A stretch of DNA of 64,000 nt from Ignavibacteria bacterium. Lineage in GTDB: Bacteria; Bacteroidota; Ignavibacteria; Kapaibacteriales; UBA4661. The stretch covers positions 1-64,000 of the forward strand of contig JACVZY010000118.1 in NCBI GenBank assembly GCA_014654705.1, read 5' to 3'. The notes below the pieces were generated by a model. That model was not told where the DNA came from and ran no database searches. It worked only from the letters and a program-made list of their open reading frames with translations. Shown here piece after piece: positions 1 through 64,000 of this stretch. A program made the translations under genes and the position numbers. The first letter of the stretch is position 1, and the number at the start of each line of letters is the position of its first letter.

Positions 1-3000
1 GGCGGTTCAGCGTGACGTTCCGCATGACGTTCGTGGCAATCTTCAACGCACCCGTAATACCTGCCGGTGTGCCACCACCCGTGCCGATTTCCAGGTCGCT
101 CTGTCCGTCGCTGATGAACGCGCCACGCAAGTCTAAGCGGCCTTGCAATATCACGTTCCGTCCGCGAATGTCTAACAACCCGCCCAGCACCAAGGCGCTC
201 GAAAGCGTCTTGTGGTCATCCAGCACCACCGTCACGTTCTCATCCACCACCACCGTGCCAGGCATCACGTTCGGGAATTCGATAGGCGAACTCGACCGCT
301 GCACATTCGTCCCCGAATACTGCAACACCGACAGCCCACTCTGATACAACGGCGCGTTCCCCGCAATCGAACCCGTACCCAGTAACCGCAATGTACCGCC
401 TGTGCTGGAATTGCCTTCGACGATGAGCGTCCCGAAGTTTGTGAGCGTCGTGCCGTCGGCAATCGTCAGCACCGACGGTGCTTGGATGCGCACCGTTACG
501 CCCGTGCCGATGACCATATTGTTCACCGTCGTTGCGATGGTGCTCCCGAAGACCGTGCTCCCCATCACGATGAACGTTGTGCCGGGGATGGTGAAGCTCG
601 GTGCGGGTGAACCATTTCCGTAAAAACTCCGCCACTGGGAAGGTAATGCCGCGTCGCCATTGGTGTAGTAAAATGCACCTGGAACAATCGTAACATTTAC
701 CGGAGCGCTGGCAGTAAAGCCGTGGGCATCGGTTACCTGCACGGTGTAGCTTTGCGGCGTTAGCCCTGTGAAAGTTGGAAATTGTATGCTTGTAGAGCTG
801 AGTTCTGGTGTTGCCGGAGTCCATGACCACGTAAAGGGCGATGTGCCACCGTTCAGTACCGGAGCGGTAAGAACAGTTGGCAGTCCGGCGACAGCAAAAC
901 TATTGCCCGTGAGCTGCGGACGATATCGCACAGAGACGGTTGCTTGACTTGTAGTAGTGCCGTCGCTGGCTTGATAGTTGAAATTGTCCACGGCACCAGA
1001 CGGAATAGCGATGAACGGCGTATAATTTACCGGATTGCCTGCGGCAGGAGCGACACTCCCGAACACTGGCGCCGGAACAGCAATTTGCGTTATTGTTGGC
1101 AAGCCCACAGCGACTGTCGCCGGAAGGGAAACGGTCGTCGGTACGGCAAAGGTGGGGTCGGCTATCATTGAGACCGGGGCAAGTGAAATCGTGCTAGTGG
1201 GCGCATTTACAAGTGTTGCGGTATTACCGTTACCCGATGCGTCAGCTGCCGACGTGCCGCCATACTCGTTGAAGCGCCAATAGCCAAGAAGGTTACTCCA
1301 GTTCGGGTGTGTGGTGCCGATTTCCAGTCCTTTGTAGGTGTTGATGGTTGTTTGCGGTAAAGCGGTGTTCCATAAGCGTACTTCGTCTATGTCACCTTGC
1401 CATGGCTCGCCCGAAACGGGTGCCCAGCCGATATGCACTTGTCCGCCTGTTGCTGGACCGACGCCGTAAGGTATGGAAGCACCTGCTTGGATGCCATTGA
1501 CGTACAGTGTTGCTGCACCGCCTGTGAGAGTAACTGCGATGTGATACCACTGGTTTTGCGCAAAGGGGTACGGGAAGAAAGCTAAGGAGCCGTTCCAAAT
1601 TGCCAAACCACTGTAATTGCTCATAATATGGAAACTATAGCGTGTATTGCCGATACCATCGCGGATAGCCATAATGCACGGATTTGCTGGTGGAGCTCCC
1701 GACACCCACGTCGGACGTATCCACGTTTCTAGTGTTCCAGCGCTAATGTCAAATGCTGGATTGGTCGCCGCTACATCTTGCGTTGTGCCGTTGAAGGTGA
1801 GCGCATTACCAAAGCCCGCACGCGTGGGCGAGTTCTGGTTCAAAAGGATGGCAACGTTATCGGGACCAAAATTCACTGCCGCAGCATCAATATCACCGTC
1901 GTTATCGAAATCGCCTGTCACAAGGGAGAAGGGTTGCCCGCCTAGCACATTATTCGTCGCCAGCGCAAAGACTCCACCGGTATTGCGCATCATACTGACA
2001 TTGCCGCCGTTCGCTACGGTGAGGTCGAGGTCGCCGTCGCCGTCGAAGTCACCCGGCATAACGGCTACTGTACCCGCGCCCACCGCATAATTCACCGCCG
2101 CAAATGTTCCCGGCGTAACGTTGCTGTTTACCAAAATGCTGATGTCATTGATGCCACCACCACCAGCGTTTGCCGTTGCAAGGTCGAGATTGCCGTCGCC
2201 ATTGAGATCAGCGGCTGTGATGAATTGAGGCTGTGTTCCTACGGGAAAATTCCCTGTCAATGCAAATGTGCCAAAGCCACTATTCATCAGAATACTGACG
2301 GTATTCGTCCCGTAATTTGCCGTCGCAAGGTCGAGGTCGCCATCGTTATCGAAGTCACCTGTGGTGATGAACTCAGGGTTTGAACCGCCGCTCAGAGCAT
2401 AGTTCACCGCCCCTGCAAACGCTCCTGCGCCTGTGTTCAGGAGAATGCTGATATTATTTCCGGTGAGATTCACTGTCGCTAGGTCGAGGTCACCATCCGC
2501 GTCGTAGTCGCCGACGGCAATGGCTTGGGGCAATGCTCCCACCACGAGGACAGGTCCCCATGCTGCAAATACTCCGGCTGTATTTCGTAGCAAACTGACA
2601 TTGTTGGCACCGTCTGCCACGGCAAGGTCGAGGTCGCCGTCGTTATCGAAGTCGCCCGGCATGACGCATTGGGGGTTTGCTCCCACAGTAACGGTACTTG
2701 CTGAGTATGTTCCCCCACCTGTGCTGATGAGGATTGTAACATTATTGGAACTGCCATTCGTCGCTGCGAAGTCGAGGGTACCGTTGCCATCGAAATCACC
2801 TGTTGCGATGGAACGTGGACCCGTAAGCATCGTAGGAATGGTAACTTGTTGAAAAGTGGCTGGTCCCATGCCCGCACGTGTGCGGAAGCCCATCACAAAC
2901 GGGCGCGTCGGCACATTCAGGCTACTTTGCGCGTGGGTAACGCTCACAAAGACCTGTTCGCCGCTTCGGAATGGTGTGCTTGGCGTAAGTGTGGCGTTTG

Positions 3001-6000
3001 CAACACCTGTGGTGTACGTACCAATAGTTCGCAAGCCTGTGAACCCGCCCCACACTTTGAAGGCTTGTGCGGAAGCCGTTGCTGCCGTTACGTTTTGCGT
3101 GAACGGCACAACAATCGTTGTTGCCACTGGAGCATTCATGAGGTTGAAGGTTGGCGTAACGGGTGGAATGCCGAAGGGGAAGGTGTTATTGACGACGTTT
3201 TGGTATGGTGCATTACGCAAGAAGGCAAACTGCGTTCCTGCTGTGGCGATAACGTCAAGATCGCCGTCGTTATCCACATCTCCCGCAACACCGAGACTTA
3301 CGTTTGCAGGGTTAGGTATGATGCGCTGCGGAGCGAACGCAAGCGTTCCGGCTGCAGTGTTGATATTTTGGCTGAAATATGGAATACTGCCGACAGAATT
3401 GAGAATGTCAATGAGTCCGTCGCCGTTAAAATCACCCATTGAGAGGATGAGAGGCGAATTTCCCGCAAACGACACACCCGTAAACGCTCCTGCCCCGTTG
3501 TTTTGATAGATTGTCATTCCGGCTGGATTTAGACCAGTCGGCAAAATATCTATATCACCGTCATTGTCGAAATCGGCGGTAAGAAGTACGCCGTAGAGCG
3601 TTGTGTAGGTCGTCGGAACGTTTGTTTGTGAGAATACACCTGCGCCGTTGTTAGCGAAGATGTGCAGACTCACGTTGGTATTGACGACAATATCCATATC
3701 CCCGTCGTTGTCAAAGTCATCGGTGCTGATACCTGCCGCATTAGGCGTACCAATTGCGTAGGGCGATGAAGGTGCTGCGGCGAAACCACCCAAACCATTC
3801 CCGAAATATACAAACAACTGCCCAGCGCCGTAGCCCGTCGCTGCAATATCAATATTCCCATCGCCGTTGAAATCCCCAACCGTAACGTCAAACACCGAGA
3901 ATGCAGGCAAAACAGGTCCCACATTCATCGTTGCACCAGCGTTGTTGATAAATACTTCAACCGTACCAGTCAGAATGTTGCCCACTGCCGCGTCCGGTCT
4001 GCCGTCGTTGTTGAAATCCGCTACTGCCAAGCCGCGCCCTTGCGGTGTTCCGCCCGAAAGTGTGGCGTTGTACCAAGGAGCAAAATTGCCAGCACCGTCG
4101 CCCGTGAAAATGCGGAATGAACTCATGGGCGGATTATCCGTACTCAAGGCAACATCAAGATTGGTGTCGTTATTGAAATAACCGACTTTTATGCCCCAGA
4201 CACTAGCTGGCGTTGGGGTAAGGGAAGTTTGGGTGAAGGTCGCTGGACCTGTACCTGCACGCCCCATGAAACTTGAGACGTGCGGCGTGGTCATAAAGCC
4301 CGCTGCGCTGGAAGTTCCCGTTGCTGTTATGGTCGTCATCACGCGCTCGCCCGGACGAGTATTCATGCCTGTTTGCGTGGCAGTATTCCCCGCAAAGGTC
4401 GGTGCGGTGAGGTTGCGTCCCGTAAAGCCGTTCCACGTGCGCATACCGAGCGCCGTCAGCGTTTGAGAGAAGGTTACGTTCACAGGACTGGTGAGCGGTG
4501 CAACGGCGGGATTATTCCTTGTGGGCGAGACTGCCGTTACCACCGGAGGTGCTGCTGCCGCACCGATGGCGTAAAATAATGTTCCGGGATTTAGTGGAGT
4601 GTACACCATGGTGTTCGAGATGTTTGGAGCAGCAACCGTACTCAAGGTGTTAGTGTTAATGCCTTGATATACACCACCTGCCGTTGCAGCCTCACCGATG
4701 CGGCTTGTGCCGATGAGCGCGGGTATAGTGCGGGTAAAGGTCAGCGTTGCATTGACCAGCGCAAAACCACCCAAGAATGTCCGCCAGTATTCCGTCGTGG
4801 AAAGCGTTCCTGTACCGATAACACCTGCTTCTGTGCCACCTGATGCAGCGAGGAACGGCTCTACTTCGTAACTAGCCGTACCGGCAGCCGAAGCGTAACT
4901 AACCTGAAGAGGAATGTAGGTCAAGGGAGTACCGCCCCCGACGGGAAAATCATATATACCGCCGACAGCGGCAAGCGATCGACGAAGCGGACCGGCAATA
5001 TGCGAGGTTGTGCCGCTGCCCGCAAAAACCGATGCAGGTGCGGTGTTCAATATCGAGAGGATATTGGTCGGTGTGGTTCTGATGTAGCCTTGTGTAAGAA
5101 AAAGCGAACCAGTGTTTGCAATATCCAGAGGGCTGCCTAGCGTCATCGTTGCTCCCGCACGGTTCATTGTGAGCGTACCAATGCCGCCCGCTCCAAATAG
5201 CGCATTGCCGTTGATGTTTCCACTGCCCGTAATCGTAAGCGCAGAGGTTGCGTTGCCGTTGATGGTTCCGGCGGCAAACGTTATCACGCCGTTTGGTTGG
5301 AGCGTCCGCCCTGAAATATCAAGCGAGCCTGACTGCATGGTGAACGTACCGTTGATTTGCCTGTTCGCATGAAGCGTTACGCCGCCGGTGTTGTTCATGG
5401 TTACCGAACCGGGCATGGCTGCGGGGAATTCGATAGCGCTCGTTGCACGGGCAGCCGCTCCCGAATACTCAAGCGTGGCGGTCGTTCCCCAGTAGGTAAC
5501 GGCATTGCCCGCAATGGCAGCTGTTCCGCCCAGACGCAGCGTCGCACCTGCTACGGTCGCACCCGATACGTTCAAAAAGCCATTGTTGGTAATCGTTACG
5601 CCACCGTTCAATGCCAGCACTGATGGTGTGGTGACGTGCAGCGACACATTTGCGCCAAGCGTGAAGGAGGTGTTCACGGTTGCTGTTGTAGATGCGCCGC
5701 CGCCCATGACGTAGAAGTCTGTATCAGGGCTATTGAAGGACGTTGCCGATGAGCCGCTACCGTTAGGCATGGAGTTCCAGCTTCCGGGCAAACCAGCATC
5801 GCCTGATTGATAGTAATACTTTGTGGGAGCAACTTGATTAAACAATACCGTTACATTGTTACTGCCATTATTTGCCGCTGCCAGGTCGAGGTCGCCGTCG
5901 CCGTCCACATCGCCAAAGGCGACTGAATTGGGTTGAGTGCCTGCTGCAAAGGGGGAGTTTGCCGCCGCCGCGAACGTCCCGGCACCATTATTGAGCAATA

Positions 6001-9000
6001 CTGTTAGATTGTTGCTACTTTGGTTCGCCGTTGCCAGGTCGAGGTCGCCGTCGCCGTCCACATCGCCAAAGGCAAGGAAAATTGGTTGTGTTCCTGCGGC
6101 AAAGGGCGAACCCGGGGAAGGCGAATATGAACCGGCACCATTATTCAGCAGTACCGTAACATCGTTACTGGTTTGATTCGTTGTTGCGATATCAAGGTCA
6201 CCGTCGCCGTCCAAGTCGCCGAAGGTTACCGAGCGCGGACTGGTGCCAACGGTAAACGGCGAGCCAGCTGCCGGAGTGTACAAACCCGTACCGTTATTCA
6301 GCAAGACCGCGACGTTGGTGCTACCGTTGTTCGCTACTGCAAAGTCGAGGTCGCCATCGCCGTCCACGTCGCCAAAATCTATGCCACTTGCACCCGTGCT
6401 GCCTAGGGCAATAGGCGAGCCAGGTGCCGGAGTGAATGTGCCGACACCGTTGTTTAGCAATAACGTAACGTCATTACTTCCGTTATTTGCTGTTGCAAGG
6501 TCGAGGTCACCGTCGCCGTCCACATCGCCCAATGCTACATACCACGGACTTGTACCAACCGTAAAGGGAGAGCCAATTGCTGAAGTAGTAAATGAACCTG
6601 AGCCATTGTTCAAAAGAACGACAACGCTAGCGAGACCAATCCGTGTAATGACGAGGTCCAGGTCGCCATCCCTATCTACATCGCCAAAGACAAGAGATCG
6701 GAGTGCTCCTCCCACTGCGAAAGGTGAACCTGCTATCGCGGTGTAGGAACCTGAGCCATTATTTGCTAACACCGTAACATTGGTGCCAGTTTGATTTGCA
6801 GTTGCGATGTCCAGGTCGCCATCGCCGTCCACATCGCCAAAAGCAGCGGAACGTGCTGCCGCTCCCGCTCCAAAAGGTGAGCCGAGCGCTGGAACGCTAA
6901 AGTTTGCGGGTCCCATGCCTGCCGCAACCCGATAATCGAACACAAACGGACGAGTGCGAATGCCAACGCTGTTGTTTGGCGCAGTAACACTGCTGGAAGC
7001 ATTGCTCACACTCACGCTGACAAGTTCGCCCGGACGGAAGTTTGCTGATGGCGTAAAAGTCATCGCGGTAGCACCGCCGGAATACGCGCCATTTGGTGAG
7101 AAGCCTTGCGACCGTGTGCGACTGCCCGTAAAGCTCCCATGCACTTGGAAAAGCTGCTGTGCCGGTGGGACGGAATAGGTGTTCGTGGTGATGTTCGTGG
7201 AGAAATTCACCGTAACAGGTGCGCCAACGCCTGCGATGTTGGGATTATTCATCGTTGTATTGCCGTTGCGGAAAGGTGCGATGCTGCTTACAAGCGGCTG
7301 TGTGCCGTTTTTGAGAATCGTAACATTCGCGGGCGTATCGGTAACGTAGATAATATCAAGGTCGCCGTCGCCGTCCATATCTCCAACCGTGCATGGAACG
7401 GCAGCAGCAGCAATATTTCCTGCTTCTCGTGCAAAAGGACTGCCCACAACGGGCGTAAAATTCGGACTTAATCCGCCGCCGTTCAAGAGAACGTGCGTCG
7501 GTGTGGAGCCGGCTTGCCCCAGCGCAACAATATCCAGTCTGCCGTTGCCGTCCACATCCGCAAGCAACGAGCGGGCATTTATTCCGACAGCGTACGGCGA
7601 CCCCGTTGAAGCTGTCCACGCTGTGCCACTTCCGTTATTGAGCCGCGCATGAACCGTTGCGCCGTCGCCAAAAACCGCATCAAGGAAGCCGTCGCCGTTA
7701 ATGTCGCCAAGAGCAATCATGGAATTGCTTGCGCCAATCGCAAAGGGCGAACCTGTTGCCGATGCAAAGCGTCCTACGCCGTTATTGAGCATGACAAAAA
7801 GCCGCGTGGCACTAACCATACAAACGTCAATATCGCCGTCATTATCGACATCGCCAACGGCAGTATTGGTCATTAACGTTGCTCCTGCGGCAAAGGGTGA
7901 GCCGGGCGCAGTTGTAAACGCGCCGCTTCCATTATTGAGCATCACGTGTAAAGAATTTGCCGCAAAATCTCCCGAAATAGCGTCGAGGTCGCCGTCGGCA
8001 TCCACGTCGGCAAGGCTCAAACTGCCTGTATTCGAGCCTCCCGCAAACGTGTACGATGCCGCCGCACCAAAACCGCCCGCACCGTTACCAACCCAGACCA
8101 CAAGAGCGCACGGAGCCACCGCATTCACCGCAACCGCATCAAGATTGCCGTCATTGTTCACATCGGCGAGTTTGATATTCCGAGCTTGCGCACCCGACCC
8201 CGCGCCCCAGCCAAACGCCGTAGAAAGGCTGAACACTCCCGTATTTACACCTGTTTGCAAATGCACCGCCAATCCTGCGGTATTGGTCGAAACAATGTCT
8301 AAATCGCCGTCGCCATCAAGGTCACCAACGTCCGTTGCCGAAAAGCTGTTATTATCCAGTTTGGGCAGCGTGTGCGCAGGGTAGAATGTTGCCGAACCAG
8401 CACCCGCAGCCGCACGGAAACCCATCACAAAGGGGCGCGTAAATGCGCCGCCCGTGCTTTGGGCATTGGTAACGCTCACCCAGACTTGTTCGCCCGGGTT
8501 GAAATTTGCCGTTGTGGTGAACGTCATTGTTGCACCAGCACCGGAGAAGCCTGTGCCGGAGCGGTAGCCTTGAGAAGTCGTGCCGTGAACTTTCATCACA
8601 TTCCGCGCTGTCGGGTCGGTAAAGGTAGCGGCTGTTGCATTTTGCGAGAAGGTTACGCTGATGCCCGTCGGAACAGTATTCATCGGCACTTTCATTGGCG
8701 AACCCGTGGGAGTGCCGTAGTTCATGGTGTTCATGAGTGGCGTAGTCGTAGGGCGCGGCGTGAAGGGTGGAAGATTGCCCAAGACGTTCATAGGCGCAAG
8801 TGGTGGAGCGTTCAGCAAAACCGTAAAATTGTTGCTGGCAAAATTCGCCGTTGCCACATCCAAGTCGCCGTCACCGTCCACATCCCCGAAAGCGACAGAA
8901 GACGGTTCTGTTAAGACAGAAAAGGGCGAGCCGACTGCATTGGTGTACCCCCCGGAGCCGTTGTTCAGCAGGATGCTGACATTATTACTGGCATCATTCG

Positions 9001-12000
9001 CCGTTGCCACATCCAGGTCGCCGTCGCCGTCCAAATCCCCGAAAGCGACAGAAAACGGTTCTGTTCCGACAGCAAAGGGCGAGCCGACTGCATTGGTGTA
9101 CCCCCCAGAGCCGTTGTTCAGCAGGACGCTGACATTGTTGCTGATTTGGTTCGCCGTTGCCATATCCAAGTCGCCGTCGCCGTCCAAATCCCCGAAAGCG
9201 ACAGAAAACGGTTCTGTTCCGGCAGCAAACGGTGAGCCGACTGCTGCCGTGTAACCCCCGGAGCCATTGTTCAGCAGGACGCTGACATTGTTGCTGCCAC
9301 GATTCGCCGTTGCCACATCCAAGTCGCCGTCACCGTCCACATCCCCAAAAGCGACAGAAAGCGGTAATGATCCGACAGCAAAGGGCGAGCCGACTGCTGC
9401 GGTGTAAGTCCCGGAGCCGTTGTTCAGCAGGATGCTGACGTTGTTGCTGTTAGCATTCGCCGTTGCCACATCCATGTCCCCGTCGCCGTCCACATCCCCG
9501 AAAGCGACAGAAAACGGGTTTGTTCCGACAGCAAAGGGCGAGCCGACTGCTGCGGTGTACCCCCCGGAGCCGTTGTTCAGTAGGACGCTGGCGTTGTTGC
9601 TGGCAAAATTCGCCGTTGCCACATCCAAGTCGCCGTCACCGTCCACATCCCCGAAAGCGACAGAACGCGGGCTTGTTCCCACAGCAAACGGCGAGCCGAC
9701 TGCAGGGGTGTAAATCCCGGAGCCATTGTTCAGTAGTACGCTGACATCGTTGCTGCCACGATTCGCCGTAGCCACATCCAAGTCGCCGTCACCGTCCACA
9801 TCCCCGAAAGCGACAGAAAGCGGGTTTGTTCCGACAGCAAACGGCGAGCCGGTAGTCTGCGTGCTGAAGTTTGCAGGTCCCGTTCCCGCTCTTGTGCGGA
9901 AGCCCATCACAAACGGACGAGTGAATGCGCCGCCTGTGCTTTGGGCATTGGTAACGCTCACCCACACTTGTTCGCCCGGATTGAAGTTTGCTGTGGTGGT
10001 GAACGTCATCGTCGCGCCTGCGCCGGAAAATCCTTGACCGGAACGATACCCGCGTGAGGTCGTGCCAAAGACTTTCATCACATTCCGCGCTGTCGGGTCG
10101 GTAAAGGTAGCGGCTGTTGCATTTTGCGAGAAGGTTACGCTGATGCCCGTTGGAACAGTATTCATCGGCACTTTCACAGGTGAACCCGACGGCGTACCGA
10201 CGTTCATGGTGTTCATGAGCGGCGTAGTGGTGGGGCGCGGCGTGAAGGGCGGGGTGTTGCCCAAGACGTTCATCGGGAGCGTGTTGAACAGTACCGATAC
10301 AGTTGCCCCGTTGCGATTGGGTGTAACAAGGTCTATATCGCCGTCGCCGTCCACATCACCGGAGGAAATGGCATACGGCAACGGACCGGTTGCATAATTG
10401 ATGGGAGCCGCAAAGATACCACCGGAATTCAGCAAAATGCCGACAGTTCCGGCTAATGTGGCGTTAGAGACGGCAATATCAAGGTCGCCGTCGCCGTCAA
10501 GATCATTGAGCGTAATGCCTTGCGGCTGCGTAAAACCTGTGGTGTAGTCGGTTCTGGCAAATGTTCCTGTGCCGGAATTGACAAAGACACTCACGCTATT
10601 CGCTCCTTGATTGGCAGAAACAAGGTCTATATCGCCGTCGCCATCAATATCTCCTGCGGTAAGTCCCCATGGATTTGCCGGAGCAGCATAATTCACCACC
10701 GCACCCAAGGTTCCCACGCCGTTATTCATCAACACACTGACATTGGGGTTAAGTTGATTTGCTTCTGCCACGTCAATATCTCCGTCGCCGTCGAGGTCGG
10801 CAGTGATAATAGTGTTCGGTCCGGTACTTGCGCCAATGAAATACCCCGTCGAAGCACCAAACACGCCCGCACCGTTATTGAGTCGTACCCCTATACTATT
10901 GAGGTTAGGAATTGCCAGAACAAGATCCATATCCCCATCGGCATCCATATCGGCAATGCCGATAGACGTTATGCCTGTGCCATGAGTGTAAAAGACCGCA
11001 GGAGCAAACGTGCCTGTGCCAAGATTTTGATTCAGGAAAACATAGATTCCGTTCAGATTGTTTCCGGCGACAATATCCAACGCACCATCATTATTGAGAT
11101 CGCCCACAGAAACAGACATGAGACCTGTTGCGGCTGTATAGGGTACATTTGCCGCATACGTGCCATTACCGTTGTTCAAATAGACACGGACATTGGTTGT
11201 ACCAAAATCAACGGAAACTATATCAAGGTCGCCATCGCCGTCGAGGTCACCAGTTGCAGCCGCGAAGGGTTGCGTTCCTGCGGCAAGAGTTGTTTGTGCG
11301 GGAAATTGCGCCGGACCTGAGCCTGCCCTCGTCCGGAAGCCCATCACAAAGGGGCGTGTACTTGCGCCTGCCGTGCTTTGCGCATTGGTAACGGTTACCC
11401 AGACTTGCTCACCAGGGTTGAAACTTGATGTAATAGAGGCTGTGGTGGTGAATTGGAGCGTTGCCCCCGACCCCGCAAAACCAACACCGGAGCGGTATCC
11501 ACGCGAGGTTGTGCCGTGAACTTTCATGGCATCGCGGGCTGTGGGCGAGGTTGTGCCATTGGAGAACACCCATGGAGCGAGGTTTTGTGAGAAGGTAATA
11601 TCAATTCCGTTCACACCTGCCGTATTCATCGGCACTTTCACGGGCGAACCTGTGGGCGTGCCGTAGTTCACAGTGTTCATAAGCGGTGTGGTGGTGGGGC
11701 GTGGCGTGAAGGGTGGGAGGTTGCCCAAGACGGTCATGGGTGGGGCATTGAGTAAAACAACCACCAAATTTCCTGTGTTCTTTGTCATGGCAATATCCAC
11801 ATCGCCATCGCCATCCACATCGCCAAGTTCCATACCCCAAGGAGCAGAGCCGCCTCCGGCAGCAAACGGTGAACCGCTTGCAATGGTCGTAAAATTCCCT
11901 GCGCCGTTATTGAGCCGCACGGTTACATTATTCGAGCCGTTATTTGCGACAACCATATCTAAATCGCCGTCGCCATCTATATCGCCCAAGCGCACCGGAA

Positions 12001-14365
12001 ACGGCGTTGTTCCGGTAGCATAATTGACGGCAGCAGCAAAGCCGCCTGCGGTATTGTTCAAAAAGACGTTTGCATTGTTACTCGTGCCACTTACGGTTAC
12101 CACGTCCATAAACCCGTCATTATTCAGGTCGGCAAAATTCACCGAGCGCGGACCTGTTCCCGTTGCATAGTTTGGCGTAGCAGGTGCATAGAATGTACCA
12201 AAGCCGCTATTCATAAAGACATCAATACGATTGCCTGTATTTGCCGAAACGACCATATCCAAATCGCCGTCGTTGTCAATATCGCCCATGCCGACTGCTC
12301 CCGGACCGCCGCCGGTGGTGTACGGAGTAGCAGCACCAAAGCCGCCACTGCCATTATTGAGGCGCGTGGTAACGGTATTTCCTGTGAAATTGGTGGTCAT
12401 CAAATCCAAATCGCCATCGGCATCAATATCAGCCAGCGCAAGCCCCGTCGGATCGCCGCCCGCAACAAGCGTTGTCGTACTGAAATTCCCCGAACCGTTA
12501 TTGAACATAATCGTAACGCCGGAGCCATCGTTGGCAACCGCTAAATCTATATCGCCGTCGTTATCTACATCGCCTGCAATAAGCAGGTAAGGGCTTGTGC
12601 CAGCAACAGGAGTAGGTGCGACGGGGTGCGGGGTATATGTTCCCGAACCGTTATTAACAAGAATTGAAGCAGTGTTAGCGGTATAATTTGCCGTCGCCAT
12701 ATCCAAATCGCCATCGCCGTCGAAGTCGGCGAGTGCCATTCCTTGCGGGCTGTTGCCTGTGGCAAAAGGTGAACCCGTGGGCTGAGAGGTGAAATTCACT
12801 GGACCTGTTCCCGCTGCCGTGCGGAAGCCCATCACGAAGGGGCGTGTGGGTGCAAAGCCCGTTGATTGGGCATTGGTAACGGTTACCCAGACTTGTTCGC
12901 CCGGGTTGAAACTTGTGGTAACGGAGGCTGTTGTTGTGAAACTCAGCGTCGCTCCCGAACCGCCAAAGCCAGTGCCAGAGCGGTAACCGCGCGAAGTCGT
13001 CCCGAACACTTTCATTGCATCCCGCGCATTCGGCGAAGTTGTGCCGTTGGAAAAGACCCACGGAGCGAGACTTTGCGAAAAGGTAACGTCAATGCTATTC
13101 ACACCAGCCGTATTCATCGGCACTTTCACGGGCGACCCAGTGGGCGTGCCGTAGTTCATGGTGTTCATGAGCGGCGAGGTTGTGGGGCGCGGCGTGAAGG
13201 GGGGGAGATTGCCTGCAACATTGAGAGTCGGCGGTCCAAAGGCAGCAAATCTCTGTCGCGAAGAACCACCGATAGTGGAGAATCCGCCGCCAACGAAGAC
13301 ATTCGACCCACTGACAGCAATAGATGGTACACCTGCATCCGCATTGGGGTTCCATGCGGTTGCGTTTAAGGTGTTCACCGTTGCATCTAAAGCACCAATA
13401 TTATTTCGTGCTGCGCTACCACAATTCGTAAATGTGCCACTGACATACACCGTTGTTCCCGTGATAGCAATGCTTTCAACACTTCCAATAGCGCTTGGAT
13501 TCCATAGTGTGGCATTGTTTGTATTGACTAAGGTGTTGAGTGCCGCAATACGATTACGCACCTGACCGCCAATGTTTGTGAAATTCCCCCCGACATACAG
13601 CGTCGTTCCACTCAATGCCATTGATAAAACAGTATTGTTGGCATTGGGATTCCACAAGGTGGCACTCCCCGTAGCGGCATCCAATGCTGCAATGCGATTA
13701 CGTGCTTGTCCACCAATATTCGCAAATACGCCGCCTACATATATCGTGCCACCGCTTATGACAATCCGTGTTACGTCCGCATCCGCATTGGGATTCCATG
13801 CAGTAGCCAAACCTGTTCCGGCATCAATGGCAGCAATGTTATTTCGTGATTGTCCGCCAATGTTGCTAAAGGCTCCGCCGACATACACTGTTGTTCCGCT
13901 CACAGCGATTGCATTAATTGCCGTCGCCCCTGAGCCTGGGTTCCATGCCGTTGCAGCTCCTGTAACAGCATCCAAAGCGGCAATTTGATTCCGCATCTGT
14001 CCGCCAACATTTGTAAATCCTCCACCGACATAAACAGTGGAGCCATCCACCGTAAGCACGCCAACGTTATTATTGGCATTAGGATTCCATGGAAGCAATG
14101 CTCCTGTGGTCATATCAATCGCAGCAAGCCGATTTCGCGTTACCGTAACTCCCCCATTTGCAGGAGCATCCGTTGCTTGCGTAAAGCTCCCGCCAACGTA
14201 GATTGTTGTACCAGAAATGCCTATGGCAGAAACGGTACCGTTAAACGTCGGGAAGGTTGTCAGTGGGGTACTGCTTTGGGCATGAGCACTAAATTGTGGC
14301 AAAAACAGAGATACAAAAAACGTCAAAAAAATGACGGCATAGTAACGGGTACTGGAGAGGTTCAT
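1..14365 (-). CDS. Giant secreted FG-GAP multi-propeller surface protein (C-terminus beyond window)
   Basis: The frame starting at ATG 14365 stays open to the left edge, at least 4,788 codons. Residues 1-30 are a Sec signal peptide ending in AHAQ. Residues about 31-380 hold seven blades of the type YVGGxFxNIGGQxRNxIAALD. Then Ig-like modules (each with RPFVMGFR or a variant) alternate with seven FG-GAP/VCBS arrays at nucleotides about 12810-11745, 11315-10295, 9880-8805, 8390-7295, 6920-5835, 4250-3200 and 2860-1830. Each array has exactly seven Asp-rich DxDGDGDxD loops, the integrin-type calcium-binding pattern, so each should fold as one seven-bladed propeller. A LamG domain lies at about 1825-1260, followed by Ig/PKD-like sequence. 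A beta-rich module at 5830-5000 recurs at 690-1. The likely role is a cell-surface or secreted adhesin; a T9SS signal would be expected beyond the window. No clear Shine-Dalgarno precedes the ATG. Domain content is well supported, function is inferred. Confidence 0.9.
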   Translation of the reverse strand, partial: MNLSSTRYYAVIFLTFFVSLFLPQFSAHAQSSTPLTTFPTFNGTVSAIGISGTTIYVGGSFTQATDAPANGGVTVTRNRLAAIDMTTGALLPWNPNANNNVGVLTVDGSTVYVGGGFTNVGGQMRNQIAALDAVTGAATAWNPGSGATAINAIAVSGTTVYVGGAFSNIGGQSRNNIAAIDAGTGLATAWNPNADADVTRIVISGGTIYVGGVFANIGGQARNRIAALDAATGSATLWNPNANNTVLSMALSGTTLYVGGNFTNIGGQVRNRIAALNTLVNTNNATLWNPSAIGSVESIAITGTTVYVSGTFTNCGSAARNNIGALDATVNTLNATAWNPNADAGVPSIAVSGSNVFVGGGFSTIGGSSRQRFAAFGPPTLNVAGNLPPFTPRPTTSPLMNTMNYGTPTGSPVKVPMNTAGVNSIDVTFSQSLAPWVFSNGTTSPNARDAMKVFGTTSRGYRSGTGFGGSGATLSFTTTASVTTSFNPGEQVWVTVTNAQSTGFAPTRPFVMGFRTAAGTGPVNFTSQPTGSPFATGNSPQGMALADFDGDGDLDMATANYTANTASILVNNGSGTYTPHPVAPTPVAGTSPYLLIAGDVDNDGDIDLAVANDGSGVTIMFNNGSGNFSTTTLVAGGDPTGLALADIDADGDLDLMTTNFTGNTVTTRLNNGSGGFGAATPYTTGGGPGAVGMGDIDNDGDLDMVVSANTGNRIDVFMNSGFGTFYAPATPNYATGTGPRSVNFADLNNDGFMDVVTVSGTSNNANVFLNNTAGGFAAAVNYATGTTPFPVRLGDIDGDGDLDMVVANNGSNNVTVRLNNGAGNFTTIASGSPFAAGGGSAPWGMELGDVDGDGDVDIAMTKNTGNLVVVLLNAPPMTVLGNLPPFTPRPTTTPLMNTVNYGTPTGSPVKVPMNTAGVNGIDITFSQNLAPWVFSNGTTSPTARDAMKVHGTTSRGYRSGVGFAGSGATLQFTTTASITSSFNPGEQVWVTVTNAQSTAGASTRPFVMGFRTRAGSGPAQFPAQTTLAAGTQPFAAATGDLDGDGDLDIVSVDFGTTNVRVYLNNGNGTYAANVPYTAATGLMSVSVGDLNNDGALDIVAGNNLNGIYVFLNQNLGTGTFAPAVFYTHGTGITSIGIADMDADGDMDLVLAIPNLNSIGVRLNNGAGVFGASTGYFIGASTGPNTIITADLDGDGDIDVAEANQLNPNVSVLMNNGVGTLGAVVNYAAPANPWGLTAGDIDGDGDIDLVSANQGANSVSVFVNSGTGTFARTDYTTGFTQPQGITLNDLDGDGDLDIAVSNATLAGTVGILLNSGGIFAAPINYATGPLPYAISSGDVDGDGDIDLVTPNRNGATVSVLFNTLPMNVLGNTPPFTPRPTTTPLMNTMNVGTPSGSPVKVPMNTVPTGISVTFSQNATAATFTDPTARNVMKVFGTTSRGYRSGQGFSGAGATMTFTTTANFNPGEQVWVSVTNAQSTGGAFTRPFVMGFRTRAGTGPANFSTQTTGSPFAVGTNPLSVAFGDVDGDGDLDVATANRGSNDVSVLLNNGSGIYTPAVGSPFAVGTSPRSVAFGDVDGDGDLDVATANFASNNASVLLNNGSGGYTAAVGSPFAVGTNPFSVAFGDVDGDGDMDVATANANSNNVSILLNNGSGTYTAAVGSPFAVGSLPLSVAFGDVDGDGDLDVATANRGSNNVSVLLNNGSGGYTAAVGSPFAAGTEPFSVAFGDLDGDGDLDMATANQISNNVSVLLNNGSGGYTNAVGSPFAVGTEPFSVAFGDLDGDGDLDVATANDASNNVSILLNNGSGGYTNAVGSPFSVLTEPSSVAFGDVDGDGDLDVATANFASNNFTVLLNAPPLAPMNVLGNLPPFTPRPTTTPLMNTMNYGTPTGSPMKVPMNTVPTGISVTFSQNATAATFTDPTARNVMKVHGTTSQGYRSGTGFSGAGATMTFTTTANFNPGEQVWVSVTNAQSTGGAFTRPFVMGFRAAAGAGSATFYPAHTLPKLDNNSFSATDVGDLDGDGDLDIVSTNTAGLAVHLQTGVNTGVFSLSTAFGWGAGSGAQARNIKLADVNNDGNLDAVAVNAVAPCALVVWVGNGAGGFGAAASYTFAGGSNTGSLSLADVDADGDLDAISGDFAANSLHVMLNNGSGAFTTAPGSPFAAGATLMTNTAVGDVDNDGDIDVCMVSATRLFVMLNNGVGRFASATGSPFAIGASNSMIALGDINGDGFLDAVFGDGATVHARLNNGSGTAWTASTGSPYAVGINARSLLADVDGNGRLDIVALGQAGSTPTHVLLNGGGLSPNFTPVVGSPFAREAGNIAAAAVPCTVGDMDGDGDLDIIYVTDTPANVTILKNGTQPLVSSIAPFRNGNTTMNNPNIAGVGAPVTVNFSTNITTNTYSVPPAQQLFQVHGSFTGSRTRSQGFSPNGAYSGGATAMTFTPSANFRPGELVSVSVSNASSSVTAPNNSVGIRTRPFVFDYRVAAGMGPANFSVPALGSPFGAGAAARSAAFGDVDGDGDLDIATANQTGTNVTVLANNGSGSYTAIAGSPFAVGGALRSLVFGDVDRDGDLDLVITRIGLASVVVLLNNGSGSFTTSAIGSPFTVGTSPWYVALGDVDGDGDLDLATANNGSNDVTLLLNNGVGTFTPAPGSPIALGSTGASGIDFGDVDGDGDLDFAVANNGSTNVAVLLNNGTGLYTPAAGSPFTVGTSPRSVTFGDLDGDGDLDIATTNQTSNDVTVLLNNGAGSYSPSPGSPFAAGTQPIFLAFGDVDGDGDLDLATANQSSNNLTVLLNNGAGTFAAAANSPFAAGTQPNSVAFGDVDGDGDLDLAAANNGSNNVTVLFNQVAPTKYYYQSGDAGLPGSWNSMPNGSGSSATSFNSPDTDFYVMGGGASTTATVNTSFTLGANVSLHVTTPSVLALNGGVTITNNGFLNVSGATVAGATLRLGGTAAIAGNAVTYWGTTATLEYSGAAARATSAIEFPAAMPGSVTMNNTGGVTLHANRQINGTFTMQSGSLDISGRTLQPNGVITFAAGTINGNATSALTITGSGNINGNALFGAGGIGTLTMNRAGATMTLGSPLDIANTGSLFLTQGYIRTTPTNILSILNTAPASVFAGSGTTSHIAGPLRRSLAAVGGIYDFPVGGGTPLTYIPLQVSYASAAGTASYEVEPFLAASGGTEAGVIGTGTLSTTEYWRTFLGGFALVNATLTFTRTIPALIGTSRIGEAATAGGVYQGINTNTLSTVAAPNISNTMVYTPLNPGTLFYAIGAAAAPPVVTAVSPTRNNPAVAPLTSPVNVTFSQTLTALGMRTWNGFTGRNLTAPTFAGNTATQTGMNTRPGERVMTTITATGTSSAAGFMTTPHVSSFMGRAGTGPATFTQTSLTPTPASVWGIKVGYFNNDTNLDVALSTDNPPMSSFRIFTGDGAGNFAPWYNATLSGGTPQGRGLAVADFNNDGRPDAAVGNILTGTVEVFINNAGATMNVGPVLPAFSVFDVTVGDFNGDGNIDIAATGYGAGQLFVYFGNGLGGFAAAPSSPYAIGTPNAAGISTDDFDNDGDMDIVVNTNVSLHIFANNGAGVFSQTNVPTTYTTLYGVLLTADFDNDGDIDILPTGLNPAGMTIYQNNGAGAFTGVSFAGNSPLILSMGDFNGDGLIDILNSVGSIPYFSQNINTAAGTLAFAPQRIIPNPANVSLGVAGDVDNDGDLDVIATAGTQFAFLRNAPYQNVVNNTFPFGIPPVTPTFNLMNAPVATTIVVPFTQNVTAATASAQAFKVWGGFTGLRTIGTYTTGVANATLTPSTPFRSGEQVFVSVTHAQSSLNVPTRPFVMGFRTRAGMGPATFQQVTIPTMLTGPRSIATGDFDGNGTLDFAATNGSSNNVTILISTGGGTYSASTVTVGANPQCVMPGDFDNDGDLDLAVADGANNVSLLRNTAGVFAAWGPVLVVGALPQAIAVGDYDADGDLDLATVNLTGNNISILLNTGAGAFAGAVNYALSGGSNPEFITTGDFDNDGDLDLATANYGTNTVSILMNSGFGTFALTGNFPVGTQPQFITAADLNGDGNLDLATANAGGGGINDISILVNSNVTPGTFAAVNYAVGAGTVAVMPGDFDGDGDLDLTVANGGNVSMMRNTGGVFALATNNVLGGQPFSLVTGDFDNDGDIDAAAVNFGPDNVAILLNQNSPTRAGFGNALTFNGTTQDVAATNPAFDISAGTLETWIRPTWVSGAPPANPCIMAIRDGIGNTRYSFHIMSNYSGLAIWNGSLAFFPYPFAQNQWYHIAVTLTGGAATLYVNGIQAGASIPYGVGPATGGQVHIGWAPVSGEPWQGDIDEVRLWNTALPQTTINTYKGLEIGTTHPNWSNLLGYWRFNEYGGTSAADASGNGNTATLVNAPTSTISLAPVSMIADPTFAVPTTVSLPATVAVGLPTITQIAVPAPVFGSVAPAAGNPVNYTPFIAIPSGAVDNFNYQASDGTTTSQATVSVRYRPQLTGNSFAVAGLPTVLTAPVLNGGTSPFTWSWTPATPELSSTSIQFPTFTGLTPQSYTVQVTDAHGFTASAPVNVTIVPGAFYYTNGDAALPSQWRSFYGNGSPAPSFTIPGTTFIVMGSTVFGSTIATTVNNMVIGTGVTVRIQAPSVLTIADGTTLTNFGTLIVEGNSSTGGTLRLLGTGSIAGNAPLYQSGLSVLQYSGTNVQRSSSPIEFPNVMPGTVVVDENVTVVLDDHKTLSSALVLGGLLDIRGRNVILQGRLDLRGAFISDGQSDLEIGTGGGTPAGITGALKIATNVMRNVTLNR

Positions 14366-14514
14366 AGTGTACCGGAAAATATTGACGAGGGATAAAATTG
14401 GGAGAGAGAACAAATTATGTAACAGCAAGGGACGTCAAATCTTCAACACAAGTCTTTATGCTGCAAAAGGAAGCACAAATATACACAAAAAGAGCCTGTC
14501 TCTAGTGCCTAAAA

Positions 14515-14558
14515 GCGTCCGACTTTCGGGAATTTTCAAGGAATGGTGTCCGACTTTC
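14515..14558. repeat. Short direct repeat in the gap upstream of the giant gene
   Basis: The 11-bp core gtccgactttc occurs at 14517-14527 and 14548-14558, 31 bp apart. It lies in the 296-nt gap between the lipase-like gene and the giant gene. It may be an operator pair or the remnant of a mobile-element end; nothing in the sequence decides. No convincing promoter box or RNA gene was seen elsewhere in this gap. Confidence 0.35.
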
Positions 14559-14661
14559 ACGAAAAATGCTTTTTGCAGCAAATATCTGTATATCTGTCGT
14601 TGTTTGCTCGTGAAAACATGGTTCGTGCATCGGGTTATATTACCGTGGGAATGCAACCATT

Positions 14662-15270
14662 TTACGCCGTGAGGAACTCCCAGACAGCGTTTCGTACTCG
14701 CCGCGAATAGGGCATAAACGGATGGAAATGCAAACCAACATTTTGCGTTTCTACGCCGCTCCATTGGGCACTGCGGGGCGGCACAATCATCGTATCGCTT
14801 GGGGTGTAGAGCGCCAGACGTGGGAGACCGTCCAGTAGGTGTTCCGTTTCGTGCAGCTGACGTAAAAAGGTGCTTCTGGGGCGCATATCGGCACAACCCG
14901 GAAAATAACGGCGGGGCATTCCGAATGCCATAATACTGCCACTGTGCGGGCTACCAATAGCCACAAAGCGCTCCACGCGGTCTCTGCCGCCCAGTGCTTG
15001 TAGGTAGTGCCGCGCAACGATTCCACCCATGCTAAAGCCGACTAGGAGACATCGTTCGCCCGCCGGAACACTACTTTCTACAACCGTGTGAATTTGTTGC
15101 GCTAGCTCGCTTAGGCTCGCACGACCATCGGCACGAGTGAGACTAGGCGCATGAGGTATGAAGCCGTATTTGCGGGCATCGCGCACCATGAGCGCAAAAA
15201 CTCTGCCGGTATTGAAAATACCGTGAACAAAAACAATATGTTTTGGGGAAGTAGGTAAAGAATCGGTCAT
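14662..15270 (-). CDS. Lipase/PGAP1-like alpha/beta hydrolase
   Basis: A 202-residue serine hydrolase without a signal peptide, so probably cytoplasmic. An N-terminal HIVFVHGIF strand carries the HG oxyanion motif. The nucleophile elbow is GFSMGG near residue 80, followed by ARHYLQ. An acidic residue in TPSDTMIV and a His in the HFHPFMP segment can complete the triad. The size and the VHGIF/GFSMGGIVA pattern fit small esterases related to EstA or PGAP1 that act on lipids or acyl esters; the substrate cannot be read from sequence. ATG 15270 is the only good start. The gene is divergent from corA across 165 nt that must hold both promoters, and it is followed by 296 nt before the giant surface-protein gene. 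Confidence 0.82.
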   Translation of the reverse strand: MTDSLPTSPKHIVFVHGIFNTGRVFALMVRDARKYGFIPHAPSLTRADGRASLSELAQQIHTVVESSVPAGERCLLVGFSMGGIVARHYLQALGGRDRVERFVAIGSPHSGSIMAFGMPRRYFPGCADMRPRSTFLRQLHETEHLLDGLPRLALYTPSDTMIVPPRSAQWSGVETQNVGLHFHPFMPYSRRVRNAVWEFLTA

Positions 15271-15435
15271 AGTTGTTCAAACGAGACAGTGTGCTGTTTA
15301 TTGCGCCATGAGTATCGGTAAAATGTGTTGAGAAATGGCATTGATGTATCATTGGCAGAAATCAAACGTGGGAAATTCCACATTTAGCCGTATTTTTGAG
15401 CGCTTTGTTCCAACAATTTTTCTTCTGCCCCACGC

Positions 15436-16479
15436 ATGGTAACAATCGTCGGTCATAACAACGGAAAACTCAAACAGCTTACTATTCGCGAGCTGTGTAT
15501 CTTGCAGACGGAACCGGACTTCAAAGATTGGACAATCTGGGTGGATATGAACAATCCTACTGAGCAAGAAGAAGAAACCGTGCTTATTCAGATGTTTCTT
15601 TTTCATCACTTGGCTGTGGAGGATTGCCAGCGAGAGCGCGTCCAGCCCGAAGAAGGCGACCACTTCCCGAAAGTGGAAGATTACAGCGATTATCTGTACG
15701 TCATTTTTAATCCGGTGGATATTCCGCTTGGTGCGAGGATTCACTCCACTGACGATGACGAGGAAGACCCGCCCCTCAGTATCAATTTCCGTACCCGTCA
15801 GCTGAATGCCTTTTTGGGCGAAAACTATATCGTTACTCACCACTACGAACCTTCAATGGCGGTGGAATATACGATGCAGCTCTGTTGGAAAAATCAGAAT
15901 ATTTTGGGACGCGGACCGGATTATCTTTTTCACATCATCATTGATCAAATCGTTGACCACTATGCGCCCGTGATGGAGTATTTTGATGATGTGCTGGAAG
16001 AGGCAGAAAACCGAGTGGTGGCAACAAACAGTTCCGATTTGCTCGTGCAGATTCTACGCCTTAAAAAATCAATGCAGCGTTTCAAGCGTATCACTACCTA
16101 CCAACGTGAGATTTTGAGCCGTTTAGCGCGAGGCGAATTTGAGCTTGTCTCCACGGAGGAAACGGCGTATTACCGCAACGTATATGACCATTTGGTGCGT
16201 ATTGTGGACGTTGCCGAATCGTATCGAGATATTATCAACGGGCTGGTGGATGCGCATTTGTCGGTAACATCGAACCGCATGAATTCAATTATGAAGGTGC
16301 TAACCATGATGTCCACGATTTTCCTGCCGCTCACGCTCATCACTGGTCTCTATGGGATGAATTTCGACTTTATGCCGGAATTGCGCTGGAAATATGGATA
16401 CTTCTATGTATTGGCACTGCTTGTAACCGTTGGCGGCGGTATGCTTCTCTATTTCCGCAAAAAAGGGTGGTTAGATTAA
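15436..16479 (+). CDS. corA: CorA-family magnesium/cobalt transporter
   Basis: A 347-residue CorA channel for Mg2+ (and Co2+/Ni2+) in the inner membrane. The N-terminal two thirds form the soluble funnel with acidic and long helical stretches. The C-terminus has two transmembrane helices, and the first ends in the diagnostic YGMNF signature near residue 306, followed by a periplasmic loop and a second helix ending in a basic tail (FRKKGW). The length is typical. It is the first gene of a plus-strand run: the amidase gene starts 3 nt after its stop, so the two are probably co-transcribed. Why a Mg2+ channel sits with cell-wall genes is not evident. Confidence 0.95.
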   Translation: MVTIVGHNNGKLKQLTIRELCILQTEPDFKDWTIWVDMNNPTEQEEETVLIQMFLFHHLAVEDCQRERVQPEEGDHFPKVEDYSDYLYVIFNPVDIPLGARIHSTDDDEEDPPLSINFRTRQLNAFLGENYIVTHHYEPSMAVEYTMQLCWKNQNILGRGPDYLFHIIIDQIVDHYAPVMEYFDDVLEEAENRVVATNSSDLLVQILRLKKSMQRFKRITTYQREILSRLARGEFELVSTEETAYYRNVYDHLVRIVDVAESYRDIINGLVDAHLSVTSNRMNSIMKVLTMMSTIFLPLTLITGLYGMNFDFMPELRWKYGYFYVLALLVTVGGGMLLYFRKKGWLD

Positions 16480-16482
16480 CAA

Positions 16483-18369
16483 ATGGCAGCTTGTATAAAA
16501 GTATCGTCCGCCGAACGGCAAAGCTCCCGCCACGAACAAGTATTTGTTGGTATTTTACGGCTATTGCCTTTTATTGCAAGGGTACTTTGGGTGATTTCTC
16601 TCTCTTGTCTTAGTAGCAATCACACAATAAGCGCTCAGGTGCCAAGCACTTCCGTACCAAGCGCTCAGGTACTCAAAGATGGTGCTGGTTTTTCGACAAC
16701 GCGGTACGCAGTGTATCTGGACAACAAACCTGCCTCGATGCTAACGGTGGTCGAGCTTGCGGGACGAATGTACGTTGAGCCTCTGGCGCTGGCAACAGCA
16801 CTGGACTGCGAACTTCGTGCGGAAGGAACCCTAGCGGTTTTGCTCTTGCCAAGCCATGTTCTTGCCTTTGCGGTGGACGCGCACGTGGTCGGTGTGCAGG
16901 CGGCAAATAGCAATGCTGTTAGCCTGACGCAGATGCTTCATCCCGTGGCATTGCAGGGCGGGCGCGTGTATTTGCCATTCGATGATGTTCTTCGTCTTTT
17001 GGCAGACAACGGTGTGTACGATGTGGATGAACGCGAAACGGAGGTGTATTTACACAGCACCGGATATTCCCCGCCGGAGCAATCTGCTACTGCCGCGAAG
17101 GAGGTTTCAAGCGAGCCAGTAAAAAAGGAATCAACCAGCGAAGTCACAAATAATAGTGCGAAAAACGATACGTCCACCGAACAGAAAGCTCCCGCCACAA
17201 AGCCCTTTCGCAAGCCAACACGAAACTTGTACATTTTGCCGAATGACGTAAAGCGCCGTGAAATGGACAGTTTGCCGCAGAAATCGTCGCGTTTGCTTTT
17301 CCGAAGGAATAAAGAATCACTTGTATCCGTTCCTGTAAACCGCTGGGTGAGTGTGCTGCTTCTATCACGGTTTCTCACGCAATCAGTCAAGAAAAAGCCC
17401 GCCGCCTCGCCAGCACCGCACACTAACAGTACGGAGAAAAGCAAAATCGCTGGCACCGAGAAAAGTACAAGCAAGTCTGCGCAAAATACTCATAGCGATA
17501 ATGACTTTGCCTCCGCCAAGAAAAAATGGGCTTTGGACGTGATTGTGCTGGATGCGGGACATGGCGGTAAGGATGCCGGCACAATAGGCTTTGGCAAAAC
17601 GAAAGAAAAAGATGTCGCGCTTGGTATTGTTAAAAAATTAGGCGCAATGCTCAAAAAAGAGCTGCACGGCACAAAAATCGTCTATACGCGCACCGACGAC
17701 ACGTTTGTGGAGTTGGACAGGCGCGGGCAGATTGCCAACGAAAACGGCGGTAAACTTTTCATCAGTGTGCACTGCAATTCTACACCGAAAAAGCCTTCTA
17801 AAGCGAACGGCTTCGAGGTCTATATTCTTCGCCCCGGCAGAAACGATGATGCGGTGCGGGTGGCGGAGATGGAAAATGCCGTTATTAAGCTCGAAGATAA
17901 TCCCAAGCGCTACAAACCGCTTACAGACGAGCAATTTATTGTTGTCAGCATGGCACAAAGCGCCTTTGTGAAGTATAGCGATATGGCAGCGGCAATGATC
18001 AGCGCTGAAGTGAAAAAATTGCGCGAAATCGGTATTCGCGGCGTGAATCAAGCAGGGTTTCTTGTGCTGGTGGGCGCTTCGATGCCCAATATGCTGATCG
18101 AAACGGGCTTCCTCTCGAATAAGAACGACGAGAAGTTTTTGAAGTCCGAACGCGGACAAACTCGCATGGCAAGCGCAATCTGTCGGGCAATCAAGGCATA
18201 TCGCACACGGTATGAAGCTCAAATCAATAATCAGGGAACAACCCAGCGGACGGAAACAGATAGAAAATCGGTAAAGTCACCAGTCACTGCACCCAAAAAT
18301 CCTCAATCTTCTACGGCAACGAAGAAAAAATCTCCGCTTCCCACATCATCAAAAACATCCCATCAATGA
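16483..18369 (+). CDS. N-acetylmuramoyl-L-alanine amidase (Amidase_3) with copper-amine-oxidase-N-like domain
   Basis: A 628-residue exported peptidoglycan hydrolase that should cleave the MurNAc-L-Ala bond. A long basic N-region precedes a hydrophobic segment (about residues 23-45) ending near ISAQ. Residues about 70-190 resemble the copper-amine-oxidase-N-type domain found in other cell-wall amidases. A low-complexity Ser/Thr/Lys linker covers about 200-345. The catalytic Amidase_3 domain covers about 350-575: zinc ligands are His in DAGHGGKD, Glu in KEKDVAL and His in SVHCNS, and the catalytic Glu is in IETGFLSN. A Lys/Ser-rich tail follows. It starts 3 nt after corA and its stop overlaps the next ATG by 4 nt (ATGA), which indicates translational coupling. 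The fold assignment is firm; the role in cell separation or wall turnover follows from the family. Confidence 0.93.
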   Translation: MAACIKVSSAERQSSRHEQVFVGILRLLPFIARVLWVISLSCLSSNHTISAQVPSTSVPSAQVLKDGAGFSTTRYAVYLDNKPASMLTVVELAGRMYVEPLALATALDCELRAEGTLAVLLLPSHVLAFAVDAHVVGVQAANSNAVSLTQMLHPVALQGGRVYLPFDDVLRLLADNGVYDVDERETEVYLHSTGYSPPEQSATAAKEVSSEPVKKESTSEVTNNSAKNDTSTEQKAPATKPFRKPTRNLYILPNDVKRREMDSLPQKSSRLLFRRNKESLVSVPVNRWVSVLLLSRFLTQSVKKKPAASPAPHTNSTEKSKIAGTEKSTSKSAQNTHSDNDFASAKKKWALDVIVLDAGHGGKDAGTIGFGKTKEKDVALGIVKKLGAMLKKELHGTKIVYTRTDDTFVELDRRGQIANENGGKLFISVHCNSTPKKPSKANGFEVYILRPGRNDDAVRVAEMENAVIKLEDNPKRYKPLTDEQFIVVSMAQSAFVKYSDMAAAMISAEVKKLREIGIRGVNQAGFLVLVGASMPNMLIETGFLSNKNDEKFLKSERGQTRMASAICRAIKAYRTRYEAQINNQGTTQRTETDRKSVKSPVTAPKNPQSSTATKKKSPLPTSSKTSHQ

Positions 18370-19361
18370 TTTCATATCAGGTAAAATTTATCGTAACGGC
18401 ATCGTTCGGCAAGGAGGGTGTTGTTTCGGCGCGGTCGGTAGGATTTTTCAACAGTCTTTGTTTTTTCGCCATTGCCGTTTGTCTCTTGTGTTGTTCGCTT
18501 ATAGCAGGGCTAATGGCACAAACGGCAAAGGTATCGGAATCCCCTGCGCTGAGGGTGGATGCGCTTTTGTGGAAAATAGAAGGCAATAGTTTGAAAGCGC
18601 CGTCGTATCTCTTTGGTACGATTCATCTTATTTGCGAGTCTGATGTGGTGATGAGCAAAGCCACTCGTCGCGCCTTTGCACAATCAAAGCAACTTGCAAT
18701 GGAAATTGACATGGAGAAGACACAGGAAAATGACTTGATGTCGCTGCTGGATAAAGGGGCAATGATGCGTGGAGATACGACGCTCGAAATGCTTCTGGAC
18801 ACGGCAGATATGGCGCTTATTACCAATTTCTTCCGAGACTCGCTGGGCATACCGTTTATGCCGCCGATGAATCGCATCAAACCGACATTCCTGAGCACTA
18901 TGCTCTTGCAAGGCGAGCAGGATTGCGAGCAGACATCCTACGAAGAAGAATTTGTGCGGCTTGCGCGGCAACAAAAAAAGCCTACACTTGGCATTGAAAC
19001 AGTTGAGGAACAGCTTGCTCTTTTTGATTATCTAACGTACAAACAGCAAGCCGATATGCTGGTGAGCGATCTAAAAAGCAGCATGAATCCGGCAGCACAG
19101 GGCAATGCCTTACCGAAGGTGACAGAATTGTATAAGCAAGGCAAGATTACCGAGCTGCTGGACTTGCTCCGAAGCGAAGAAGCCGAAAATTTCGAAGAAG
19201 TGCTGCTCAACAAGCGGAACCGTGCATGGATTCCGATACTGGAGCGCACTATGCGGCAGAAGCCGACGTTTATTGCCGTTGGCGCAGGGCATCTTGCCGG
19301 AGAGCAAGGCGTTATCAATCTTCTACGAAAGCGTGGGTATAAGCTAACACCGATGAAATAA
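18366..19361 (+). CDS. TraB/GumN family protein
   Basis: A 331-residue protein of the TraB/GumN (TIKI-like) family, possibly a metal-dependent protease; its bacterial substrates are unknown. A hydrophobic segment at about residues 26-50 acts as signal or anchor and ends in LMAQ. The family signatures are present: YLFGTIHL near the start of the mature domain, an acidic MEIDM strand after it, and a C-terminal VGAGHLAGEQG motif; these Glu/His residues are the proposed metal ligands. The ATG overlaps the amidase stop (ATGA), so the gene is the third cistron of a corA-amidase-TraB operon. The product is probably envelope-located, facing the periplasm. Family call is confident; the reaction is not. 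Confidence 0.9.
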   Translation: MISYQVKFIVTASFGKEGVVSARSVGFFNSLCFFAIAVCLLCCSLIAGLMAQTAKVSESPALRVDALLWKIEGNSLKAPSYLFGTIHLICESDVVMSKATRRAFAQSKQLAMEIDMEKTQENDLMSLLDKGAMMRGDTTLEMLLDTADMALITNFFRDSLGIPFMPPMNRIKPTFLSTMLLQGEQDCEQTSYEEEFVRLARQQKKPTLGIETVEEQLALFDYLTYKQQADMLVSDLKSSMNPAAQGNALPKVTELYKQGKITELLDLLRSEEAENFEEVLLNKRNRAWIPILERTMRQKPTFIAVGAGHLAGEQGVINLLRKRGYKLTPMK

Positions 19362-19704
19362 CATTGAAAACAATGAGGCTGTGAGCAGCTACGCAAATGA
19401 TTTTTGTCCGAAGTTTGGAAATAAAATAAGAAGTGTGTAGCTTGAGCAGTGATGAAGAAAATGCCTGTTCGGAGCGCGTTTGTTTTGATGCAGTATGATA
19501 ATCTTCTTGCAAAAAATACAAGTTGCCTGTATATTACACGTACTTGTAGCGTAATGAGACGCATAAATCAATTCTATGCTTCTGTTTTACACATCTGACC
19601 CCGAATTGGATTGTTGAAATCCGCATCATTCTGCCAATCTGAGAAATCAAATTAACACGAAATAGTAAATAGTAATCATCCTTCACTTTTTTGGAGTTTG
19701 TACA
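19362..19704. other. Intergenic gap (343 nt), leader of the membrane-protein gene
   Basis: No coding region or RNA gene was recognised here. The stretch is AT-rich, separates the corA operon from the next gene, and contains the candidate promoter at 19507-19535, which would leave a leader of roughly 160 nt. A clear GGAG lies at 19693-19696, 8 nt before the ATG at 19705, which is a stronger ribosome-binding site than most genes here have. Confidence 0.5.
19507..19535 (+). promoter_or_regulatory. Candidate sigma70-like promoter
   Basis: TTGCAA (19507-19512) and TATATT (19530-19535) are separated by 17 nt and lie about 170 nt upstream of the ATG at 19705. The match is reasonable, but this lineage often uses a different consensus, so it remains a candidate. 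Confidence 0.35.
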
Positions 19705-21366
19705 ATGAGTTCCCACGGTTCACAATACAAACCGACGATAGTTCATTACGGCGTATTCATTTTTATTCTTGTGGCAATAATGGTCTCGTTCCATTATTTT
19801 GCTACGCCATCGGTTATTCGCGGCTTTTTGCTTTCACAGTTTCACCCCGAAGATGAGAAAGTAACGCTGGTTAAATATAAAGACGGTGTGGTCGCATCGT
19901 CCAAAGCGGAGGAAGATAAAACCACCGGCGATCGTTTTATCAAGGTGAAAGTGGATGACAAAGAGGAAAAAATTCCTCTCCGCCACACCAAAGGTGACTT
20001 TATGTACTATGCGGATGTTCCGGTTAAAGGTGAGTACATCAATAAAGAATTCATCTTTGACTTCGATGGTTTCTCTGCTCGTGAAGAAAAAGTGAGCGCG
20101 CCTAAAATTGACCCAGTAACAAAGCAGCCTGAGGTAAACGAACAAGGCAAAGTTGTTTTGGCATCAGTCGAAAAAGACGGCTATAGCAAAAAAACTGGTG
20201 AATGGTATGTAAAATGTCCAAAACTCGGCGAAGAAGCGATTATGCTCGAAAGCTGGGGCTTTAGCATTCTTGCCTTCGATGTGGGTATGCTTTTCGGTAT
20301 GATTCTGACGATGATGTTGCCGCCAAGCATTGGCTTTATTTCGCAGAAGTTTGAGCGCGAGATGGCAAACACCAAAACAAAAATTCGCCTGAACACTGGC
20401 TTTAACAAAGAAACTGTTGAGATTATTGCTCTGCGTGACGGTGATTTTGAAAAATTCTACAACGACAATCCGAACTTCATCAAACAGATTTTTGCAAAAG
20501 TCTGGGCGCGTACGCAGCCTGACCACGAGATTGCAGCTGTGAAGCAACAAGGCTCCTCGATGGCAAACGTCATGGCTGCCTTCCGCAATGCTTTCGATGC
20601 AGAAGTGCAGGTAAGCGGTATTCTTGGCTTCCGTAATGAAACGCTCTACGGTCGTATCCAAGAATCGTACTCCGAAGCCGTTATGACGGAGATTGAGAAC
20701 CTCAAAGCAGCGCAAGATTGGCAAAAAGCACGCTGGAAGATTATGCCTGCGCTTCGTCTCTACATGGCGCACCACTTCACCGAGCGCTATGCAAACAACG
20801 TAACGGGTTTTGCATATGGCGGCGCGGCAATCCTGATTATCGTGGTAGGTATTCGCGGTTTGAAATTTATTCCGGCTGCTCGTCCGTCCGTGATGTTGTG
20901 GGCTATTTTGCTTGAGTTTACACTTCTTGCACTTATGGCTGTTTCGCTCTTCTACACCGAAGAAGAAGAACGTATGGACAAGATGCTCAAGAAAATGGAA
21001 GATTCCGGCAAGAGCCAGCTTTCATCTCTCAAAGGCATGGCAGAAGATATGACCCGCGTGGCAGCAGGCTTGGGCGAAGAAGGCTTGGGCGTGGCTATGA
21101 AGCAAATGTCAACGGACATGGGCAAAATTGCGAAAACACTTGCCGACGATATGATGGCAGATGCTATCCGCTCGCGTGTGGAAGAAGCCGTTGAGCGCCA
21201 TCTGGCAAACGAAGAAGACATCAAAGCTGCTGTCAAAGAAGCATTGCCGGATGTGATCATCAATGCTCTTCGCAACGGCACGGGTGGCTCTGCTCGTCAA
21301 ATTGAACATTCTGATTCCAATGAAATAGATATTGACGCAATTCTTGCCGCTTCAGGGCAGGAGTAA
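19705..21366 (+). CDS. Unrecognised four-helix membrane protein with cytosolic helical tail
   Basis: A 553-residue protein whose family I do not recognise. Four transmembrane segments are visible: about residues 14-36, 188-212, 370-388 and 395-416. Between the first two lies a charged, Lys/Asp-rich beta-type domain (about 45-180) that would be outside if the N-terminus is inside. Between the second and third is an amphipathic helical domain of about 150 residues. After the fourth helix come acidic residues (TEEEERMDK) and a long helical, coiled-coil-like tail rich in Met, Ala, Lys and Glu. The topology recalls a scaffold or mechanosensing protein, but there is no catalytic motif. It has a good GGAG site, a long leader and its own terminator, so it is monocistronic and perhaps well expressed. 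Confidence 0.8.
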   Translation: MSSHGSQYKPTIVHYGVFIFILVAIMVSFHYFATPSVIRGFLLSQFHPEDEKVTLVKYKDGVVASSKAEEDKTTGDRFIKVKVDDKEEKIPLRHTKGDFMYYADVPVKGEYINKEFIFDFDGFSAREEKVSAPKIDPVTKQPEVNEQGKVVLASVEKDGYSKKTGEWYVKCPKLGEEAIMLESWGFSILAFDVGMLFGMILTMMLPPSIGFISQKFEREMANTKTKIRLNTGFNKETVEIIALRDGDFEKFYNDNPNFIKQIFAKVWARTQPDHEIAAVKQQGSSMANVMAAFRNAFDAEVQVSGILGFRNETLYGRIQESYSEAVMTEIENLKAAQDWQKARWKIMPALRLYMAHHFTERYANNVTGFAYGGAAILIIVVGIRGLKFIPAARPSVMLWAILLEFTLLALMAVSLFYTEEEERMDKMLKKMEDSGKSQLSSLKGMAEDMTRVAAGLGEEGLGVAMKQMSTDMGKIAKTLADDMMADAIRSRVEEAVERHLANEEDIKAAVKEALPDVIINALRNGTGGSARQIEHSDSNEIDIDAILAASGQE

Positions 21367-21385
21367 TCGTCTCTCGAAAAAATAT

Positions 21386-21422
21386 AAAAGCGCTCACAGG
21401 TCTAGCTTGTGAGCGCTTTTTT
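21386..21422 (+). terminator. Rho-independent terminator
   Basis: A perfect 13-bp inverted repeat (21386-21398 with 21408-21420) closes a 9-nt loop and ends in a run of T. It begins 20 nt after the stop of the membrane-protein gene. Confidence 0.9.
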
Positions 21423-21475
21423 GTTACGCATTCCTCCGTATACTCGTTTTTCTTCACTTCTATCTTTTTCCCACT

Positions 21476-22393
21476 ATGCACACTATTCTTGGCGCAAATG
21501 GCGCAATTGCTCTCGGCATAGCACGAGAACTTGCCTCGCACAACCTTCCCATCCGTTTAGTGAGCCGAAATCCTCGCGCGGTCAATTCTAGCGATATTCT
21601 TCATTCTGCCGACATCACCAAACGCGAAAACGTCTTTGAGGCGGTGAAAGGCTCTGAAGTGGTTTATTTGACAGCCGGTTTTCAATACAACATTCGTGTT
21701 TGGCGTGAGACATGGCCCTCAGTCATGCGGAATGTGCTGGATGCTTGCCATGAGGCAAATGCAAAACTGGTTTTTTTCGATAATGTGTATATGTATGGCA
21801 AGGTGGAGGGCTGGATGACCGAGGAAACACCGATAAATCCGTGTAGCAAAAAAGGCGAAGTTCGCGCTCATATCGCACAAATGCTGCTTGACGACGTAAA
21901 AGCCGGTAAGGTACAGGCACTCATTGCCCGCGCTGCTGATTTCTACGGACCGGAAACACCGAATAGTTTTTTTAACGAAATGGTGCTAAAAAATATCCAC
22001 AAAGGTAAAAAAGCGCAGTTGATGATGAGCGCCACCACTCGCCACACCTTTACCTACACGCACGACGGCGGCAAAGCCACAGCGCTGCTTGGCATGACGC
22101 AAAGCGCATACAATCAAGTCTGGCACTTGCCCACTGACCGCAATGCTATGACGGGCGCAGAATTTGTACGTGTTGCAGGAGAAGTGCTGGGCAAAGATGC
22201 ACAGTATTCGGTTCTGGCAAAGTGGATGATTCAAATGGCAGGTCTTTTCGATGGTAACATCAAAGAAGCAGTGGAGATGCTGTATCAGTCCGAATATGAT
22301 TACCTTTTTGACAGCAGTAAATTTGAAAAAGCCTTTTCTTTTCAGCCTACGTCGTATCAGCAAGGTTTTGCTGCAACCTTCAAAGCTCTCTGA
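21476..22393 (+). CDS. NAD(P)-dependent epimerase/dehydratase-type SDR protein
   Basis: A 305-residue extended-type short-chain dehydrogenase. The N-terminus starts directly with the first Rossmann strand and a GANGAIA nucleotide-binding loop, followed by an Arg-rich strand (RLVSRNPRA) that suggests NADP preference. An acidic loop (SADITKRE) fits the adenine-binding Asp. The segment FFDNVYMYGKVEG and later SKKGEVRAH occupy the place of the usual YxxxK catalytic pair, which is not canonical, and ARAADFYGPE is typical of the atypical extended SDRs that act on sugar nucleotides or serve as reductases. It is flanked by the terminator at 21386-21422 and by the S41 genes, and stands alone. The substrate cannot be inferred. 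Confidence 0.85.
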   Translation: MHTILGANGAIALGIARELASHNLPIRLVSRNPRAVNSSDILHSADITKRENVFEAVKGSEVVYLTAGFQYNIRVWRETWPSVMRNVLDACHEANAKLVFFDNVYMYGKVEGWMTEETPINPCSKKGEVRAHIAQMLLDDVKAGKVQALIARAADFYGPETPNSFFNEMVLKNIHKGKKAQLMMSATTRHTFTYTHDGGKATALLGMTQSAYNQVWHLPTDRNAMTGAEFVRVAGEVLGKDAQYSVLAKWMIQMAGLFDGNIKEAVEMLYQSEYDYLFDSSKFEKAFSFQPTSYQQGFAATFKAL

Positions 22394-22527
22394 GGTACGG
22401 TATTCAAAAAAAGATACCTCGTCGGATGTAACCTTTTGCCGACAAAGAACACTTACCTTCTCTGTGCATCATGCTTGCAATCGTGAAGCCATAGTTTCCA
22501 TTATTTTTTACCATTTCATAGAACCTT

Positions 22528-24933
22528 ATGAAGATAAGTTCTGTTCTCGTACTTACTTTTTTAATCGTGTTTACCTTTCCGTGCTCGGTCTTGGCACAGA
22601 AAAAGTCCAGTGCCAAGTCTGCGTTGAATAATACCGTGCAAGCGCTCCCGCTATCGCCACAAGAGCAAGCCATCACCAACCTTCGTGCTTTCGCGAGGTT
22701 GTATGGCTATGTACGCTATTTCCATCCCAGCGACGAGGCGACTCAACTAGATTGGGATAAATTCGCTATCTACGGAGCAGGCAAAGTGAAAAACGCTCGT
22801 ACCACCGACGAACTCGCTTTTACGCTCGAAGAGCTTTTCCTACCCATTGCTCCAACGCTACAAATTTTACGCCCGAATGAGAAACCTCGACCCGTTGGTA
22901 TTCCCGAACATTCCGGCACAGTACAATCTGTGGCGTGGCAACACAAAGGACTGGGGGTCGGAGTGTATAAGCTCTATGGCGATGATTCACCGTACCGCAG
23001 TATGCGCCTTAATCGGAAAAACGTGGTAAATGAAGAGAAGCCAAAACACAGCATAGCAAGTGTGGGAACAAGCATTGGGCATCCTTTTATGACCTTCACG
23101 AACAATCCGGTTCTACCATTACGTGGCAAAGAGATTAAATTCACAGCAGCTGTGCGGGTGAGCGAGGTTAATTCACCAGACGGTGGGCACTTATTGCTGC
23201 AGGTACATACTAATAATGGTGATGCTGGATTCTTTGACAATATGAGAAATCATCCCATCCGGTCGTCAGAATGGAGTACATATACCATAGTTGGTCGCGT
23301 AGATACGAGCGCTGTAGCCATTCATTGCGGTTGCTTTTTGAGTGGAAAAGGCAAACTCTGGATAGATGATATGCGTCTTTTCACCCGTGCCAATGCGACC
23401 GAAGCCTGGAAACCTGTTCCCATACCCAATCCGGGTTTCGAGAAATTCGTGACACTGAGCAATGGTCGGCAGACCTATAAGGGTGCCAATGGCAGTGGAG
23501 GTTATTCGATTACACCGAGCAAAGACAATCCATTTGAGGGAAATTATTGTGCTTTCATTCAGTGCCTATCTCCCCAAGAGCGTACCGTCGTCAACAAAGA
23601 ACTATTTGCTGCAAAGCCAAAAGACGGCGAGACCATTACCAAAGACCTTGCCGGCGGTTTGCGGTGCGTCCTACCGATTGCTTTGTATGCGAATAATACC
23701 AACACACTTGGCTCCACACCAAAAAGTATGGCAGCATTTGAGAATTTACAAAAGATTCTGTCCAAGGATATCCAAGGCAAAGCGGAGCAACTGGAGCAAG
23801 AACCTACTCGCCTCGCCAATGTTGTCGTCGCATGGAATGTTTTCCAGCACTTCTATCCATACTTTGATAAGGTAAAAACCAATTGGGATTCTGTTCTCAC
23901 CGTCACTCTTGCTGAAGCATTCAGAAACACATCCGCATACTTTTTTGTCAAAGTCATGCGGAACATGGTAGCCGCACTGCGCGACGGACACGCTTGGTAT
24001 CATTATATGCCGAACGGCTTTGCCCTAAACGTAAAAGTGGAAAATATTGAAGGACAACCCGTTATTATTGCCTCGCAGGATTCGCTCTTGAAACGTGGCG
24101 ATGTGATAGTAAAGGTGGACGGCTACGACACCAGAGTACGCCTTGCTGAAGAGGAGGGACTCACATCCGGCACACCCCAATGGAAACGAGCGGAAGCGGT
24201 GGATAATATTATTCATTCGATGATAAAAGAACTGCCCCTGACTATCAACCGCAATGGGGAGCTGATGGACATTACAGCCAAATGTAAGCCATTAGACAAG
24301 AGAAGTGTTTTCGAGCATCCCGCTCTTGAGCAAATAGGAGGCGCACAGCTCACCGATAAGGTGTGGTATATTGATTTGGCACAGGTTTCCGTTGCCGAGA
24401 TTGAAGCAAAAGCGAATGAATTTGCTCAAGCAAAAGGAATTGTGTTCGATATGCGAGGTTATCCCAAAGACGGGAACGCGGAAATATTAGGCTATTTGAC
24501 GGATTCGCCGCTGCTATCACCTCGCTACCTCGTACCGCAAATCATCTACCCCGACCGTGAGAACGTGCAGGGTTACGACACAAACGGACGCTGGCATGTT
24601 CAACCCACACTGCCCCGATGGAAAGGAAAAATCGTATTTTTGACGGGCGGCGGTGCAATCTCACAAGCAGAAGATATTATGAGCATCGTGGAGCATTACA
24701 AACTCGGTGAAATTGTGGGCGAAACAACAGCCGGAGCCGATGGGAATGTGAATATACTCAGACTTCCGGGTGGGTCAAGTATTCGCTGGACAGGAATGGA
24801 AGTGCTGAAGCATGACGGTTCGCAGCATCATCTTGTCGGCATCAAGCCAACTGTTCCCGCTGTGCGGACGGTGCAGGGTGTCCGCGCCGGGCGCGATGAG
24901 GTCTTGGAAAAGGCGTTGTCGCTGATGCCGTAA
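22528..24933 (+). CDS. Secreted S41-type (C-terminal-processing-like) peptidase, paralogue A
   Basis: An 801-residue exported protein. The signal peptide ends at VLAQ (about residue 24). A helical region with LYGYVRYFHPSDEA (about 55-70) is typical of Bacteroidota S41 relatives. Residues about 130-310 form a beta-sandwich that looks like a carbohydrate-binding jelly roll (WIDDMRLF at its end). A PDZ-like region with SLLKRGDVIVKVDGY follows at about 510-540. The C-terminal S41 core has FLTGGGAISQAED (near residue 705), with the Ser in the nucleophile position, and GETTAGADGN, close to where family members carry catalytic or oxyanion residues. It should act in the periplasm or outside the cell on protein tails. 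It is a tandem duplicate of the next gene, 96 nt downstream. Confidence 0.88.
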   Translation: MKISSVLVLTFLIVFTFPCSVLAQKKSSAKSALNNTVQALPLSPQEQAITNLRAFARLYGYVRYFHPSDEATQLDWDKFAIYGAGKVKNARTTDELAFTLEELFLPIAPTLQILRPNEKPRPVGIPEHSGTVQSVAWQHKGLGVGVYKLYGDDSPYRSMRLNRKNVVNEEKPKHSIASVGTSIGHPFMTFTNNPVLPLRGKEIKFTAAVRVSEVNSPDGGHLLLQVHTNNGDAGFFDNMRNHPIRSSEWSTYTIVGRVDTSAVAIHCGCFLSGKGKLWIDDMRLFTRANATEAWKPVPIPNPGFEKFVTLSNGRQTYKGANGSGGYSITPSKDNPFEGNYCAFIQCLSPQERTVVNKELFAAKPKDGETITKDLAGGLRCVLPIALYANNTNTLGSTPKSMAAFENLQKILSKDIQGKAEQLEQEPTRLANVVVAWNVFQHFYPYFDKVKTNWDSVLTVTLAEAFRNTSAYFFVKVMRNMVAALRDGHAWYHYMPNGFALNVKVENIEGQPVIIASQDSLLKRGDVIVKVDGYDTRVRLAEEEGLTSGTPQWKRAEAVDNIIHSMIKELPLTINRNGELMDITAKCKPLDKRSVFEHPALEQIGGAQLTDKVWYIDLAQVSVAEIEAKANEFAQAKGIVFDMRGYPKDGNAEILGYLTDSPLLSPRYLVPQIIYPDRENVQGYDTNGRWHVQPTLPRWKGKIVFLTGGGAISQAEDIMSIVEHYKLGEIVGETTAGADGNVNILRLPGGSSIRWTGMEVLKHDGSQHHLVGIKPTVPAVRTVQGVRAGRDEVLEKALSLMP

Positions 24934-25029
24934 GGATGTGGTGGGCAGTTCCTTGTAACGTGACTCATATAATCCATGTGTAGTATTCAGAAACAATGCC
25001 TTTTATTTTTTTTCATTTTATAGAGCCAT

Positions 25030-27444
25030 ATGAAGATACGTTCTGTCCTTGTCCTTACTGGTTTAATTGTACTCACTTTTCCGTGGTCTGTCTGTGCACA
25101 GAAGAAACAGCGTGTTGTCAAGCCTGCGTCGAATAACAGTGTGCAAAAGCCTTCGCTTCCGTCACAAAATCAAATTTTTACTAATCTTCGTGCTTTCACG
25201 AAACTATATGGCTATGTACGTTATTTCCATCCCAGCGATGAAGCTATACAAATTCCATGGGATAAATTTGCTGTCTATGGTACAGCTAAAGTCAAAAATG
25301 CTCGAAATACAGGCGAGTTAAAAACCATTCTGGAAAAACTCTTTTTACCGATTGCTCCAACACTACAAATTTTACAGTCAGGGAAGAAACCCGAAGCAGT
25401 TGCTCAGGCTACCAATAACACTTCATTCAAACCTGTGGCGTGGCAACATAAGGGTGTTGGCGTTGGTGTGTTCAATCTTTATGGTATCAATACTCCATAC
25501 CGAAGTGTACGCCTGAATCGGAATGGTGCTGAATATGCTAAGTCAGGTAAGCAAATACAAAGTATTCTTTCATATTACATCCGTTCCTCCAACTCTACTT
25601 TAGAAGCCCTAGGAGATAAATATGTTAAACTATCGGTTGCTTTGCGAACAGACCTGAAAGATGATGACGGTGGAATACTTCTTTATTTTGAAGCAACGAG
25701 TGTGGGTGGTAAAAAAAGGGCAAGAGGTACTTCTATTGATCAACCTATTGTTTCGCCAGCGTGGTCGGATTTTAGTTTACTAATTACTACACGGCAACTA
25801 TTACCCGAAAATATTCAGATAGCCATACTACCGATAGGAAGAGGAAAATTTTGGGTGGATAATGTACGGCTTTGGTTCTCAGACAATGAATATAGAGGAC
25901 CATGGAAACCATTTCATCTTGATAATCATAGTTTTGAAATTGTTGAGAAGGATAACCTTGGCAATGATGTGTTTCCGGCTTGGGAGTGTAGTCTTAACAA
26001 GGCTCATATTATGACGGCAAGTTCTGAAGAGAGATATCATGGCAAACGTAGCCTCCATATCGAAGATGTCGGAACTCGTGAATCTAGCTTCAGACAAGGA
26101 ATATTTACAGCAAAACCAAATAATGATGAATTGCTCATTAAGGAACTCGGAGGAGGCTTGCAATGTGCCTTGCCGCTCGTATTATTCACCGACGGAAAAA
26201 AGACCCTTGGGTCAACTACAACAAGTACTCTTGCGCTATCTGCATTGTTTCAAGATTCCTTGAATGCAATACAATTTGCAAAACGATCTATGGAGCAGGA
26301 ATCAGTTAGGCTTGCAAATGTCATTATGGCGTGGAATGTCCTACAACATTTTTATCCGTATTTTGATGTAGGAGAAACAAATTGGGATTCTACTCTTACT
26401 GTAGCTCTCCAAGCTACACTTCGGTGTACGTCCACAAAAGATTTTGGAACTATTATGCGGAAAATGCTGGCTGGTCTGCACGATGGTCATGCAGAGTTCT
26501 ATAGTTTCGAGACAAATCGAATCGTGCCAGCAACTATTGAAAACGTTGAAGGAAAACCCGTTGTGATGACTTCTGCAGATTCTCTTTTGAAACGAGGCGA
26601 CGTGCTGCTGACTGTTGACGGCAAACAAGCATGGGCATTACTGAAGGAAGAGGAAAATCTTGTTTCCGGCAGTCCACAGTACAAACGTTACCAAGCCGCA
26701 CAGAATCTCACGCGTTCCGAATCGAAAAGAGCATATCTCGCCGTGCAGCGAGGAGAAGATACTATATCAATAGCACTTGATCGCAAGCCTGCGAGAGAAG
26801 TTGCGTTATTTGAACATCCTGCCATCAAGCAAATAAGCGGCTCACAGAATAAGGATACAACGCGAGGTGCTGTGTGGTATATTGATCTAGCGCAGGTTTC
26901 TGTCGCTGAGATTGAAGCAAAAGCAAACGAATTTGCTCAGGCAAAAGGTATTGTGCTAGATATGCGAGGTTATCCCCAAAACGGGAATGCGGAAATATTA
27001 GGCTACTTGACGGATTCAGCGCTATTATCACCTCGCTACCTCATACCGCAAATTATCTACCCCGACCACGAGAACGTGCAGGACTACGACACAAGTGGAC
27101 GCTGGCGTGTGCCGCCAAAACTGCCCCGATGGAAAGGAAAAATTGTATTTTTGACGGGGGGCGGTGCAATCTCACAGGCAGAAGATATTATGAGCATCGT
27201 GGAGCATTACAAATTGGGCGAAATTGTCGGCGAAACAACAGCCGGAGCCGATGGGAATGTGAATATACTGAATCTCCCAAGTGGGAGTAGAATACGCTGG
27301 ACGGGTATGAAAGTCCTCAAGCACGACGGCTCGCAGCATCACCTTGTCGGTATCAAGCCAACTATTCCTGCTGTGCGGACGGTGCAGGGTGTCCGCGCCG
27401 GGCGCGATGAAGTCTTGGAAAAGGCGTTGTCTCTGATACCGTAA
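25030..27444 (+). CDS. Secreted S41-type (C-terminal-processing-like) peptidase, paralogue B
   Basis: An 804-residue paralogue of the preceding gene with the same order: signal peptide ending at VCAQ, YGYVRYFHPSDEA helix, a beta-sandwich domain (about 150-330), a PDZ-like SLLKRGDVLLTVDG segment, and an S41 core with FLTGGGAISQAED and GETTAGADGN. The middle sandwich has diverged strongly from paralogue A, while the last 190 codons are nearly the same at DNA level, as are the leader and the bases just before the ATG (both genes begin atgaagat after a T-rich run). This suggests a tandem duplication with later gene conversion in the catalytic half. No clear terminator follows; 227 nt separate it from the DUF2268 gene. 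Confidence 0.88.
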   Translation: MKIRSVLVLTGLIVLTFPWSVCAQKKQRVVKPASNNSVQKPSLPSQNQIFTNLRAFTKLYGYVRYFHPSDEAIQIPWDKFAVYGTAKVKNARNTGELKTILEKLFLPIAPTLQILQSGKKPEAVAQATNNTSFKPVAWQHKGVGVGVFNLYGINTPYRSVRLNRNGAEYAKSGKQIQSILSYYIRSSNSTLEALGDKYVKLSVALRTDLKDDDGGILLYFEATSVGGKKRARGTSIDQPIVSPAWSDFSLLITTRQLLPENIQIAILPIGRGKFWVDNVRLWFSDNEYRGPWKPFHLDNHSFEIVEKDNLGNDVFPAWECSLNKAHIMTASSEERYHGKRSLHIEDVGTRESSFRQGIFTAKPNNDELLIKELGGGLQCALPLVLFTDGKKTLGSTTTSTLALSALFQDSLNAIQFAKRSMEQESVRLANVIMAWNVLQHFYPYFDVGETNWDSTLTVALQATLRCTSTKDFGTIMRKMLAGLHDGHAEFYSFETNRIVPATIENVEGKPVVMTSADSLLKRGDVLLTVDGKQAWALLKEEENLVSGSPQYKRYQAAQNLTRSESKRAYLAVQRGEDTISIALDRKPAREVALFEHPAIKQISGSQNKDTTRGAVWYIDLAQVSVAEIEAKANEFAQAKGIVLDMRGYPQNGNAEILGYLTDSALLSPRYLIPQIIYPDHENVQDYDTSGRWRVPPKLPRWKGKIVFLTGGGAISQAEDIMSIVEHYKLGEIVGETTAGADGNVNILNLPSGSRIRWTGMKVLKHDGSQHHLVGIKPTIPAVRTVQGVRAGRDEVLEKALSLIP

Positions 27445-27582
27445 GGATGGTATGAAGATTTTTCGTTGTACAACAAGGGAACTGCCTGTCGTGGGTGGTG
27501 CCCTTTGTTACGTTTCAGCAGCGCTTACACAGCGTCATTTCCTCAAAAAAAGAATTTTTTTTCGGCAAAGTGAAAAAAGTTC

Positions 27583-27613
27583 TTGACTCTCACCTTACGT
27601 CAGTGCCTATATT
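27583..27613 (+). promoter_or_regulatory. Candidate promoter of the DUF2268/MerR pair
   Basis: TTGACT (27583-27588) and TATATT (27608-27613) precede the DUF2268 start by about 60-90 nt. The 19-nt spacer is long for a housekeeping promoter but is the length that MerR-type activators use, and a MerR regulator is the second gene of the pair. Confidence 0.4.
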
Positions 27614-27671
27614 TGTTGTGGATTTGCAAATCATGCGTAACTCGTGAATAATCCACATTAAAATAACGGCA

Positions 27672-28556
27672 ATGAACTATACTATTCTTGATACGGCGGC
27701 AACATACAGTAAACTTTGTTCTTCGTTGGATAATGAGCAAAAAAAGGACATTTTTCGCCAAGAAATTATTGAACCTTTTCGCGGGCTGGTCAACGTGATG
27801 GGCGGTGGCGATGCCGAGCAGTCACTGGCGCGTTGGGGACTTTCTTCGGCTCACTTTGAAGGCGAAAAGCGAGAGCAAATGCACAAACATCTTCAAACGC
27901 TGATAGCAGCAGATGCATGGAATCAATCACGGCAAGCTCTTGAAGACGGAGCGAAGGCTTTTTCGGGATTCCCTGTGCCGGAGCGTGATGTGACGTTCGG
28001 CTTGATGCTTGCTGATTTAAGCACTATCCCTTTACAGCGCGGATATTCGGGCTTTGGAGCAATTCCGGGTTGGATTATGACCATCTACGGCGTTCCTGAT
28101 GCCTATAATCTGCATCGCATCAAAGCCTGTACCGCACATGAACTGCATCACAACATTCTGGCTCGCATTTTCCCCGTCAATATAGCAACATGGACAGTCG
28201 GCGAGTATATGATTATGGAAGGACTTGCCGAATCGTTTGCAAAGGAACTTTATGGTGAAGACACTATCGGCTATTGGGTAACAGATTTCGACATGGCACG
28301 ACTACCTGAAACAAAGCGCATCTTTGCTGACGCGCTAGAAAAATCTGGGTTTGGCGTCATACGAGGTTACATTTTTGGCGATGATTTTGCAGGTGCTCAG
28401 TACGGTATTGAGCGCGTCGGAGTTCCGGCATTTGCGGGATACGCGCTTGGGTATCATGTAGTTCAAGCATATCTCAGGCGCACGGGCAAAAGTGTTGCTG
28501 AGGCAACGTTTGTTCCGGCACGTGATATTATCCGTGATTCAGAGTTTTTCGCATAA
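27672..28556 (+). CDS. DUF2268-type predicted zinc metalloprotease
   Basis: A 294-residue cytosolic protein resembling the DUF2268 family (B. subtilis YjaZ type). The zincin motif HELHH (HExxH) is at about residues 156-160, and a downstream Glu in MEGLAES (about 185) is the likely third ligand. There is no signal peptide. The next gene, a MerR-family regulator with a TipAS-like domain, starts 30 nt after its stop, so the two form an operon, and the 19-nt promoter spacer upstream fits control by that regulator. The pairing suggests that the protease belongs to a small stress or drug response, but its substrate is unknown. Confidence 0.82.
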   Translation: MNYTILDTAATYSKLCSSLDNEQKKDIFRQEIIEPFRGLVNVMGGGDAEQSLARWGLSSAHFEGEKREQMHKHLQTLIAADAWNQSRQALEDGAKAFSGFPVPERDVTFGLMLADLSTIPLQRGYSGFGAIPGWIMTIYGVPDAYNLHRIKACTAHELHHNILARIFPVNIATWTVGEYMIMEGLAESFAKELYGEDTIGYWVTDFDMARLPETKRIFADALEKSGFGVIRGYIFGDDFAGAQYGIERVGVPAFAGYALGYHVVQAYLRRTGKSVAEATFVPARDIIRDSEFFA

Positions 28557-28586
28557 ATTTTTTATCGACACTTTTTATTAACAGCC

Positions 28587-29369
28587 ATGAGCAGTTACAC
28601 CGTCCGGCAAGTTGCCGCTTTTGCAGGCGTGAGTGTGCGTACATTGCATCTCTACGACGAAATTGGCTTGCTGAAGCCTGCCAACCGCACAGAATCGCGC
28701 TATCGTCTTTATGGCGAACAAGAATTACTACGCTTACAGCAAATCTTGTTTTACAAAGAACTTGATTTTTCCCTTGAGGAAATAGGGCGGATACTTGATT
28801 CGCCGGATTTTGATATTGTTCAGGCGCTATCGCAGCACAAAATATCGCTCGCTGCCAAGCGAGAACGACTTGATACCTTGCTTGAAACGATTGATAAAAC
28901 CATCAATCACATAATACACACTAGGAATGAAGGAGACTTCCAAATGAAACCAGAAGAACTTTACGAGGGGTTGCCCAAAGAATTTGCAACCACGTACCGC
29001 GACGAAGCGCACAAACACTGGGGCAATGCCGTCAAAAAATCCGAAGAAGCCTTGCGCAAAATGAATAAATCCGACCTTGCGAAACTTAGAGAGGATTTCA
29101 AGGAAAATTGGAAAATACTTTCTACTATGACCGCCCAAGATCCCACTTCTGATGCGGTGCAAGAGCGAATTGTTCGCCACTACGCGCTCACTCGTGCGCT
29201 CTGGGGAACTTCTGCCTCATCGGACAACCAAGCCGCACAATTTCAGGGCTTGGGGGAATTGTACATCGAAGACACACGTTTTACTGAAGTTGACGGTGTG
29301 CAAGTTCTCGGATTTGGTGCGTTTATGAGCAAGGCAATGACCTACTTTGTTGAAACAACATTGGCGTAA
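28587..29369 (+). CDS. MerR-family regulator with TipAS-like ligand domain
   Basis: A 260-residue transcription factor. Residues 1-70 are a MerR winged helix (TVRQVAAFAGVSVRTLHLYD, then RYRLYGEQEL), followed by a dimerisation coiled coil to about residue 110. The remainder (about 115-255) is helical and matches the layout of the TipAS antibiotic-recognition domain of TipA: EEAxKHWG-like start, a Leu-rich middle and a C-terminal YFVETTL helix. TipA proteins bind thiopeptides and activate promoters with long spacers. It probably controls its own operon with the DUF2268 protease; no cysteine metal-binding motif is present, so metal sensing is unlikely. Confidence 0.9.
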   Translation: MSSYTVRQVAAFAGVSVRTLHLYDEIGLLKPANRTESRYRLYGEQELLRLQQILFYKELDFSLEEIGRILDSPDFDIVQALSQHKISLAAKRERLDTLLETIDKTINHIIHTRNEGDFQMKPEELYEGLPKEFATTYRDEAHKHWGNAVKKSEEALRKMNKSDLAKLREDFKENWKILSTMTAQDPTSDAVQERIVRHYALTRALWGTSASSDNQAAQFQGLGELYIEDTRFTEVDGVQVLGFGAFMSKAMTYFVETTLA

Positions 29370-29373
29370 AAAC

Positions 29374-29417
29374 AAAAAGCCGCCACGAGACAATCAACGG
29401 TCTCATGGCGGCTTTTT
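29374..29417. terminator. Bidirectional terminator between convergent genes
   Basis: An 18-bp stem with one mismatch (29374-29391 with 29400-29417) has A-rich and T-rich flanks on both sides, so it can stop the MerR transcript and the minus-strand operon that ends at 29439. Confidence 0.88.
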
Positions 29418-29438
29418 ATCTGCGATTCAAAAACATTC

Positions 29439-30578
29439 CTATTTCGTTACCGTCTTCCGCAAGATGACAAAATTGTCTAAATCCAGATTGCTTGTCCAAA
29501 TAAATTTCCCATCGCGGAAAAGACCTCGATAGTTCGTATATCCTTCTTTGGGACTAAATCGCGCTTCGGTGAAAATAGAAGCTGCGGGCCACTTGCTATC
29601 GTCAAACGTGCGGAGTTCCCAGCCCTCCGGCACGGGATAGTGCAAGGCATAGCAACCGCTTGGATTCTTGGTGGAGGAGCACGTCGGCTTGCTGGTGCAG
29701 TTGATAGAGGTGCGTGTGCCGTCGGCATTTTCCACCACACAGGCAGGATTGTCTAAGGGCGCGATGTAGAATACTTGCGCTTTCCACGTCTCATCGGTTT
29801 TTGTTCCGTCGCTGAAATAGGCTACGATTCCCGCATCACCAACGTTGTAGGTGTCATATTCCATACCCACGCCCAAATGCTCTTCCCAATCGGCGCACTT
29901 AAAAGCGTAGGTAATGGGATATTTTGCTTTGAAGCGGACAATGCTTGAGTTGAAGGGCGTAAAGGGAACACGGTCACGCCCGACAAATGTGCCGTTGACG
30001 TACAATTCAAAATAATTGTCTGCATGAATGTACGCCGTAATCACTACACCGTCAGGGTCAATGACAAATGTTTCGAGGTTGCTTGTGTCCGCCGTGTTGT
30101 TGCCGGAGCAAGGGTTATACAAGTCGGGAATGGCGCGACCGGCATTAACAGCCATCGGCACAACCCACGAAACACCGCTTGCGTCCTTGACTCTACCGGA
30201 GCGTCCCAGCGTGAACATTCCCGTACAGGAAGTTACAATTGCTTGCACCCATGTCGAATCTGCTACGCCTTTAGAAATAGAACCTTTGTAGGTCGTCGTT
30301 GTTTGTGCTGCCGTAACGGTAATGCTATCTACTGCACTCAGTTCAAACGACGTTACTGTCGCCGAGGTGGTGCTTTGAATCGTCATTGTTTTGTCAAATT
30401 TGACACTGCGAAGGTCGCTGGCTTTGATAGCGGTGGCTTTGCCTTTGCTGTACACGTTCAGCGTTTGTGCGTCGAGAGAAACGTGAGCAAAACAAATAAC
30501 AGCGGCAAAGCACAACAGCCCGTAAGCCTGATAAAAATGTGTCTTGAATGTACGTGTATTGTGAAGCATAGTCTTCAT
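29439..30578 (-). CDS. Secreted beta-sandwich protein with shared N-terminal module
   Basis: A 379-residue exported protein of unknown function. The signal peptide ends near LDAQ. Residues about 39-88 form the module shared with three operon mates (YSKG, then SDLRSVKFDKTM, then FELSAVDSITV). The rest is Cys-containing and beta-rich: a segment with ADNYFELYVNGTFVGRD, an ADWEEHLGVGMEY stretch and a C-terminal WELRTFDDSKWP element that recalls jelly-roll or sugar-binding folds of glycoside hydrolase accessory domains. There is no T9SS tail. It is the last gene of the operon starting at 33967, 13 nt after the DoxX gene. Ligand binding at the cell surface is a guess from the fold. Confidence 0.78.
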   Translation of the reverse strand: MKTMLHNTRTFKTHFYQAYGLLCFAAVICFAHVSLDAQTLNVYSKGKATAIKASDLRSVKFDKTMTIQSTTSATVTSFELSAVDSITVTAAQTTTTYKGSISKGVADSTWVQAIVTSCTGMFTLGRSGRVKDASGVSWVVPMAVNAGRAIPDLYNPCSGNNTADTSNLETFVIDPDGVVITAYIHADNYFELYVNGTFVGRDRVPFTPFNSSIVRFKAKYPITYAFKCADWEEHLGVGMEYDTYNVGDAGIVAYFSDGTKTDETWKAQVFYIAPLDNPACVVENADGTRTSINCTSKPTCSSTKNPSGCYALHYPVPEGWELRTFDDSKWPAASIFTEARFSPKEGYTNYRGLFRDGKFIWTSNLDLDNFVILRKTVTK

Positions 30579-30591
30579 AAAATTTTATGGA

Positions 30592-30951
30592 TTATTGTTT
30601 GTGGATAAACCAAGCCCATGCAATCAGAACAAACTGAAGCGGTAAGCGTATGAGCGCAAGATTGTGACTGCCGATAGCAGGCTGTTCCTTGAAAACATCA
30701 ACGATGTGCAATGGCAGAAACGCCACCATGAGAACAAGTATTCCCAGCGTGCCGAGCGAGCGGAAGCGGGGAATAAAAACGCATACGCCGATAAGGATTT
30801 CTGCCGCACCGGAAGCATAATTGACTAGCGTTGCGGGTAAAAAGTCCGGAATGAAAGGAAGATACATTTCCGGCTTTACAAAATGGACGATTCCGCCCAC
30901 GATGATGAAAACCCCGAAGAATATCGTTAGTACGTGCTTGATGTTTTTCAT
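30592..30951 (-). CDS. DoxX-family small membrane protein
   Basis: A 119-residue inner-membrane protein with four predicted helices, matching the DoxX/DoxX-like family: an N-terminal GGIVHFVKPEMYL loop, ASGAAEILIGV in helix two, LGTLGILVLM in helix three and a C-terminal LIAWAW helix. Members have been linked to quinone or thiosulphate redox chemistry and to membrane stress; a clear activity is known for few. It sits between the PEBP gene (35 nt upstream) and the secreted sandwich protein (13 nt downstream) inside the YHYH operon, which suggests a membrane partner for the secreted proteins. Confidence 0.88.
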   Translation of the reverse strand: MKNIKHVLTIFFGVFIIVGGIVHFVKPEMYLPFIPDFLPATLVNYASGAAEILIGVCVFIPRFRSLGTLGILVLMVAFLPLHIVDVFKEQPAIGSHNLALIRLPLQFVLIAWAWFIHKQ

Positions 30952-30986
30952 ATTCGTTTTGTTCTCAGTGCAGTATTGTAGAAAAA

Positions 30987-31760
30987 TTATCGCGTATAGG
31001 TGACGTTGATAGCTGCTTGTCCCAGTGTGATTTTGCTGATGGCTGCAAGCATAATATCACGTGTGACGGATGTTTGCGGAACCGTTAGTACGGGGTCTGC
31101 CGAAAGTGCATACACGGTGAGCGTGTACAATTTTGCACCCGGACCTTGCGAACATGGCGGAGAATAGCTTGTTTTGCCATTCACCGAGTTAATGCCAAAG
31201 AGTCCCACACCGGAAACATTCTTGGGAATGTTTGTGGTCGTAGCTGGTATGTTGTAGAGAATGATATACGAATGAGTATCGTTTTGGTTTGGCATCCCCG
31301 GGGTCGGACCAACGACAGTGTGCATAATCAGCACAAAGCTCTTTGTGCTTGCGGGTGCATTTATCCAGTTCACCGGTGGTGAAGCACTTGCGCCGTCGCA
31401 GGTGTATTCTTTGGGCAGTTCGCCATTATTGACGAAAGCAGAACTCAGAAGCGTAAAGGTGCCGGAACTGGCGGCAACACTACTTGTCGTCGTAATGCTC
31501 AAACTGTCCACTGCACTAAATTCAAAGGACGAAACCGTCGTCGAAGTCGCGCTTTGAATTGTCATTGTTTTGTCAAACTTGATGCTGCGAATCTCCGATG
31601 TTTTGAGCGTTGTTGCCGCACCCTTGCTATAAATGGTGAGTGTTTGTCCACGCGCTACGGCAACGCCACAGAGCATCGCCAGTATGAACACGCCTGAGAT
31701 TCGGGCGAGAAAGAAAAATTGTCGCATAATAATAAGGGGAGTAAAGGATGCAAAGAACAT
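30987..31760 (-). CDS. Secreted YbhB/YbcL-type PEBP protein with shared N-terminal module
   Basis: A 257-residue exported phosphatidylethanolamine-binding-protein-like polypeptide. After a signal peptide ending at ARGQ comes the shared module (IYSKGAAT, SEIRSIKFDKTM, FSAVDSLSI; about residues 42-92). The PEBP domain follows from about residue 100: YTCDGASASPPVNW with the ligand-pocket Asp, HSYIILYNIP in place of the usual HWV-NIP and YSPPCSQGP with the conserved PP segment. Two starts are possible: ATG 31760, directly adjoining the stop of the upstream gene, and ATG 31727, which gives a more typical signal peptide. No clear Shine-Dalgarno decides. Bacterial PEBPs lack a settled function. Confidence 0.88.
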   Translation of the reverse strand: MFFASFTPLIIMRQFFFLARISGVFILAMLCGVAVARGQTLTIYSKGAATTLKTSEIRSIKFDKTMTIQSATSTTVSSFEFSAVDSLSITTTSSVAASSGTFTLLSSAFVNNGELPKEYTCDGASASPPVNWINAPASTKSFVLIMHTVVGPTPGMPNQNDTHSYIILYNIPATTTNIPKNVSGVGLFGINSVNGKTSYSPPCSQGPGAKLYTLTVYALSADPVLTVPQTSVTRDIMLAAISKITLGQAAINVTYTR

Positions 31761-32336
31761 TTAGCGAATAATGATGATTTTTTGCGTAATCATCGCGCCA
31801 TTACTTGTGCGAATAACGCACGTGTACGAGCCACTGGCAACGGTCGCACCGGCATTGTTCGTTGCATCCCATTGTACTGTTTGCGCTCCCGATTGCTGCA
31901 CGCCGAGAGAAATTGTTTTGGTGAGCGCTCCCGATGCATCCACTATCCGCGCTTCTACGCTTGCGGGCTGTGAAAGCTCATACTCAATAGCGGTTGTCGT
32001 GTTTGCAGGGTTCGGGTATGCTTTGATAAGCCCCAAGATATTACCCAAGTTTGCGGTATTATTTGTATTGGCAACGCCCGTTGGAAGCGTAAAGGTCATG
32101 CGGAGAATATCCGCGATAGCGATAACCTGCGTTGTTTTGTCTCTTTTGATAATCGTGAACGTCGTGGTTTGGACGGTCGCACTGTCAATATCGGTGGTTT
32201 TGATTTGTACCGTGGACGTTTTTGTGACGATGTTCAGTGTTTGCGCTTGTAGAGAGATATTGGCAAAAAAGACAAATATTGCCGCAAGTGTGCAAGAAGC
32301 AAGGATTAGTGCGGTGTTGTGAAGATTTCGTTTCAT
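31761..32336 (-). CDS. Small secreted protein with T9SS sorting domain
   Basis: A 191-residue exported protein. The leader ends near LQAQ. A variant of the shared module (IVTKTSTVQIKTTDIDSATV, about residues 35-80) precedes a short Thr/Asn linker and a C-terminal domain of about 85 residues: KAYPNPANTTTAIEYEL, a DASG loop, SGSYTCVIRTSNG and a basic end. That is the type A T9SS sorting domain that directs cargo across the outer membrane for surface attachment. There is almost nothing between module and sorting domain, so it may be a structural or carrier partner. Its stop directly abuts the PEBP ATG (TAAATG), and 35 nt separate it from the YHYH gene. Confidence 0.85.
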   Translation of the reverse strand: MKRNLHNTALILASCTLAAIFVFFANISLQAQTLNIVTKTSTVQIKTTDIDSATVQTTTFTIIKRDKTTQVIAIADILRMTFTLPTGVANTNNTANLGNILGLIKAYPNPANTTTAIEYELSQPASVEARIVDASGALTKTISLGVQQSGAQTVQWDATNNAGATVASGSYTCVIRTSNGAMITQKIIIIR

Positions 32337-32371
32337 GGCGTTTTTGAATAAAAAATGGGAAAATAGGATAA

Positions 32372-33967
32372 TTATCGTTGAAAGGTTTGAACTGTTACTT
32401 TGCCATCAGTGTCGGTAAACGTAAACGTGTACGAGCCAGTGAGACCGTTCCCTGTCCAGCTGTAATTGACCGAACCTTTTTTGCCCGCCGTTGTGTATTC
32501 CAGCAAATATCCGTTTCCGGCAGCGTTTGCGGTCAGATTGGTGATAGTCGAATTGGGATTGATGGGGTAAGGAGTCATGCGGAGCGGCGTGGTCATAGCT
32601 TGCGGAATAATTTGGTTCTCCGGCGCCGTTGTTCTGGGGTCGAGCGAAACTTTACCCCGCATTGCTTCTATCATGTATGGCGAAGTCGTCGTGCCGTGAT
32701 AGTGATACACGCCATTGTCGCCCGTGTGTCCGTGGTATTGGTCGAGTGCTGCCATTGCAGTTCCGTCGGGTTCTTTTCCACCATAGACCGCATAGCCATC
32801 CAGCGCGAAGGCAATGGGCTTCAAGCCTGATGTCGCCTCGAACTGTAATGGTGCAACGTGGTAATGATAATCGTCAGCGCGTCCGCAGTGCCCGCCCCAT
32901 TGGTCGAGTTCGCCTTTTGCTTTCGAGTCCTCACCGCCTGCATTCAGCGCATTAAAAATTGGGAGACCATTCACAGCAATAGCAATTGCGCCTTTCATAA
33001 AATTCGTGCGAATACTGAGCGGGCTGGCAGCCAATTCCGGTTTAAGCGGAATAGACCACTTGTTCGTTCCTGTGTACGGGTGCGGAATCGGCACTTGCGC
33101 TATCCACGCAGTAATGCCAATCATCATATTATGCTGTGCCGGAATTCCATTGCCCGCCGCATAAAAATAGGTGTCGTCCCATGATGTCGTCACTGAGGGC
33201 TTGTAGGGCGCAAAGGCAGCATCCATGAGTGCAGGGTCAGTAGTGGTGCTGATAATTTTCATGCTATCAACGGCACTGACATCGAATGACATTGCTGTCG
33301 AAGAAAGTGTACTGGAAATCACAACTTTCGGATTGAGCTTCAGACTACGAATATTTGCCACAGGTATAGGGTAGGCGATACCTTTGCTGTACACATTAAG
33401 CGTTTGCGCTAGAAGATGTATTGGCTCAGTGGGGGAGACGAGAAAAAGCAATGCCAGTAGCAATGCCGTAGAAGCTGCATAAATACTAACGCGCAGACTA
33501 AGGCGACGATTGCGAAGAAGCTGAAGCGTTCCCACACCAAACAACCCTAAAAGTATCAGTGTAAGTACGCCACCAATGCCAAGAATAGTGAGGCTGACAG
33601 CATCATTATGTACGATTGCGCTCGGACGTGCCAAGACTGGCGCGGTAAATGCAAGGCGCGTGAATTCAGGGCTACGATTGAGAGTGCGAATCCGCTCACG
33701 GTGTTCGTCTGCAATCGCTCTGTCAGCCACAGAAAGAGTGCTGTACGGAAGAGCAATGACCTTGCCCGCAGCATCTTCCAGAAATACTTCGTCCTTGTGG
33801 ATAAGCAGAAATGTTCCGACGTGTGAGGTCTTGGTTGCCGTATTTGTCCACGTTCTGAGTGCGTGTGCCGTGTTGCCAATAGCCTCACCAACAGGGTGAG
33901 ATTGCACGGGACTGAGCGCACAGAAGCAGAGAAACATGACAGCAAAAAAAAGTCTTGAAAGACTCAT
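32372..33967 (-). CDS. YHYH-domain protein with SHD1-like and membrane segments
   Basis: A 531-residue protein, first gene of the operon. After the signal peptide (ending near VQSH) is an SHD1-like strand set (about residues 48-90, VFLEDAAGKVIALPYSTLS). Two transmembrane helices follow (about 125-150 and 160-182). The shared module (YSKGIAYPI, NIRSLKL, VSAVDSMKI) is next, then a YHYH domain with GGHCGRADDYHYH and YHGHTGDNGVYHYH (about 345-435), whose His clusters suggest metal binding. The tail (about 455-531) is a beta-sandwich. There is no T9SS signal; the two helices would leave the YHYH domain in the periplasm. YHYH proteins have no established function, but they are often found beside PEBP genes, as here. 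Confidence 0.86.
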   Translation of the reverse strand: MSLSRLFFAVMFLCFCALSPVQSHPVGEAIGNTAHALRTWTNTATKTSHVGTFLLIHKDEVFLEDAAGKVIALPYSTLSVADRAIADEHRERIRTLNRSPEFTRLAFTAPVLARPSAIVHNDAVSLTILGIGGVLTLILLGLFGVGTLQLLRNRRLSLRVSIYAASTALLLALLFLVSPTEPIHLLAQTLNVYSKGIAYPIPVANIRSLKLNPKVVISSTLSSTAMSFDVSAVDSMKIISTTTDPALMDAAFAPYKPSVTTSWDDTYFYAAGNGIPAQHNMMIGITAWIAQVPIPHPYTGTNKWSIPLKPELAASPLSIRTNFMKGAIAIAVNGLPIFNALNAGGEDSKAKGELDQWGGHCGRADDYHYHVAPLQFEATSGLKPIAFALDGYAVYGGKEPDGTAMAALDQYHGHTGDNGVYHYHGTTTSPYMIEAMRGKVSLDPRTTAPENQIIPQAMTTPLRMTPYPINPNSTITNLTANAAGNGYLLEYTTAGKKGSVNYSWTGNGLTGSYTFTFTDTDGKVTVQTFQR

Positions 33968-34162
33968 ACATTAACCCCTTTATGAATGTATTGGAAAATA
34001 GCGTGTAGTACGAAATACTGAGGCTTCTTTGCGCGTTATCCTTTTATCGGCTGCAAATATTTCGTTGAATAAGGTAGCAAAAATATGAGTGAAGTGCTAC
34101 GAAAATTATGGCTACCGGTAAAATAACAATTGTCCCCCCTTGCTTCGATGTACTTCCCTCCG

Positions 34163-35155
34163 CTACGGCAGCAGAACAACTTTCCCAAATTGCTCATGTG
34201 ATTCTACGTAGCGATGAGCTTCGGCAGCTTCATGAAGTGGAAAAGTCTTGTCAACCAAAACGCTCAAGCGTCCGTCACGAATGAGGTGCATTAATTCCAG
34301 CATAAAGGCATAGCGTTCATGCGGAGTGTGGGGCGAAATGTCCACGCCGACAAGATTCAGTTCGCGGAGTAAAAAATCAAAGCCATCGAAGGCAAAATCG
34401 CGTCCGTAGGCAGTACCAATGGTGAGCAGCGTTCCATTGTTTTTTAAGCATAAAAGTCCCTCTTGAATAGTTTTTCCGCCAACAGCATTCAAAACCAGAT
34501 GTACACCCTTACCATCGGTCGTGGTGCGGACGGCAGTGGGAATATCATCATTGTGGTAATTCAACGATGCCATAGCGCCAAGCTCCAGAGCGCGTGAACG
34601 CTTGCTTTCATTGCTGGTGGTCGCAATAACTTCTGCCCCCAAAGCCCGTGCAATCTGAAACGCAGCACTCGCCACACCGCCACCAATGCCCTGTATCAGT
34701 ACTGTTTCCCCCGCTTGGAGTTTGTAGCGGCGTGTGAGCGCGTACCATGCCGTGAGGTAGGAAATACCCAAACACGCTACGGCTGTCATATCAAGCCCTT
34801 CAGGCACAGGAAATACTTCCTCTTCATGGATGCAAACGTGCGTAGCGTACGCGCCCGGACGGTGCTGCCCGCGTCCGTTGCCCATGCGCTCACCCAGAAT
34901 CACGACGGGCGTTCCTTCTGCAATGTCCGTGCGAGAGCCTGTGTAACGCTCCACGATGCCGCTACAATCAATCCCAACAATGCGCGGAAGCGGCATTTCA
35001 GGAATAATCCCACCCCGCGAAAGAATATCGAAATGGTTCACCGCAGCCGCCGAGACGCGCACTAGCACTTCATTGGCACTTGGTACGGGCGTAGGGAGTT
35101 CGTCTAATTGAAGAACGTCGGCAGTGCCGAATGTGTGGTGGCGTATGGCGAGCAT
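34163..35155 (-). CDS. Zinc-independent MDR quinone oxidoreductase (NADPH:quinone reductase-like)
   Basis: A 330-residue medium-chain dehydrogenase/reductase. The N-terminal GroES-like domain has the PLPRIVGIDCSGIV and GAYATHVCI segments of quinone-oxidoreductase relatives. The Rossmann part carries the GIGGGVASAAFQIA nucleotide loop near residue 150, followed by ATTSNESKRSRALELGA, whose Ser/Lys/Arg suit NADPH. The cysteine cluster of zinc-containing alcohol dehydrogenases is absent. The likely reaction is NADPH-dependent reduction of a quinone or an unsaturated carbonyl in the cytosol. It lies 18 nt after the nuclease-like gene, at the end of the long minus-strand directon, and is separated by 195 nt from the YHYH operon; that gap shows no gene. 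Confidence 0.92.
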   Translation of the reverse strand: MLAIRHHTFGTADVLQLDELPTPVPSANEVLVRVSAAAVNHFDILSRGGIIPEMPLPRIVGIDCSGIVERYTGSRTDIAEGTPVVILGERMGNGRGQHRPGAYATHVCIHEEEVFPVPEGLDMTAVACLGISYLTAWYALTRRYKLQAGETVLIQGIGGGVASAAFQIARALGAEVIATTSNESKRSRALELGAMASLNYHNDDIPTAVRTTTDGKGVHLVLNAVGGKTIQEGLLCLKNNGTLLTIGTAYGRDFAFDGFDFLLRELNLVGVDISPHTPHERYAFMLELMHLIRDGRLSVLVDKTFPLHEAAEAHRYVESHEQFGKVVLLP

Positions 35156-35173
35156 GGGATTTTGAATGTCTGT

Positions 35174-35704
35174 TTAGCAAGGTTGTATTGCGAAATTATT
35201 GGGCTGCGCTTCAATGAGATATATTTTGTTGCGAAAAGAGAATGTTTGGGTCATTAAATTCCGAAGCCTACTATTTCTATCAATGTCTTTTGTGAGTTTG
35301 CTGTAAGCCGCGGACATACTCAATTTTGAAATGAAATATAGCTTGAGAGTATAGTGACGGTCAAAATATTGCTTAAAATCACGCAGCATGAAGTCATTCA
35401 AACAACTATTAAACTTTTGAATAATATCGGTTCTTGCCTCGTCGTCAATTCGTTTACTGGAATCAATATTTTTCAATTCAATCAAAATTACCTTGTATCT
35501 ATTATCCCTGCACCGCTGCACAATAAAGCAGTCTATCATGTTGATAGTCTTGCCAAGATGCTGATTCTTATAGTATGATTCGGGGTTCAAAATGATATGA
35601 TGAGACTCTTCATCAAAAAGAACGCCTATATTGTTTTCTTCACACTTATCGCAAATATAGCGACTCAGTAAAGTATCATTGTGCAGTTGCTCCAATAGAT
35701 CCAT
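35174..35704 (-). CDS. Small PD-(D/E)XK-like putative nuclease coupled to the ATPase gene
   Basis: A 176-residue soluble protein of unrecognised family. Residues about 55-80 read IDCFIVQRCRDN, then VILIELKN: an Asp followed after a beta-turn by ELK is the pattern of the PD-(D/E)XK nuclease core, and NPESYYKNQ precedes it. A CDKC pair (about residues 18-21) could bind metal. The C-terminus is helical and ends in a beta strand. Its ATG lies 1 nt after the stop of the ATPase gene upstream, so the two must be translated together. ATPase plus small nuclease is a frequent layout of anti-phage systems. Nuclease function is inferred from pattern and context, not proved. Confidence 0.72.
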   Translation of the reverse strand: MDLLEQLHNDTLLSRYICDKCEENNIGVLFDEESHHIILNPESYYKNQHLGKTINMIDCFIVQRCRDNRYKVILIELKNIDSSKRIDDEARTDIIQKFNSCLNDFMLRDFKQYFDRHYTLKLYFISKLSMSAAYSKLTKDIDRNSRLRNLMTQTFSFRNKIYLIEAQPNNFAIQPC

Positions 35705-35705
35705 T

Positions 35706-37160
35706 TTATGCTATCTCCGCTTGTTCGTTCAGTCGTTCAATAAGTTCCAAACGCTCATCGTAAAGGTCTTCAGAAACATCGGCAAAATTCGTTTCCCGAA
35801 TTTCTTGTTTTGTAATGTGCATATCTTTCGCATCAATACTGCCTTCGTCGGTCATTACAAGATGATACACGGCAATATCTTTTTCATCAATAACATCACC
35901 CAAAACTAGATTGCCCAGCTTGCTAAACATAAAATCGCTGTGCGACGTGAGCATCACACGCACATTATACTTCGTCAGTTCTGCCAGAATTTCCATGAGT
36001 TTGACTTGTGCTGTGGGGTGGAGGTGTGCTTCTGGTTCTTCAAAAACCAAGAAAATACCTCTTTTTTGAAATGCCTCCTGTTCTTGTGTTGAAGCGTTTT
36101 CTTTCAATTCACGAAATTGCAATTCTGGTGGTCTTGGTGTTGTGAGAATATATTTTAAGTATAATACAAGTGGCGCAAGGGCAGCCACCATCGAAGATAC
36201 ATGAGAAATATCTTGCCAGATATTGGTACCCTTCGGTTGAAAAACGATGCGTTTTGTCTGTTCCTCAAAATGAATTGTTCCTTTGATTACCTCATGTTCT
36301 ATACGTTCTGCAAGTGTCGTAAGTGGTGAAGTTGTAGTATGGGTTTGTATCTGTGCGAGTTGTTGAATATAGTCGGCATCCGGTGTTGTCAGTGAGGGCA
36401 AATTAATTGGGCTGCGTAAATCAAAACGCCGAGTTGCCAATTCGGCAATAATGGGTGAGAAAGATGTATGCATTCTGTACAGCCCTAGTCGAGAAGCGGG
36501 TAAATAATACATCTTTGAGCCAATAGATTGTAACGACGCGCTAATGGATTGAATGATATAGTTACGTAAAAGGGCAGAAAATGTCTTTTGTGACCTTGCA
36601 ACAATGCGCCCATTCTCGAATTTCACTATGCTATAACTGGGGCTATCTTGCTGATTTTGCTGGATGACGATTGGTACTCTAGGTATAAACCCTGTTAAAT
36701 GTAAAGGACCTAACTCGTGTCGGGAGGAAAATATGAGATCTAATATGTCTGTAGAAAGCCAAATTGAGAAGATCCCATGAGTGTGCTCATTATTTAGTTC
36801 TTCAAGACGATTGCCAAAAGTAGCTTGGAACAATGGGATTAAAATATCACTAAGGGCTTCTGCCAGAGTGTCCAGAAATAAGATAGAGAATTCAGATGAA
36901 CCTACTTCTACCTCGTTATGCCCTTGTCTTTGTGAGTTATTTAGCATTTCCAAAAGTGCTGTATCTACTGTACTATCTTCTGGGAGAATATGCCTTCCAC
37001 TTCGTAGTAATGGTTCTTGTAATCGACTCAATAATAGATAAACGCAATATGCCGCATACGACTTACCAACACTACTCTCGCCATAGAGCAGGTGCAGGTT
37101 TTTCGTCAAGTCCATCGCCAATTCTTTGATTGGACCGAAATTTTTCAGAGTAATGGTCAT
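35706..37160 (-). CDS. OLD/AAA15-like ABC-type ATPase of a two-gene unit
   Basis: A 484-residue ATPase. The start is taken at ATG 37160 (MTITLKNFGPIKEL) because the longer frame begins with TTG and this one opens on the usual first strand of the family. Walker A is GESSVGKS (about residue 30). The central part is helical and variable. Near residue 380 are Walker B and the following His, VFEEPEAHLHPTAQV, and then the TSHSDFMFS switch (about 408-416), the OLD/AAA15 pattern. No TOPRIM domain is visible, in contrast to OLD proteins; the nuclease is the next gene. It begins 27 nt after the amidohydrolase. Such ATPases sense DNA or phage proteins in defence systems; here that is an inference from context. 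Confidence 0.85.
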   Translation of the reverse strand: MTITLKNFGPIKELAMDLTKNLHLLYGESSVGKSYAAYCVYLLLSRLQEPLLRSGRHILPEDSTVDTALLEMLNNSQRQGHNEVEVGSSEFSILFLDTLAEALSDILIPLFQATFGNRLEELNNEHTHGIFSIWLSTDILDLIFSSRHELGPLHLTGFIPRVPIVIQQNQQDSPSYSIVKFENGRIVARSQKTFSALLRNYIIQSISASLQSIGSKMYYLPASRLGLYRMHTSFSPIIAELATRRFDLRSPINLPSLTTPDADYIQQLAQIQTHTTTSPLTTLAERIEHEVIKGTIHFEEQTKRIVFQPKGTNIWQDISHVSSMVAALAPLVLYLKYILTTPRPPELQFRELKENASTQEQEAFQKRGIFLVFEEPEAHLHPTAQVKLMEILAELTKYNVRVMLTSHSDFMFSKLGNLVLGDVIDEKDIAVYHLVMTDEGSIDAKDMHITKQEIRETNFADVSEDLYDERLELIERLNEQAEIA

Positions 37161-37187
37161 TGTCTTGTGCGGCAAATGTTTGTAGAA

Positions 37188-38897
37188 CTATTTCTTATAC
37201 ACAATCTTCCCACCCGAAATCGTCGCAAGCACCTTCACGCTACGCAGCTTCTGGACTGGTGTGGTCATAATATCATCTTCCAACACCACCATATCCGCCA
37301 ATTTACCCACTTCCAAACTACCTTTTAACTGCTCTTCAAAGCCCGCAAATGCCGCATAGAGCGTCATGCCACGCAGTGCTGTTTCCCGCGTCAGCGCTTG
37401 GTCTGTTTGAAAACCACCTTGGGGCTTGTTTTGTGCGTCCTGACGCGCAACCGCAGCATGGAAGCCGTAGAGCGGGTTGATGTCTTCCACCGGAAAATCA
37501 CTGCCAAGCGCTACTAAACCACGCTGTTCGTAGAGGTCTTTGAAGGCGTACGCTGTTTTGACGCGCTCTGCACCCAAGCGGTCGCCTGCCCACGGCATAT
37601 CGGAGGTGCAATGCGTGGGCTGCACCGAAGGAATAATGCCAAATTCACGGAACTTTGGTACGTCCTCGCGCGTGACCACTTGCGCGTGTTCGATGCGCCA
37701 GCGTTTGGTTCTGCCGAACATACCCAGCGCTTTGCCGTAGAGGTCAAGCACGATGCGGTTTGCCGAGTCGCCGATGCAGTGCGTGTTGACTTGAAACTGC
37801 GTTTTGCTTACGCGCTGCACGAAACGTTCCATCCATGCGGGATCGAAGGTGAGAAAACCGCGTGTGTTTGGTTTGTCGCTGTACGGCTCCAGCAAACACG
37901 CCCCCCGCGACCCTAACGCGCCGTCTGCCATCACCTTGAAGGAGCGCACGGTTAAATAATCCGTCTGATACACGCCTTGCTGCAAATAGCGGTCAACGTT
38001 TTCATCCGTTGGTGTAAGCATCGCATAGACGCGCATATCCAGACGCTTTGCGGCATAAAGGCGTTTATAGGTTTCAACAAGTTCATGCGAAACGCCCGCT
38101 TCGGCAACGCTTGTCAGCCCGACGGCAAAGCAACGGCGCTCGGCAGCGATAATGGCTTCTTCCACTTCTTTTTCGGTAGGGCTGGGAATACGCATTGTTA
38201 CTTTATCCATTGCGTTGTCCAGCACGATTCCTGTTAGTTTACCACCGACTTTTTCCACCAAGCCGCCTTCCACGCGGGTTTCTTCCGTAATTCCGGCAAG
38301 CGCAAGAGCGGCGGAACTTGCCAGAAGCGCGTGTCCGTCCACTCGCGTCAGGCATACGGGAACGCCCGGAAACAAGGCATCAAGCGATTCTTTGGTGGGG
38401 AAAGTTTTCACTGCCCAGTCGTTCTGATCCCAACCGCGTCCCAGAATCCAGCGTTTATCGGGATTGGCTTTGCGAAATGCCTTGAGGCGCTCCAGCACTT
38501 CTTTGTAGGAGCGCGTTCCGGTCAAGTCCGCCACTTGCAACCCACTACCGTAGCCGTAAAGGTGCGCGTGAGCGTCGTAGAAGCCCGGATAGACAAATTT
38601 CTTTTTCGCATCAATCGTTTGCGTCGCTTTCCACTTGCTTAGAATGTCTTTCGATGTGCCCACTGCTACAATCCTTCCATCCCGCACGGCAACAGCCTCG
38701 GCAATGGAAAACGCACCATCGACTGTATAGACGCGGGCGTTGTGGAGGATGAGGTCGGCTTGCTCTTGGGCGGAGATGCGGGGTGCAAGAGCAAAAGAAC
38801 TGCAAAGGAAGATAGTCCAGAGAAGCAAGGTTTTATCGAATTGGCGGTATGCCCAAATCCTTGCAGATTTTTTTTGCCAAGATGTCTTTGATTTCAT
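37188..38897 (-). CDS. Exported amidohydrolase (YtcJ-like, Amidohydrolase_3)
   Basis: A metal-dependent hydrolase of about 569 residues from ATG 38897. The longer frame from 38984 would lie almost wholly inside hicA, while the ATG at 38897 gives a basic N-region, a hydrophobic core (LLLWTIFLCSSFALA) and an ISAQ cleavage end. Metal ligands are visible: DAHAHLYG (HxH), NTHCIGD, RIEHAQV and GSDFPVED. The conserved VLDNAMDKV and MADGALGSRGA segments fit the YtcJ branch, which hydrolyses amides or carbamates of unknown nature. The 65-nt overlap with the end of hicA suggests that hicA arrived next to or into its 5' region. It is probably periplasmic. Confidence 0.88.
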   Translation of the reverse strand: MKSKTSWQKKSARIWAYRQFDKTLLLWTIFLCSSFALAPRISAQEQADLILHNARVYTVDGAFSIAEAVAVRDGRIVAVGTSKDILSKWKATQTIDAKKKFVYPGFYDAHAHLYGYGSGLQVADLTGTRSYKEVLERLKAFRKANPDKRWILGRGWDQNDWAVKTFPTKESLDALFPGVPVCLTRVDGHALLASSAALALAGITEETRVEGGLVEKVGGKLTGIVLDNAMDKVTMRIPSPTEKEVEEAIIAAERRCFAVGLTSVAEAGVSHELVETYKRLYAAKRLDMRVYAMLTPTDENVDRYLQQGVYQTDYLTVRSFKVMADGALGSRGACLLEPYSDKPNTRGFLTFDPAWMERFVQRVSKTQFQVNTHCIGDSANRIVLDLYGKALGMFGRTKRWRIEHAQVVTREDVPKFREFGIIPSVQPTHCTSDMPWAGDRLGAERVKTAYAFKDLYEQRGLVALGSDFPVEDINPLYGFHAAVARQDAQNKPQGGFQTDQALTRETALRGMTLYAAFAGFEEQLKGSLEVGKLADMVVLEDDIMTTPVQKLRSVKVLATISGGKIVYKK

Positions 38898-39021
38898 TGT
38901 GACGGGGAATAGTCGAGGTTTTTGAATTTTCGGGATTGTAATAGACTGTGTGTTTGCCGCCTTCACGCAGGAACAAGCATCCATGCGCTGCCAAATATCG
39001 TAGTATATCTCCGCGTTTCAT
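38833..39021 (-). CDS. hicA: HicA-type mRNA interferase toxin
   Basis: A 62-residue HicA: MKRGDILRYLAAHG, a conserved Gly-Gly-Lys-His (REGGKHTVY) with the catalytic His, IPRHNEI and the C-terminal AKKICKDLGI helix. The fold is the small dsRBD-like RNase that cleaves mRNA in the cytosol. Its ATG overlaps the hicB stop by 4 nt (ATGA), so antitoxin and toxin are coupled with antitoxin first, the reverse of the classical order but common in this family. Its end overlaps the signal-peptide region of the amidohydrolase. Confidence 0.93.
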   Translation of the reverse strand: MKRGDILRYLAAHGCLFLREGGKHTVYYNPENSKTSTIPRHNEIKDILAKKICKDLGIPPIR

Positions 39022-39239
39022 ACGGTAACGTATAAATCTTCACGTACCGTATCGGCGGAGTGCTCGCCTTGCTGCGCTAGAAAACGATTGCTTTCAATAA
39101 TCAACTGTACAGCTTCCTGCAAGCTCTCGCGGGCTTCTTCGATTGTGGCTTCTTGGATGTTTACACCCGGAAGTTCTTCCACATAGCCGATATACCAGTT
39201 GCCGTGCCGTTCATAGACGGCGGTGAGTGTTGCGGTCAT
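39018..39239 (-). CDS. hicB: HicB-type antitoxin
   Basis: A 73-residue HicB-like protein. The start at ATG 39239 (MTATLTAVYERHGNW) is preferred because the longer frame opens with TTG inside the end of the upstream gene. The core reads YIGYVEELPGVNIQEAT, followed by a helix EEARESLQEAVQLII: the partial RNase H-like fold that blocks HicA. There is no separate C-terminal DNA-binding domain, so autoregulation would need another factor or the short tail. It lies 11 nt after the HEPN-like gene. Confidence 0.92.
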   Translation of the reverse strand: MTATLTAVYERHGNWYIGYVEELPGVNIQEATIEEARESLQEAVQLIIESNRFLAQQGEHSADTVREDLYVTV

Positions 39240-39250
39240 AATTTGAAAAG

Positions 39251-40198
39251 TTAAAGTGTAAGGGGTTTCCAATCTAATCTGAACATCTGCCCTTCCTGAG
39301 GATAAGCATCAATATATTTTTGAAGCTCCGGCAATATACTTTTAGCTTCATTTTCTCTCTGACTATTGGGTTGTTTCCAAAAATCTTTTTGAGATAAGGC
39401 TATAGCGATAGCTTTTCGGACAGATTGAATCGGTCCTCCTACTATAGTTTCTTTTCCAGCATCCCAACCCGTCATTCCTAAAAAATGAAAATTTCTAAAG
39501 CAATCCTCCATTGCTTTACAGCGCATAATAAGACGTTCTATATCCTCAACAGAATACAAAAAGGATTTCCTTTCATGACCAGTTGTGGAAATTTTATCTC
39601 TATATCCACGAAATGAAGAAAATGACTCATCATCTCCATTCACATAACCAACAAATAGTTTGCCATGAATAATATCATTGCGTTCATTAATAACAAGCTG
39701 TAGCAATTTTAAGCATATCAAAATCAAATCTTTGGTTTCTAGGTAAGTATTCAGCACATCTGTACGATTTATTATCTTTTGAAGCAATTCACATAGCTTA
39801 CCCGCTGTCACCTCGTTGCTTCTAATAAACATCTTTGATAGCTCAAAGTTAAGTCCATTTGCAGATAGGAGATATTCGGCTAATTGTTGAGCTAACATCA
39901 TTGTATGTTCAAATCGAACAAGAAATTGACCAAGAGCAAGATAGTGCCTTTTCGTTTCCAGTTCATATTTTGTCTGTCGCTCTTGTTTAAGTCTTTCTTG
40001 TTCAGCCAAATATTCTTGTGTTGGAGCTTCAAAAGTAAGACCATTCCAAACCCAAGAATCGTTATTTCGCTTGATATTATGCTGCTCCTCAGGTATCCAA
40101 ATTGCTTTTTCTGCTTCAATATCATCTTTAGTTTTGCCTGTTGAATCTACGTCATACATAATATCATCAAGAAATTTTACAAGTCGCAAACCATCCAT
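39251..40198 (-). CDS. HEPN-like hypothetical protein directly after metH
   Basis: A 315-residue soluble protein that I do not assign to a named family. It is helical, with a Gln/Glu/Lys-rich coiled stretch (about residues 60-90). Residues about 160-180 read VINERNDIIHGKLF: Arg-Asn then His after four residues (RNDIIH, about 172-177) is the R(X4)H signature of HEPN RNase domains, and a Leu-rich helix precedes it as in that fold. The C-terminus (WDAGKETIVGG) is not recognised. The ATG is 1 nt after the metH stop and hicB is 11 nt further, so it is translated with both. It could be a toxin, an abortive-infection protein or a non-enzymatic HEPN. Confidence 0.78.
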   Translation of the reverse strand: MDGLRLVKFLDDIMYDVDSTGKTKDDIEAEKAIWIPEEQHNIKRNNDSWVWNGLTFEAPTQEYLAEQERLKQERQTKYELETKRHYLALGQFLVRFEHTMMLAQQLAEYLLSANGLNFELSKMFIRSNEVTAGKLCELLQKIINRTDVLNTYLETKDLILICLKLLQLVINERNDIIHGKLFVGYVNGDDESFSSFRGYRDKISTTGHERKSFLYSVEDIERLIMRCKAMEDCFRNFHFLGMTGWDAGKETIVGGPIQSVRKAIAIALSQKDFWKQPNSQRENEAKSILPELQKYIDAYPQEGQMFRLDWKPLTL

Positions 40199-40199
40199 A

Positions 40200-43031
40200 T
40201 TACAATACCTCCGCCTTCTTCACCGTACCATTACTCGTTCCATTTGCCCACAAATTAAGTTTATTCTTCCGCGCAGCAGCTATCGGAATCAAGTTTTTAT
40301 CCGATTGCCGTGAGGCATAATCCGTTCGGATTTTTTCGTATTCCGCCTTCACGTCAGCGTTGAATTTCTCTTTGGTTTCAGGATTGATAAGGCTGCCGGC
40401 AACAGGCACAGCGCGGCTTGCATCCAAAACGTGAACAACTGTTCCGCCGTAGTTGTGCGCGATTTTCACCGCCGTATGCGTCCGCGAAGTCGTTGCGCCG
40501 CCAATGAGGAGTGGCTGCGTCATACCGCGTCGCTGCATTTCTTTGGCGACGTGCACCATTTCATCAAGGCTTGGCGTAATCAAGCCTGAAAGCCCTATAA
40601 TATCGACGTTCTCTTTCACCGCAGTATCCAAAATTTTATCTGCGGGAACCATCACACCAAGGTCAATTACTTCGTAATTATTGCAGCCCAGCACCACACC
40701 CACGATGTTTTTGCCGATGTCGTGTACGTCGCCTTTGACCGTCGCCATGAGGATTTTGCCGTTGGTTTGCTGGGTGTTACCGCTTTTGAGTTTTTCTGCT
40801 TCCATGTATGGCATGAGATACGCAACCGCTTTTTTCATCACGCGGGCAGATTTCACCACTTGCGGCAGGAACATTTTGCCCTCACCAAAAAGGTCGCCCA
40901 CAACGTTCATGCCGTCCATGAGCGGTCCTTCGATAACTTCGAGCGGCTTGTCATAGTTTTGGCGGGCTTCTTCGGTGTCTGCGTCAATAAATTCCGTGAT
41001 GCCCTTGATAAGCGCGTGTTTAAGCCGTGCGGCAACGGGTTCGCTGCGCCATGCTGCGTCTTCTTTGTCAATCGCTTTACCGCCGCCTTCCGCTTTGATG
41101 CGCTCTGCATAGTCCACCAAACGCTCGGTTGCATCGTCGCGGCGGTTCAGCAACACATCTTCGCAAAGTTCCAAAAGCTCTTTCGGAATTTCGTCGTACA
41201 CGTCTATCTGCCCCGCATTCACAATGCCCATGTCCATGCCTGATTTGATGGCGTGATACAGAAAAGCAGTGTGCATCGCACGTCTGACGGGTTCATTGCC
41301 GCGAAACGAAAATGAAATATTCGACACGCCGCCTGAAACCTTTGCGTGGGGAAGATTTTGCTTAATCCAATGCGTTGCTCGGATGAAATCAACAGCGTAG
41401 TTGTTGTGATCCTCAATGCCCGTGGCAACCGTAAGAATGTTTGGGTCAAAAATAATATCTTCCGCCGGAAAGCCGACTTCGGTGGTCAAAATGCGGTAGG
41501 CGCGTTCACAAATTTCGATACGTCGCTCGAAATTGTCCGCCTGACCGCGTTCATCAAACGCCATAATGATAGCTGCCGCACCGTATTGCATTACTTTTCG
41601 GGCGTATTCCTTGAATTTTTCCTCGCCTTCTTTGAGCGAAATTGAGTTCACGATACTTTTGCCCTGCACACATTTTAAGCCCGCTTCAATGACGCTCCAC
41701 TTCGAGGAATCAATCATTATCGGCACTTTGGCAATGTCGGGTTCGCCGGCAATGAGGTTCAGAAAGCGCACCATCACGGCTTCGGAATCCAACATTCCTT
41801 CGTCCATGTTGATGTCAATGACCTGTGCGCCGTTCTCCACCTGCCCTTTGGCGATGTCGAGCGCCTCTTCGTATTTTTCTTCTTTGATAAGTTTTGCAAA
41901 TTTCGCCGAACCTGTTACGTTGGTGCGCTCGCCGACGTTCACGAAGTTTGTTTCGGGGCGAATCTCAAACGGCTCTAAGCCGGAAAGCCTCATGTATTGT
42001 GGTCTGGTGGGTATTTTACGCGGGCTTATTCCCGCAGCACCTTCGGCAATCGCCTTGATGTGCGGAGGAGTCGTGCCGCAGCACCCGCCGATGATATTGA
42101 CAAAACCTGATTCGGCAAAGTCTTTGGCGTATTTGCCCATCATGGCGGGCGTTTCGTCGTAACCGCCCATTTCATTCGGAAGCCCGGCGTTGGAGTACGA
42201 ACTGGTGAAGACCGTTGCCACGCGGCTCAATTCCTCCATAAACGGACGCATAAGGTCGGGTCCGAGCGAACAATTCAGCCCAACGGAAAGCAGATTTGGC
42301 GCATGATGCACGGAATTCCAGAACGCTTCGGTTGTTTGCCCCGATAAGGTACGCCCGCTCATATCTACAATGGAGCCGGAGAGCATCACGGGGATTCCAC
42401 GCCGCTTATCGCCCTCAGGCAGGCTGAGGAAATACTCGGAGACCGCATAAATAGCTGCTTTGCAGTTCATAGTGTCGAAAATTGTTTCAATCAGCAGCAC
42501 ATCCACGCCGCCATCCACCAAGCCGCGTACTTGCTCGCTGTAGGAGGTAACGACTTCATCCCATGTGGTAGCGCGGTATCCGGGGTCGTTCACATCGGGC
42601 GAAAGCGTGAGTGTTTTGTTCATCGGACCAATAGCACCGGCTACAAAGCGTGGTTTTGCGGGATTGCGAGCGGTATATTCGTCGGCAGCTTCGCGTACAA
42701 GCCGTGCCGAAGCGACGTTTAGCTCGTAAGCAAGCGATTCTAAATGATAATCTGCCTGCGCAATCGAAGTAGAGCTGAAGGTATTAGTTTCCACAATGTC
42801 CGCTCCCGCTTCAAAATACTGACGGTGTATGCCTTTGATAATCTCCGGCTGTGTGATGGAAAGCAGGTCGTTATTGCCTTTCAGGTCGTGTGCATGGTCT
42901 GCAAAGCGTTCGCCGCGAAAGTCTGCCTCAGCAAGTGTGTGTTGCTGAATCATGGTTCCCATTGCGCCGTCGAGAATGAGGATGCGTTCGCGGAGCAGGG
43001 ATTGGAGGGGGTGGTGGAGTTGTGTGGTCAT
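40200..43031 (-). CDS. metH: Cobalamin-dependent methionine synthase lacking the reactivation domain
   Basis: A 943-residue MetH that transfers a methyl group from methyltetrahydrofolate to homocysteine. The Hcy-binding barrel (about 1-330) begins [10 protein letters not shown] and has the zinc cysteines in GLNCSLG and GGCCGTT. The pterin-binding barrel (about 355-615) starts [13 protein letters not shown]. The helical cap (about 650-740) and the cobalamin Rossmann domain (about 750-900) follow, with the Co-binding His in GDVHDIGKN and the nucleotide-loop SGL and GGATTSR motifs. The chain ends soon after, with a short tail that fits no known part, where E. coli-type MetH (about 1,227 residues) continues with the AdoMet-dependent activation domain. 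A HEPN-like gene starts 1 nt later. The gene may be truncated or use a separate activation protein. Confidence 0.95.
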
Positions 43032-43051
43032 GGTGATATTCCTAAATACGT

Positions 43052-45328
43052 TTATGATTTCAGTTCATCAATGAACGTGCAAAATGTACGAATTGTCTCA
43101 ATTATATTGAGAATTTCCTGTTTGTGGAGTAATCTACGTTCTGGGTTTATGAAATGCAGTTCTTCATCACCGGGAAATCCGTGTACGAGTGAGCGAAAAT
43201 ATCGATGTTGCTCAAGGTTCTTAAACTCTGCTTCAATTCTGGCTTCCTCATTAGGGTACTCCTTTTTCAGGCCTTTTTTTAACTCATTGTCTTCAAATAA
43301 ATCCCTGATGCCTATTTTTTTAATACGGTTGTATGTCGTTTTAATGGATACTTTACAGTAATCTGCGGTATGAAAAAGTTTTGTTTCTAATGCCAAACGA
43401 GCGTAGAGAGCAGCAGCCCGCAGGTCGCCATTGTTACAGTGTTCATTACTTTGGTCAATATAGTGGTTGCTTATTTTGTTCGCCTTTACGCTCGGGCTGA
43501 GTTGTAGCGCAGTTGAACCGAATACGCCATTAAGCCGCATTTCATAAGCATTGAACCTTTGCGATTCAAATGTATGGCGGAGAATATCAAAAAAATTGCG
43601 GTCAGAAGAGGCAATAATGAGCTGAAATTTTTGACCAAGTTCCTTGAGATAACGCACCAAATAAAACCGATGCTCATGGTCAATTGCATAGATAGGGTCA
43701 TCGATAGCAATAAAATTAAAAGGACTTGATGCTGCACGACGTACAATTTGTGTGATAAGTAAGGCAAATCCTAAGCAGCGTAGATGCCCTGTGCTTAAAA
43801 TAGTAACAGCATCAACCGACTCTTCACTGCCTTTGCGTTTCGCCCTAAAGCAGACTTCTTTTTTATCAATGCTGGATTCAATATTAAATTTTTCGATAAC
43901 TTCATTATCGGTTTGGTTAATTTTATTGTAAATCGTTGTTACAAATTCATCCGTAATCATATTCAGGCTATGCTGAATATGAGAATGGTATTCTTGAACG
44001 TAGAGTTCGTAGGAGGCAGCAGTATCATTTGAAATTTGCTCACTAATTCTTAATTCTGCTTGACATTCAATCATTTCTTTTTCTGCTGCTTGTAATGCGA
44101 TCCTTTCTGCGTCATATCGCCCAATGAGTTGATTGTTTTCCACATTTGTCTTTTTCTGTAGCTGCTCTTTTTGTTCATTTACAATCTCAAGTTGTGATTG
44201 TAGCTGTTTGACAAAACTATTAATGTCAGAAGTAGACAAATTTTCATTCACAACGCTCACATACTCACCAGCAATGCGCTCCATACCTTGTTGAAGCCAC
44301 TTTTCCTGTCTCGTATATTCTTGAGATTGTTGCTCTAAACTTTTCTGTAATGCAGCGATTTTGGCAAGGGATTCTCGGAGAATTTTCAATCTTTGAATAA
44401 CCTTGGTTATCTCAGGCAAAATACTTCCACAAGCCGGACATTCCTTACTTTCAAGGTGTTGAGTAAAATATTGATACGCCTCTTCTACAATAGCGGCAGA
44501 TTCGGCATTTTGTTGCTGAGATTGGACTTCTTGCAGGTGTTTACGGGTTACATTGAGTTCTAATTTGCTTTTTTGCCAATCTGCATGAGTTTGAATATAC
44601 CGATTCATATTGTCGTGCAAGACAATCATGGTCTGCAATTTCTTGGCGTTGTCTTCATGTATCTGTCCATTTTCTTCAATGTGTTGTTCCCACCCGTTGC
44701 CTAATTTGTGCTGAAGCGTTTGTTGGTAATTCTGCACTATTTCCAATTTCTGTTTATGGGTACGCTCCTTTTTTGATAGTTCTTCTTTCAATCGTTCACA
44801 TTCCCTTTGAGCATGATTTTTCAGTGCGGTATATTGATCATCAAATTCAATAAGTTCTTCAAATCCAAGAAGTTTCATGAATCGTTTCCACAAAGAAACA
44901 TTCGTATCAACAACGAAGCTTTCTATGCGACGCGCTTCAATAAAATGTTGATATGCTAAGGGAGCATCAAGCCCTGTTGGGATTTGCGTACTTTTTTTTG
45001 TAAATGTTCGATGTATCGTTTGTGCTGCGCCCTTACCATTTTGGAGTATTACTTTCACAGCCGACTCGGCGTCCGTCGGACAATCAGCATGGCGAAGAAA
45101 AGTTTTCTCTTCTTCTATTTTTCTGTTTTTCGATTCGGGAATTTCACCTGTTATTCCCCACTCCAAAGCATCAAAAAAACTGGATTTACCTGTGCCATTT
45201 TCGCCATAAAGAAAAAAATGCTTCTGCTCCACCTGAATATTATGTGGAGTGCTATCGCCATTATCGCTGTCGGTTTCCCAGTATCCGAAGCCACGAATAC
45301 CGTTAATGCTGATGCTCCTGATTTTCAT
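43052..45328 (-). CDS. Rad50/SMC-like ATPase with zinc hook and HEPN-like C-terminus
   Basis: A 758-residue ATPase. It opens [15 protein letters not shown] and carries Walker [10 protein letters not shown] (about residue 42). Two long coiled coils (about 165-295 and 310-420) flank a CPACG zinc-hook pair near residue 298, as in Rad50/SbcC. The C-terminal head has a signature-type [15 protein letters not shown] (about 512) and a Walker B IAIDDP (about 540) with Asp-Asp-Pro as in RloC/AAA13 proteins. About 140 further residues follow: [20 protein letters not shown] and then RYFRSLVHG, an R(X6)H pattern compatible with a HEPN RNase. It overlaps the small gene upstream by 26 nt and ends 20 nt before metH. 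A DNA-damage or anti-phage role is inferred. Confidence 0.86.
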
Positions 45329-45641
45329 TCGAGGCTTTCAGATAGGAGTTTTTAATGGTTTCATACTGTTTTTTTAAGTCATCACGCTTATCGAATATAT
45401 GAAACGCACGATCTTCTAAGGCTGTGAATACGTGCTGCGTAATTTTGTTTTCCGGCTGCTGCTGCTGCATTTTCTGCATGATATGATGTAATTCGGCTGG
45501 CATATATTTTCTAAAAATGAAGTTTGTGTAAAATAAAGAAATTTGCTTTTTTGCTGATTCATATAAAAATTCGGGCGCGAAGTTCGCATCGTCGCTCCAT
45601 TCAACGGTCATTGTATCGGGATTGATGCACTGCAACATCAT
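45303..45641 (-). CDS. Small hypothetical protein overlapping the Rad50-like ATPase
   Basis: A protein of about 112 residues of unknown family. The frame can be read from TTG 45653, but ATG 45641 or 45638 (MMLQCINPD) is more plausible. It is charged, mostly helical after residue 30, with an IMQKMQQQQPEN stretch and a basic coiled-coil-like end (DKRDDLKKQYETIKNSYLK). The end overlaps the ATPase start by 26 nt, so the two are translationally coupled and probably form a complex. It could also be a relic of a longer gene, since the sequence just before it is degenerate. Confidence 0.6.
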   Translation of the reverse strand: MMLQCINPDTMTVEWSDDANFAPEFLYESAKKQISLFYTNFIFRKYMPAELHHIMQKMQQQQPENKITQHVFTALEDRAFHIFDKRDDLKKQYETIKNSYLKASNENQEHQH

Positions 45642-45710
45642 CAATCTACCCAAACATTGTCATCTGCACCAAGCCTTCATCCGTCCGAAAAAATTTAATT
45701 TTCGACGGAT

Positions 45711-45842
45711 TCATCGCATCCACAACGCTGGTACACTTTTGACGGGAATACGATACCAATGCTCTGTTCGCGCAATCGCTACGTCTCGCTTCTCTCGAAC
45801 CATCCCGATAAGCGTGTTTTTATGCGGTGTCGCTTCCATCAT
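45711..45842 (-). pseudogene. 43-codon relic of a WYRIPV-type protein
   Basis: The frame starts at 45842 with a TGATG overlap to the stop of the pRiA4b-ORF3-like gene and codes 43 residues that include VREKRDVAIARTEHWYRIPV. I remember this N-terminus from longer bacterial proteins, but here it ends at TGA 45711 after VPALWMR. A second piece in another frame (from 45714 to the TAG at 45648) reads NPSKIKFFRTDEG. The pattern fits a gene interrupted by frameshifts or deletion. The family memory is not checked. Confidence 0.45.
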
Positions 45843-46417
45843 CACTTCGCTTTCAAGCGTTTATTGACCTCTGCAATGCTGAAATCCGCGGGGTCGAAGT
45901 CTTCGCCGCTTTCCAAATCAAGCCATTCCACGTAGGTTTCGTGTTCGGGATGTTCGGGGTCTTTGAGTGCTTTGACTAATTCCGCATAGCCCCACACGCC
46001 ACCGGAGTCTTCCGGCGGACACGCCATCTTGCCATCAATACAGCGTGGGTACTTAACGCCTGCTTCCGGCTCCAGAATCTTTTCGACCACGAGTTCGTGT
46101 TCCCAAGAGTCCCCGAAATCGTACTCGAAGATTGCTTTCGCTTTTTCCTTCGGGAGAATGTCGGCGAGCTTGTAGTCGTTTTCATCGCGCATATCCACAA
46201 AATCATCACCGACTGGTTCGCCATAAAAGGTTTTTCCGACGCGGTACTGAAACAAGTGCCCGCCATCCCAACCCATCGTTCGGAGCAGGATGTGCGACAA
46301 TATAGGAAGCGGCGTTGCCATTTCGACTTCGATGCGTCGCCAAATCGGAGGCTTGCTGCCGAGCAGCGTTACCTTGAGTTGACAGATAGCGGCGGTGGGT
46401 GCGGTCTTTGTTGCCAT
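45842..46417 (-). CDS. Plasmid pRiA4b ORF-3-like family protein
   Basis: A 191-residue protein. The start ATG 46417 (MATKTAPTAAIC) has GGAGA 6 nt upstream and is preferred to the longer frame from 46474. The hallmarks of the pRiA4b ORF-3 family are present: QLKVTLLGSKPPIWRRIEV at the N-terminus, MGWDGGHLFQYRVG, FEYDFGDSWEHELVVE, and CPPEDSGGVWGYAELVKAL. Family members are often found on mobile DNA or fused to other domains; the function is unknown. Its TGA overlaps the relic ORF at 45711-45842. The bases between its start and the next gene upstream (46418-46483) are short. Confidence 0.9.
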   Translation of the reverse strand: MATKTAPTAAICQLKVTLLGSKPPIWRRIEVEMATPLPILSHILLRTMGWDGGHLFQYRVGKTFYGEPVGDDFVDMRDENDYKLADILPKEKAKAIFEYDFGDSWEHELVVEKILEPEAGVKYPRCIDGKMACPPEDSGGVWGYAELVKALKDPEHPEHETYVEWLDLESGEDFDPADFSIAEVNKRLKAK

Positions 46418-46483
46418 AAACATTCTCCGAATGGATGATGAAATATGATGTTGAAATCTACTCCCCAATACCAAATTTACAAA

Positions 46484-49400
46484 TTACCGCACAAATGACA
46501 CCACACCACTTTTCGTTCCTGATGCTGCTTGCAAATGCCAGCGATACACACCGCTTGTTTTCAAGTGCGAAGACTGAAGTTGGAAACGATGTTCGCCTTT
46601 GTCGTATATACCCTCGCCCAAAATTGCGATGCGTCGTCCCAGTGCATCGTACACTGTAAGGCTTATCGAACCTCGCTCCGAGAGCTGTACGCGCAGTTCT
46701 GCCACGTCGCTGAATGGATTCGGCGAGACTGTTACGTCTATTTGCGGATTTTCTCCGCTCTGGCTTGCTTGAAAGATGTTTGTTTGAAAGGCGCTTGTTT
46801 GTGTGGAAGTCTGCACAGCATCACTTTTAGCTGCTTCTGCAAACGGTACAACGATGACACGTGGCGGTAAAGCAAGAGAGATACGCGCAATGCCTGCCTG
46901 CGGAGTACCGTCATAATGCGTGAAACCACCGACAACAACCATTGCTGAGTCATTTGGCTCAAGAACTGCAGCCGTCGGATAACCGATAAAAGCACCTGAA
47001 GAGGCATTCCGAAAACCAAAGTTATCGGCAAACTCGGTATCAAGCGAACTATTGGGCAGAAGCGAAAGTAAACCATTGCGAGGCTCGCCGTTAAAGCGGC
47101 GGAAGTTGCCCAGCAGGATATTGTGCCCATCCGAACGGTGCAGAATGGTGGTGGGGAAAGCAGAGATATTGGACTGCATTGACTCAGAAGAGCCGTTCTT
47201 ATCAATATTTGAACTTATATCCAAGCCGCCGCCTCGCTCTATAGCCGCGAAGTTCCCAACACTTGTGTATTCATATGCGCTAAAATTTCCCACCGCCAGG
47301 ATACTATCATTATGAATATCCACTCTGGAGACAAATGAATTACCGATGCCAGCAGCGCCTCGAATGACACGAAATGATGTGTCCAGTGAGCCATCAGTAT
47401 TTAAGCGGAGAATACCGCGACGCTCTACGAATGACGGCATGAAAAAGCCTGTAAATGCACCTGCAACGATGATTTTGCCGTCTGATTGCAGTCGTATTGA
47501 GGTAATTGGTGCTGCTCCGAGCGTTGCTATGCCGGACGCAATGTCCACTCCTCGTAAGCCGCTTTGGTGGAAAGCCGTGTCCAGCGTGCCGTCCGCAGCC
47601 AGCCGTACCAGTGCTGCGCACGTTCTGCCATTGTAGCTATTGAAATTTCCGCCGACAAGTATGCGCCCGTCTTGCTGAATCGTTATAGCACGCACGTCAG
47701 AAGTGGCTAGTGTATTTCCGAAGCCTGCACCGATTTGGAAGCTATTGTCGAGTGTACCGTCTGTATTAAGCCGCACGATTCCTCGCCTTGTCGCCCCATT
47801 GTACTGGGTGAATCGTCCGCCGAGAAGTAATCCGCCATTAGCTTGCCGTGCAATGGCAAATACAGTGCCATTCGCACCATTAAAACTCGTTCCTTGCGCT
47901 CCTGCATTAAATGTCGGATCAATCGCACCAGTACTGGTAAGTCGTGCGACTCTCCCGATAGATGTCGAACCGAATGCTGTAAATTCACCACCAATGATGA
48001 ACGTTCCGTCTGTTTGGCGCACAACTGCCCAAATAGGAGCATTGGGGCGAGAGCCTTTTGCGAAGTTCGTATCGAGACTACCCAGACGAGAGAAATTTTG
48101 CACTCGTGGTAAAACCGTGATAGTGAGTGTTGTCGAAATGTCGCCGGCAGAATTTTCTACGAGAACTCGTATGTTGGGATATGTCCCTGATTGCTCTGCA
48201 ACGCCGGTAATGACGCCACTTGTTGTAAGGGTAAGTCCGGCAGGAAGTGTAGAATTTACGACTTGGTAGGTGATGGGCGCAGTCCCATTGACATTGAGCG
48301 GATATTCAAATAGCGTACCGACTCGTGCGGTGGGGCTATTTCCATTGGCAAATTGTGTCGGTGGGTTGGGATTATCAATGCGTAAATTAACCTGCGCGTC
48401 CACAAAACCAAAACGATTACTTGCGCGTACAATGAGGTTATTGACACCCTGTACCGCGGGAATACCCGAAAGTACGCCATTTGTGGAAAGTGTCATTCCA
48501 CGTGGTAAGCGCGGCGAGGATGCTGCGAGCGCAAATGTCGGAGTGGGTGCGCCATCGGCTTTTAACTGATAGGTAGCAAAGGTAACTCCACGCAAGCCTA
48601 TGGGCGGCGTTGCAGCTAGAAGACGTGTCGGGACTTGCGATGGAATAACCGTTAGAGTAAAGGCAGTAGAAAAAGTTTGCTCAATAAAACCCGTCGCCGC
48701 ACGAACAATAATACCAGTAAACACGCCCGTTGTGCTAGGGATTCCCGAAAGTACACCTGTGGTGGAAAGCGTCATACCGTCCGGTAACGGTGAAGAGTGT
48801 TTGGCAAGTGTGTAAAAGGGCGTAGGTTCGGCAATGGCGCGAAATTGAAATGGATCATATTGAGCACCGAGCGCTGCTTCTGTCGGCGGGATTTGCCCCG
48901 CAAGACTTTGTAGCTGCGCTGTTGTATTGATGCGTACCACGCCCATTTGTAAGAGACCATCGTATGTTCTAATATTGCCAAAAAGACACGCCGTGAAGTC
49001 GGTATCGAAAAACATTCCTTGCAAGTTATTGGTAATTTGGTCGTATCCTGCGCCAAACGCTGTTCCTCGGCGCGGTGTAAACGTGGAATCAAGGGAATAA
49101 TCAGCATTGAAACGGTACAATGCAAAACCGTTTTCACCGTGTAATGCCAGCAAGACTTTACCATCTGCCAGAGGTAAGGCTGTTCGTGCGCCATATACGC
49201 CGTCTTTTGCCGTGAGTTCATCAGGAAAATCTGGATCAATAGGCAGCGCGAAATACTGGTTGAACCATGCCGGAGGAACAAGCATTTTCCCGCTCGGAGA
49301 AAGTACAGCGCAAACGGCAAGCGGGCTATAAAAGCCCTCAATGGTTGTCCCGCAAACGAACAAATTACCGTTTGGTAACTCAACGACATCCCAGATATCG

Positions 49401-50686
49401 GTTGTATATGTGTTCCCAAATCCACTCCGGAATGTAGTATCAACTTTTCCATCGGGCAGAAAACGTATAATTCTGTTATCGCTATCGAAGACAAGAATTC
49501 TACCATTGCGTTGATTGTGCATACCGCGTATGAAGCCACCCGGAGCAAGAGAAAAACGACTGTCAAGGCTACCCGTTGAGTCCAATCGAATGGCATTGCC
49601 ATAGTCTGCGTTAGCTACTACGACACCACCATTGGGGTGTACGGCTATATCACGAATTTCAAAAACATCCAAATTTGTTGGTCGAAAGGTGGTATCAATC
49701 ATCCCTTCCGGCAAAAGCCGTAATACGAACTCGCCATAAAGCTCGTTTTCATCGTCATCATAAAAGTCGAAAAACTCACCCGCAATAATGAGCCTGTCAT
49801 CGGGGAGAAGTTGTATTTTACGAATGGAGCCAATGCTCAGGGGAGTGCCGTCCGCTCGGCGAGGCACAAAGGTATTATCAAAGCGTCCATCCGGTGAAAT
49901 GCGCACCAGTGGCGGCACTGCACGACCGTCAAAGGAACTAAATGAGCCACCCACTATGTAATATCCGTTTTGCTTGACGACGCTCGAAACACCTGCATTG
50001 AAACCGCTTCGAAATACTAATGAGGGGTTAATTGAACCAAAACTCTGACGTGCTGTCTGACCTTGCACGGTGAGCGTGAAAGGGCGTGAGTCCGTAAACC
50101 CTCCCGAGTTGGAAGCCCGCACAACCACATTTTCCGTTATGCTGCTTTGGCGTGGAAAGCCGATGATTTTATCACCTTCAATTCGCAAGCCCTCCGGGAG
50201 CGGTGTAGAGGAAGGAGCCAGTGCGTACGTCGGTGCAGGTGAGCCGTTGGCACGTCCTAGAGGAAGTGCTGTGGCTGTGGCTGCAGTTGTGACAAAAGAC
50301 GATGCTACTTGAAATTTTGTCGGCGCGCTTGGAGGCATAACAAGAATTGTCATCGGGCGCGAGTCAAGTATTGCCGAGCCGGAAGCGCGGACGATAATGC
50401 CACTGTATATGCCGACTTGTGTTGCACGCCCTTCCAATGTGCCATTACGGTTGAGTCGCAAACCAATTGGAAGCGGTCGTGAACTGGGGGCAAGCGTAAA
50501 TGAACTTGCGCCACTGGCGCGAAACAAATAGCCGACGTAATTCTCACCAACAACAGTGTTTGGCGGCGTTGCAGCGCTAAAACTTTGCTGCGCCGAAAGT
50601 GCGCTTGAGAAAAAGAGGCAAAAGGGGAGAAGAAGCGATACAAAACAGTAGGTACCCAAATGGCACGAAAGTAAGCGTTGCTGCAT
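46484..50686 (-). CDS. Secreted Ig-like/delta-60 repeat protein with T9SS sorting domain
   Basis: A 1,400-residue T9SS cargo protein. A signal peptide (LSAQQSF end, about residue 33) is followed by two putative-Ig (He_PIG) domains (about 35-205, PLPIGLRLNRNGTLEG type). A delta-60 (DUF5122) beta-propeller spans about 213-600 with blades such as YIVGGSFSSFDGRAVPPLVR. Three more He_PIG domains (about 605-860, with PRGMTLSTNGVLSGIP) precede a second delta-60 propeller (about 865-1300, IIGGEFTAFG and similar blades). The C-terminal 85 residues are a type A sorting domain (VSPNPFSDVAELRVQL, then YDALGRRI). It is probably displayed on the cell surface as an adhesin or polymer binder. It begins 33 nt after the DnaJ-like gene. 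Confidence 0.9.
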   Translation of the reverse strand: MQQRLLSCHLGTYCFVSLLLPFCLFFSSALSAQQSFSAATPPNTVVGENYVGYLFRASGASSFTLAPSSRPLPIGLRLNRNGTLEGRATQVGIYSGIIVRASGSAILDSRPMTILVMPPSAPTKFQVASSFVTTAATATALPLGRANGSPAPTYALAPSSTPLPEGLRIEGDKIIGFPRQSSITENVVVRASNSGGFTDSRPFTLTVQGQTARQSFGSINPSLVFRSGFNAGVSSVVKQNGYYIVGGSFSSFDGRAVPPLVRISPDGRFDNTFVPRRADGTPLSIGSIRKIQLLPDDRLIIAGEFFDFYDDDENELYGEFVLRLLPEGMIDTTFRPTNLDVFEIRDIAVHPNGGVVVANADYGNAIRLDSTGSLDSRFSLAPGGFIRGMHNQRNGRILVFDSDNRIIRFLPDGKVDTTFRSGFGNTYTTDIWDVVELPNGNLFVCGTTIEGFYSPLAVCAVLSPSGKMLVPPAWFNQYFALPIDPDFPDELTAKDGVYGARTALPLADGKVLLALHGENGFALYRFNADYSLDSTFTPRRGTAFGAGYDQITNNLQGMFFDTDFTACLFGNIRTYDGLLQMGVVRINTTAQLQSLAGQIPPTEAALGAQYDPFQFRAIAEPTPFYTLAKHSSPLPDGMTLSTTGVLSGIPSTTGVFTGIIVRAATGFIEQTFSTAFTLTVIPSQVPTRLLAATPPIGLRGVTFATYQLKADGAPTPTFALAASSPRLPRGMTLSTNGVLSGIPAVQGVNNLIVRASNRFGFVDAQVNLRIDNPNPPTQFANGNSPTARVGTLFEYPLNVNGTAPITYQVVNSTLPAGLTLTTSGVITGVAEQSGTYPNIRVLVENSAGDISTTLTITVLPRVQNFSRLGSLDTNFAKGSRPNAPIWAVVRQTDGTFIIGGEFTAFGSTSIGRVARLTSTGAIDPTFNAGAQGTSFNGANGTVFAIARQANGGLLLGGRFTQYNGATRRGIVRLNTDGTLDNSFQIGAGFGNTLATSDVRAITIQQDGRILVGGNFNSYNGRTCAALVRLAADGTLDTAFHQSGLRGVDIASGIATLGAAPITSIRLQSDGKIIVAGAFTGFFMPSFVERRGILRLNTDGSLDTSFRVIRGAAGIGNSFVSRVDIHNDSILAVGNFSAYEYTSVGNFAAIERGGGLDISSNIDKNGSSESMQSNISAFPTTILHRSDGHNILLGNFRRFNGEPRNGLLSLLPNSSLDTEFADNFGFRNASSGAFIGYPTAAVLEPNDSAMVVVGGFTHYDGTPQAGIARISLALPPRVIVVPFAEAAKSDAVQTSTQTSAFQTNIFQASQSGENPQIDVTVSPNPFSDVAELRVQLSERGSISLTVYDALGRRIAILGEGIYDKGEHRFQLQSSHLKTSGVYRWHLQAASGTKSGVVSFVR

Positions 50687-50719
50687 AGAAAATAAAAAAA
50701 TAGTAAAAGAGCAAGGAAA

Positions 50720-51754
50720 TTAAAACGGTCGAATTTTCGCAAGCTGTCGGAACAGCTCGCGTTCTTTTTCGCTGAGTTGTTTGGGGACTTGCACCAGCAG
50801 CCGGGCAAAGAGATCGCCGCGCTCGGTGCCAAGTGTTGCTGTCTGTGTGCCGTAGCGAGGCATACCCAGTCCGCGAAGGCGCAATTTAGAGCCACTCTGC
50901 GATTCCGGTGCGATTTTGACTTTTACCTTGCCGGAAAACGTCTGGATTTCTATATCGCCGCCCAGAATTGCGGTGTAGAGTGGGACACTCACTTCCGTTT
51001 CGAGGTCGTCGCCCTTGCGCTCGAAGCGTGGGTCGGGCAAGATATTGACCTGCACAAATACGTCTGTCGGTGTCTTGCCGCCCGAGCCGGTGGCTGTTTG
51101 TGCGGTCTGGCTGGGCAGTTTTAGCTTTTTACCGCTTTCAATACCGGGTTTGATATTGAGCAGAATTTTTTTGCCCTGTACATTGACAGTCTTTTGCACA
51201 CCGGAAAATGCTTCTTGTAATGAAATGTCTATCATTACTGCCGAATCGTCATGTTTTTTGCCAAAAACAGAGCCAAAAATATCAGAGAAGCCACCAGTGC
51301 CTCTGTTGCCGAAATTTTCGCTAAAATTGGAGAAGAAATCGCTTGTGCCACTGCCATTTCCTGCGCCGGATGCGCTTGCTTGCCCGCGTCCGGAAAATCC
51401 TGTACTGCCTGATGTTGATGATGATGTGGACGACGACGACGCTCCTGCCGATGAAGCAAACCCTGATGGGCGCTGTCCCGCACGGCGTTGTCCACTCGTG
51501 CCGGAGGCAGACGATGATGGCGTGTGGAATCGCTGCCAATTTACGCCGTAGCGGTCGTATTGGCGGCGTTTGTCGGGGTCGCTGAGGACTTCATACGCCT
51601 CGTTAATTTCCTTGAATTTTCGTTCGGCTTCTTTATCGTTGGGGTGCGTGTCGGGGTGGTATTGCCGCGCGAGGCTGCGAAATGCTTTTTTTATTTCGTC
51701 TGCCTGTGCGGTGCGAGCGACGCCAAGAGTGCGATAATAGTCTTTGGATTCCAT
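50720..51754 (-). CDS. CbpA-type DnaJ-like co-chaperone
   Basis: A 344-residue Hsp40. Residues 1-70 are a J domain: [20 protein letters not shown], the HPD motif in [11 protein letters not shown] (about 33), and [10 protein letters not shown] Ser/Gly-rich linker (about 80-160) follows. No CxxCxGxG zinc finger is present, so it belongs with the CbpA class rather than canonical DnaJ. The C-terminal client-binding domains (about 175-335) have [18 protein letters not shown] and a [11 protein letters not shown] element. It should deliver substrates to DnaK in the cytosol. The 237-nt gap before it (51755-51991) holds its promoter region but no clear box. Confidence 0.92.
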
Positions 51755-51991
51755 GCGCGGGAAGGGGAAAATAGGTAAAACTCTTTATGCTGTTTACTGC
51801 TTGTGCCTACACGCTGGCGGAAGCGGCTGCAACGCTCCCCTACGTGTGTTCTGGTAAAAGTCTCAGTCGTATGTTCTTTCGTAATTTACAGACGTTTTCG
51901 CACTTTTGAAAGTGTTTGTTATGTGGTAGGAAAAGAAATTGCGCTCATTCTGGTGTAGTTTTTCCGTAGAGACCGCTTGAATCGTATGTTC

Positions 51992-53602
51992 CTAACGCCC
52001 GAGGTGTGTGAAATTGCCCTGTGAAACGGATGTTTTGCCACTCACATCTGTCAGCAACAAACGATAAAAATATGCCCCCGAAGCCCCGCTCACCAATACG
52101 TCCGGCATCATGGCGGCAAGATTAAAAGAGCCGTTTCCTGCTTTGATGATTGCCGAGGAGCTGGCGAGAATCGCACCTCGCGCATCCGCTATTTGGAGCT
52201 GCATCGTTCCCGAAGATGGCGCGGTATAATCCAGCCAACGCGACGAAAGCGCGTCAGCACTGGGATTAGGGGAAACTGACGAAGGGAAATCTTGGTATCG
52301 CCCGTTTGGTACGTTCTCTGGGGTGTATGAAATGCGGTAAATAGCACCAATCATCCCGTCAGAACTCACATACAGCTCGCCTTCCGGTGAAAAGCCCACG
52401 CCGCAAGGTCGCCCCCAATGCGTGTAAGCAAGGCTGTCGGTAAGAAAGCCATTCAAAAAATCGTGCATGGTGTATGCGCCGGAAGCCGCATCACGCCGCA
52501 TCACAGCGACGTTGTATCCTGCGGCAATGCGCCGTGAATCAGTGCTGTACGAGCCATGCACTGCCACAAAAGCAGCATTCCGAAAAAAAGGCGGCAAAAG
52601 GTTGCCACTATAAAACGCTATTCCCATCGGTGTTGAGTGGGCAGGAAGGTATGCCTCCGCAATCTTGAGCGAGGCGAAACGCATAGAATCTGCCTGCGTG
52701 AGGGGAAGCATTGCGCGGTAATCCGACGAGGCGTTGAGGTTCGCCCATTCGCTACGCCGTGCGCTGTTGCTGAAGGCAAGGGGCCAGCCGTGATAACTGC
52801 CGTCGGGCACGGTCGTTACAATTTCTTCAGGCTTCTCCTCGCCAAGTCCATTGCGGTCGGCGTTTGTCGCCCAGAGTAGTCCTGTTGCGGGTTCTAGCGC
52901 CATGCCGATTGCATTGCGCAGCCCGGTTGCAAAGATGCGCCTTCCGCTCCCGTCGCTATTGAATCGCAAAATTGCCGCCCGTTCGGGATTATCCGTGCGG
53001 CAAGCATCGCAAGGCGCACCAACGCTCAGGTAGAAGGCATTACGCAGCGTGTCGGCAAGCAGTGTTCGTGTGTAATGATTGAAAACGCCGCCATTCGGGA
53101 TGCTGTCAATAAATACCGACCGTGTCTCATATATACCATCGCCATCGCGGTCGAGAAACCGCAGAACGCGCGTCGGCTCTGCAACCAGCATGGCGCCTTG
53201 ATAAAAAACGACGTTGTGTGCTTCTTTCACGGGCGCTGCTGCTACATAGCTTGTGTCCGCAATGCCATCACCATTGCGGTCAGGCAGCGCAAAAACGGCT
53301 TCAGCACTCATATCTACCACGTGCAATACGCCCGACGGACTCCATGCAAAAAAGCGCGGTTTCATCATGCCTGCATGAAAAACGCTGGCACGAAATCCCT
53401 TTGGTAAGCGCAGAGAATCAGGAACGGTGAGGTTTGCCGTAGAACGGTAGAAGGGCGCATAACGGGCAGGCACGGTGAGCTTCGTTGGCAGAAGTGGTAG
53501 TGTTTGTGCCGTACTTGCCTTGGAAGCAAGCACTCCCCACAGTACTATCAGCCAAGATAGTATTGTGGGAGTAAGTGCTATAAGAGCTTTGGTGCTTGTC
53601 AT
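51992..53602 (-). CDS. Secreted sorbosone/glucose-dehydrogenase-like propeller with T9SS domain
   Basis: A 536-residue exported protein. After a signal peptide (TAQTLPLLP end) is a beta-propeller related to PQQ-dependent sugar dehydrogenases: LPKGFRASVF start, DRNGDGIADTS and DRDGDGIYETR loops (about 110 and 145), FATGLRNAIGMALEP (about 235), GSYHGWPLAF (about 275) and THWGRPCGVGFSPEGELY (about 400). The DxDGDGI loops suggest calcium sites. The last 85 residues are a T9SS sorting domain (VSPNPSADALSS start). It may oxidise sugars at the cell surface, or only bind them. Its ATG overlaps the ABC-transporter stop by 1 nt (TAATG). Confidence 0.88.
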   Translation of the reverse strand: MTSTKALIALTPTILSWLIVLWGVLASKASTAQTLPLLPTKLTVPARYAPFYRSTANLTVPDSLRLPKGFRASVFHAGMMKPRFFAWSPSGVLHVVDMSAEAVFALPDRNGDGIADTSYVAAAPVKEAHNVVFYQGAMLVAEPTRVLRFLDRDGDGIYETRSVFIDSIPNGGVFNHYTRTLLADTLRNAFYLSVGAPCDACRTDNPERAAILRFNSDGSGRRIFATGLRNAIGMALEPATGLLWATNADRNGLGEEKPEEIVTTVPDGSYHGWPLAFSNSARRSEWANLNASSDYRAMLPLTQADSMRFASLKIAEAYLPAHSTPMGIAFYSGNLLPPFFRNAAFVAVHGSYSTDSRRIAAGYNVAVMRRDAASGAYTMHDFLNGFLTDSLAYTHWGRPCGVGFSPEGELYVSSDGMIGAIYRISYTPENVPNGRYQDFPSSVSPNPSADALSSRWLDYTAPSSGTMQLQIADARGAILASSSAIIKAGNGSFNLAAMMPDVLVSGASGAYFYRLLLTDVSGKTSVSQGNFTHLGR

Positions 53603-55377
53603 TACTCTATTGCAGAGATTTCTTCTTCCAAGAGCTGGCGCGAATACATGGCAGCGTAGATGCCACCTTGCTCGATGAGTTGCTCGTGTGTGCCACGCTC
53701 TGCAATCATACCGTGATCCAGAACGATGATGGTGTCAGCATTTTTCACCGTCGAGATGCGGTGCGCTATGATAATACTGGTGCGATTCTGCATCACCTCG
53801 CGCAAGCCGCGTAGAATCTTTTCTTCCGTCTCGGTATCTACTGCCGAAAGCGAATCGTCAAAAATGAGGATGCTCGGCTGGCAGAGTACCGCCCGTGCAA
53901 TCGCCGTGCGCTGCTTTTGCCCGCCGGAGAGCGTGACGCCGCGCTCACCCACTACTGTGGCGTAACCTTCGGGGAAGCCTTTTACGTTCTCGTGCATCTG
54001 CGCTATAATGCTTGCCTCCACGACTTCATCCATAGAAGCATTGGGCTTGCCGAAACGGATATTATCGGCAATGTTCATGGAGAATAAAAATGCTTCCTGC
54101 GGAACAATCGCAATGGCTGAACGCAAGGTGTGGAGTGGTATGGTGTGTATTGGCTGTCCATCTATCAGCACTTCGCCGTCGGTGTGATTGAAAAGACGCG
54201 GCACAAGATTCACCAATGTTGACTTGCCGCTTCCGGTCTCGCCGACAATGCCAACCGTTTCGCCTGCTTTGACGGTGAAGGATATGCCTCCGTTTTCGTT
54301 GCCGATGGCAAACGGTAGGTTTGGCGCGTACTTCATACGGACATTGCGAAATTCCACGTTGCCGTGAATCGTTGTAATCGCGTTGTTTGTCGCGTCTGAG
54401 TCCGCAATATCGGGCACTTCATCGAACACCCGTCCCAAGCGCCCTGTGGATGCGGCTGCGCGCTGAATCAGGTTCGTCACCCAGCCAATAGCGATGACGG
54501 GCCAAATCAGCAAGTTCAGGTAGATGAAAAACTGTGTTACGTCGCCAATTGTTGCCTGCCCACGCATAACGAGATAGCCGCCTGTACCGAGCACCAATAC
54601 TTGCGACAAGCCAATTAAACTAATCATAAGCGGCATCATTACAGCTTCGATATTCACAAGGCGCATCATCTTCCGCAAATAGCCTTCGCCCATGCTGTGG
54701 AATGCCTTAATTTCGTCTTCCTCGCGCCCGTAAGCACGGATGACCCGCACACCGGACAAGTTTTCTTGTGCCTTTGCAGTCATTTTTCCGTAATGGTCTT
54801 GCGCGTCTTTGAAGAGCAAATGCACTTTTGCGCCAATTCGGTACACCCCATACGACACAAATGGCATCGGCAGCAGCGCCATTATCGTAATGAGCGGCGA
54901 AAGCGCAATCATCATGGAGAGTGCAAAAAAGAACGTCGTAACGGTATTGGCAGAATACATCACCGCCGGACCGAAAAATTCTCGAATGGCGGTAATGTCG
55001 TTGGTGGAATATGCCATGAGTTCACCAGTAGGTGTGCGCTGGAAGTAGCGCAAAGGCTGGCGTTCCAATGCTGAGAGTACATCGGAGCGAAGTTCATACT
55101 CAATTTTTCGTGACGCTACAATCATGGTCTTGCGCGTCAGAAACATGAAAAAGCCGCTGCCTGCGGTGAGCGCAAACATCAGCCCGATATGCCACGCAAT
55201 ATCAGTGCTGCTGAAGGTGTTTTTCCCAACGCTCTGCGCAATCGAATCAATAGTTTTGCCCACGACGCGCGGCAATGACGTAGAGCAGATATTGGAAATG
55301 GTAACAAACAGAAACCCCAATATAAACATCCACTTATGGCGGACAAAGTAGGGCTTGAGGCGAAATAGTTCTTTCAT
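53602..55377 (-). CDS. MdlA/MsbA-like ABC exporter half-transporter
   Basis: A 591-residue ABC exporter subunit with a fused membrane and ATPase domain. Six transmembrane helices cover about residues 15-310. The nucleotide-binding domain has Walker A GETGSGKST (about 378), a Q-loop in VPQEAFLFS, the LSGGQKQR signature (about 482), Walker B ILIFDDSLSAVD and the H-loop IIAHRIS. Length and the EREDDE-type coupling-helix segment fit a homodimeric or heterodimeric lipid or drug exporter. The stop overlaps the start of the sugar-dehydrogenase-like gene. The start is ATG 55377; 46 nt separate it from the Uma2 gene end. Confidence 0.94.
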   Translation of the reverse strand: MKELFRLKPYFVRHKWMFILGFLFVTISNICSTSLPRVVGKTIDSIAQSVGKNTFSSTDIAWHIGLMFALTAGSGFFMFLTRKTMIVASRKIEYELRSDVLSALERQPLRYFQRTPTGELMAYSTNDITAIREFFGPAVMYSANTVTTFFFALSMMIALSPLITIMALLPMPFVSYGVYRIGAKVHLLFKDAQDHYGKMTAKAQENLSGVRVIRAYGREEDEIKAFHSMGEGYLRKMMRLVNIEAVMMPLMISLIGLSQVLVLGTGGYLVMRGQATIGDVTQFFIYLNLLIWPVIAIGWVTNLIQRAAASTGRLGRVFDEVPDIADSDATNNAITTIHGNVEFRNVRMKYAPNLPFAIGNENGGISFTVKAGETVGIVGETGSGKSTLVNLVPRLFNHTDGEVLIDGQPIHTIPLHTLRSAIAIVPQEAFLFSMNIADNIRFGKPNASMDEVVEASIIAQMHENVKGFPEGYATVVGERGVTLSGGQKQRTAIARAVLCQPSILIFDDSLSAVDTETEEKILRGLREVMQNRTSIIIAHRISTVKNADTIIVLDHGMIAERGTHEQLIEQGGIYAAMYSRQLLEEEISAIE

Positions 55378-55423
55378 TGGGGTAATGTTTTGGTTAATTG
55401 GTGATGGTCGTTATTCGTTGTTT

Positions 55424-56251
55424 CTAGTTTTCAGGATTGACGCCAAGAGCGCGAAGTTGCTCGGCAAGTCGGTTAGCGCGTTCTTCGGCGTGGTCAGCGC
55501 GAGTTTTTTCTTGCTCGGCTCTTACTTTTTCTTGCTCGGCTCTTGCTTTTTCTTGCTCGGCTCTTGCTTTTTCTTGTTCAGATTTTTCTTTGCCTGTCGG
55601 GAAAATATTCCCACGGTCATCGCACCAGCGCAGCCACGTTGCCGCCATGCCTTCATACTCGCCTTCCCACAGGCGCAAGCCCACACCGACTTCTTCTATC
55701 CAGAAATCGCCATGCACCTGATATTTGCCGCCATGCAGCACATAGAGTGTAAAGGTCTCGCCTCGCAAAAGGGAAAATGGGTCGAACACCGCATAGTATG
55801 GGATGTGCAGCCGAGCATAGTCTTGCATCTTGCGCACCATTTCACCACCTTTGCGGTTGGAAACTATTTCCACGACAATTTCCGGCATCTTCCCGAATAC
55901 CCAGGCAAAATATGCACGAACCTTCTCAAAATCGAAGTTCGCCTCCAAGGGCACGTCCACGCTCACAAATGCGTCCGGCACAATTGGCGGCTCTTTGGTG
56001 GAAGAAAAAAGACCGACATTAGCATCGGCAATAAATGTGCGCTCCGGCGGATTCCAAAGGGCGGCATTACTGTACAGCGTCTCAATGAGTAGGCGCTGCT
56101 GTTTGGCAGAAAAAACATTATCCACAGGTTCGTCGTCCTCCGTTACAAGGTCGGAAATATCGGGTTCGGGAATAGGAATATCCTCAAACGTCTCGCCATT
56201 TGTAGTATTGAGCGCCTGCCGCTCTAGTGGTGATATGAGAGTGTTTTCCAT
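55424..56251 (-). CDS. Uma2-family putative endonuclease with repetitive coiled-coil tail
   Basis: A 275-residue protein from ATG 56251 (MENTLISPLERQ); the longer frame begins with TTG inside the MOSC gene end. The DUF820/Uma2 core is visible: PIVPDAFVSVDV with the Asp, PEIVVEIVSNRKGGE with the Glu, and YYAVFDPF. This is a PD-(D/E)XK fold, widespread in cyanobacteria and other phyla, whose role is unsettled. The tail (about 215-275) is a charged coiled coil made of repeated AEQEKAR heptads; the DNA shows it as a 21-bp tandem repeat. The exact number of heptads could vary between strains. Confidence 0.9.
   Translation of the reverse strand: MENTLISPLERQALNTTNGETFEDIPIPEPDISDLVTEDDEPVDNVFSAKQQRLLIETLYSNAALWNPPERTFIADANVGLFSSTKEPPIVPDAFVSVDVPLEANFDFEKVRAYFAWVFGKMPEIVVEIVSNRKGGEMVRKMQDYARLHIPYYAVFDPFSLLRGETFTLYVLHGGKYQVHGDFWIEEVGVGLRLWEGEYEGMAATWLRWCDDRGNIFPTGKEKSEQEKARAEQEKARAEQEKVRAEQEKTRADHAEERANRLAEQLRALGVNPEN
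55505..55583. repeat. 21-bp tandem repeat inside the Uma2 gene
   Basis: Three full 21-bp units (55505-55567) and a partial one (to about 55583) encode the heptads of the coiled-coil tail. Since the unit is 21 bp, gain or loss of units keeps the frame. Confidence 0.85.
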
Positions 56252-56279
56252 AGTATTTTTCCAATACGTGAAAGACTGT

Positions 56280-57107
56280 TTAGCCAAGAAGTTCGATTGT
56301 ATCGCCCACAGCGATAGTGCCCGTGTTACGGTGAATGACGTTTTGTCCGAACAAAACTTTTGTCCCGTCGGCGTTGCGGCGAAATTTTTTAAGAGTCGCT
56401 ATCGGTTCTGCGCCCGTTTTTGTGCCGCTTGCTTGGTCAACGGTTGTTACGATGCAGCGCCCGCACAGTTTCACGCCATACATTTCCACGTCTCCGGCGC
56501 TGTTCCGCACGTTGAAATGTTTCCACGTGTCTTCGGCAAAAGCATCGCAGCCCGCAACGACGATATTCGGGCGAAAACGGTTCATCGGCACAGGTTCGTT
56601 GCCGCTTTCAATCAGGCGCGAATTTACACTTTCCAAGGATGCCTCCGAAGCAAGCAGCATTTGAAACCCGTCGGCAAAGCCCGTGTGGTCTGTGGGACGC
56701 ACGGCGTAGGTTTGGTCAACCGTGCGCCGAAAATCGCGGTGCATCGTTACCAAATGCGCATCCACGCCAAGAAAGGTACTGAGCCACTCTGCTGCTTCCT
56801 GTCCCTGCGAGACCGCATCACAAGTGTCTTGCCAGACGACAACCTTTTCCGTGCTGCCCTCGTCGGTGTGTGGGAGAGAAAGTGCCTCCATACCGGCAGC
56901 AGAGAGCGTGAGTGTGCCATTCGCTATAGTCGGCTCAATGAGCGCCATGCGGGGGTGCTCGCGCTGCGTGAGGAAGCGACCGTCGGGATTCACAATCATA
57001 AAGTGGCGGTCGAAGGCTATGCCGCGCTCAATCAGATTTGCGGAGTCCAAACGCCAGCCTTTGCAGCCTTTAATGGGATAGTAGAATAAGCCTGTTATCG
57101 TTATCAT
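56280..57107 (-). CDS. MOSC-domain protein (YcbX/mARC-like)
   Basis: A 275-residue protein with an N-terminal MOSC beta-barrel (YPIKGCKGWRLDSANL, then DRHFMIVNPDGRFLTQREHPRMAL) and a C-terminal MOSC domain with NRFRPNIVVAG, KLCGRCIVTTVDQ (with the Cys of the cofactor site) and FGQNVIHRNTGTIAVGD. The family handles molybdenum cofactor and reduces N-hydroxylated compounds (mARC, YcbX). No ferredoxin domain is attached. There is no signal peptide, so it is cytosolic. It overlaps the Uma2 frame only if the TTG start is used. Confidence 0.93.
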   Translation of the reverse strand: MITITGLFYYPIKGCKGWRLDSANLIERGIAFDRHFMIVNPDGRFLTQREHPRMALIEPTIANGTLTLSAAGMEALSLPHTDEGSTEKVVVWQDTCDAVSQGQEAAEWLSTFLGVDAHLVTMHRDFRRTVDQTYAVRPTDHTGFADGFQMLLASEASLESVNSRLIESGNEPVPMNRFRPNIVVAGCDAFAEDTWKHFNVRNSAGDVEMYGVKLCGRCIVTTVDQASGTKTGAEPIATLKKFRRNADGTKVLFGQNVIHRNTGTIAVGDTIELLG

Positions 57108-57274
57108 CGGTCGGAGCCTACGGAATAGTGGACAATGAGGTAATCAAGCAAAACTAGCGGATTTTTCGGCGGGAAGCAACAGGTTTGTTATCTCTGCCTT
57201 TCGAAATACCGACAGATTTTTAATTGGTTCGTAAGAAGCACTTGTAACGAAAAAGTTATGCATACAGCATGACT

Positions 57275-58228
57275 TTAGTGGCTCACAGAAGCCATACTAT
57301 GCGATATGATTCTGCCAAGCGACTGCAGTAGGCGTTTTTCCATAAAGGCTTCAACAAACGCTGCGAGCACAGCAAGCGGCGGGTCTTCCCACCGAAACGA
57401 GCAATAGAGCGGCTTCCACTCATCCGGCAGAAATTTTGCTTTGAAGCGCTCCAGCCCTGCGGCGTTGTACCAATACCCGCCAAATCGCGCTATTGCTTGC
57501 AAATATGATTCCATCTGCTGCGAACGTAATTCCGGCGATAACAGGCAGGACGCTTTTCGTGAGAAGGGCGCTAGACGAAGACTGAGGCGCTGTTCGCCTT
57601 CCAAAGCAAGCGTTTGTGCGATGTGGTCTATGAGCAGCTCCACCGTTCCCGGCGGTGCATCGGGTGCGCGAATGAAATGTTCGATACCGTATTCTGCTCC
57701 GGTGCTTGTTTTCACGTCGTCGATGCTTCTTCTTGCGAGACCATAGCCAACGACTACGCCGTCGGACTCAACCACAAAACATCGTGTGCCCTCGTGTATA
57801 ATTTCTGTTTCCGCCACAAAGTGTAAAGGTGGTAGATGCTTGTTTTGAAGCCATTTTCGGCGGACGACGGAGCAGGCTGTTTCAATATGCGCATCGGCGA
57901 GCGAGGCTTCGCGTGCGGTGCAGCCCGCTCGGAGCGCAGCGCTCAGACTATTACGAATGGGTTTGTTTGCCGCTTGGCGCTCGCACCACGACGCAAGATT
58001 CCACAAGGGTTCAGCGCCAATGAGCGCATGGCAATAGTCTTGACCACAGGCAAGGGCAAAGTCTTCGTCGGTGCCGAAAAAGCACGTGCGGCGACCGCCT
58101 GCAAGCTGCTCGTGCTCAAAAGCCGCCACTGAAGCAGCATACAGCGACTGGCAGCAATGCGGATTACCCGACACCACCGCAAAGCGTCGCGTGGTGGCGT
58201 AGTGCATGGTATGAGAGGAATGAACCAT
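57275..58228 (-). CDS. DUF2156-type acyltransferase (MprF C-domain-like)
   Basis: A 317-residue protein from ATG 58228 (MVHSSHTMHYATTRR). The reading frame extends further upstream, but those codons lie across the oppositely oriented gene at 58377 and look non-coding. The second half matches the GNAT-like DUF2156 domain at the end of lysylphosphatidylglycerol synthetases: CFVVESDGVVVGYGLARR, LSLRLAPFSRKA, GYWYNAAGLERFKAKFLPDEWKPLY. It may transfer an aminoacyl group to a lipid or a small acceptor; no membrane domain is present. The 166-nt gap to the MOSC gene shows no other gene. Confidence 0.85.
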   Translation of the reverse strand: MVHSSHTMHYATTRRFAVVSGNPHCCQSLYAASVAAFEHEQLAGGRRTCFFGTDEDFALACGQDYCHALIGAEPLWNLASWCERQAANKPIRNSLSAALRAGCTAREASLADAHIETACSVVRRKWLQNKHLPPLHFVAETEIIHEGTRCFVVESDGVVVGYGLARRSIDDVKTSTGAEYGIEHFIRAPDAPPGTVELLIDHIAQTLALEGEQRLSLRLAPFSRKASCLLSPELRSQQMESYLQAIARFGGYWYNAAGLERFKAKFLPDEWKPLYCSFRWEDPPLAVLAAFVEAFMEKRLLQSLGRIISHSMASVSH

Positions 58229-58376
58229 TCTGCAAACTAGGCAAAATTTTGCCCGTAGCCTGCAATTTTTCCACACACCTGCTTGTCGGTACTGCAACTC
58301 TTTCCTACCTTTACCGTCACTATTCAGGTGTCTATTTGTGGGCACTGTACTCCTTTTTTCACTATTGAAAAGTGCT

Positions 58377-59120
58377 ATGGAAACACGTTTTGTGCGGAAA
58401 ACATTTGGCTGGATAGTGGTTGGTGGGTTTGTTGGCTTATTGGCGGTTGCGGGTCTGCAACTGTATTTGCACTCGAATTTATCGGCACAGGAGAAAATCT
58501 CGCAGGAGGCGGGTCTTTTCCATGAAAATATCGAAACGGCGCTCACCAGCGTCAACGCCCAGCAGTCGGCGTTGATTGAAGCCGCAGGCGTGATGCGTTT
58601 GGATGCGCGGGCGTTGGGTGCGGCGATTGTGGCGCGGCGAACACTGACCACGCAGCCCGTTCTGACGGATTTGCGTACCTTTGCCGGCTTGAGCGAGAGC
58701 GTCGGTCTGGCGCATATTTGCGTTTCCTCCACCGAAGCCGCTTTTCGTGTGGTTTTTGCGCCCACCATGGCAGACAGCCTCTTGTACTATCCCCATGAAA
58801 CCTCACTCTACGATGAAGCACGTGCGGCGCTTGCTCCCTATCGCGCTTTGCATGGCGCAGACTTAAAAACGGCACTTCGCCAGAATACGCGACTGAATGT
58901 GCTTGCCGCAGCGCTCATCGCTAAGCAAGCATTGGTGCGCTTCGAGCGGGAAAATATGCCGCTCGATCCATTGCGTATAACTGCCTCCATTGGCGCACTT
59001 TACCACGATGTAGCAGATTACCCTTTCCCGAATGACGTGCCCATCACGACCACGCAAGAAGCGGAAAATTTCGGAAGGCTCGTCGGGCTGCTCTACACGC
59101 GGTCAGATTTGATGCCGTAG
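58377..59120 (+). CDS. Unrecognised membrane-anchored protein
   Basis: A 247-residue protein from ATG 58377 (METRFVRKTFGW); a GTG 39 nt upstream extends the frame. A single transmembrane helix (about residues 10-32) anchors a helical domain outside the cytosol. The sequence is Ala/Leu-rich and has no Cys-based or catalytic motif; an IGALYHDVADYPFP segment stands out near the end. I do not recognise a family. It is divergent from the DUF2156 gene with 148 nt between the starts, and it is followed by the terminator at 59147. Confidence 0.72.
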   Translation: METRFVRKTFGWIVVGGFVGLLAVAGLQLYLHSNLSAQEKISQEAGLFHENIETALTSVNAQQSALIEAAGVMRLDARALGAAIVARRTLTTQPVLTDLRTFAGLSESVGLAHICVSSTEAAFRVVFAPTMADSLLYYPHETSLYDEARAALAPYRALHGADLKTALRQNTRLNVLAAALIAKQALVRFERENMPLDPLRITASIGALYHDVADYPFPNDVPITTTQEAENFGRLVGLLYTRSDLMP

Positions 59121-59146
59121 CAGAAACGATGATAGCGTCGTAAATG

Positions 59147-59175
59147 AAAAAGGCGAATATGATTCGCCTTTTTTT
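59147..59175. terminator. Bidirectional terminator
   Basis: A 12-bp perfect stem (59147-59158 with 59162-59173) has a 3-nt loop, A-run before and T-run after, and lies between the convergent genes ending at 59120 and 59186. Confidence 0.9.
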
Positions 59176-59185
59176 GTTGTAGTTC

Positions 59186-60166
59186 TTAGCGCACAAATTC
59201 CCGAATCTCCCTATTCACTATCTCCGGCTGCTCGAACTGCACAAAGTGCCCGCAGCGAGGAATCATCACGAGTTTGTTTGTCGGAATCTTTGCCGCACCT
59301 GCTTTGGCAACTCCTTCGGTTTTTCCGCCATGTAAAAAGGGGTTCGGAATGAGATTGTCGTTCTCGCCAAAAAGAATCAGCGTCGGCTGCGAAATCTGTG
59401 CAAGCCGCTCCACGACTGGTTCGTTCACCATGCCTTGCACACTTTTGACGATAGACCAGCAGTACCAGTCAAATTGCTTCATCTGGCGCATCAGCACACG
59501 GTCGGTGATCATAAACTCTGCTTCCGGGGGCATGGTGTAGAAGTTTGAGATGAGATTTGTCCGTATTTGCGCGGGCGACGTGAGTTTCACGCCCGTTGCC
59601 GTTACAACCTCGCGGAACCACTGCTTTTCGCCTTCCGTGAACGCTTCAAATCCTGCGGGGTCACATAAAATGAGCTTTTTTACCTTTTGCGGATATTTGA
59701 GCGCTGCTGTCATCGAAATTTGACCACCCATAGAATGACCACAAAGAATAGCGCTTTGCAAGCCAAGTTTACTGATGAGTTCTGCAATAATATCTGCATA
59801 AAATGTCATCGAAATCGGGTATTCACCTTTGGAGGATTTTCCATAACCCGGCAGGTCAATTGCAATGCACCGATACTGTGAGCGAAGGTCTTCCACATTG
59901 CGCTTCCATGCGGGCAGGTAGCTCCCCAAGCCGTGAACAAAAATAATCGTCTCCGCGCCCGTACCTTCGTCGGTGTAAGCAAGCTGCACACCGCCTGAAA
60001 ACTCGATTGTTTTGGTAGGAAAAGGATAATCCAGTTTGGTGAAATCCGTGTATTCGCCCAGCGTTTGCTGCGCTTGCACCCGCTCCGGCAAAAAGAACAG
60101 TCGCATCCAAAAGGAAAGTCCAAATACCATAATCGTTAGTGCAAAAGATTTCTGAGAAAAGTTCAT
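59186..60166 (-). CDS. Exported alpha/beta hydrolase
   Basis: A 326-residue hydrolase from ATG 60166 (MNFSQKSFALTIMV), which has GGAG about 8 nt upstream and opens on a typical signal peptide ending at VQAQ. The longer frame to 60217 is not needed. The triad is clear: oxyanion HGLGSYLPAW, nucleophile in CGHSMGGQIS, acid in FGENDNLIP and His in CGHFVQFEQ. The cap region is helical (ISNFYTMPPEAEFM). The family includes esterases and C-C hydrolases; the export signal suggests ester substrates in the periplasm. Confidence 0.9.
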   Translation of the reverse strand: MNFSQKSFALTIMVFGLSFWMRLFFLPERVQAQQTLGEYTDFTKLDYPFPTKTIEFSGGVQLAYTDEGTGAETIIFVHGLGSYLPAWKRNVEDLRSQYRCIAIDLPGYGKSSKGEYPISMTFYADIIAELISKLGLQSAILCGHSMGGQISMTAALKYPQKVKKLILCDPAGFEAFTEGEKQWFREVVTATGVKLTSPAQIRTNLISNFYTMPPEAEFMITDRVLMRQMKQFDWYCWSIVKSVQGMVNEPVVERLAQISQPTLILFGENDNLIPNPFLHGGKTEGVAKAGAAKIPTNKLVMIPRCGHFVQFEQPEIVNREIREFVR

Positions 60167-60214
60167 TGAGGTGTCTCCAAAAAATGTATCTGGTCGGAGC
60201 GTGAGTTTGGGGGA

Positions 60215-60320
60215 CACGGATAACGCGGACAGGACTGATGAAGAAGGATTTCAAGAGCGAATGGCAATGATAATTTTCTTCAATCCCTCTTTATCCGTTT
60301 TTATCTGGGCTTCATCCGTG
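60215..60320. repeat. Imperfect inverted repeat with CACGGAT/ATCCGTG ends
   Basis: The gap between the hydrolase and the outer-membrane barrel gene holds an imperfect palindrome of 106 nt: CACGGAT (60215-60221) pairs with ATCCGTG (60314-60320), and further blocks resembling ACGGAT and AAGGGATT pair inside. The remaining gap sequence has no gene. It resembles intergenic palindromes scattered in many bacterial genomes. Confidence 0.5.
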
Positions 60321-60352
60321 TTCCATTCTTCTACGTGAATTTGCAAGAGGCA

Positions 60353-62107
60353 TTAAAACATCAACCAGCGAAAAGCCATAAACGTTGTCCAAGGATTGAC
60401 GGGCTTTTGGGTAACGTTTCCGTTTACGCGCGGGCTGTTATAGTAGTCGCCAAGCCACATATAGGCTGCGTGAAACTCAAGACTCATAAACACGCCCAAC
60501 TGATAGACCACGCGCGCATTTGCTTCCGCGCCGATGACGTTATCAATCGGTAGCGTCGCTGCGCCTCGTGGTGGCGTGACGTTGGAAAACGCTCCGGCTG
60601 CACCTAAGCGCACTGCGAGTTTGTGCGGAATAATATCATTGCTGATGTTCAGAATACCGCCCGTTACGCCGTAGCCCAAGTTTGACAAATCGCTCACCGC
60701 ACCGATAAAACGGTTAATGACGTTGCCGTGCGGAAAGACCAAATACGCGCCGTGTCCGACGAAAATGGAACCCGGAAAGCCCCACGTATTGCCCGTGATA
60801 ACGCCGCTATATTGCTTGTCGTTGATGCCGTTTGCATCGCCGGAAGAGTAGAGAACATCGAGCTGCACGAGGTCTTCGGGCGTTTGCCCGTACTTGTAGC
60901 CCGCCCGCCCATTCAGCGCAAAACCGAAAATATCCGCACCTTTTTTCCATGCGCCTTCTTCGTACATATTTGCCGTGCCGAGATTGGCAATCGCAAACAT
61001 GGATGCACCGAAGCGACCATTTTGGTATTCAGGGTTGTAGCTGCCATACGTACCAAGCCAGAATACATCAGCTTCGTAGCGATTATTGAGGTCAGCAGGA
61101 TTGGCAAAGGGAAAGCGAAAACGAAACGTACCGTTCCATTCGTTGAGCGGGCTGTTCAAGCCTTCGTTTATCGTCGGGATGCCCGCTTGCCCGTTGGCTC
61201 TGTCCATCAGATACCACGCCGAAAAGCCTTGTCGCCATTCGGACGTGAGGTCAACTTCTACGTTTGCTTCAAAAAGCGAAACTCCGTTGCGCTGCTCCGG
61301 TTCGCGGGCGTAGAGAATGTAGTAGCCTGTCTTGAGCCGCCAGTAATCTTCATCTTTGCGAACGGTGATGCCGGTGGCATGGCTGCCCCAGAAGGCAAGG
61401 CGGTATCCCGTTTGCAGCATGGTATTGGCGAGAGTGCGATACGGATTGTACTGCGTGTCGAAAAGGCGCTGAAGACCAATGTTGATTGCCCAGTTATCGC
61501 CCGGAAGTAGCTCCAGTTCGATGTTCTGCGTTTGAATGTTCACTCGTCCTGCATTGAATGCGCCGCCGCGATTGCCGCCCACGAGGTAAGATTCATCGCC
61601 CCACGTCCAGTCGATTTCAAACGCCGCGCGCAATATTGCCCGCCCGTCGAAAAGTTTGGGCTGGTAGATGAAAAACGGAATAATGCGCTGCTCCATGTAC
61701 ATTGCCGTGCCGGGCGTGGTCTTGGATTGATTCTCACCGAAAAGCCGCCCGATGACTTCGCCTGTGAAGGGGTTTGCGCTATACACGCTGGAAGCCACAG
61801 CTTGTGTGTAGTAAAATGCTAAAAACTGAAACTCGCGCGGGTAATCCTTCGGCGCGGCTTTCATAAAAGAAACACTGGTCAAAGAGGAATCCACAGCGAG
61901 AAGCTGCTTTTGCTCGTCGTCCGAGAGCGGAAATAAGCCGTGCGCGGCGCTAGGGCGCATGGCGGGCGTAATAAACGTTGTCTCCGGCGAAAGCCGCATT
62001 GCACTTGCGGGAGCGCCTTCATGGAAAGATTGCGCTTGTGCGGTGAGTGCGGAAACAATGACCGTGAAAGCAAAGCTAGAAAAAATGCGGGGTAAACGGT
62101 GAATCAT
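60353..62107 (-). CDS. Outer-membrane beta-barrel protein
   Basis: A 584-residue exported protein. The signal peptide ends at TAQAQ (about 25). From about residue 95 alternating hydrophobic/polar strands with aromatic girdles (YYILYAREPEQRN, FRFRFPFA, MFAIANLGTANMY) end in RWLMF, the C-terminal Phe typical of barrel proteins. No plug, TonB box or T9SS tail is visible. It may form a porin or an export channel for an unknown solute. It is co-directional with the lipoprotein gene but has a terminator in between at 62176-62211. Confidence 0.82.
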   Translation of the reverse strand: MIHRLPRIFSSFAFTVIVSALTAQAQSFHEGAPASAMRLSPETTFITPAMRPSAAHGLFPLSDDEQKQLLAVDSSLTSVSFMKAAPKDYPREFQFLAFYYTQAVASSVYSANPFTGEVIGRLFGENQSKTTPGTAMYMEQRIIPFFIYQPKLFDGRAILRAAFEIDWTWGDESYLVGGNRGGAFNAGRVNIQTQNIELELLPGDNWAINIGLQRLFDTQYNPYRTLANTMLQTGYRLAFWGSHATGITVRKDEDYWRLKTGYYILYAREPEQRNGVSLFEANVEVDLTSEWRQGFSAWYLMDRANGQAGIPTINEGLNSPLNEWNGTFRFRFPFANPADLNNRYEADVFWLGTYGSYNPEYQNGRFGASMFAIANLGTANMYEEGAWKKGADIFGFALNGRAGYKYGQTPEDLVQLDVLYSSGDANGINDKQYSGVITGNTWGFPGSIFVGHGAYLVFPHGNVINRFIGAVSDLSNLGYGVTGGILNISNDIIPHKLAVRLGAAGAFSNVTPPRGAATLPIDNVIGAEANARVVYQLGVFMSLEFHAAYMWLGDYYNSPRVNGNVTQKPVNPWTTFMAFRWLMF

Positions 62108-62175
62108 AGTGTTCTCCTGCTAAGGTCGGAAAGTCTGATTTCGAGAGAGTCTGAATTCGAGAGAGTGCGGCGGTG

Positions 62176-62211
62176 AAAAACGAAGCCCGCAAACCTTGTG
62201 TCTGCGGGCTT
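62176..62211 (-). terminator. Intrinsic terminator after the lipoprotein gene
   Basis: A 9-bp stem (62183-62191 with 62203-62211) closes an 11-nt loop and continues on the minus strand into CGTTTTT. A near-tandem 16-bp repeat lies just beyond it (about 62136-62167). Confidence 0.75.
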
Positions 62212-62224
62212 TGTGAGAATGAGG

Positions 62225-62770
62225 TTATCGCTTGCGATAGACTTGGATATTGGAGAATACTCCGGTAAGAACAGCACCTGTCGTGCCTTTGCTTGAACCA
62301 AAGCCACTAGCAACCGTTGGTGGCGTGCCGGCTGGAGTTTCTGTTTGGACGACTTCATACAGCATTCGTGCTGGCGAAACCGATGTTTGTACCACATAAA
62401 TACCTTGAGAACGAGCAACGGTTGGTGTTGCTTGGCGTATGTCAATTGTATAAATAGTTGCGCCAAGAGTATCTTTTGTGCCTTTGGCAACAGTATAGGT
62501 ACCCGTAAAAGGAAAATTACCGTTTTTTGCGGAATACGATGTTACTGTGTAGGATCCGTCGGTTTTGAATGTAGCAAGAATCGAATCTGTTGCCAAAAGC
62601 GTTTTAAGCAATGGCGCTACATCAGCCGTCGAAGAAATCCATGTTCCCACAAGCCCGCCCGTAGCGTCTTGCTGGGTGTTGTTCGTGTTACCGCTATCGG
62701 TGCTGGAACTACAAGCAGCAACCCAAGCAGTGATGCCGACGGCAAGGACAAAGTTCAAAATGCGTTTCAT
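62225..62770 (-). CDS. Small lipoprotein, lipocalin-like
   Basis: A 181-residue lipoprotein: the leader MKRILNFVLAVGITAWVAAC ends in the lipobox Cys at residue 20, followed by a Ser/Thr/Asn linker. The rest alternates strands (LVGTWISST, GSYTVTSYSAKNG, GTYTVAKG) and resembles the lipocalin-like domains of Bacteroidota lipoproteins. There is no enzyme motif. It is probably anchored in the outer membrane. Binding of a small hydrophobic ligand is a guess from the fold. Confidence 0.85.
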   Translation of the reverse strand: MKRILNFVLAVGITAWVAACSSSTDSGNTNNTQQDATGGLVGTWISSTADVAPLLKTLLATDSILATFKTDGSYTVTSYSAKNGNFPFTGTYTVAKGTKDTLGATIYTIDIRQATPTVARSQGIYVVQTSVSPARMLYEVVQTETPAGTPPTVASGFGSSKGTTGAVLTGVFSNIQVYRKR

Positions 62771-62847
62771 AAAAAATGCTCCAAAAAAAATGAAAATAAA
62801 ATGGTGAAAAGAGTTTGAATCTGATAGAGTATTGATTCGTTCGTAGT

Positions 62848-63702
62848 TTATTCGCTGTCAATAAATCGTCGCAGCGCACCGGCAACGCTCTGCACGGCTG
62901 GCTGAAACATCATCGTGGCGTGATTTCCCGGAACTTCTTCGTATCGGCAGTACGCAAGTGCTGATGCGGTCTCGCGGGCATCGGCTTCGAGAAGTACGGG
63001 TGGCGCACTGGGAGTGCCATAGCCTTCAGGCGCACGTAGCAACAGAGCAGGTGCTTGCACCTTTGTGAGTCTGCTATACCAATCTTCGCCAAGCGCGTTG
63101 TTAACTGCCTCTGCCATGTTTGCGGCTTGCGGGCGGGTTGTAACTGTGCCGTCCTCGTGGACAAGTGCTTCGGCGCGAAAGTACGCTTCGTAAGCATCAT
63201 CCCACGTGCCGCACAGATATGCCATTGACCGCATGGCGCTTAGATAGTCGTCCAGCGACGGGAAGACTTTGCCGAGGCGGTCGAGCGAAGGCTGAATCAG
63301 TCTCCGCACCTCAGGGTGCAACTTGCCCGCAGCATCCAAAAGGATTGCCCGTTCTACGCGCTCACCATATTCTGCCGCAAGAAATATCGTCAGCAAACCG
63401 CCAAACGAGTGCCCGCCGACGATGCAGCGTTCCAAGCCAAGCGCATCCATCAGCCCGATAACGTCCGCAGCGTGTTCCGCCATGCTGTACCCCGTGCTTG
63501 GCTTATCGCTCAGTCCGCGCCCGCGCAAATCTACCGCAATAACGCGATAGTCAGGCGCAAGCAAGTCCGCAAGCGGCTCGAATATCCGTGCATTCGCCGT
63601 TAGCCCGTGCAAAAGCAGGAGCGTTGAGCGCGTTGCCTCGGTGCTACCGCTATCGAGATAGTGGAGGCGGATGGCGGGAAGATTGATGAAAGCTGATTGC
63701 AT
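62848..63702 (-). CDS. Alpha/beta hydrolase (cytosolic)
   Basis: A 284-residue hydrolase without signal peptide. HGLTANARIF is the oxyanion segment, VDLRGRGLSDKP the typical strand 4 loop, GGHSFGGLLT the nucleophile elbow (about 96), and PGNHATMMF carries the catalytic His. The acid lies before it in the VLLEADARETA region. Members include haloalkane dehalogenases, epoxide hydrolases and esterases; the residues do not fix the type. It follows another alpha/beta hydrolase gene by 28 nt, so the two may be one operon. Confidence 0.9.
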   Translation of the reverse strand: MQSAFINLPAIRLHYLDSGSTEATRSTLLLLHGLTANARIFEPLADLLAPDYRVIAVDLRGRGLSDKPSTGYSMAEHAADVIGLMDALGLERCIVGGHSFGGLLTIFLAAEYGERVERAILLDAAGKLHPEVRRLIQPSLDRLGKVFPSLDDYLSAMRSMAYLCGTWDDAYEAYFRAEALVHEDGTVTTRPQAANMAEAVNNALGEDWYSRLTKVQAPALLLRAPEGYGTPSAPPVLLEADARETASALAYCRYEEVPGNHATMMFQPAVQSVAGALRRFIDSE

Positions 63703-63730
63703 TGGGCGAATATTTTTTTGAGTGTGATGC

Positions 63731-64000
63731 TTACGCTAAGTGCCCCAAGAGAGCACCAAGAAACGCTTCCGGCTTTTCGATGTGCGGCGAATGACCGCAA
63801 TCTTCCAGAACCACTTCCGTGTATGCGCCGCCGTCACGCTTGTATTCATCGAGCGTGTGGCGAAGCTGGCTTACCATCGGCTGCGCGGGGTACGCCTCTG
63901 CACCCGGATAACCCGGCACAAAACCCAGTTGTCCCAAGTAGCCGAAATCAAAAAGTGACGTATCAGAAACAATTTGGTCGTCCGCTCCGCGAATCCAGAG
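63731..64000 (-). CDS. Alpha/beta hydrolase, C-terminal part (gene continues beyond window)
   Basis: The frame runs from the right edge to the stop at 63731, at least 89 codons. It shows the end of an alpha/beta hydrolase: LWIRGADDQIVSD with the acidic residue and VVLEDCGHSPHIEKP with the catalytic His. The N-terminus and nucleophile lie outside the window. It lies 28 nt upstream of the next hydrolase. Confidence 0.85.
   Translation of the reverse strand, partial: LWIRGADDQIVSDTSLFDFGYLGQLGFVPGYPGAEAYPAQPMVSQLRHTLDEYKRDGGAYTEVVLEDCGHSPHIEKPEAFLGALLGHLA

Follow-up and report, generated by a model that had tools for sequence, protein, structure and literature searches.

Proteins with VCBS propellers have already been published with signal sequences, several propellers, and Ig-like and lectin-like domains (PMC8023676), and propellers of this type are known in catalytic proteins too, such as the RGL11 lyases and AUDH (PMC8023676, PMC9218822). 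Among highly repetitive VCBS propellers, a survey gives a median of six blades, with forms comprising 3, 4, 6 and 9 blades (PMC9218822); counts vary there, whereas the chain described here shows seven blades throughout. A literature search on giant FG-GAP, T9SS or Kapabacteria proteins found nothing relevant.

In this work we analysed a 64-kb window at the very start of contig C118, from a 5.7-Mb genome in 118 contigs, and the giant protein encoded at its start. We estimate at roughly 80% the probability that this protein is exported by the T9SS and serves, at the cell surface or after release, as a modular binding protein composed of module-swapped, closed seven-bladed rings. Its bearer would be a bacterium of the Bacteroidota, of the Ignavibacteria/Kapaibacteria kind, judging from the closest named relatives, which are Ignavibacteria and Candidatus Kapaibacterium MAGs.

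The open reading frame spans window positions 2-14428 (-) and is opened by a TTG at 14428, while translation likely starts at the ATG at 14365, directly followed by a signal-peptide-like sequence. Counted from this ATG the protein is no shorter than 4788 residues; the full open frame translates into 4809 aa. No stop codon closes the frame before window base 1, where the contig itself begins; the 3' end of the gene and the C-terminus of the protein are therefore absent. The contig carrying this C-terminus was not located in the genome, the matches to the cut-off solenoid-like module sitting in other ORFs. Contig ends cut many giant genes (C118, C58, and several contigs of relatives, L008, L009, L017 and L019), so that the numbers of arrays per protein are lower bounds. 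By comparison with its complete paralogue C43, the window protein may be more than 6000 residues long. A previous sequence-only reading of this DNA omitted the truncation by the contig, the Laminin_G_3 domain and the two long non-propeller modules. As to the neighbouring genes, none within the 64-kb window points to an operon function. A second propeller/Ig protein of 1400 aa is encoded at 46484-50686 (-) and combines Ig-like domains of the He_PIG type with DUF5122 repeats (E 3.7e-67), and two adjoining S41-family peptidases of ~800 aa each, at 22528-24933 and 25030-27444 (+), are likely a tandem duplication. The domains of the giant protein are listed in Table 1.

Table 1 Domain map of the giant protein, from N- to C-terminal, in window coordinates.
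Feature	Position	Strand	Basis and remarks
Predicted signal peptide, 30 aa, MNLSSTRYYAVIFLTFFVSLFLPQFSAHAQ	14276..14365	-	By inspection
YVGG/DUF5122-type array, N-terminal, seven repeats, probable propeller	13226..14275	-	Motifs, DUF5122 homology, closing-strand pattern
Ig-like linker 1	12809..13225	-	
FG-GAP array 1, seven blades	11750..12808	-	Loop count and blade HMM
Ig-like linker 2	11330..11749	-	
FG-GAP array 2, seven blades	10286..11329	-	Loops, blade HMM, AF2 model and integrin match
Ig-like linker 3	9884..10285	-	No Pfam match of its own; paralogous linkers match Big_5
FG-GAP array 3, seven near-uniform 51-aa blades	8804..9883	-	Loops, blade identity, AF2 model and structure match
Ig-like linker 4	8405..8803	-	85% DNA identity to linker 3
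FG-GAP array 4, seven blades	7307..8404	-	Loop count and blade HMM
Ig-like linker 5	6917..7306	-	79% DNA identity to one G006 linker
FG-GAP array 5, seven blades	5828..6916	-	Loop count and blade HMM
Non-propeller module, probable beta-solenoid, without Pfam match	4565..5827	-	59% identical copy in paralogue C43
Ig-like linker 6	4262..4564	-	
FG-GAP array 6, seven blades, first loop degenerate (YFNNDTNLD)	3206..4261	-	Loop count and blade HMM
Ig-like linker 7	2879..3205	-	
FG-GAP array 7, seven blades	1835..2878	-	Loop count and blade HMM
Laminin_G_3 (concanavalin A-like) domain	1343..1792	-	Pfam E 5.1e-23
Second probable beta-solenoid module copy, cut by contig start	23..619	-	40% identity to first

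The Ig-like linkers between the FG-GAP arrays are mostly ~110-140 aa long. The Big_5 profile (PF13205) gave no match with window linker 3, while it scores above the gathering score in linkers of the paralogues C43, C58, C27 and C81. The solenoid-like module of ~420 aa, present in two copies in the window, recurs many times in the same genome (C43, C83, C29, C81 and C3). It is probably a beta-solenoid of no recognised family.

The sequence-only reading had counted seven FG-GAP arrays with seven calcium-loop motifs each, and the loop count bears this out: 49 loops of the DxDxDGxxD type are spaced by 46-59 aa in seven clusters of seven, the clusters being 161-577 aa apart. Each FG-GAP blade carries its DxDxDG loop, one of which is degenerate (array 6, blade 1), and the Pfam profile FG-GAP_3 (PF13517) recognises 40 stretches (E 1.9e-281, 909.6 bits vs a cut-off of 26.9). 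A blade HMM, built from the 49 window blades and then iterated, found seven blades in 30/30 complete arrays of the same genome. In related genomes it did so for 59/60 arrays; one related-genome array scores 8 blades under a broader HMM. Applied to a sample of 162 arrays from other phyla, the blade HMM returned 118 sevens, 19 fourteens and one 21, the arrays of fourteen blades being taken as two tandem rings. The strict seven is real and not a product of chance, but it is the family norm and is not special to the window gene.

Ring closure was examined from motifs and models. Each FG-GAP array of the window has, before blade 1, a GxGPxxF-type strand similar to the NGxGxF strand found between blades, and no such strand comes after blade 7. 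Over a larger set, an NGxGxF-type motif occurs after blade 7 in 1/89 arrays vs 332/534 internal junctions. Owing to its variant sequence, the first strand fitted the strict motif in no more than 10/89 arrays, and the argument for a closing strand on the N-terminal side thus depends on inspection of the window arrays. Two of the seven FG-GAP arrays, arrays 2 and 3, were modelled with AF2 from 28 aligned sequences, and the model displays two ring-shaped propellers. Its mean pLDDT is 86.4 and its pTM 0.61, the propeller blocks lying mostly at 85-97 and the linker blocks at 48-83. The first ring (model residues 7-354) matches integrin alpha heads such as alphaIIb (3nid) with a Z-score of 35.2 and 2.5 A over 324 residues, and the second (486-843) matches seven-bladed WD40 chains such as CIAO1 (6tbl) with a Z-score of 34.8 and 2.5 A over 308 residues. 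Sequence profiles match CRTAC1 (3.4e-22) and integrin alpha too. An overlay of the linker on the integrin thigh gave 9-12 A rmsd and was rejected as evidence. For the FG-GAP arrays, closed seven-bladed FG-GAP/VCBS propellers of four-stranded blades are supported by prediction in arrays 2 and 3, and by count and closing strand in the others. Models and homology support, for each of them, an integrin-alpha-like ring, predicted to bind calcium and closed by a strand on the N-terminal side.

The N-terminal YVGG array had also been credited with seven blades, and seven YVGG-type motifs are indeed found at aa 77-378. The array matches DUF5122 (PF17164) with 44.7 bits against a gathering score of 27, shows the same closing-strand pattern as the FG-GAP arrays, and counts seven repeats in two related genomes as well. 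Among solved structures, a profile made from seven YVGG homologues picked out no relative, and viral contigs scanned for such relatives held none either. The single-sequence AF2 model (pLDDT 51) is open and resembles no propeller; made without an alignment, it is uninformative on closure. Judging from the DUF5122 homology and the N-terminal closing strand, the YVGG array is likely a closed seven-bladed propeller. The idea that the arrays are folded domains and not loose repeats thus stands for the FG-GAP arrays, on counts, closing strand and AF2 model, and is likely for the YVGG array.

At least four other giants are encoded in the genome: C43 (7595 aa), C81 (4831 aa), C27 (3809 aa) and C58 (at least 3320 aa). 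These lengths are those of stop-to-stop frames, and, the paralogues having been taken from fetched regions, the number of giants is a lower bound. TIGR04183 scores above cut-off at the end of all three complete paralogues, and the Pfam profile does so for two. The genome holds at least 149 PF18962 matches above cut-off, and encodes T9SS machinery, namely SprA (794 bits), PorU (805 bits) and PorV (265 bits). The genes of the PorU sortase and PorV are adjacent (G000:C27:47140-51723), on the same contig as the giant paralogue C27. In the complete paralogue C43, the LamG domain is followed by leucine-rich repeats, Ig-like domains and a sorting tail. We infer that the missing C-terminus of the window protein ends in a T9SS sorting tail, as the complete paralogues do.

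Comparison of orthologues and arrays indicates how such proteins may change. Identity between L005 and its orthologue L015 is 75-97% over most of their length, but one linker+propeller module of ~490 aa is present only in L005; in this region (L005 2110-2760 aa), the two flanking linkers are ~80% identical in DNA. Whole linker+propeller modules are thus gained or lost between orthologues, and propellers rather than single blades are the units that are gained, lost and swapped. When arrays are compared, blades resemble each other more at matching than at non-matching positions, even without the end blades, and blade position identity in same-protein comparisons lies 8 to 19 SD above shuffled blade order. 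Because blades keep their position identity across arrays, a complete ring of seven blades was probably the ancestor of most arrays. Mean blade identity across arrays ranges from 0.25 to 0.80. Array 3, where it reaches 80% and all seven blades are nearest each other, has undergone recent homogenisation or re-amplification, yet it still has seven blades. Array-by-array re-amplification was rejected as a general rule, only window array 3 having all seven blades mutually nearest.

The YVGG propeller of the window, at the N-terminus, is ~77% identical to its G005 and G006 counterparts, with 72% DNA identity over window positions 13226-14281, and the similarity begins at 14281, near the end of the signal peptide. 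Identity to G005 and G006 falls to only 27-43% in the FG-GAP arrays that follow, and the DNA upstream in the window is unrelated to theirs, which G005 and G006 share. Other nucleotide similarity comes as short patches mostly at linkers, plus a stretch at 5532-5914, in or near the 5' portion of the solenoid-like module. The N-terminal propeller is thus carried as a cassette on different stalks; among relatives, the N-terminal domains are SBBP, DUF5122, NHL, DUF7948+SBBP, or none recognised.

Other explanations have to be weighed against these data. The high uniformity of array 3 and the open, solenoid-like YVGG model could suggest flexible or open repeats, either solenoids or calcium-bound strings, in which seven would be an accident of recent duplication. 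However, seven blades are kept in all but one of the arrays of the same and related genomes over the whole range of blade identity, and both the closing-strand pattern and the two confidently modelled rings speak against open repeats, a reading already largely refuted for the FG-GAP arrays and which we find scarcely credible. The sequence-only reading had further proposed a long rod on the cell surface. The surface part of this proposal is upheld indirectly, by the T9SS tails of the paralogues and the presence of SprA, PorU and PorV, and the rod part is not. Many consecutive domains joined by Ig-like linkers would fit a long rigid rod of propellers, and comparable multi-domain stalks occur in other surface proteins. 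Nevertheless, a rod is quite unlikely: the placement of neighbouring propellers is predicted with low confidence (as seen in the pTM and the linker blocks), and since velcro closure would put both termini, entry and exit, at one blade, each ring would hang beside the chain and add little length.

The protein could also act not in adhesion but as an extracellular enzyme, or as a scaffold released into the medium. The propellers of RGL11 lyases and AUDH cited above give this some ground, as do the LamG-like folds of glucanases, but a Pfam search over the 4809 aa matched no catalytic domain, and what paralogue C43 adds, leucine-rich repeats and Ig-like domains, are again binding modules. We hold such an enzyme or scaffold to be unlikely.

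In the modular binding protein that we favour, the giant chain would be exported by the T9SS after its signal-peptide-like start and probably be retained at the cell surface, or else released. It would more likely resemble beads on a string than a rod, and would display the exchangeable N-terminal propeller together with numerous sites of low affinity, directed at glycans or other surfaces; we infer this role in adhesion or recognition from family precedent. Propellers would be copied, deleted and exchanged one whole module at a time, between similar linkers, and blade number would stay constant at seven because whole rings move in this way, closure being inherited and not recounted. More tentatively, and with some doubt, we propose that the giants constitute a diversifying family of surface receptors, with an exchangeable N-terminal tip (YVGG, DUF5122, SBBP or NHL) on related stalks, the length of which could change by whole linker+propeller steps through recombination between similar Ig-like linkers, leaving closure unbroken.

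With ~90 arrays of one order and outgroups, whose blades go from near-identical to highly diverged while their number is constant at seven, this data set bears on the origin of new propellers, by blade amplification or by whole-ring duplication. Beyond this, it puts on record T9SS surface proteins that are large and evolve fast, from a lineage of Bacteroidota that has been little studied.

The window protein shares features with several known systems. As in T9SS cargo with a type A sorting domain (TIGR04183/PF18962), this domain stands at the ends of the complete paralogues and SprA, PorU and PorV are encoded, whereas the end of the window gene is missing. As in the VCBS core supercluster (Pereira and Lupas 2021, PMC8023676; PF13517), a signal sequence and several FG-GAP_3 propellers with DxDxDG loops are found with Ig-like and jelly-roll lectin-like companions; unlike there, one chain carries at least seven FG-GAP propellers and an N-terminal DUF5122-type array, with a fixed blade count. 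CRTAC1 (9etn), the best solved relative by sequence (E 3.4e-22), has FG-GAP/VCBS blades too, but is a much shorter animal protein whose remaining architecture is unrelated. Finally, the integrin alpha head (alphaIIb, 3nid) also combines a seven-bladed FG-GAP propeller and calcium loops with a following Ig-like domain; identity is 18%, and the window protein differs by its many propellers per chain and its bacterial T9SS context, so that it is likened to integrin alpha as a fold relative only and is not classed as an integrin.
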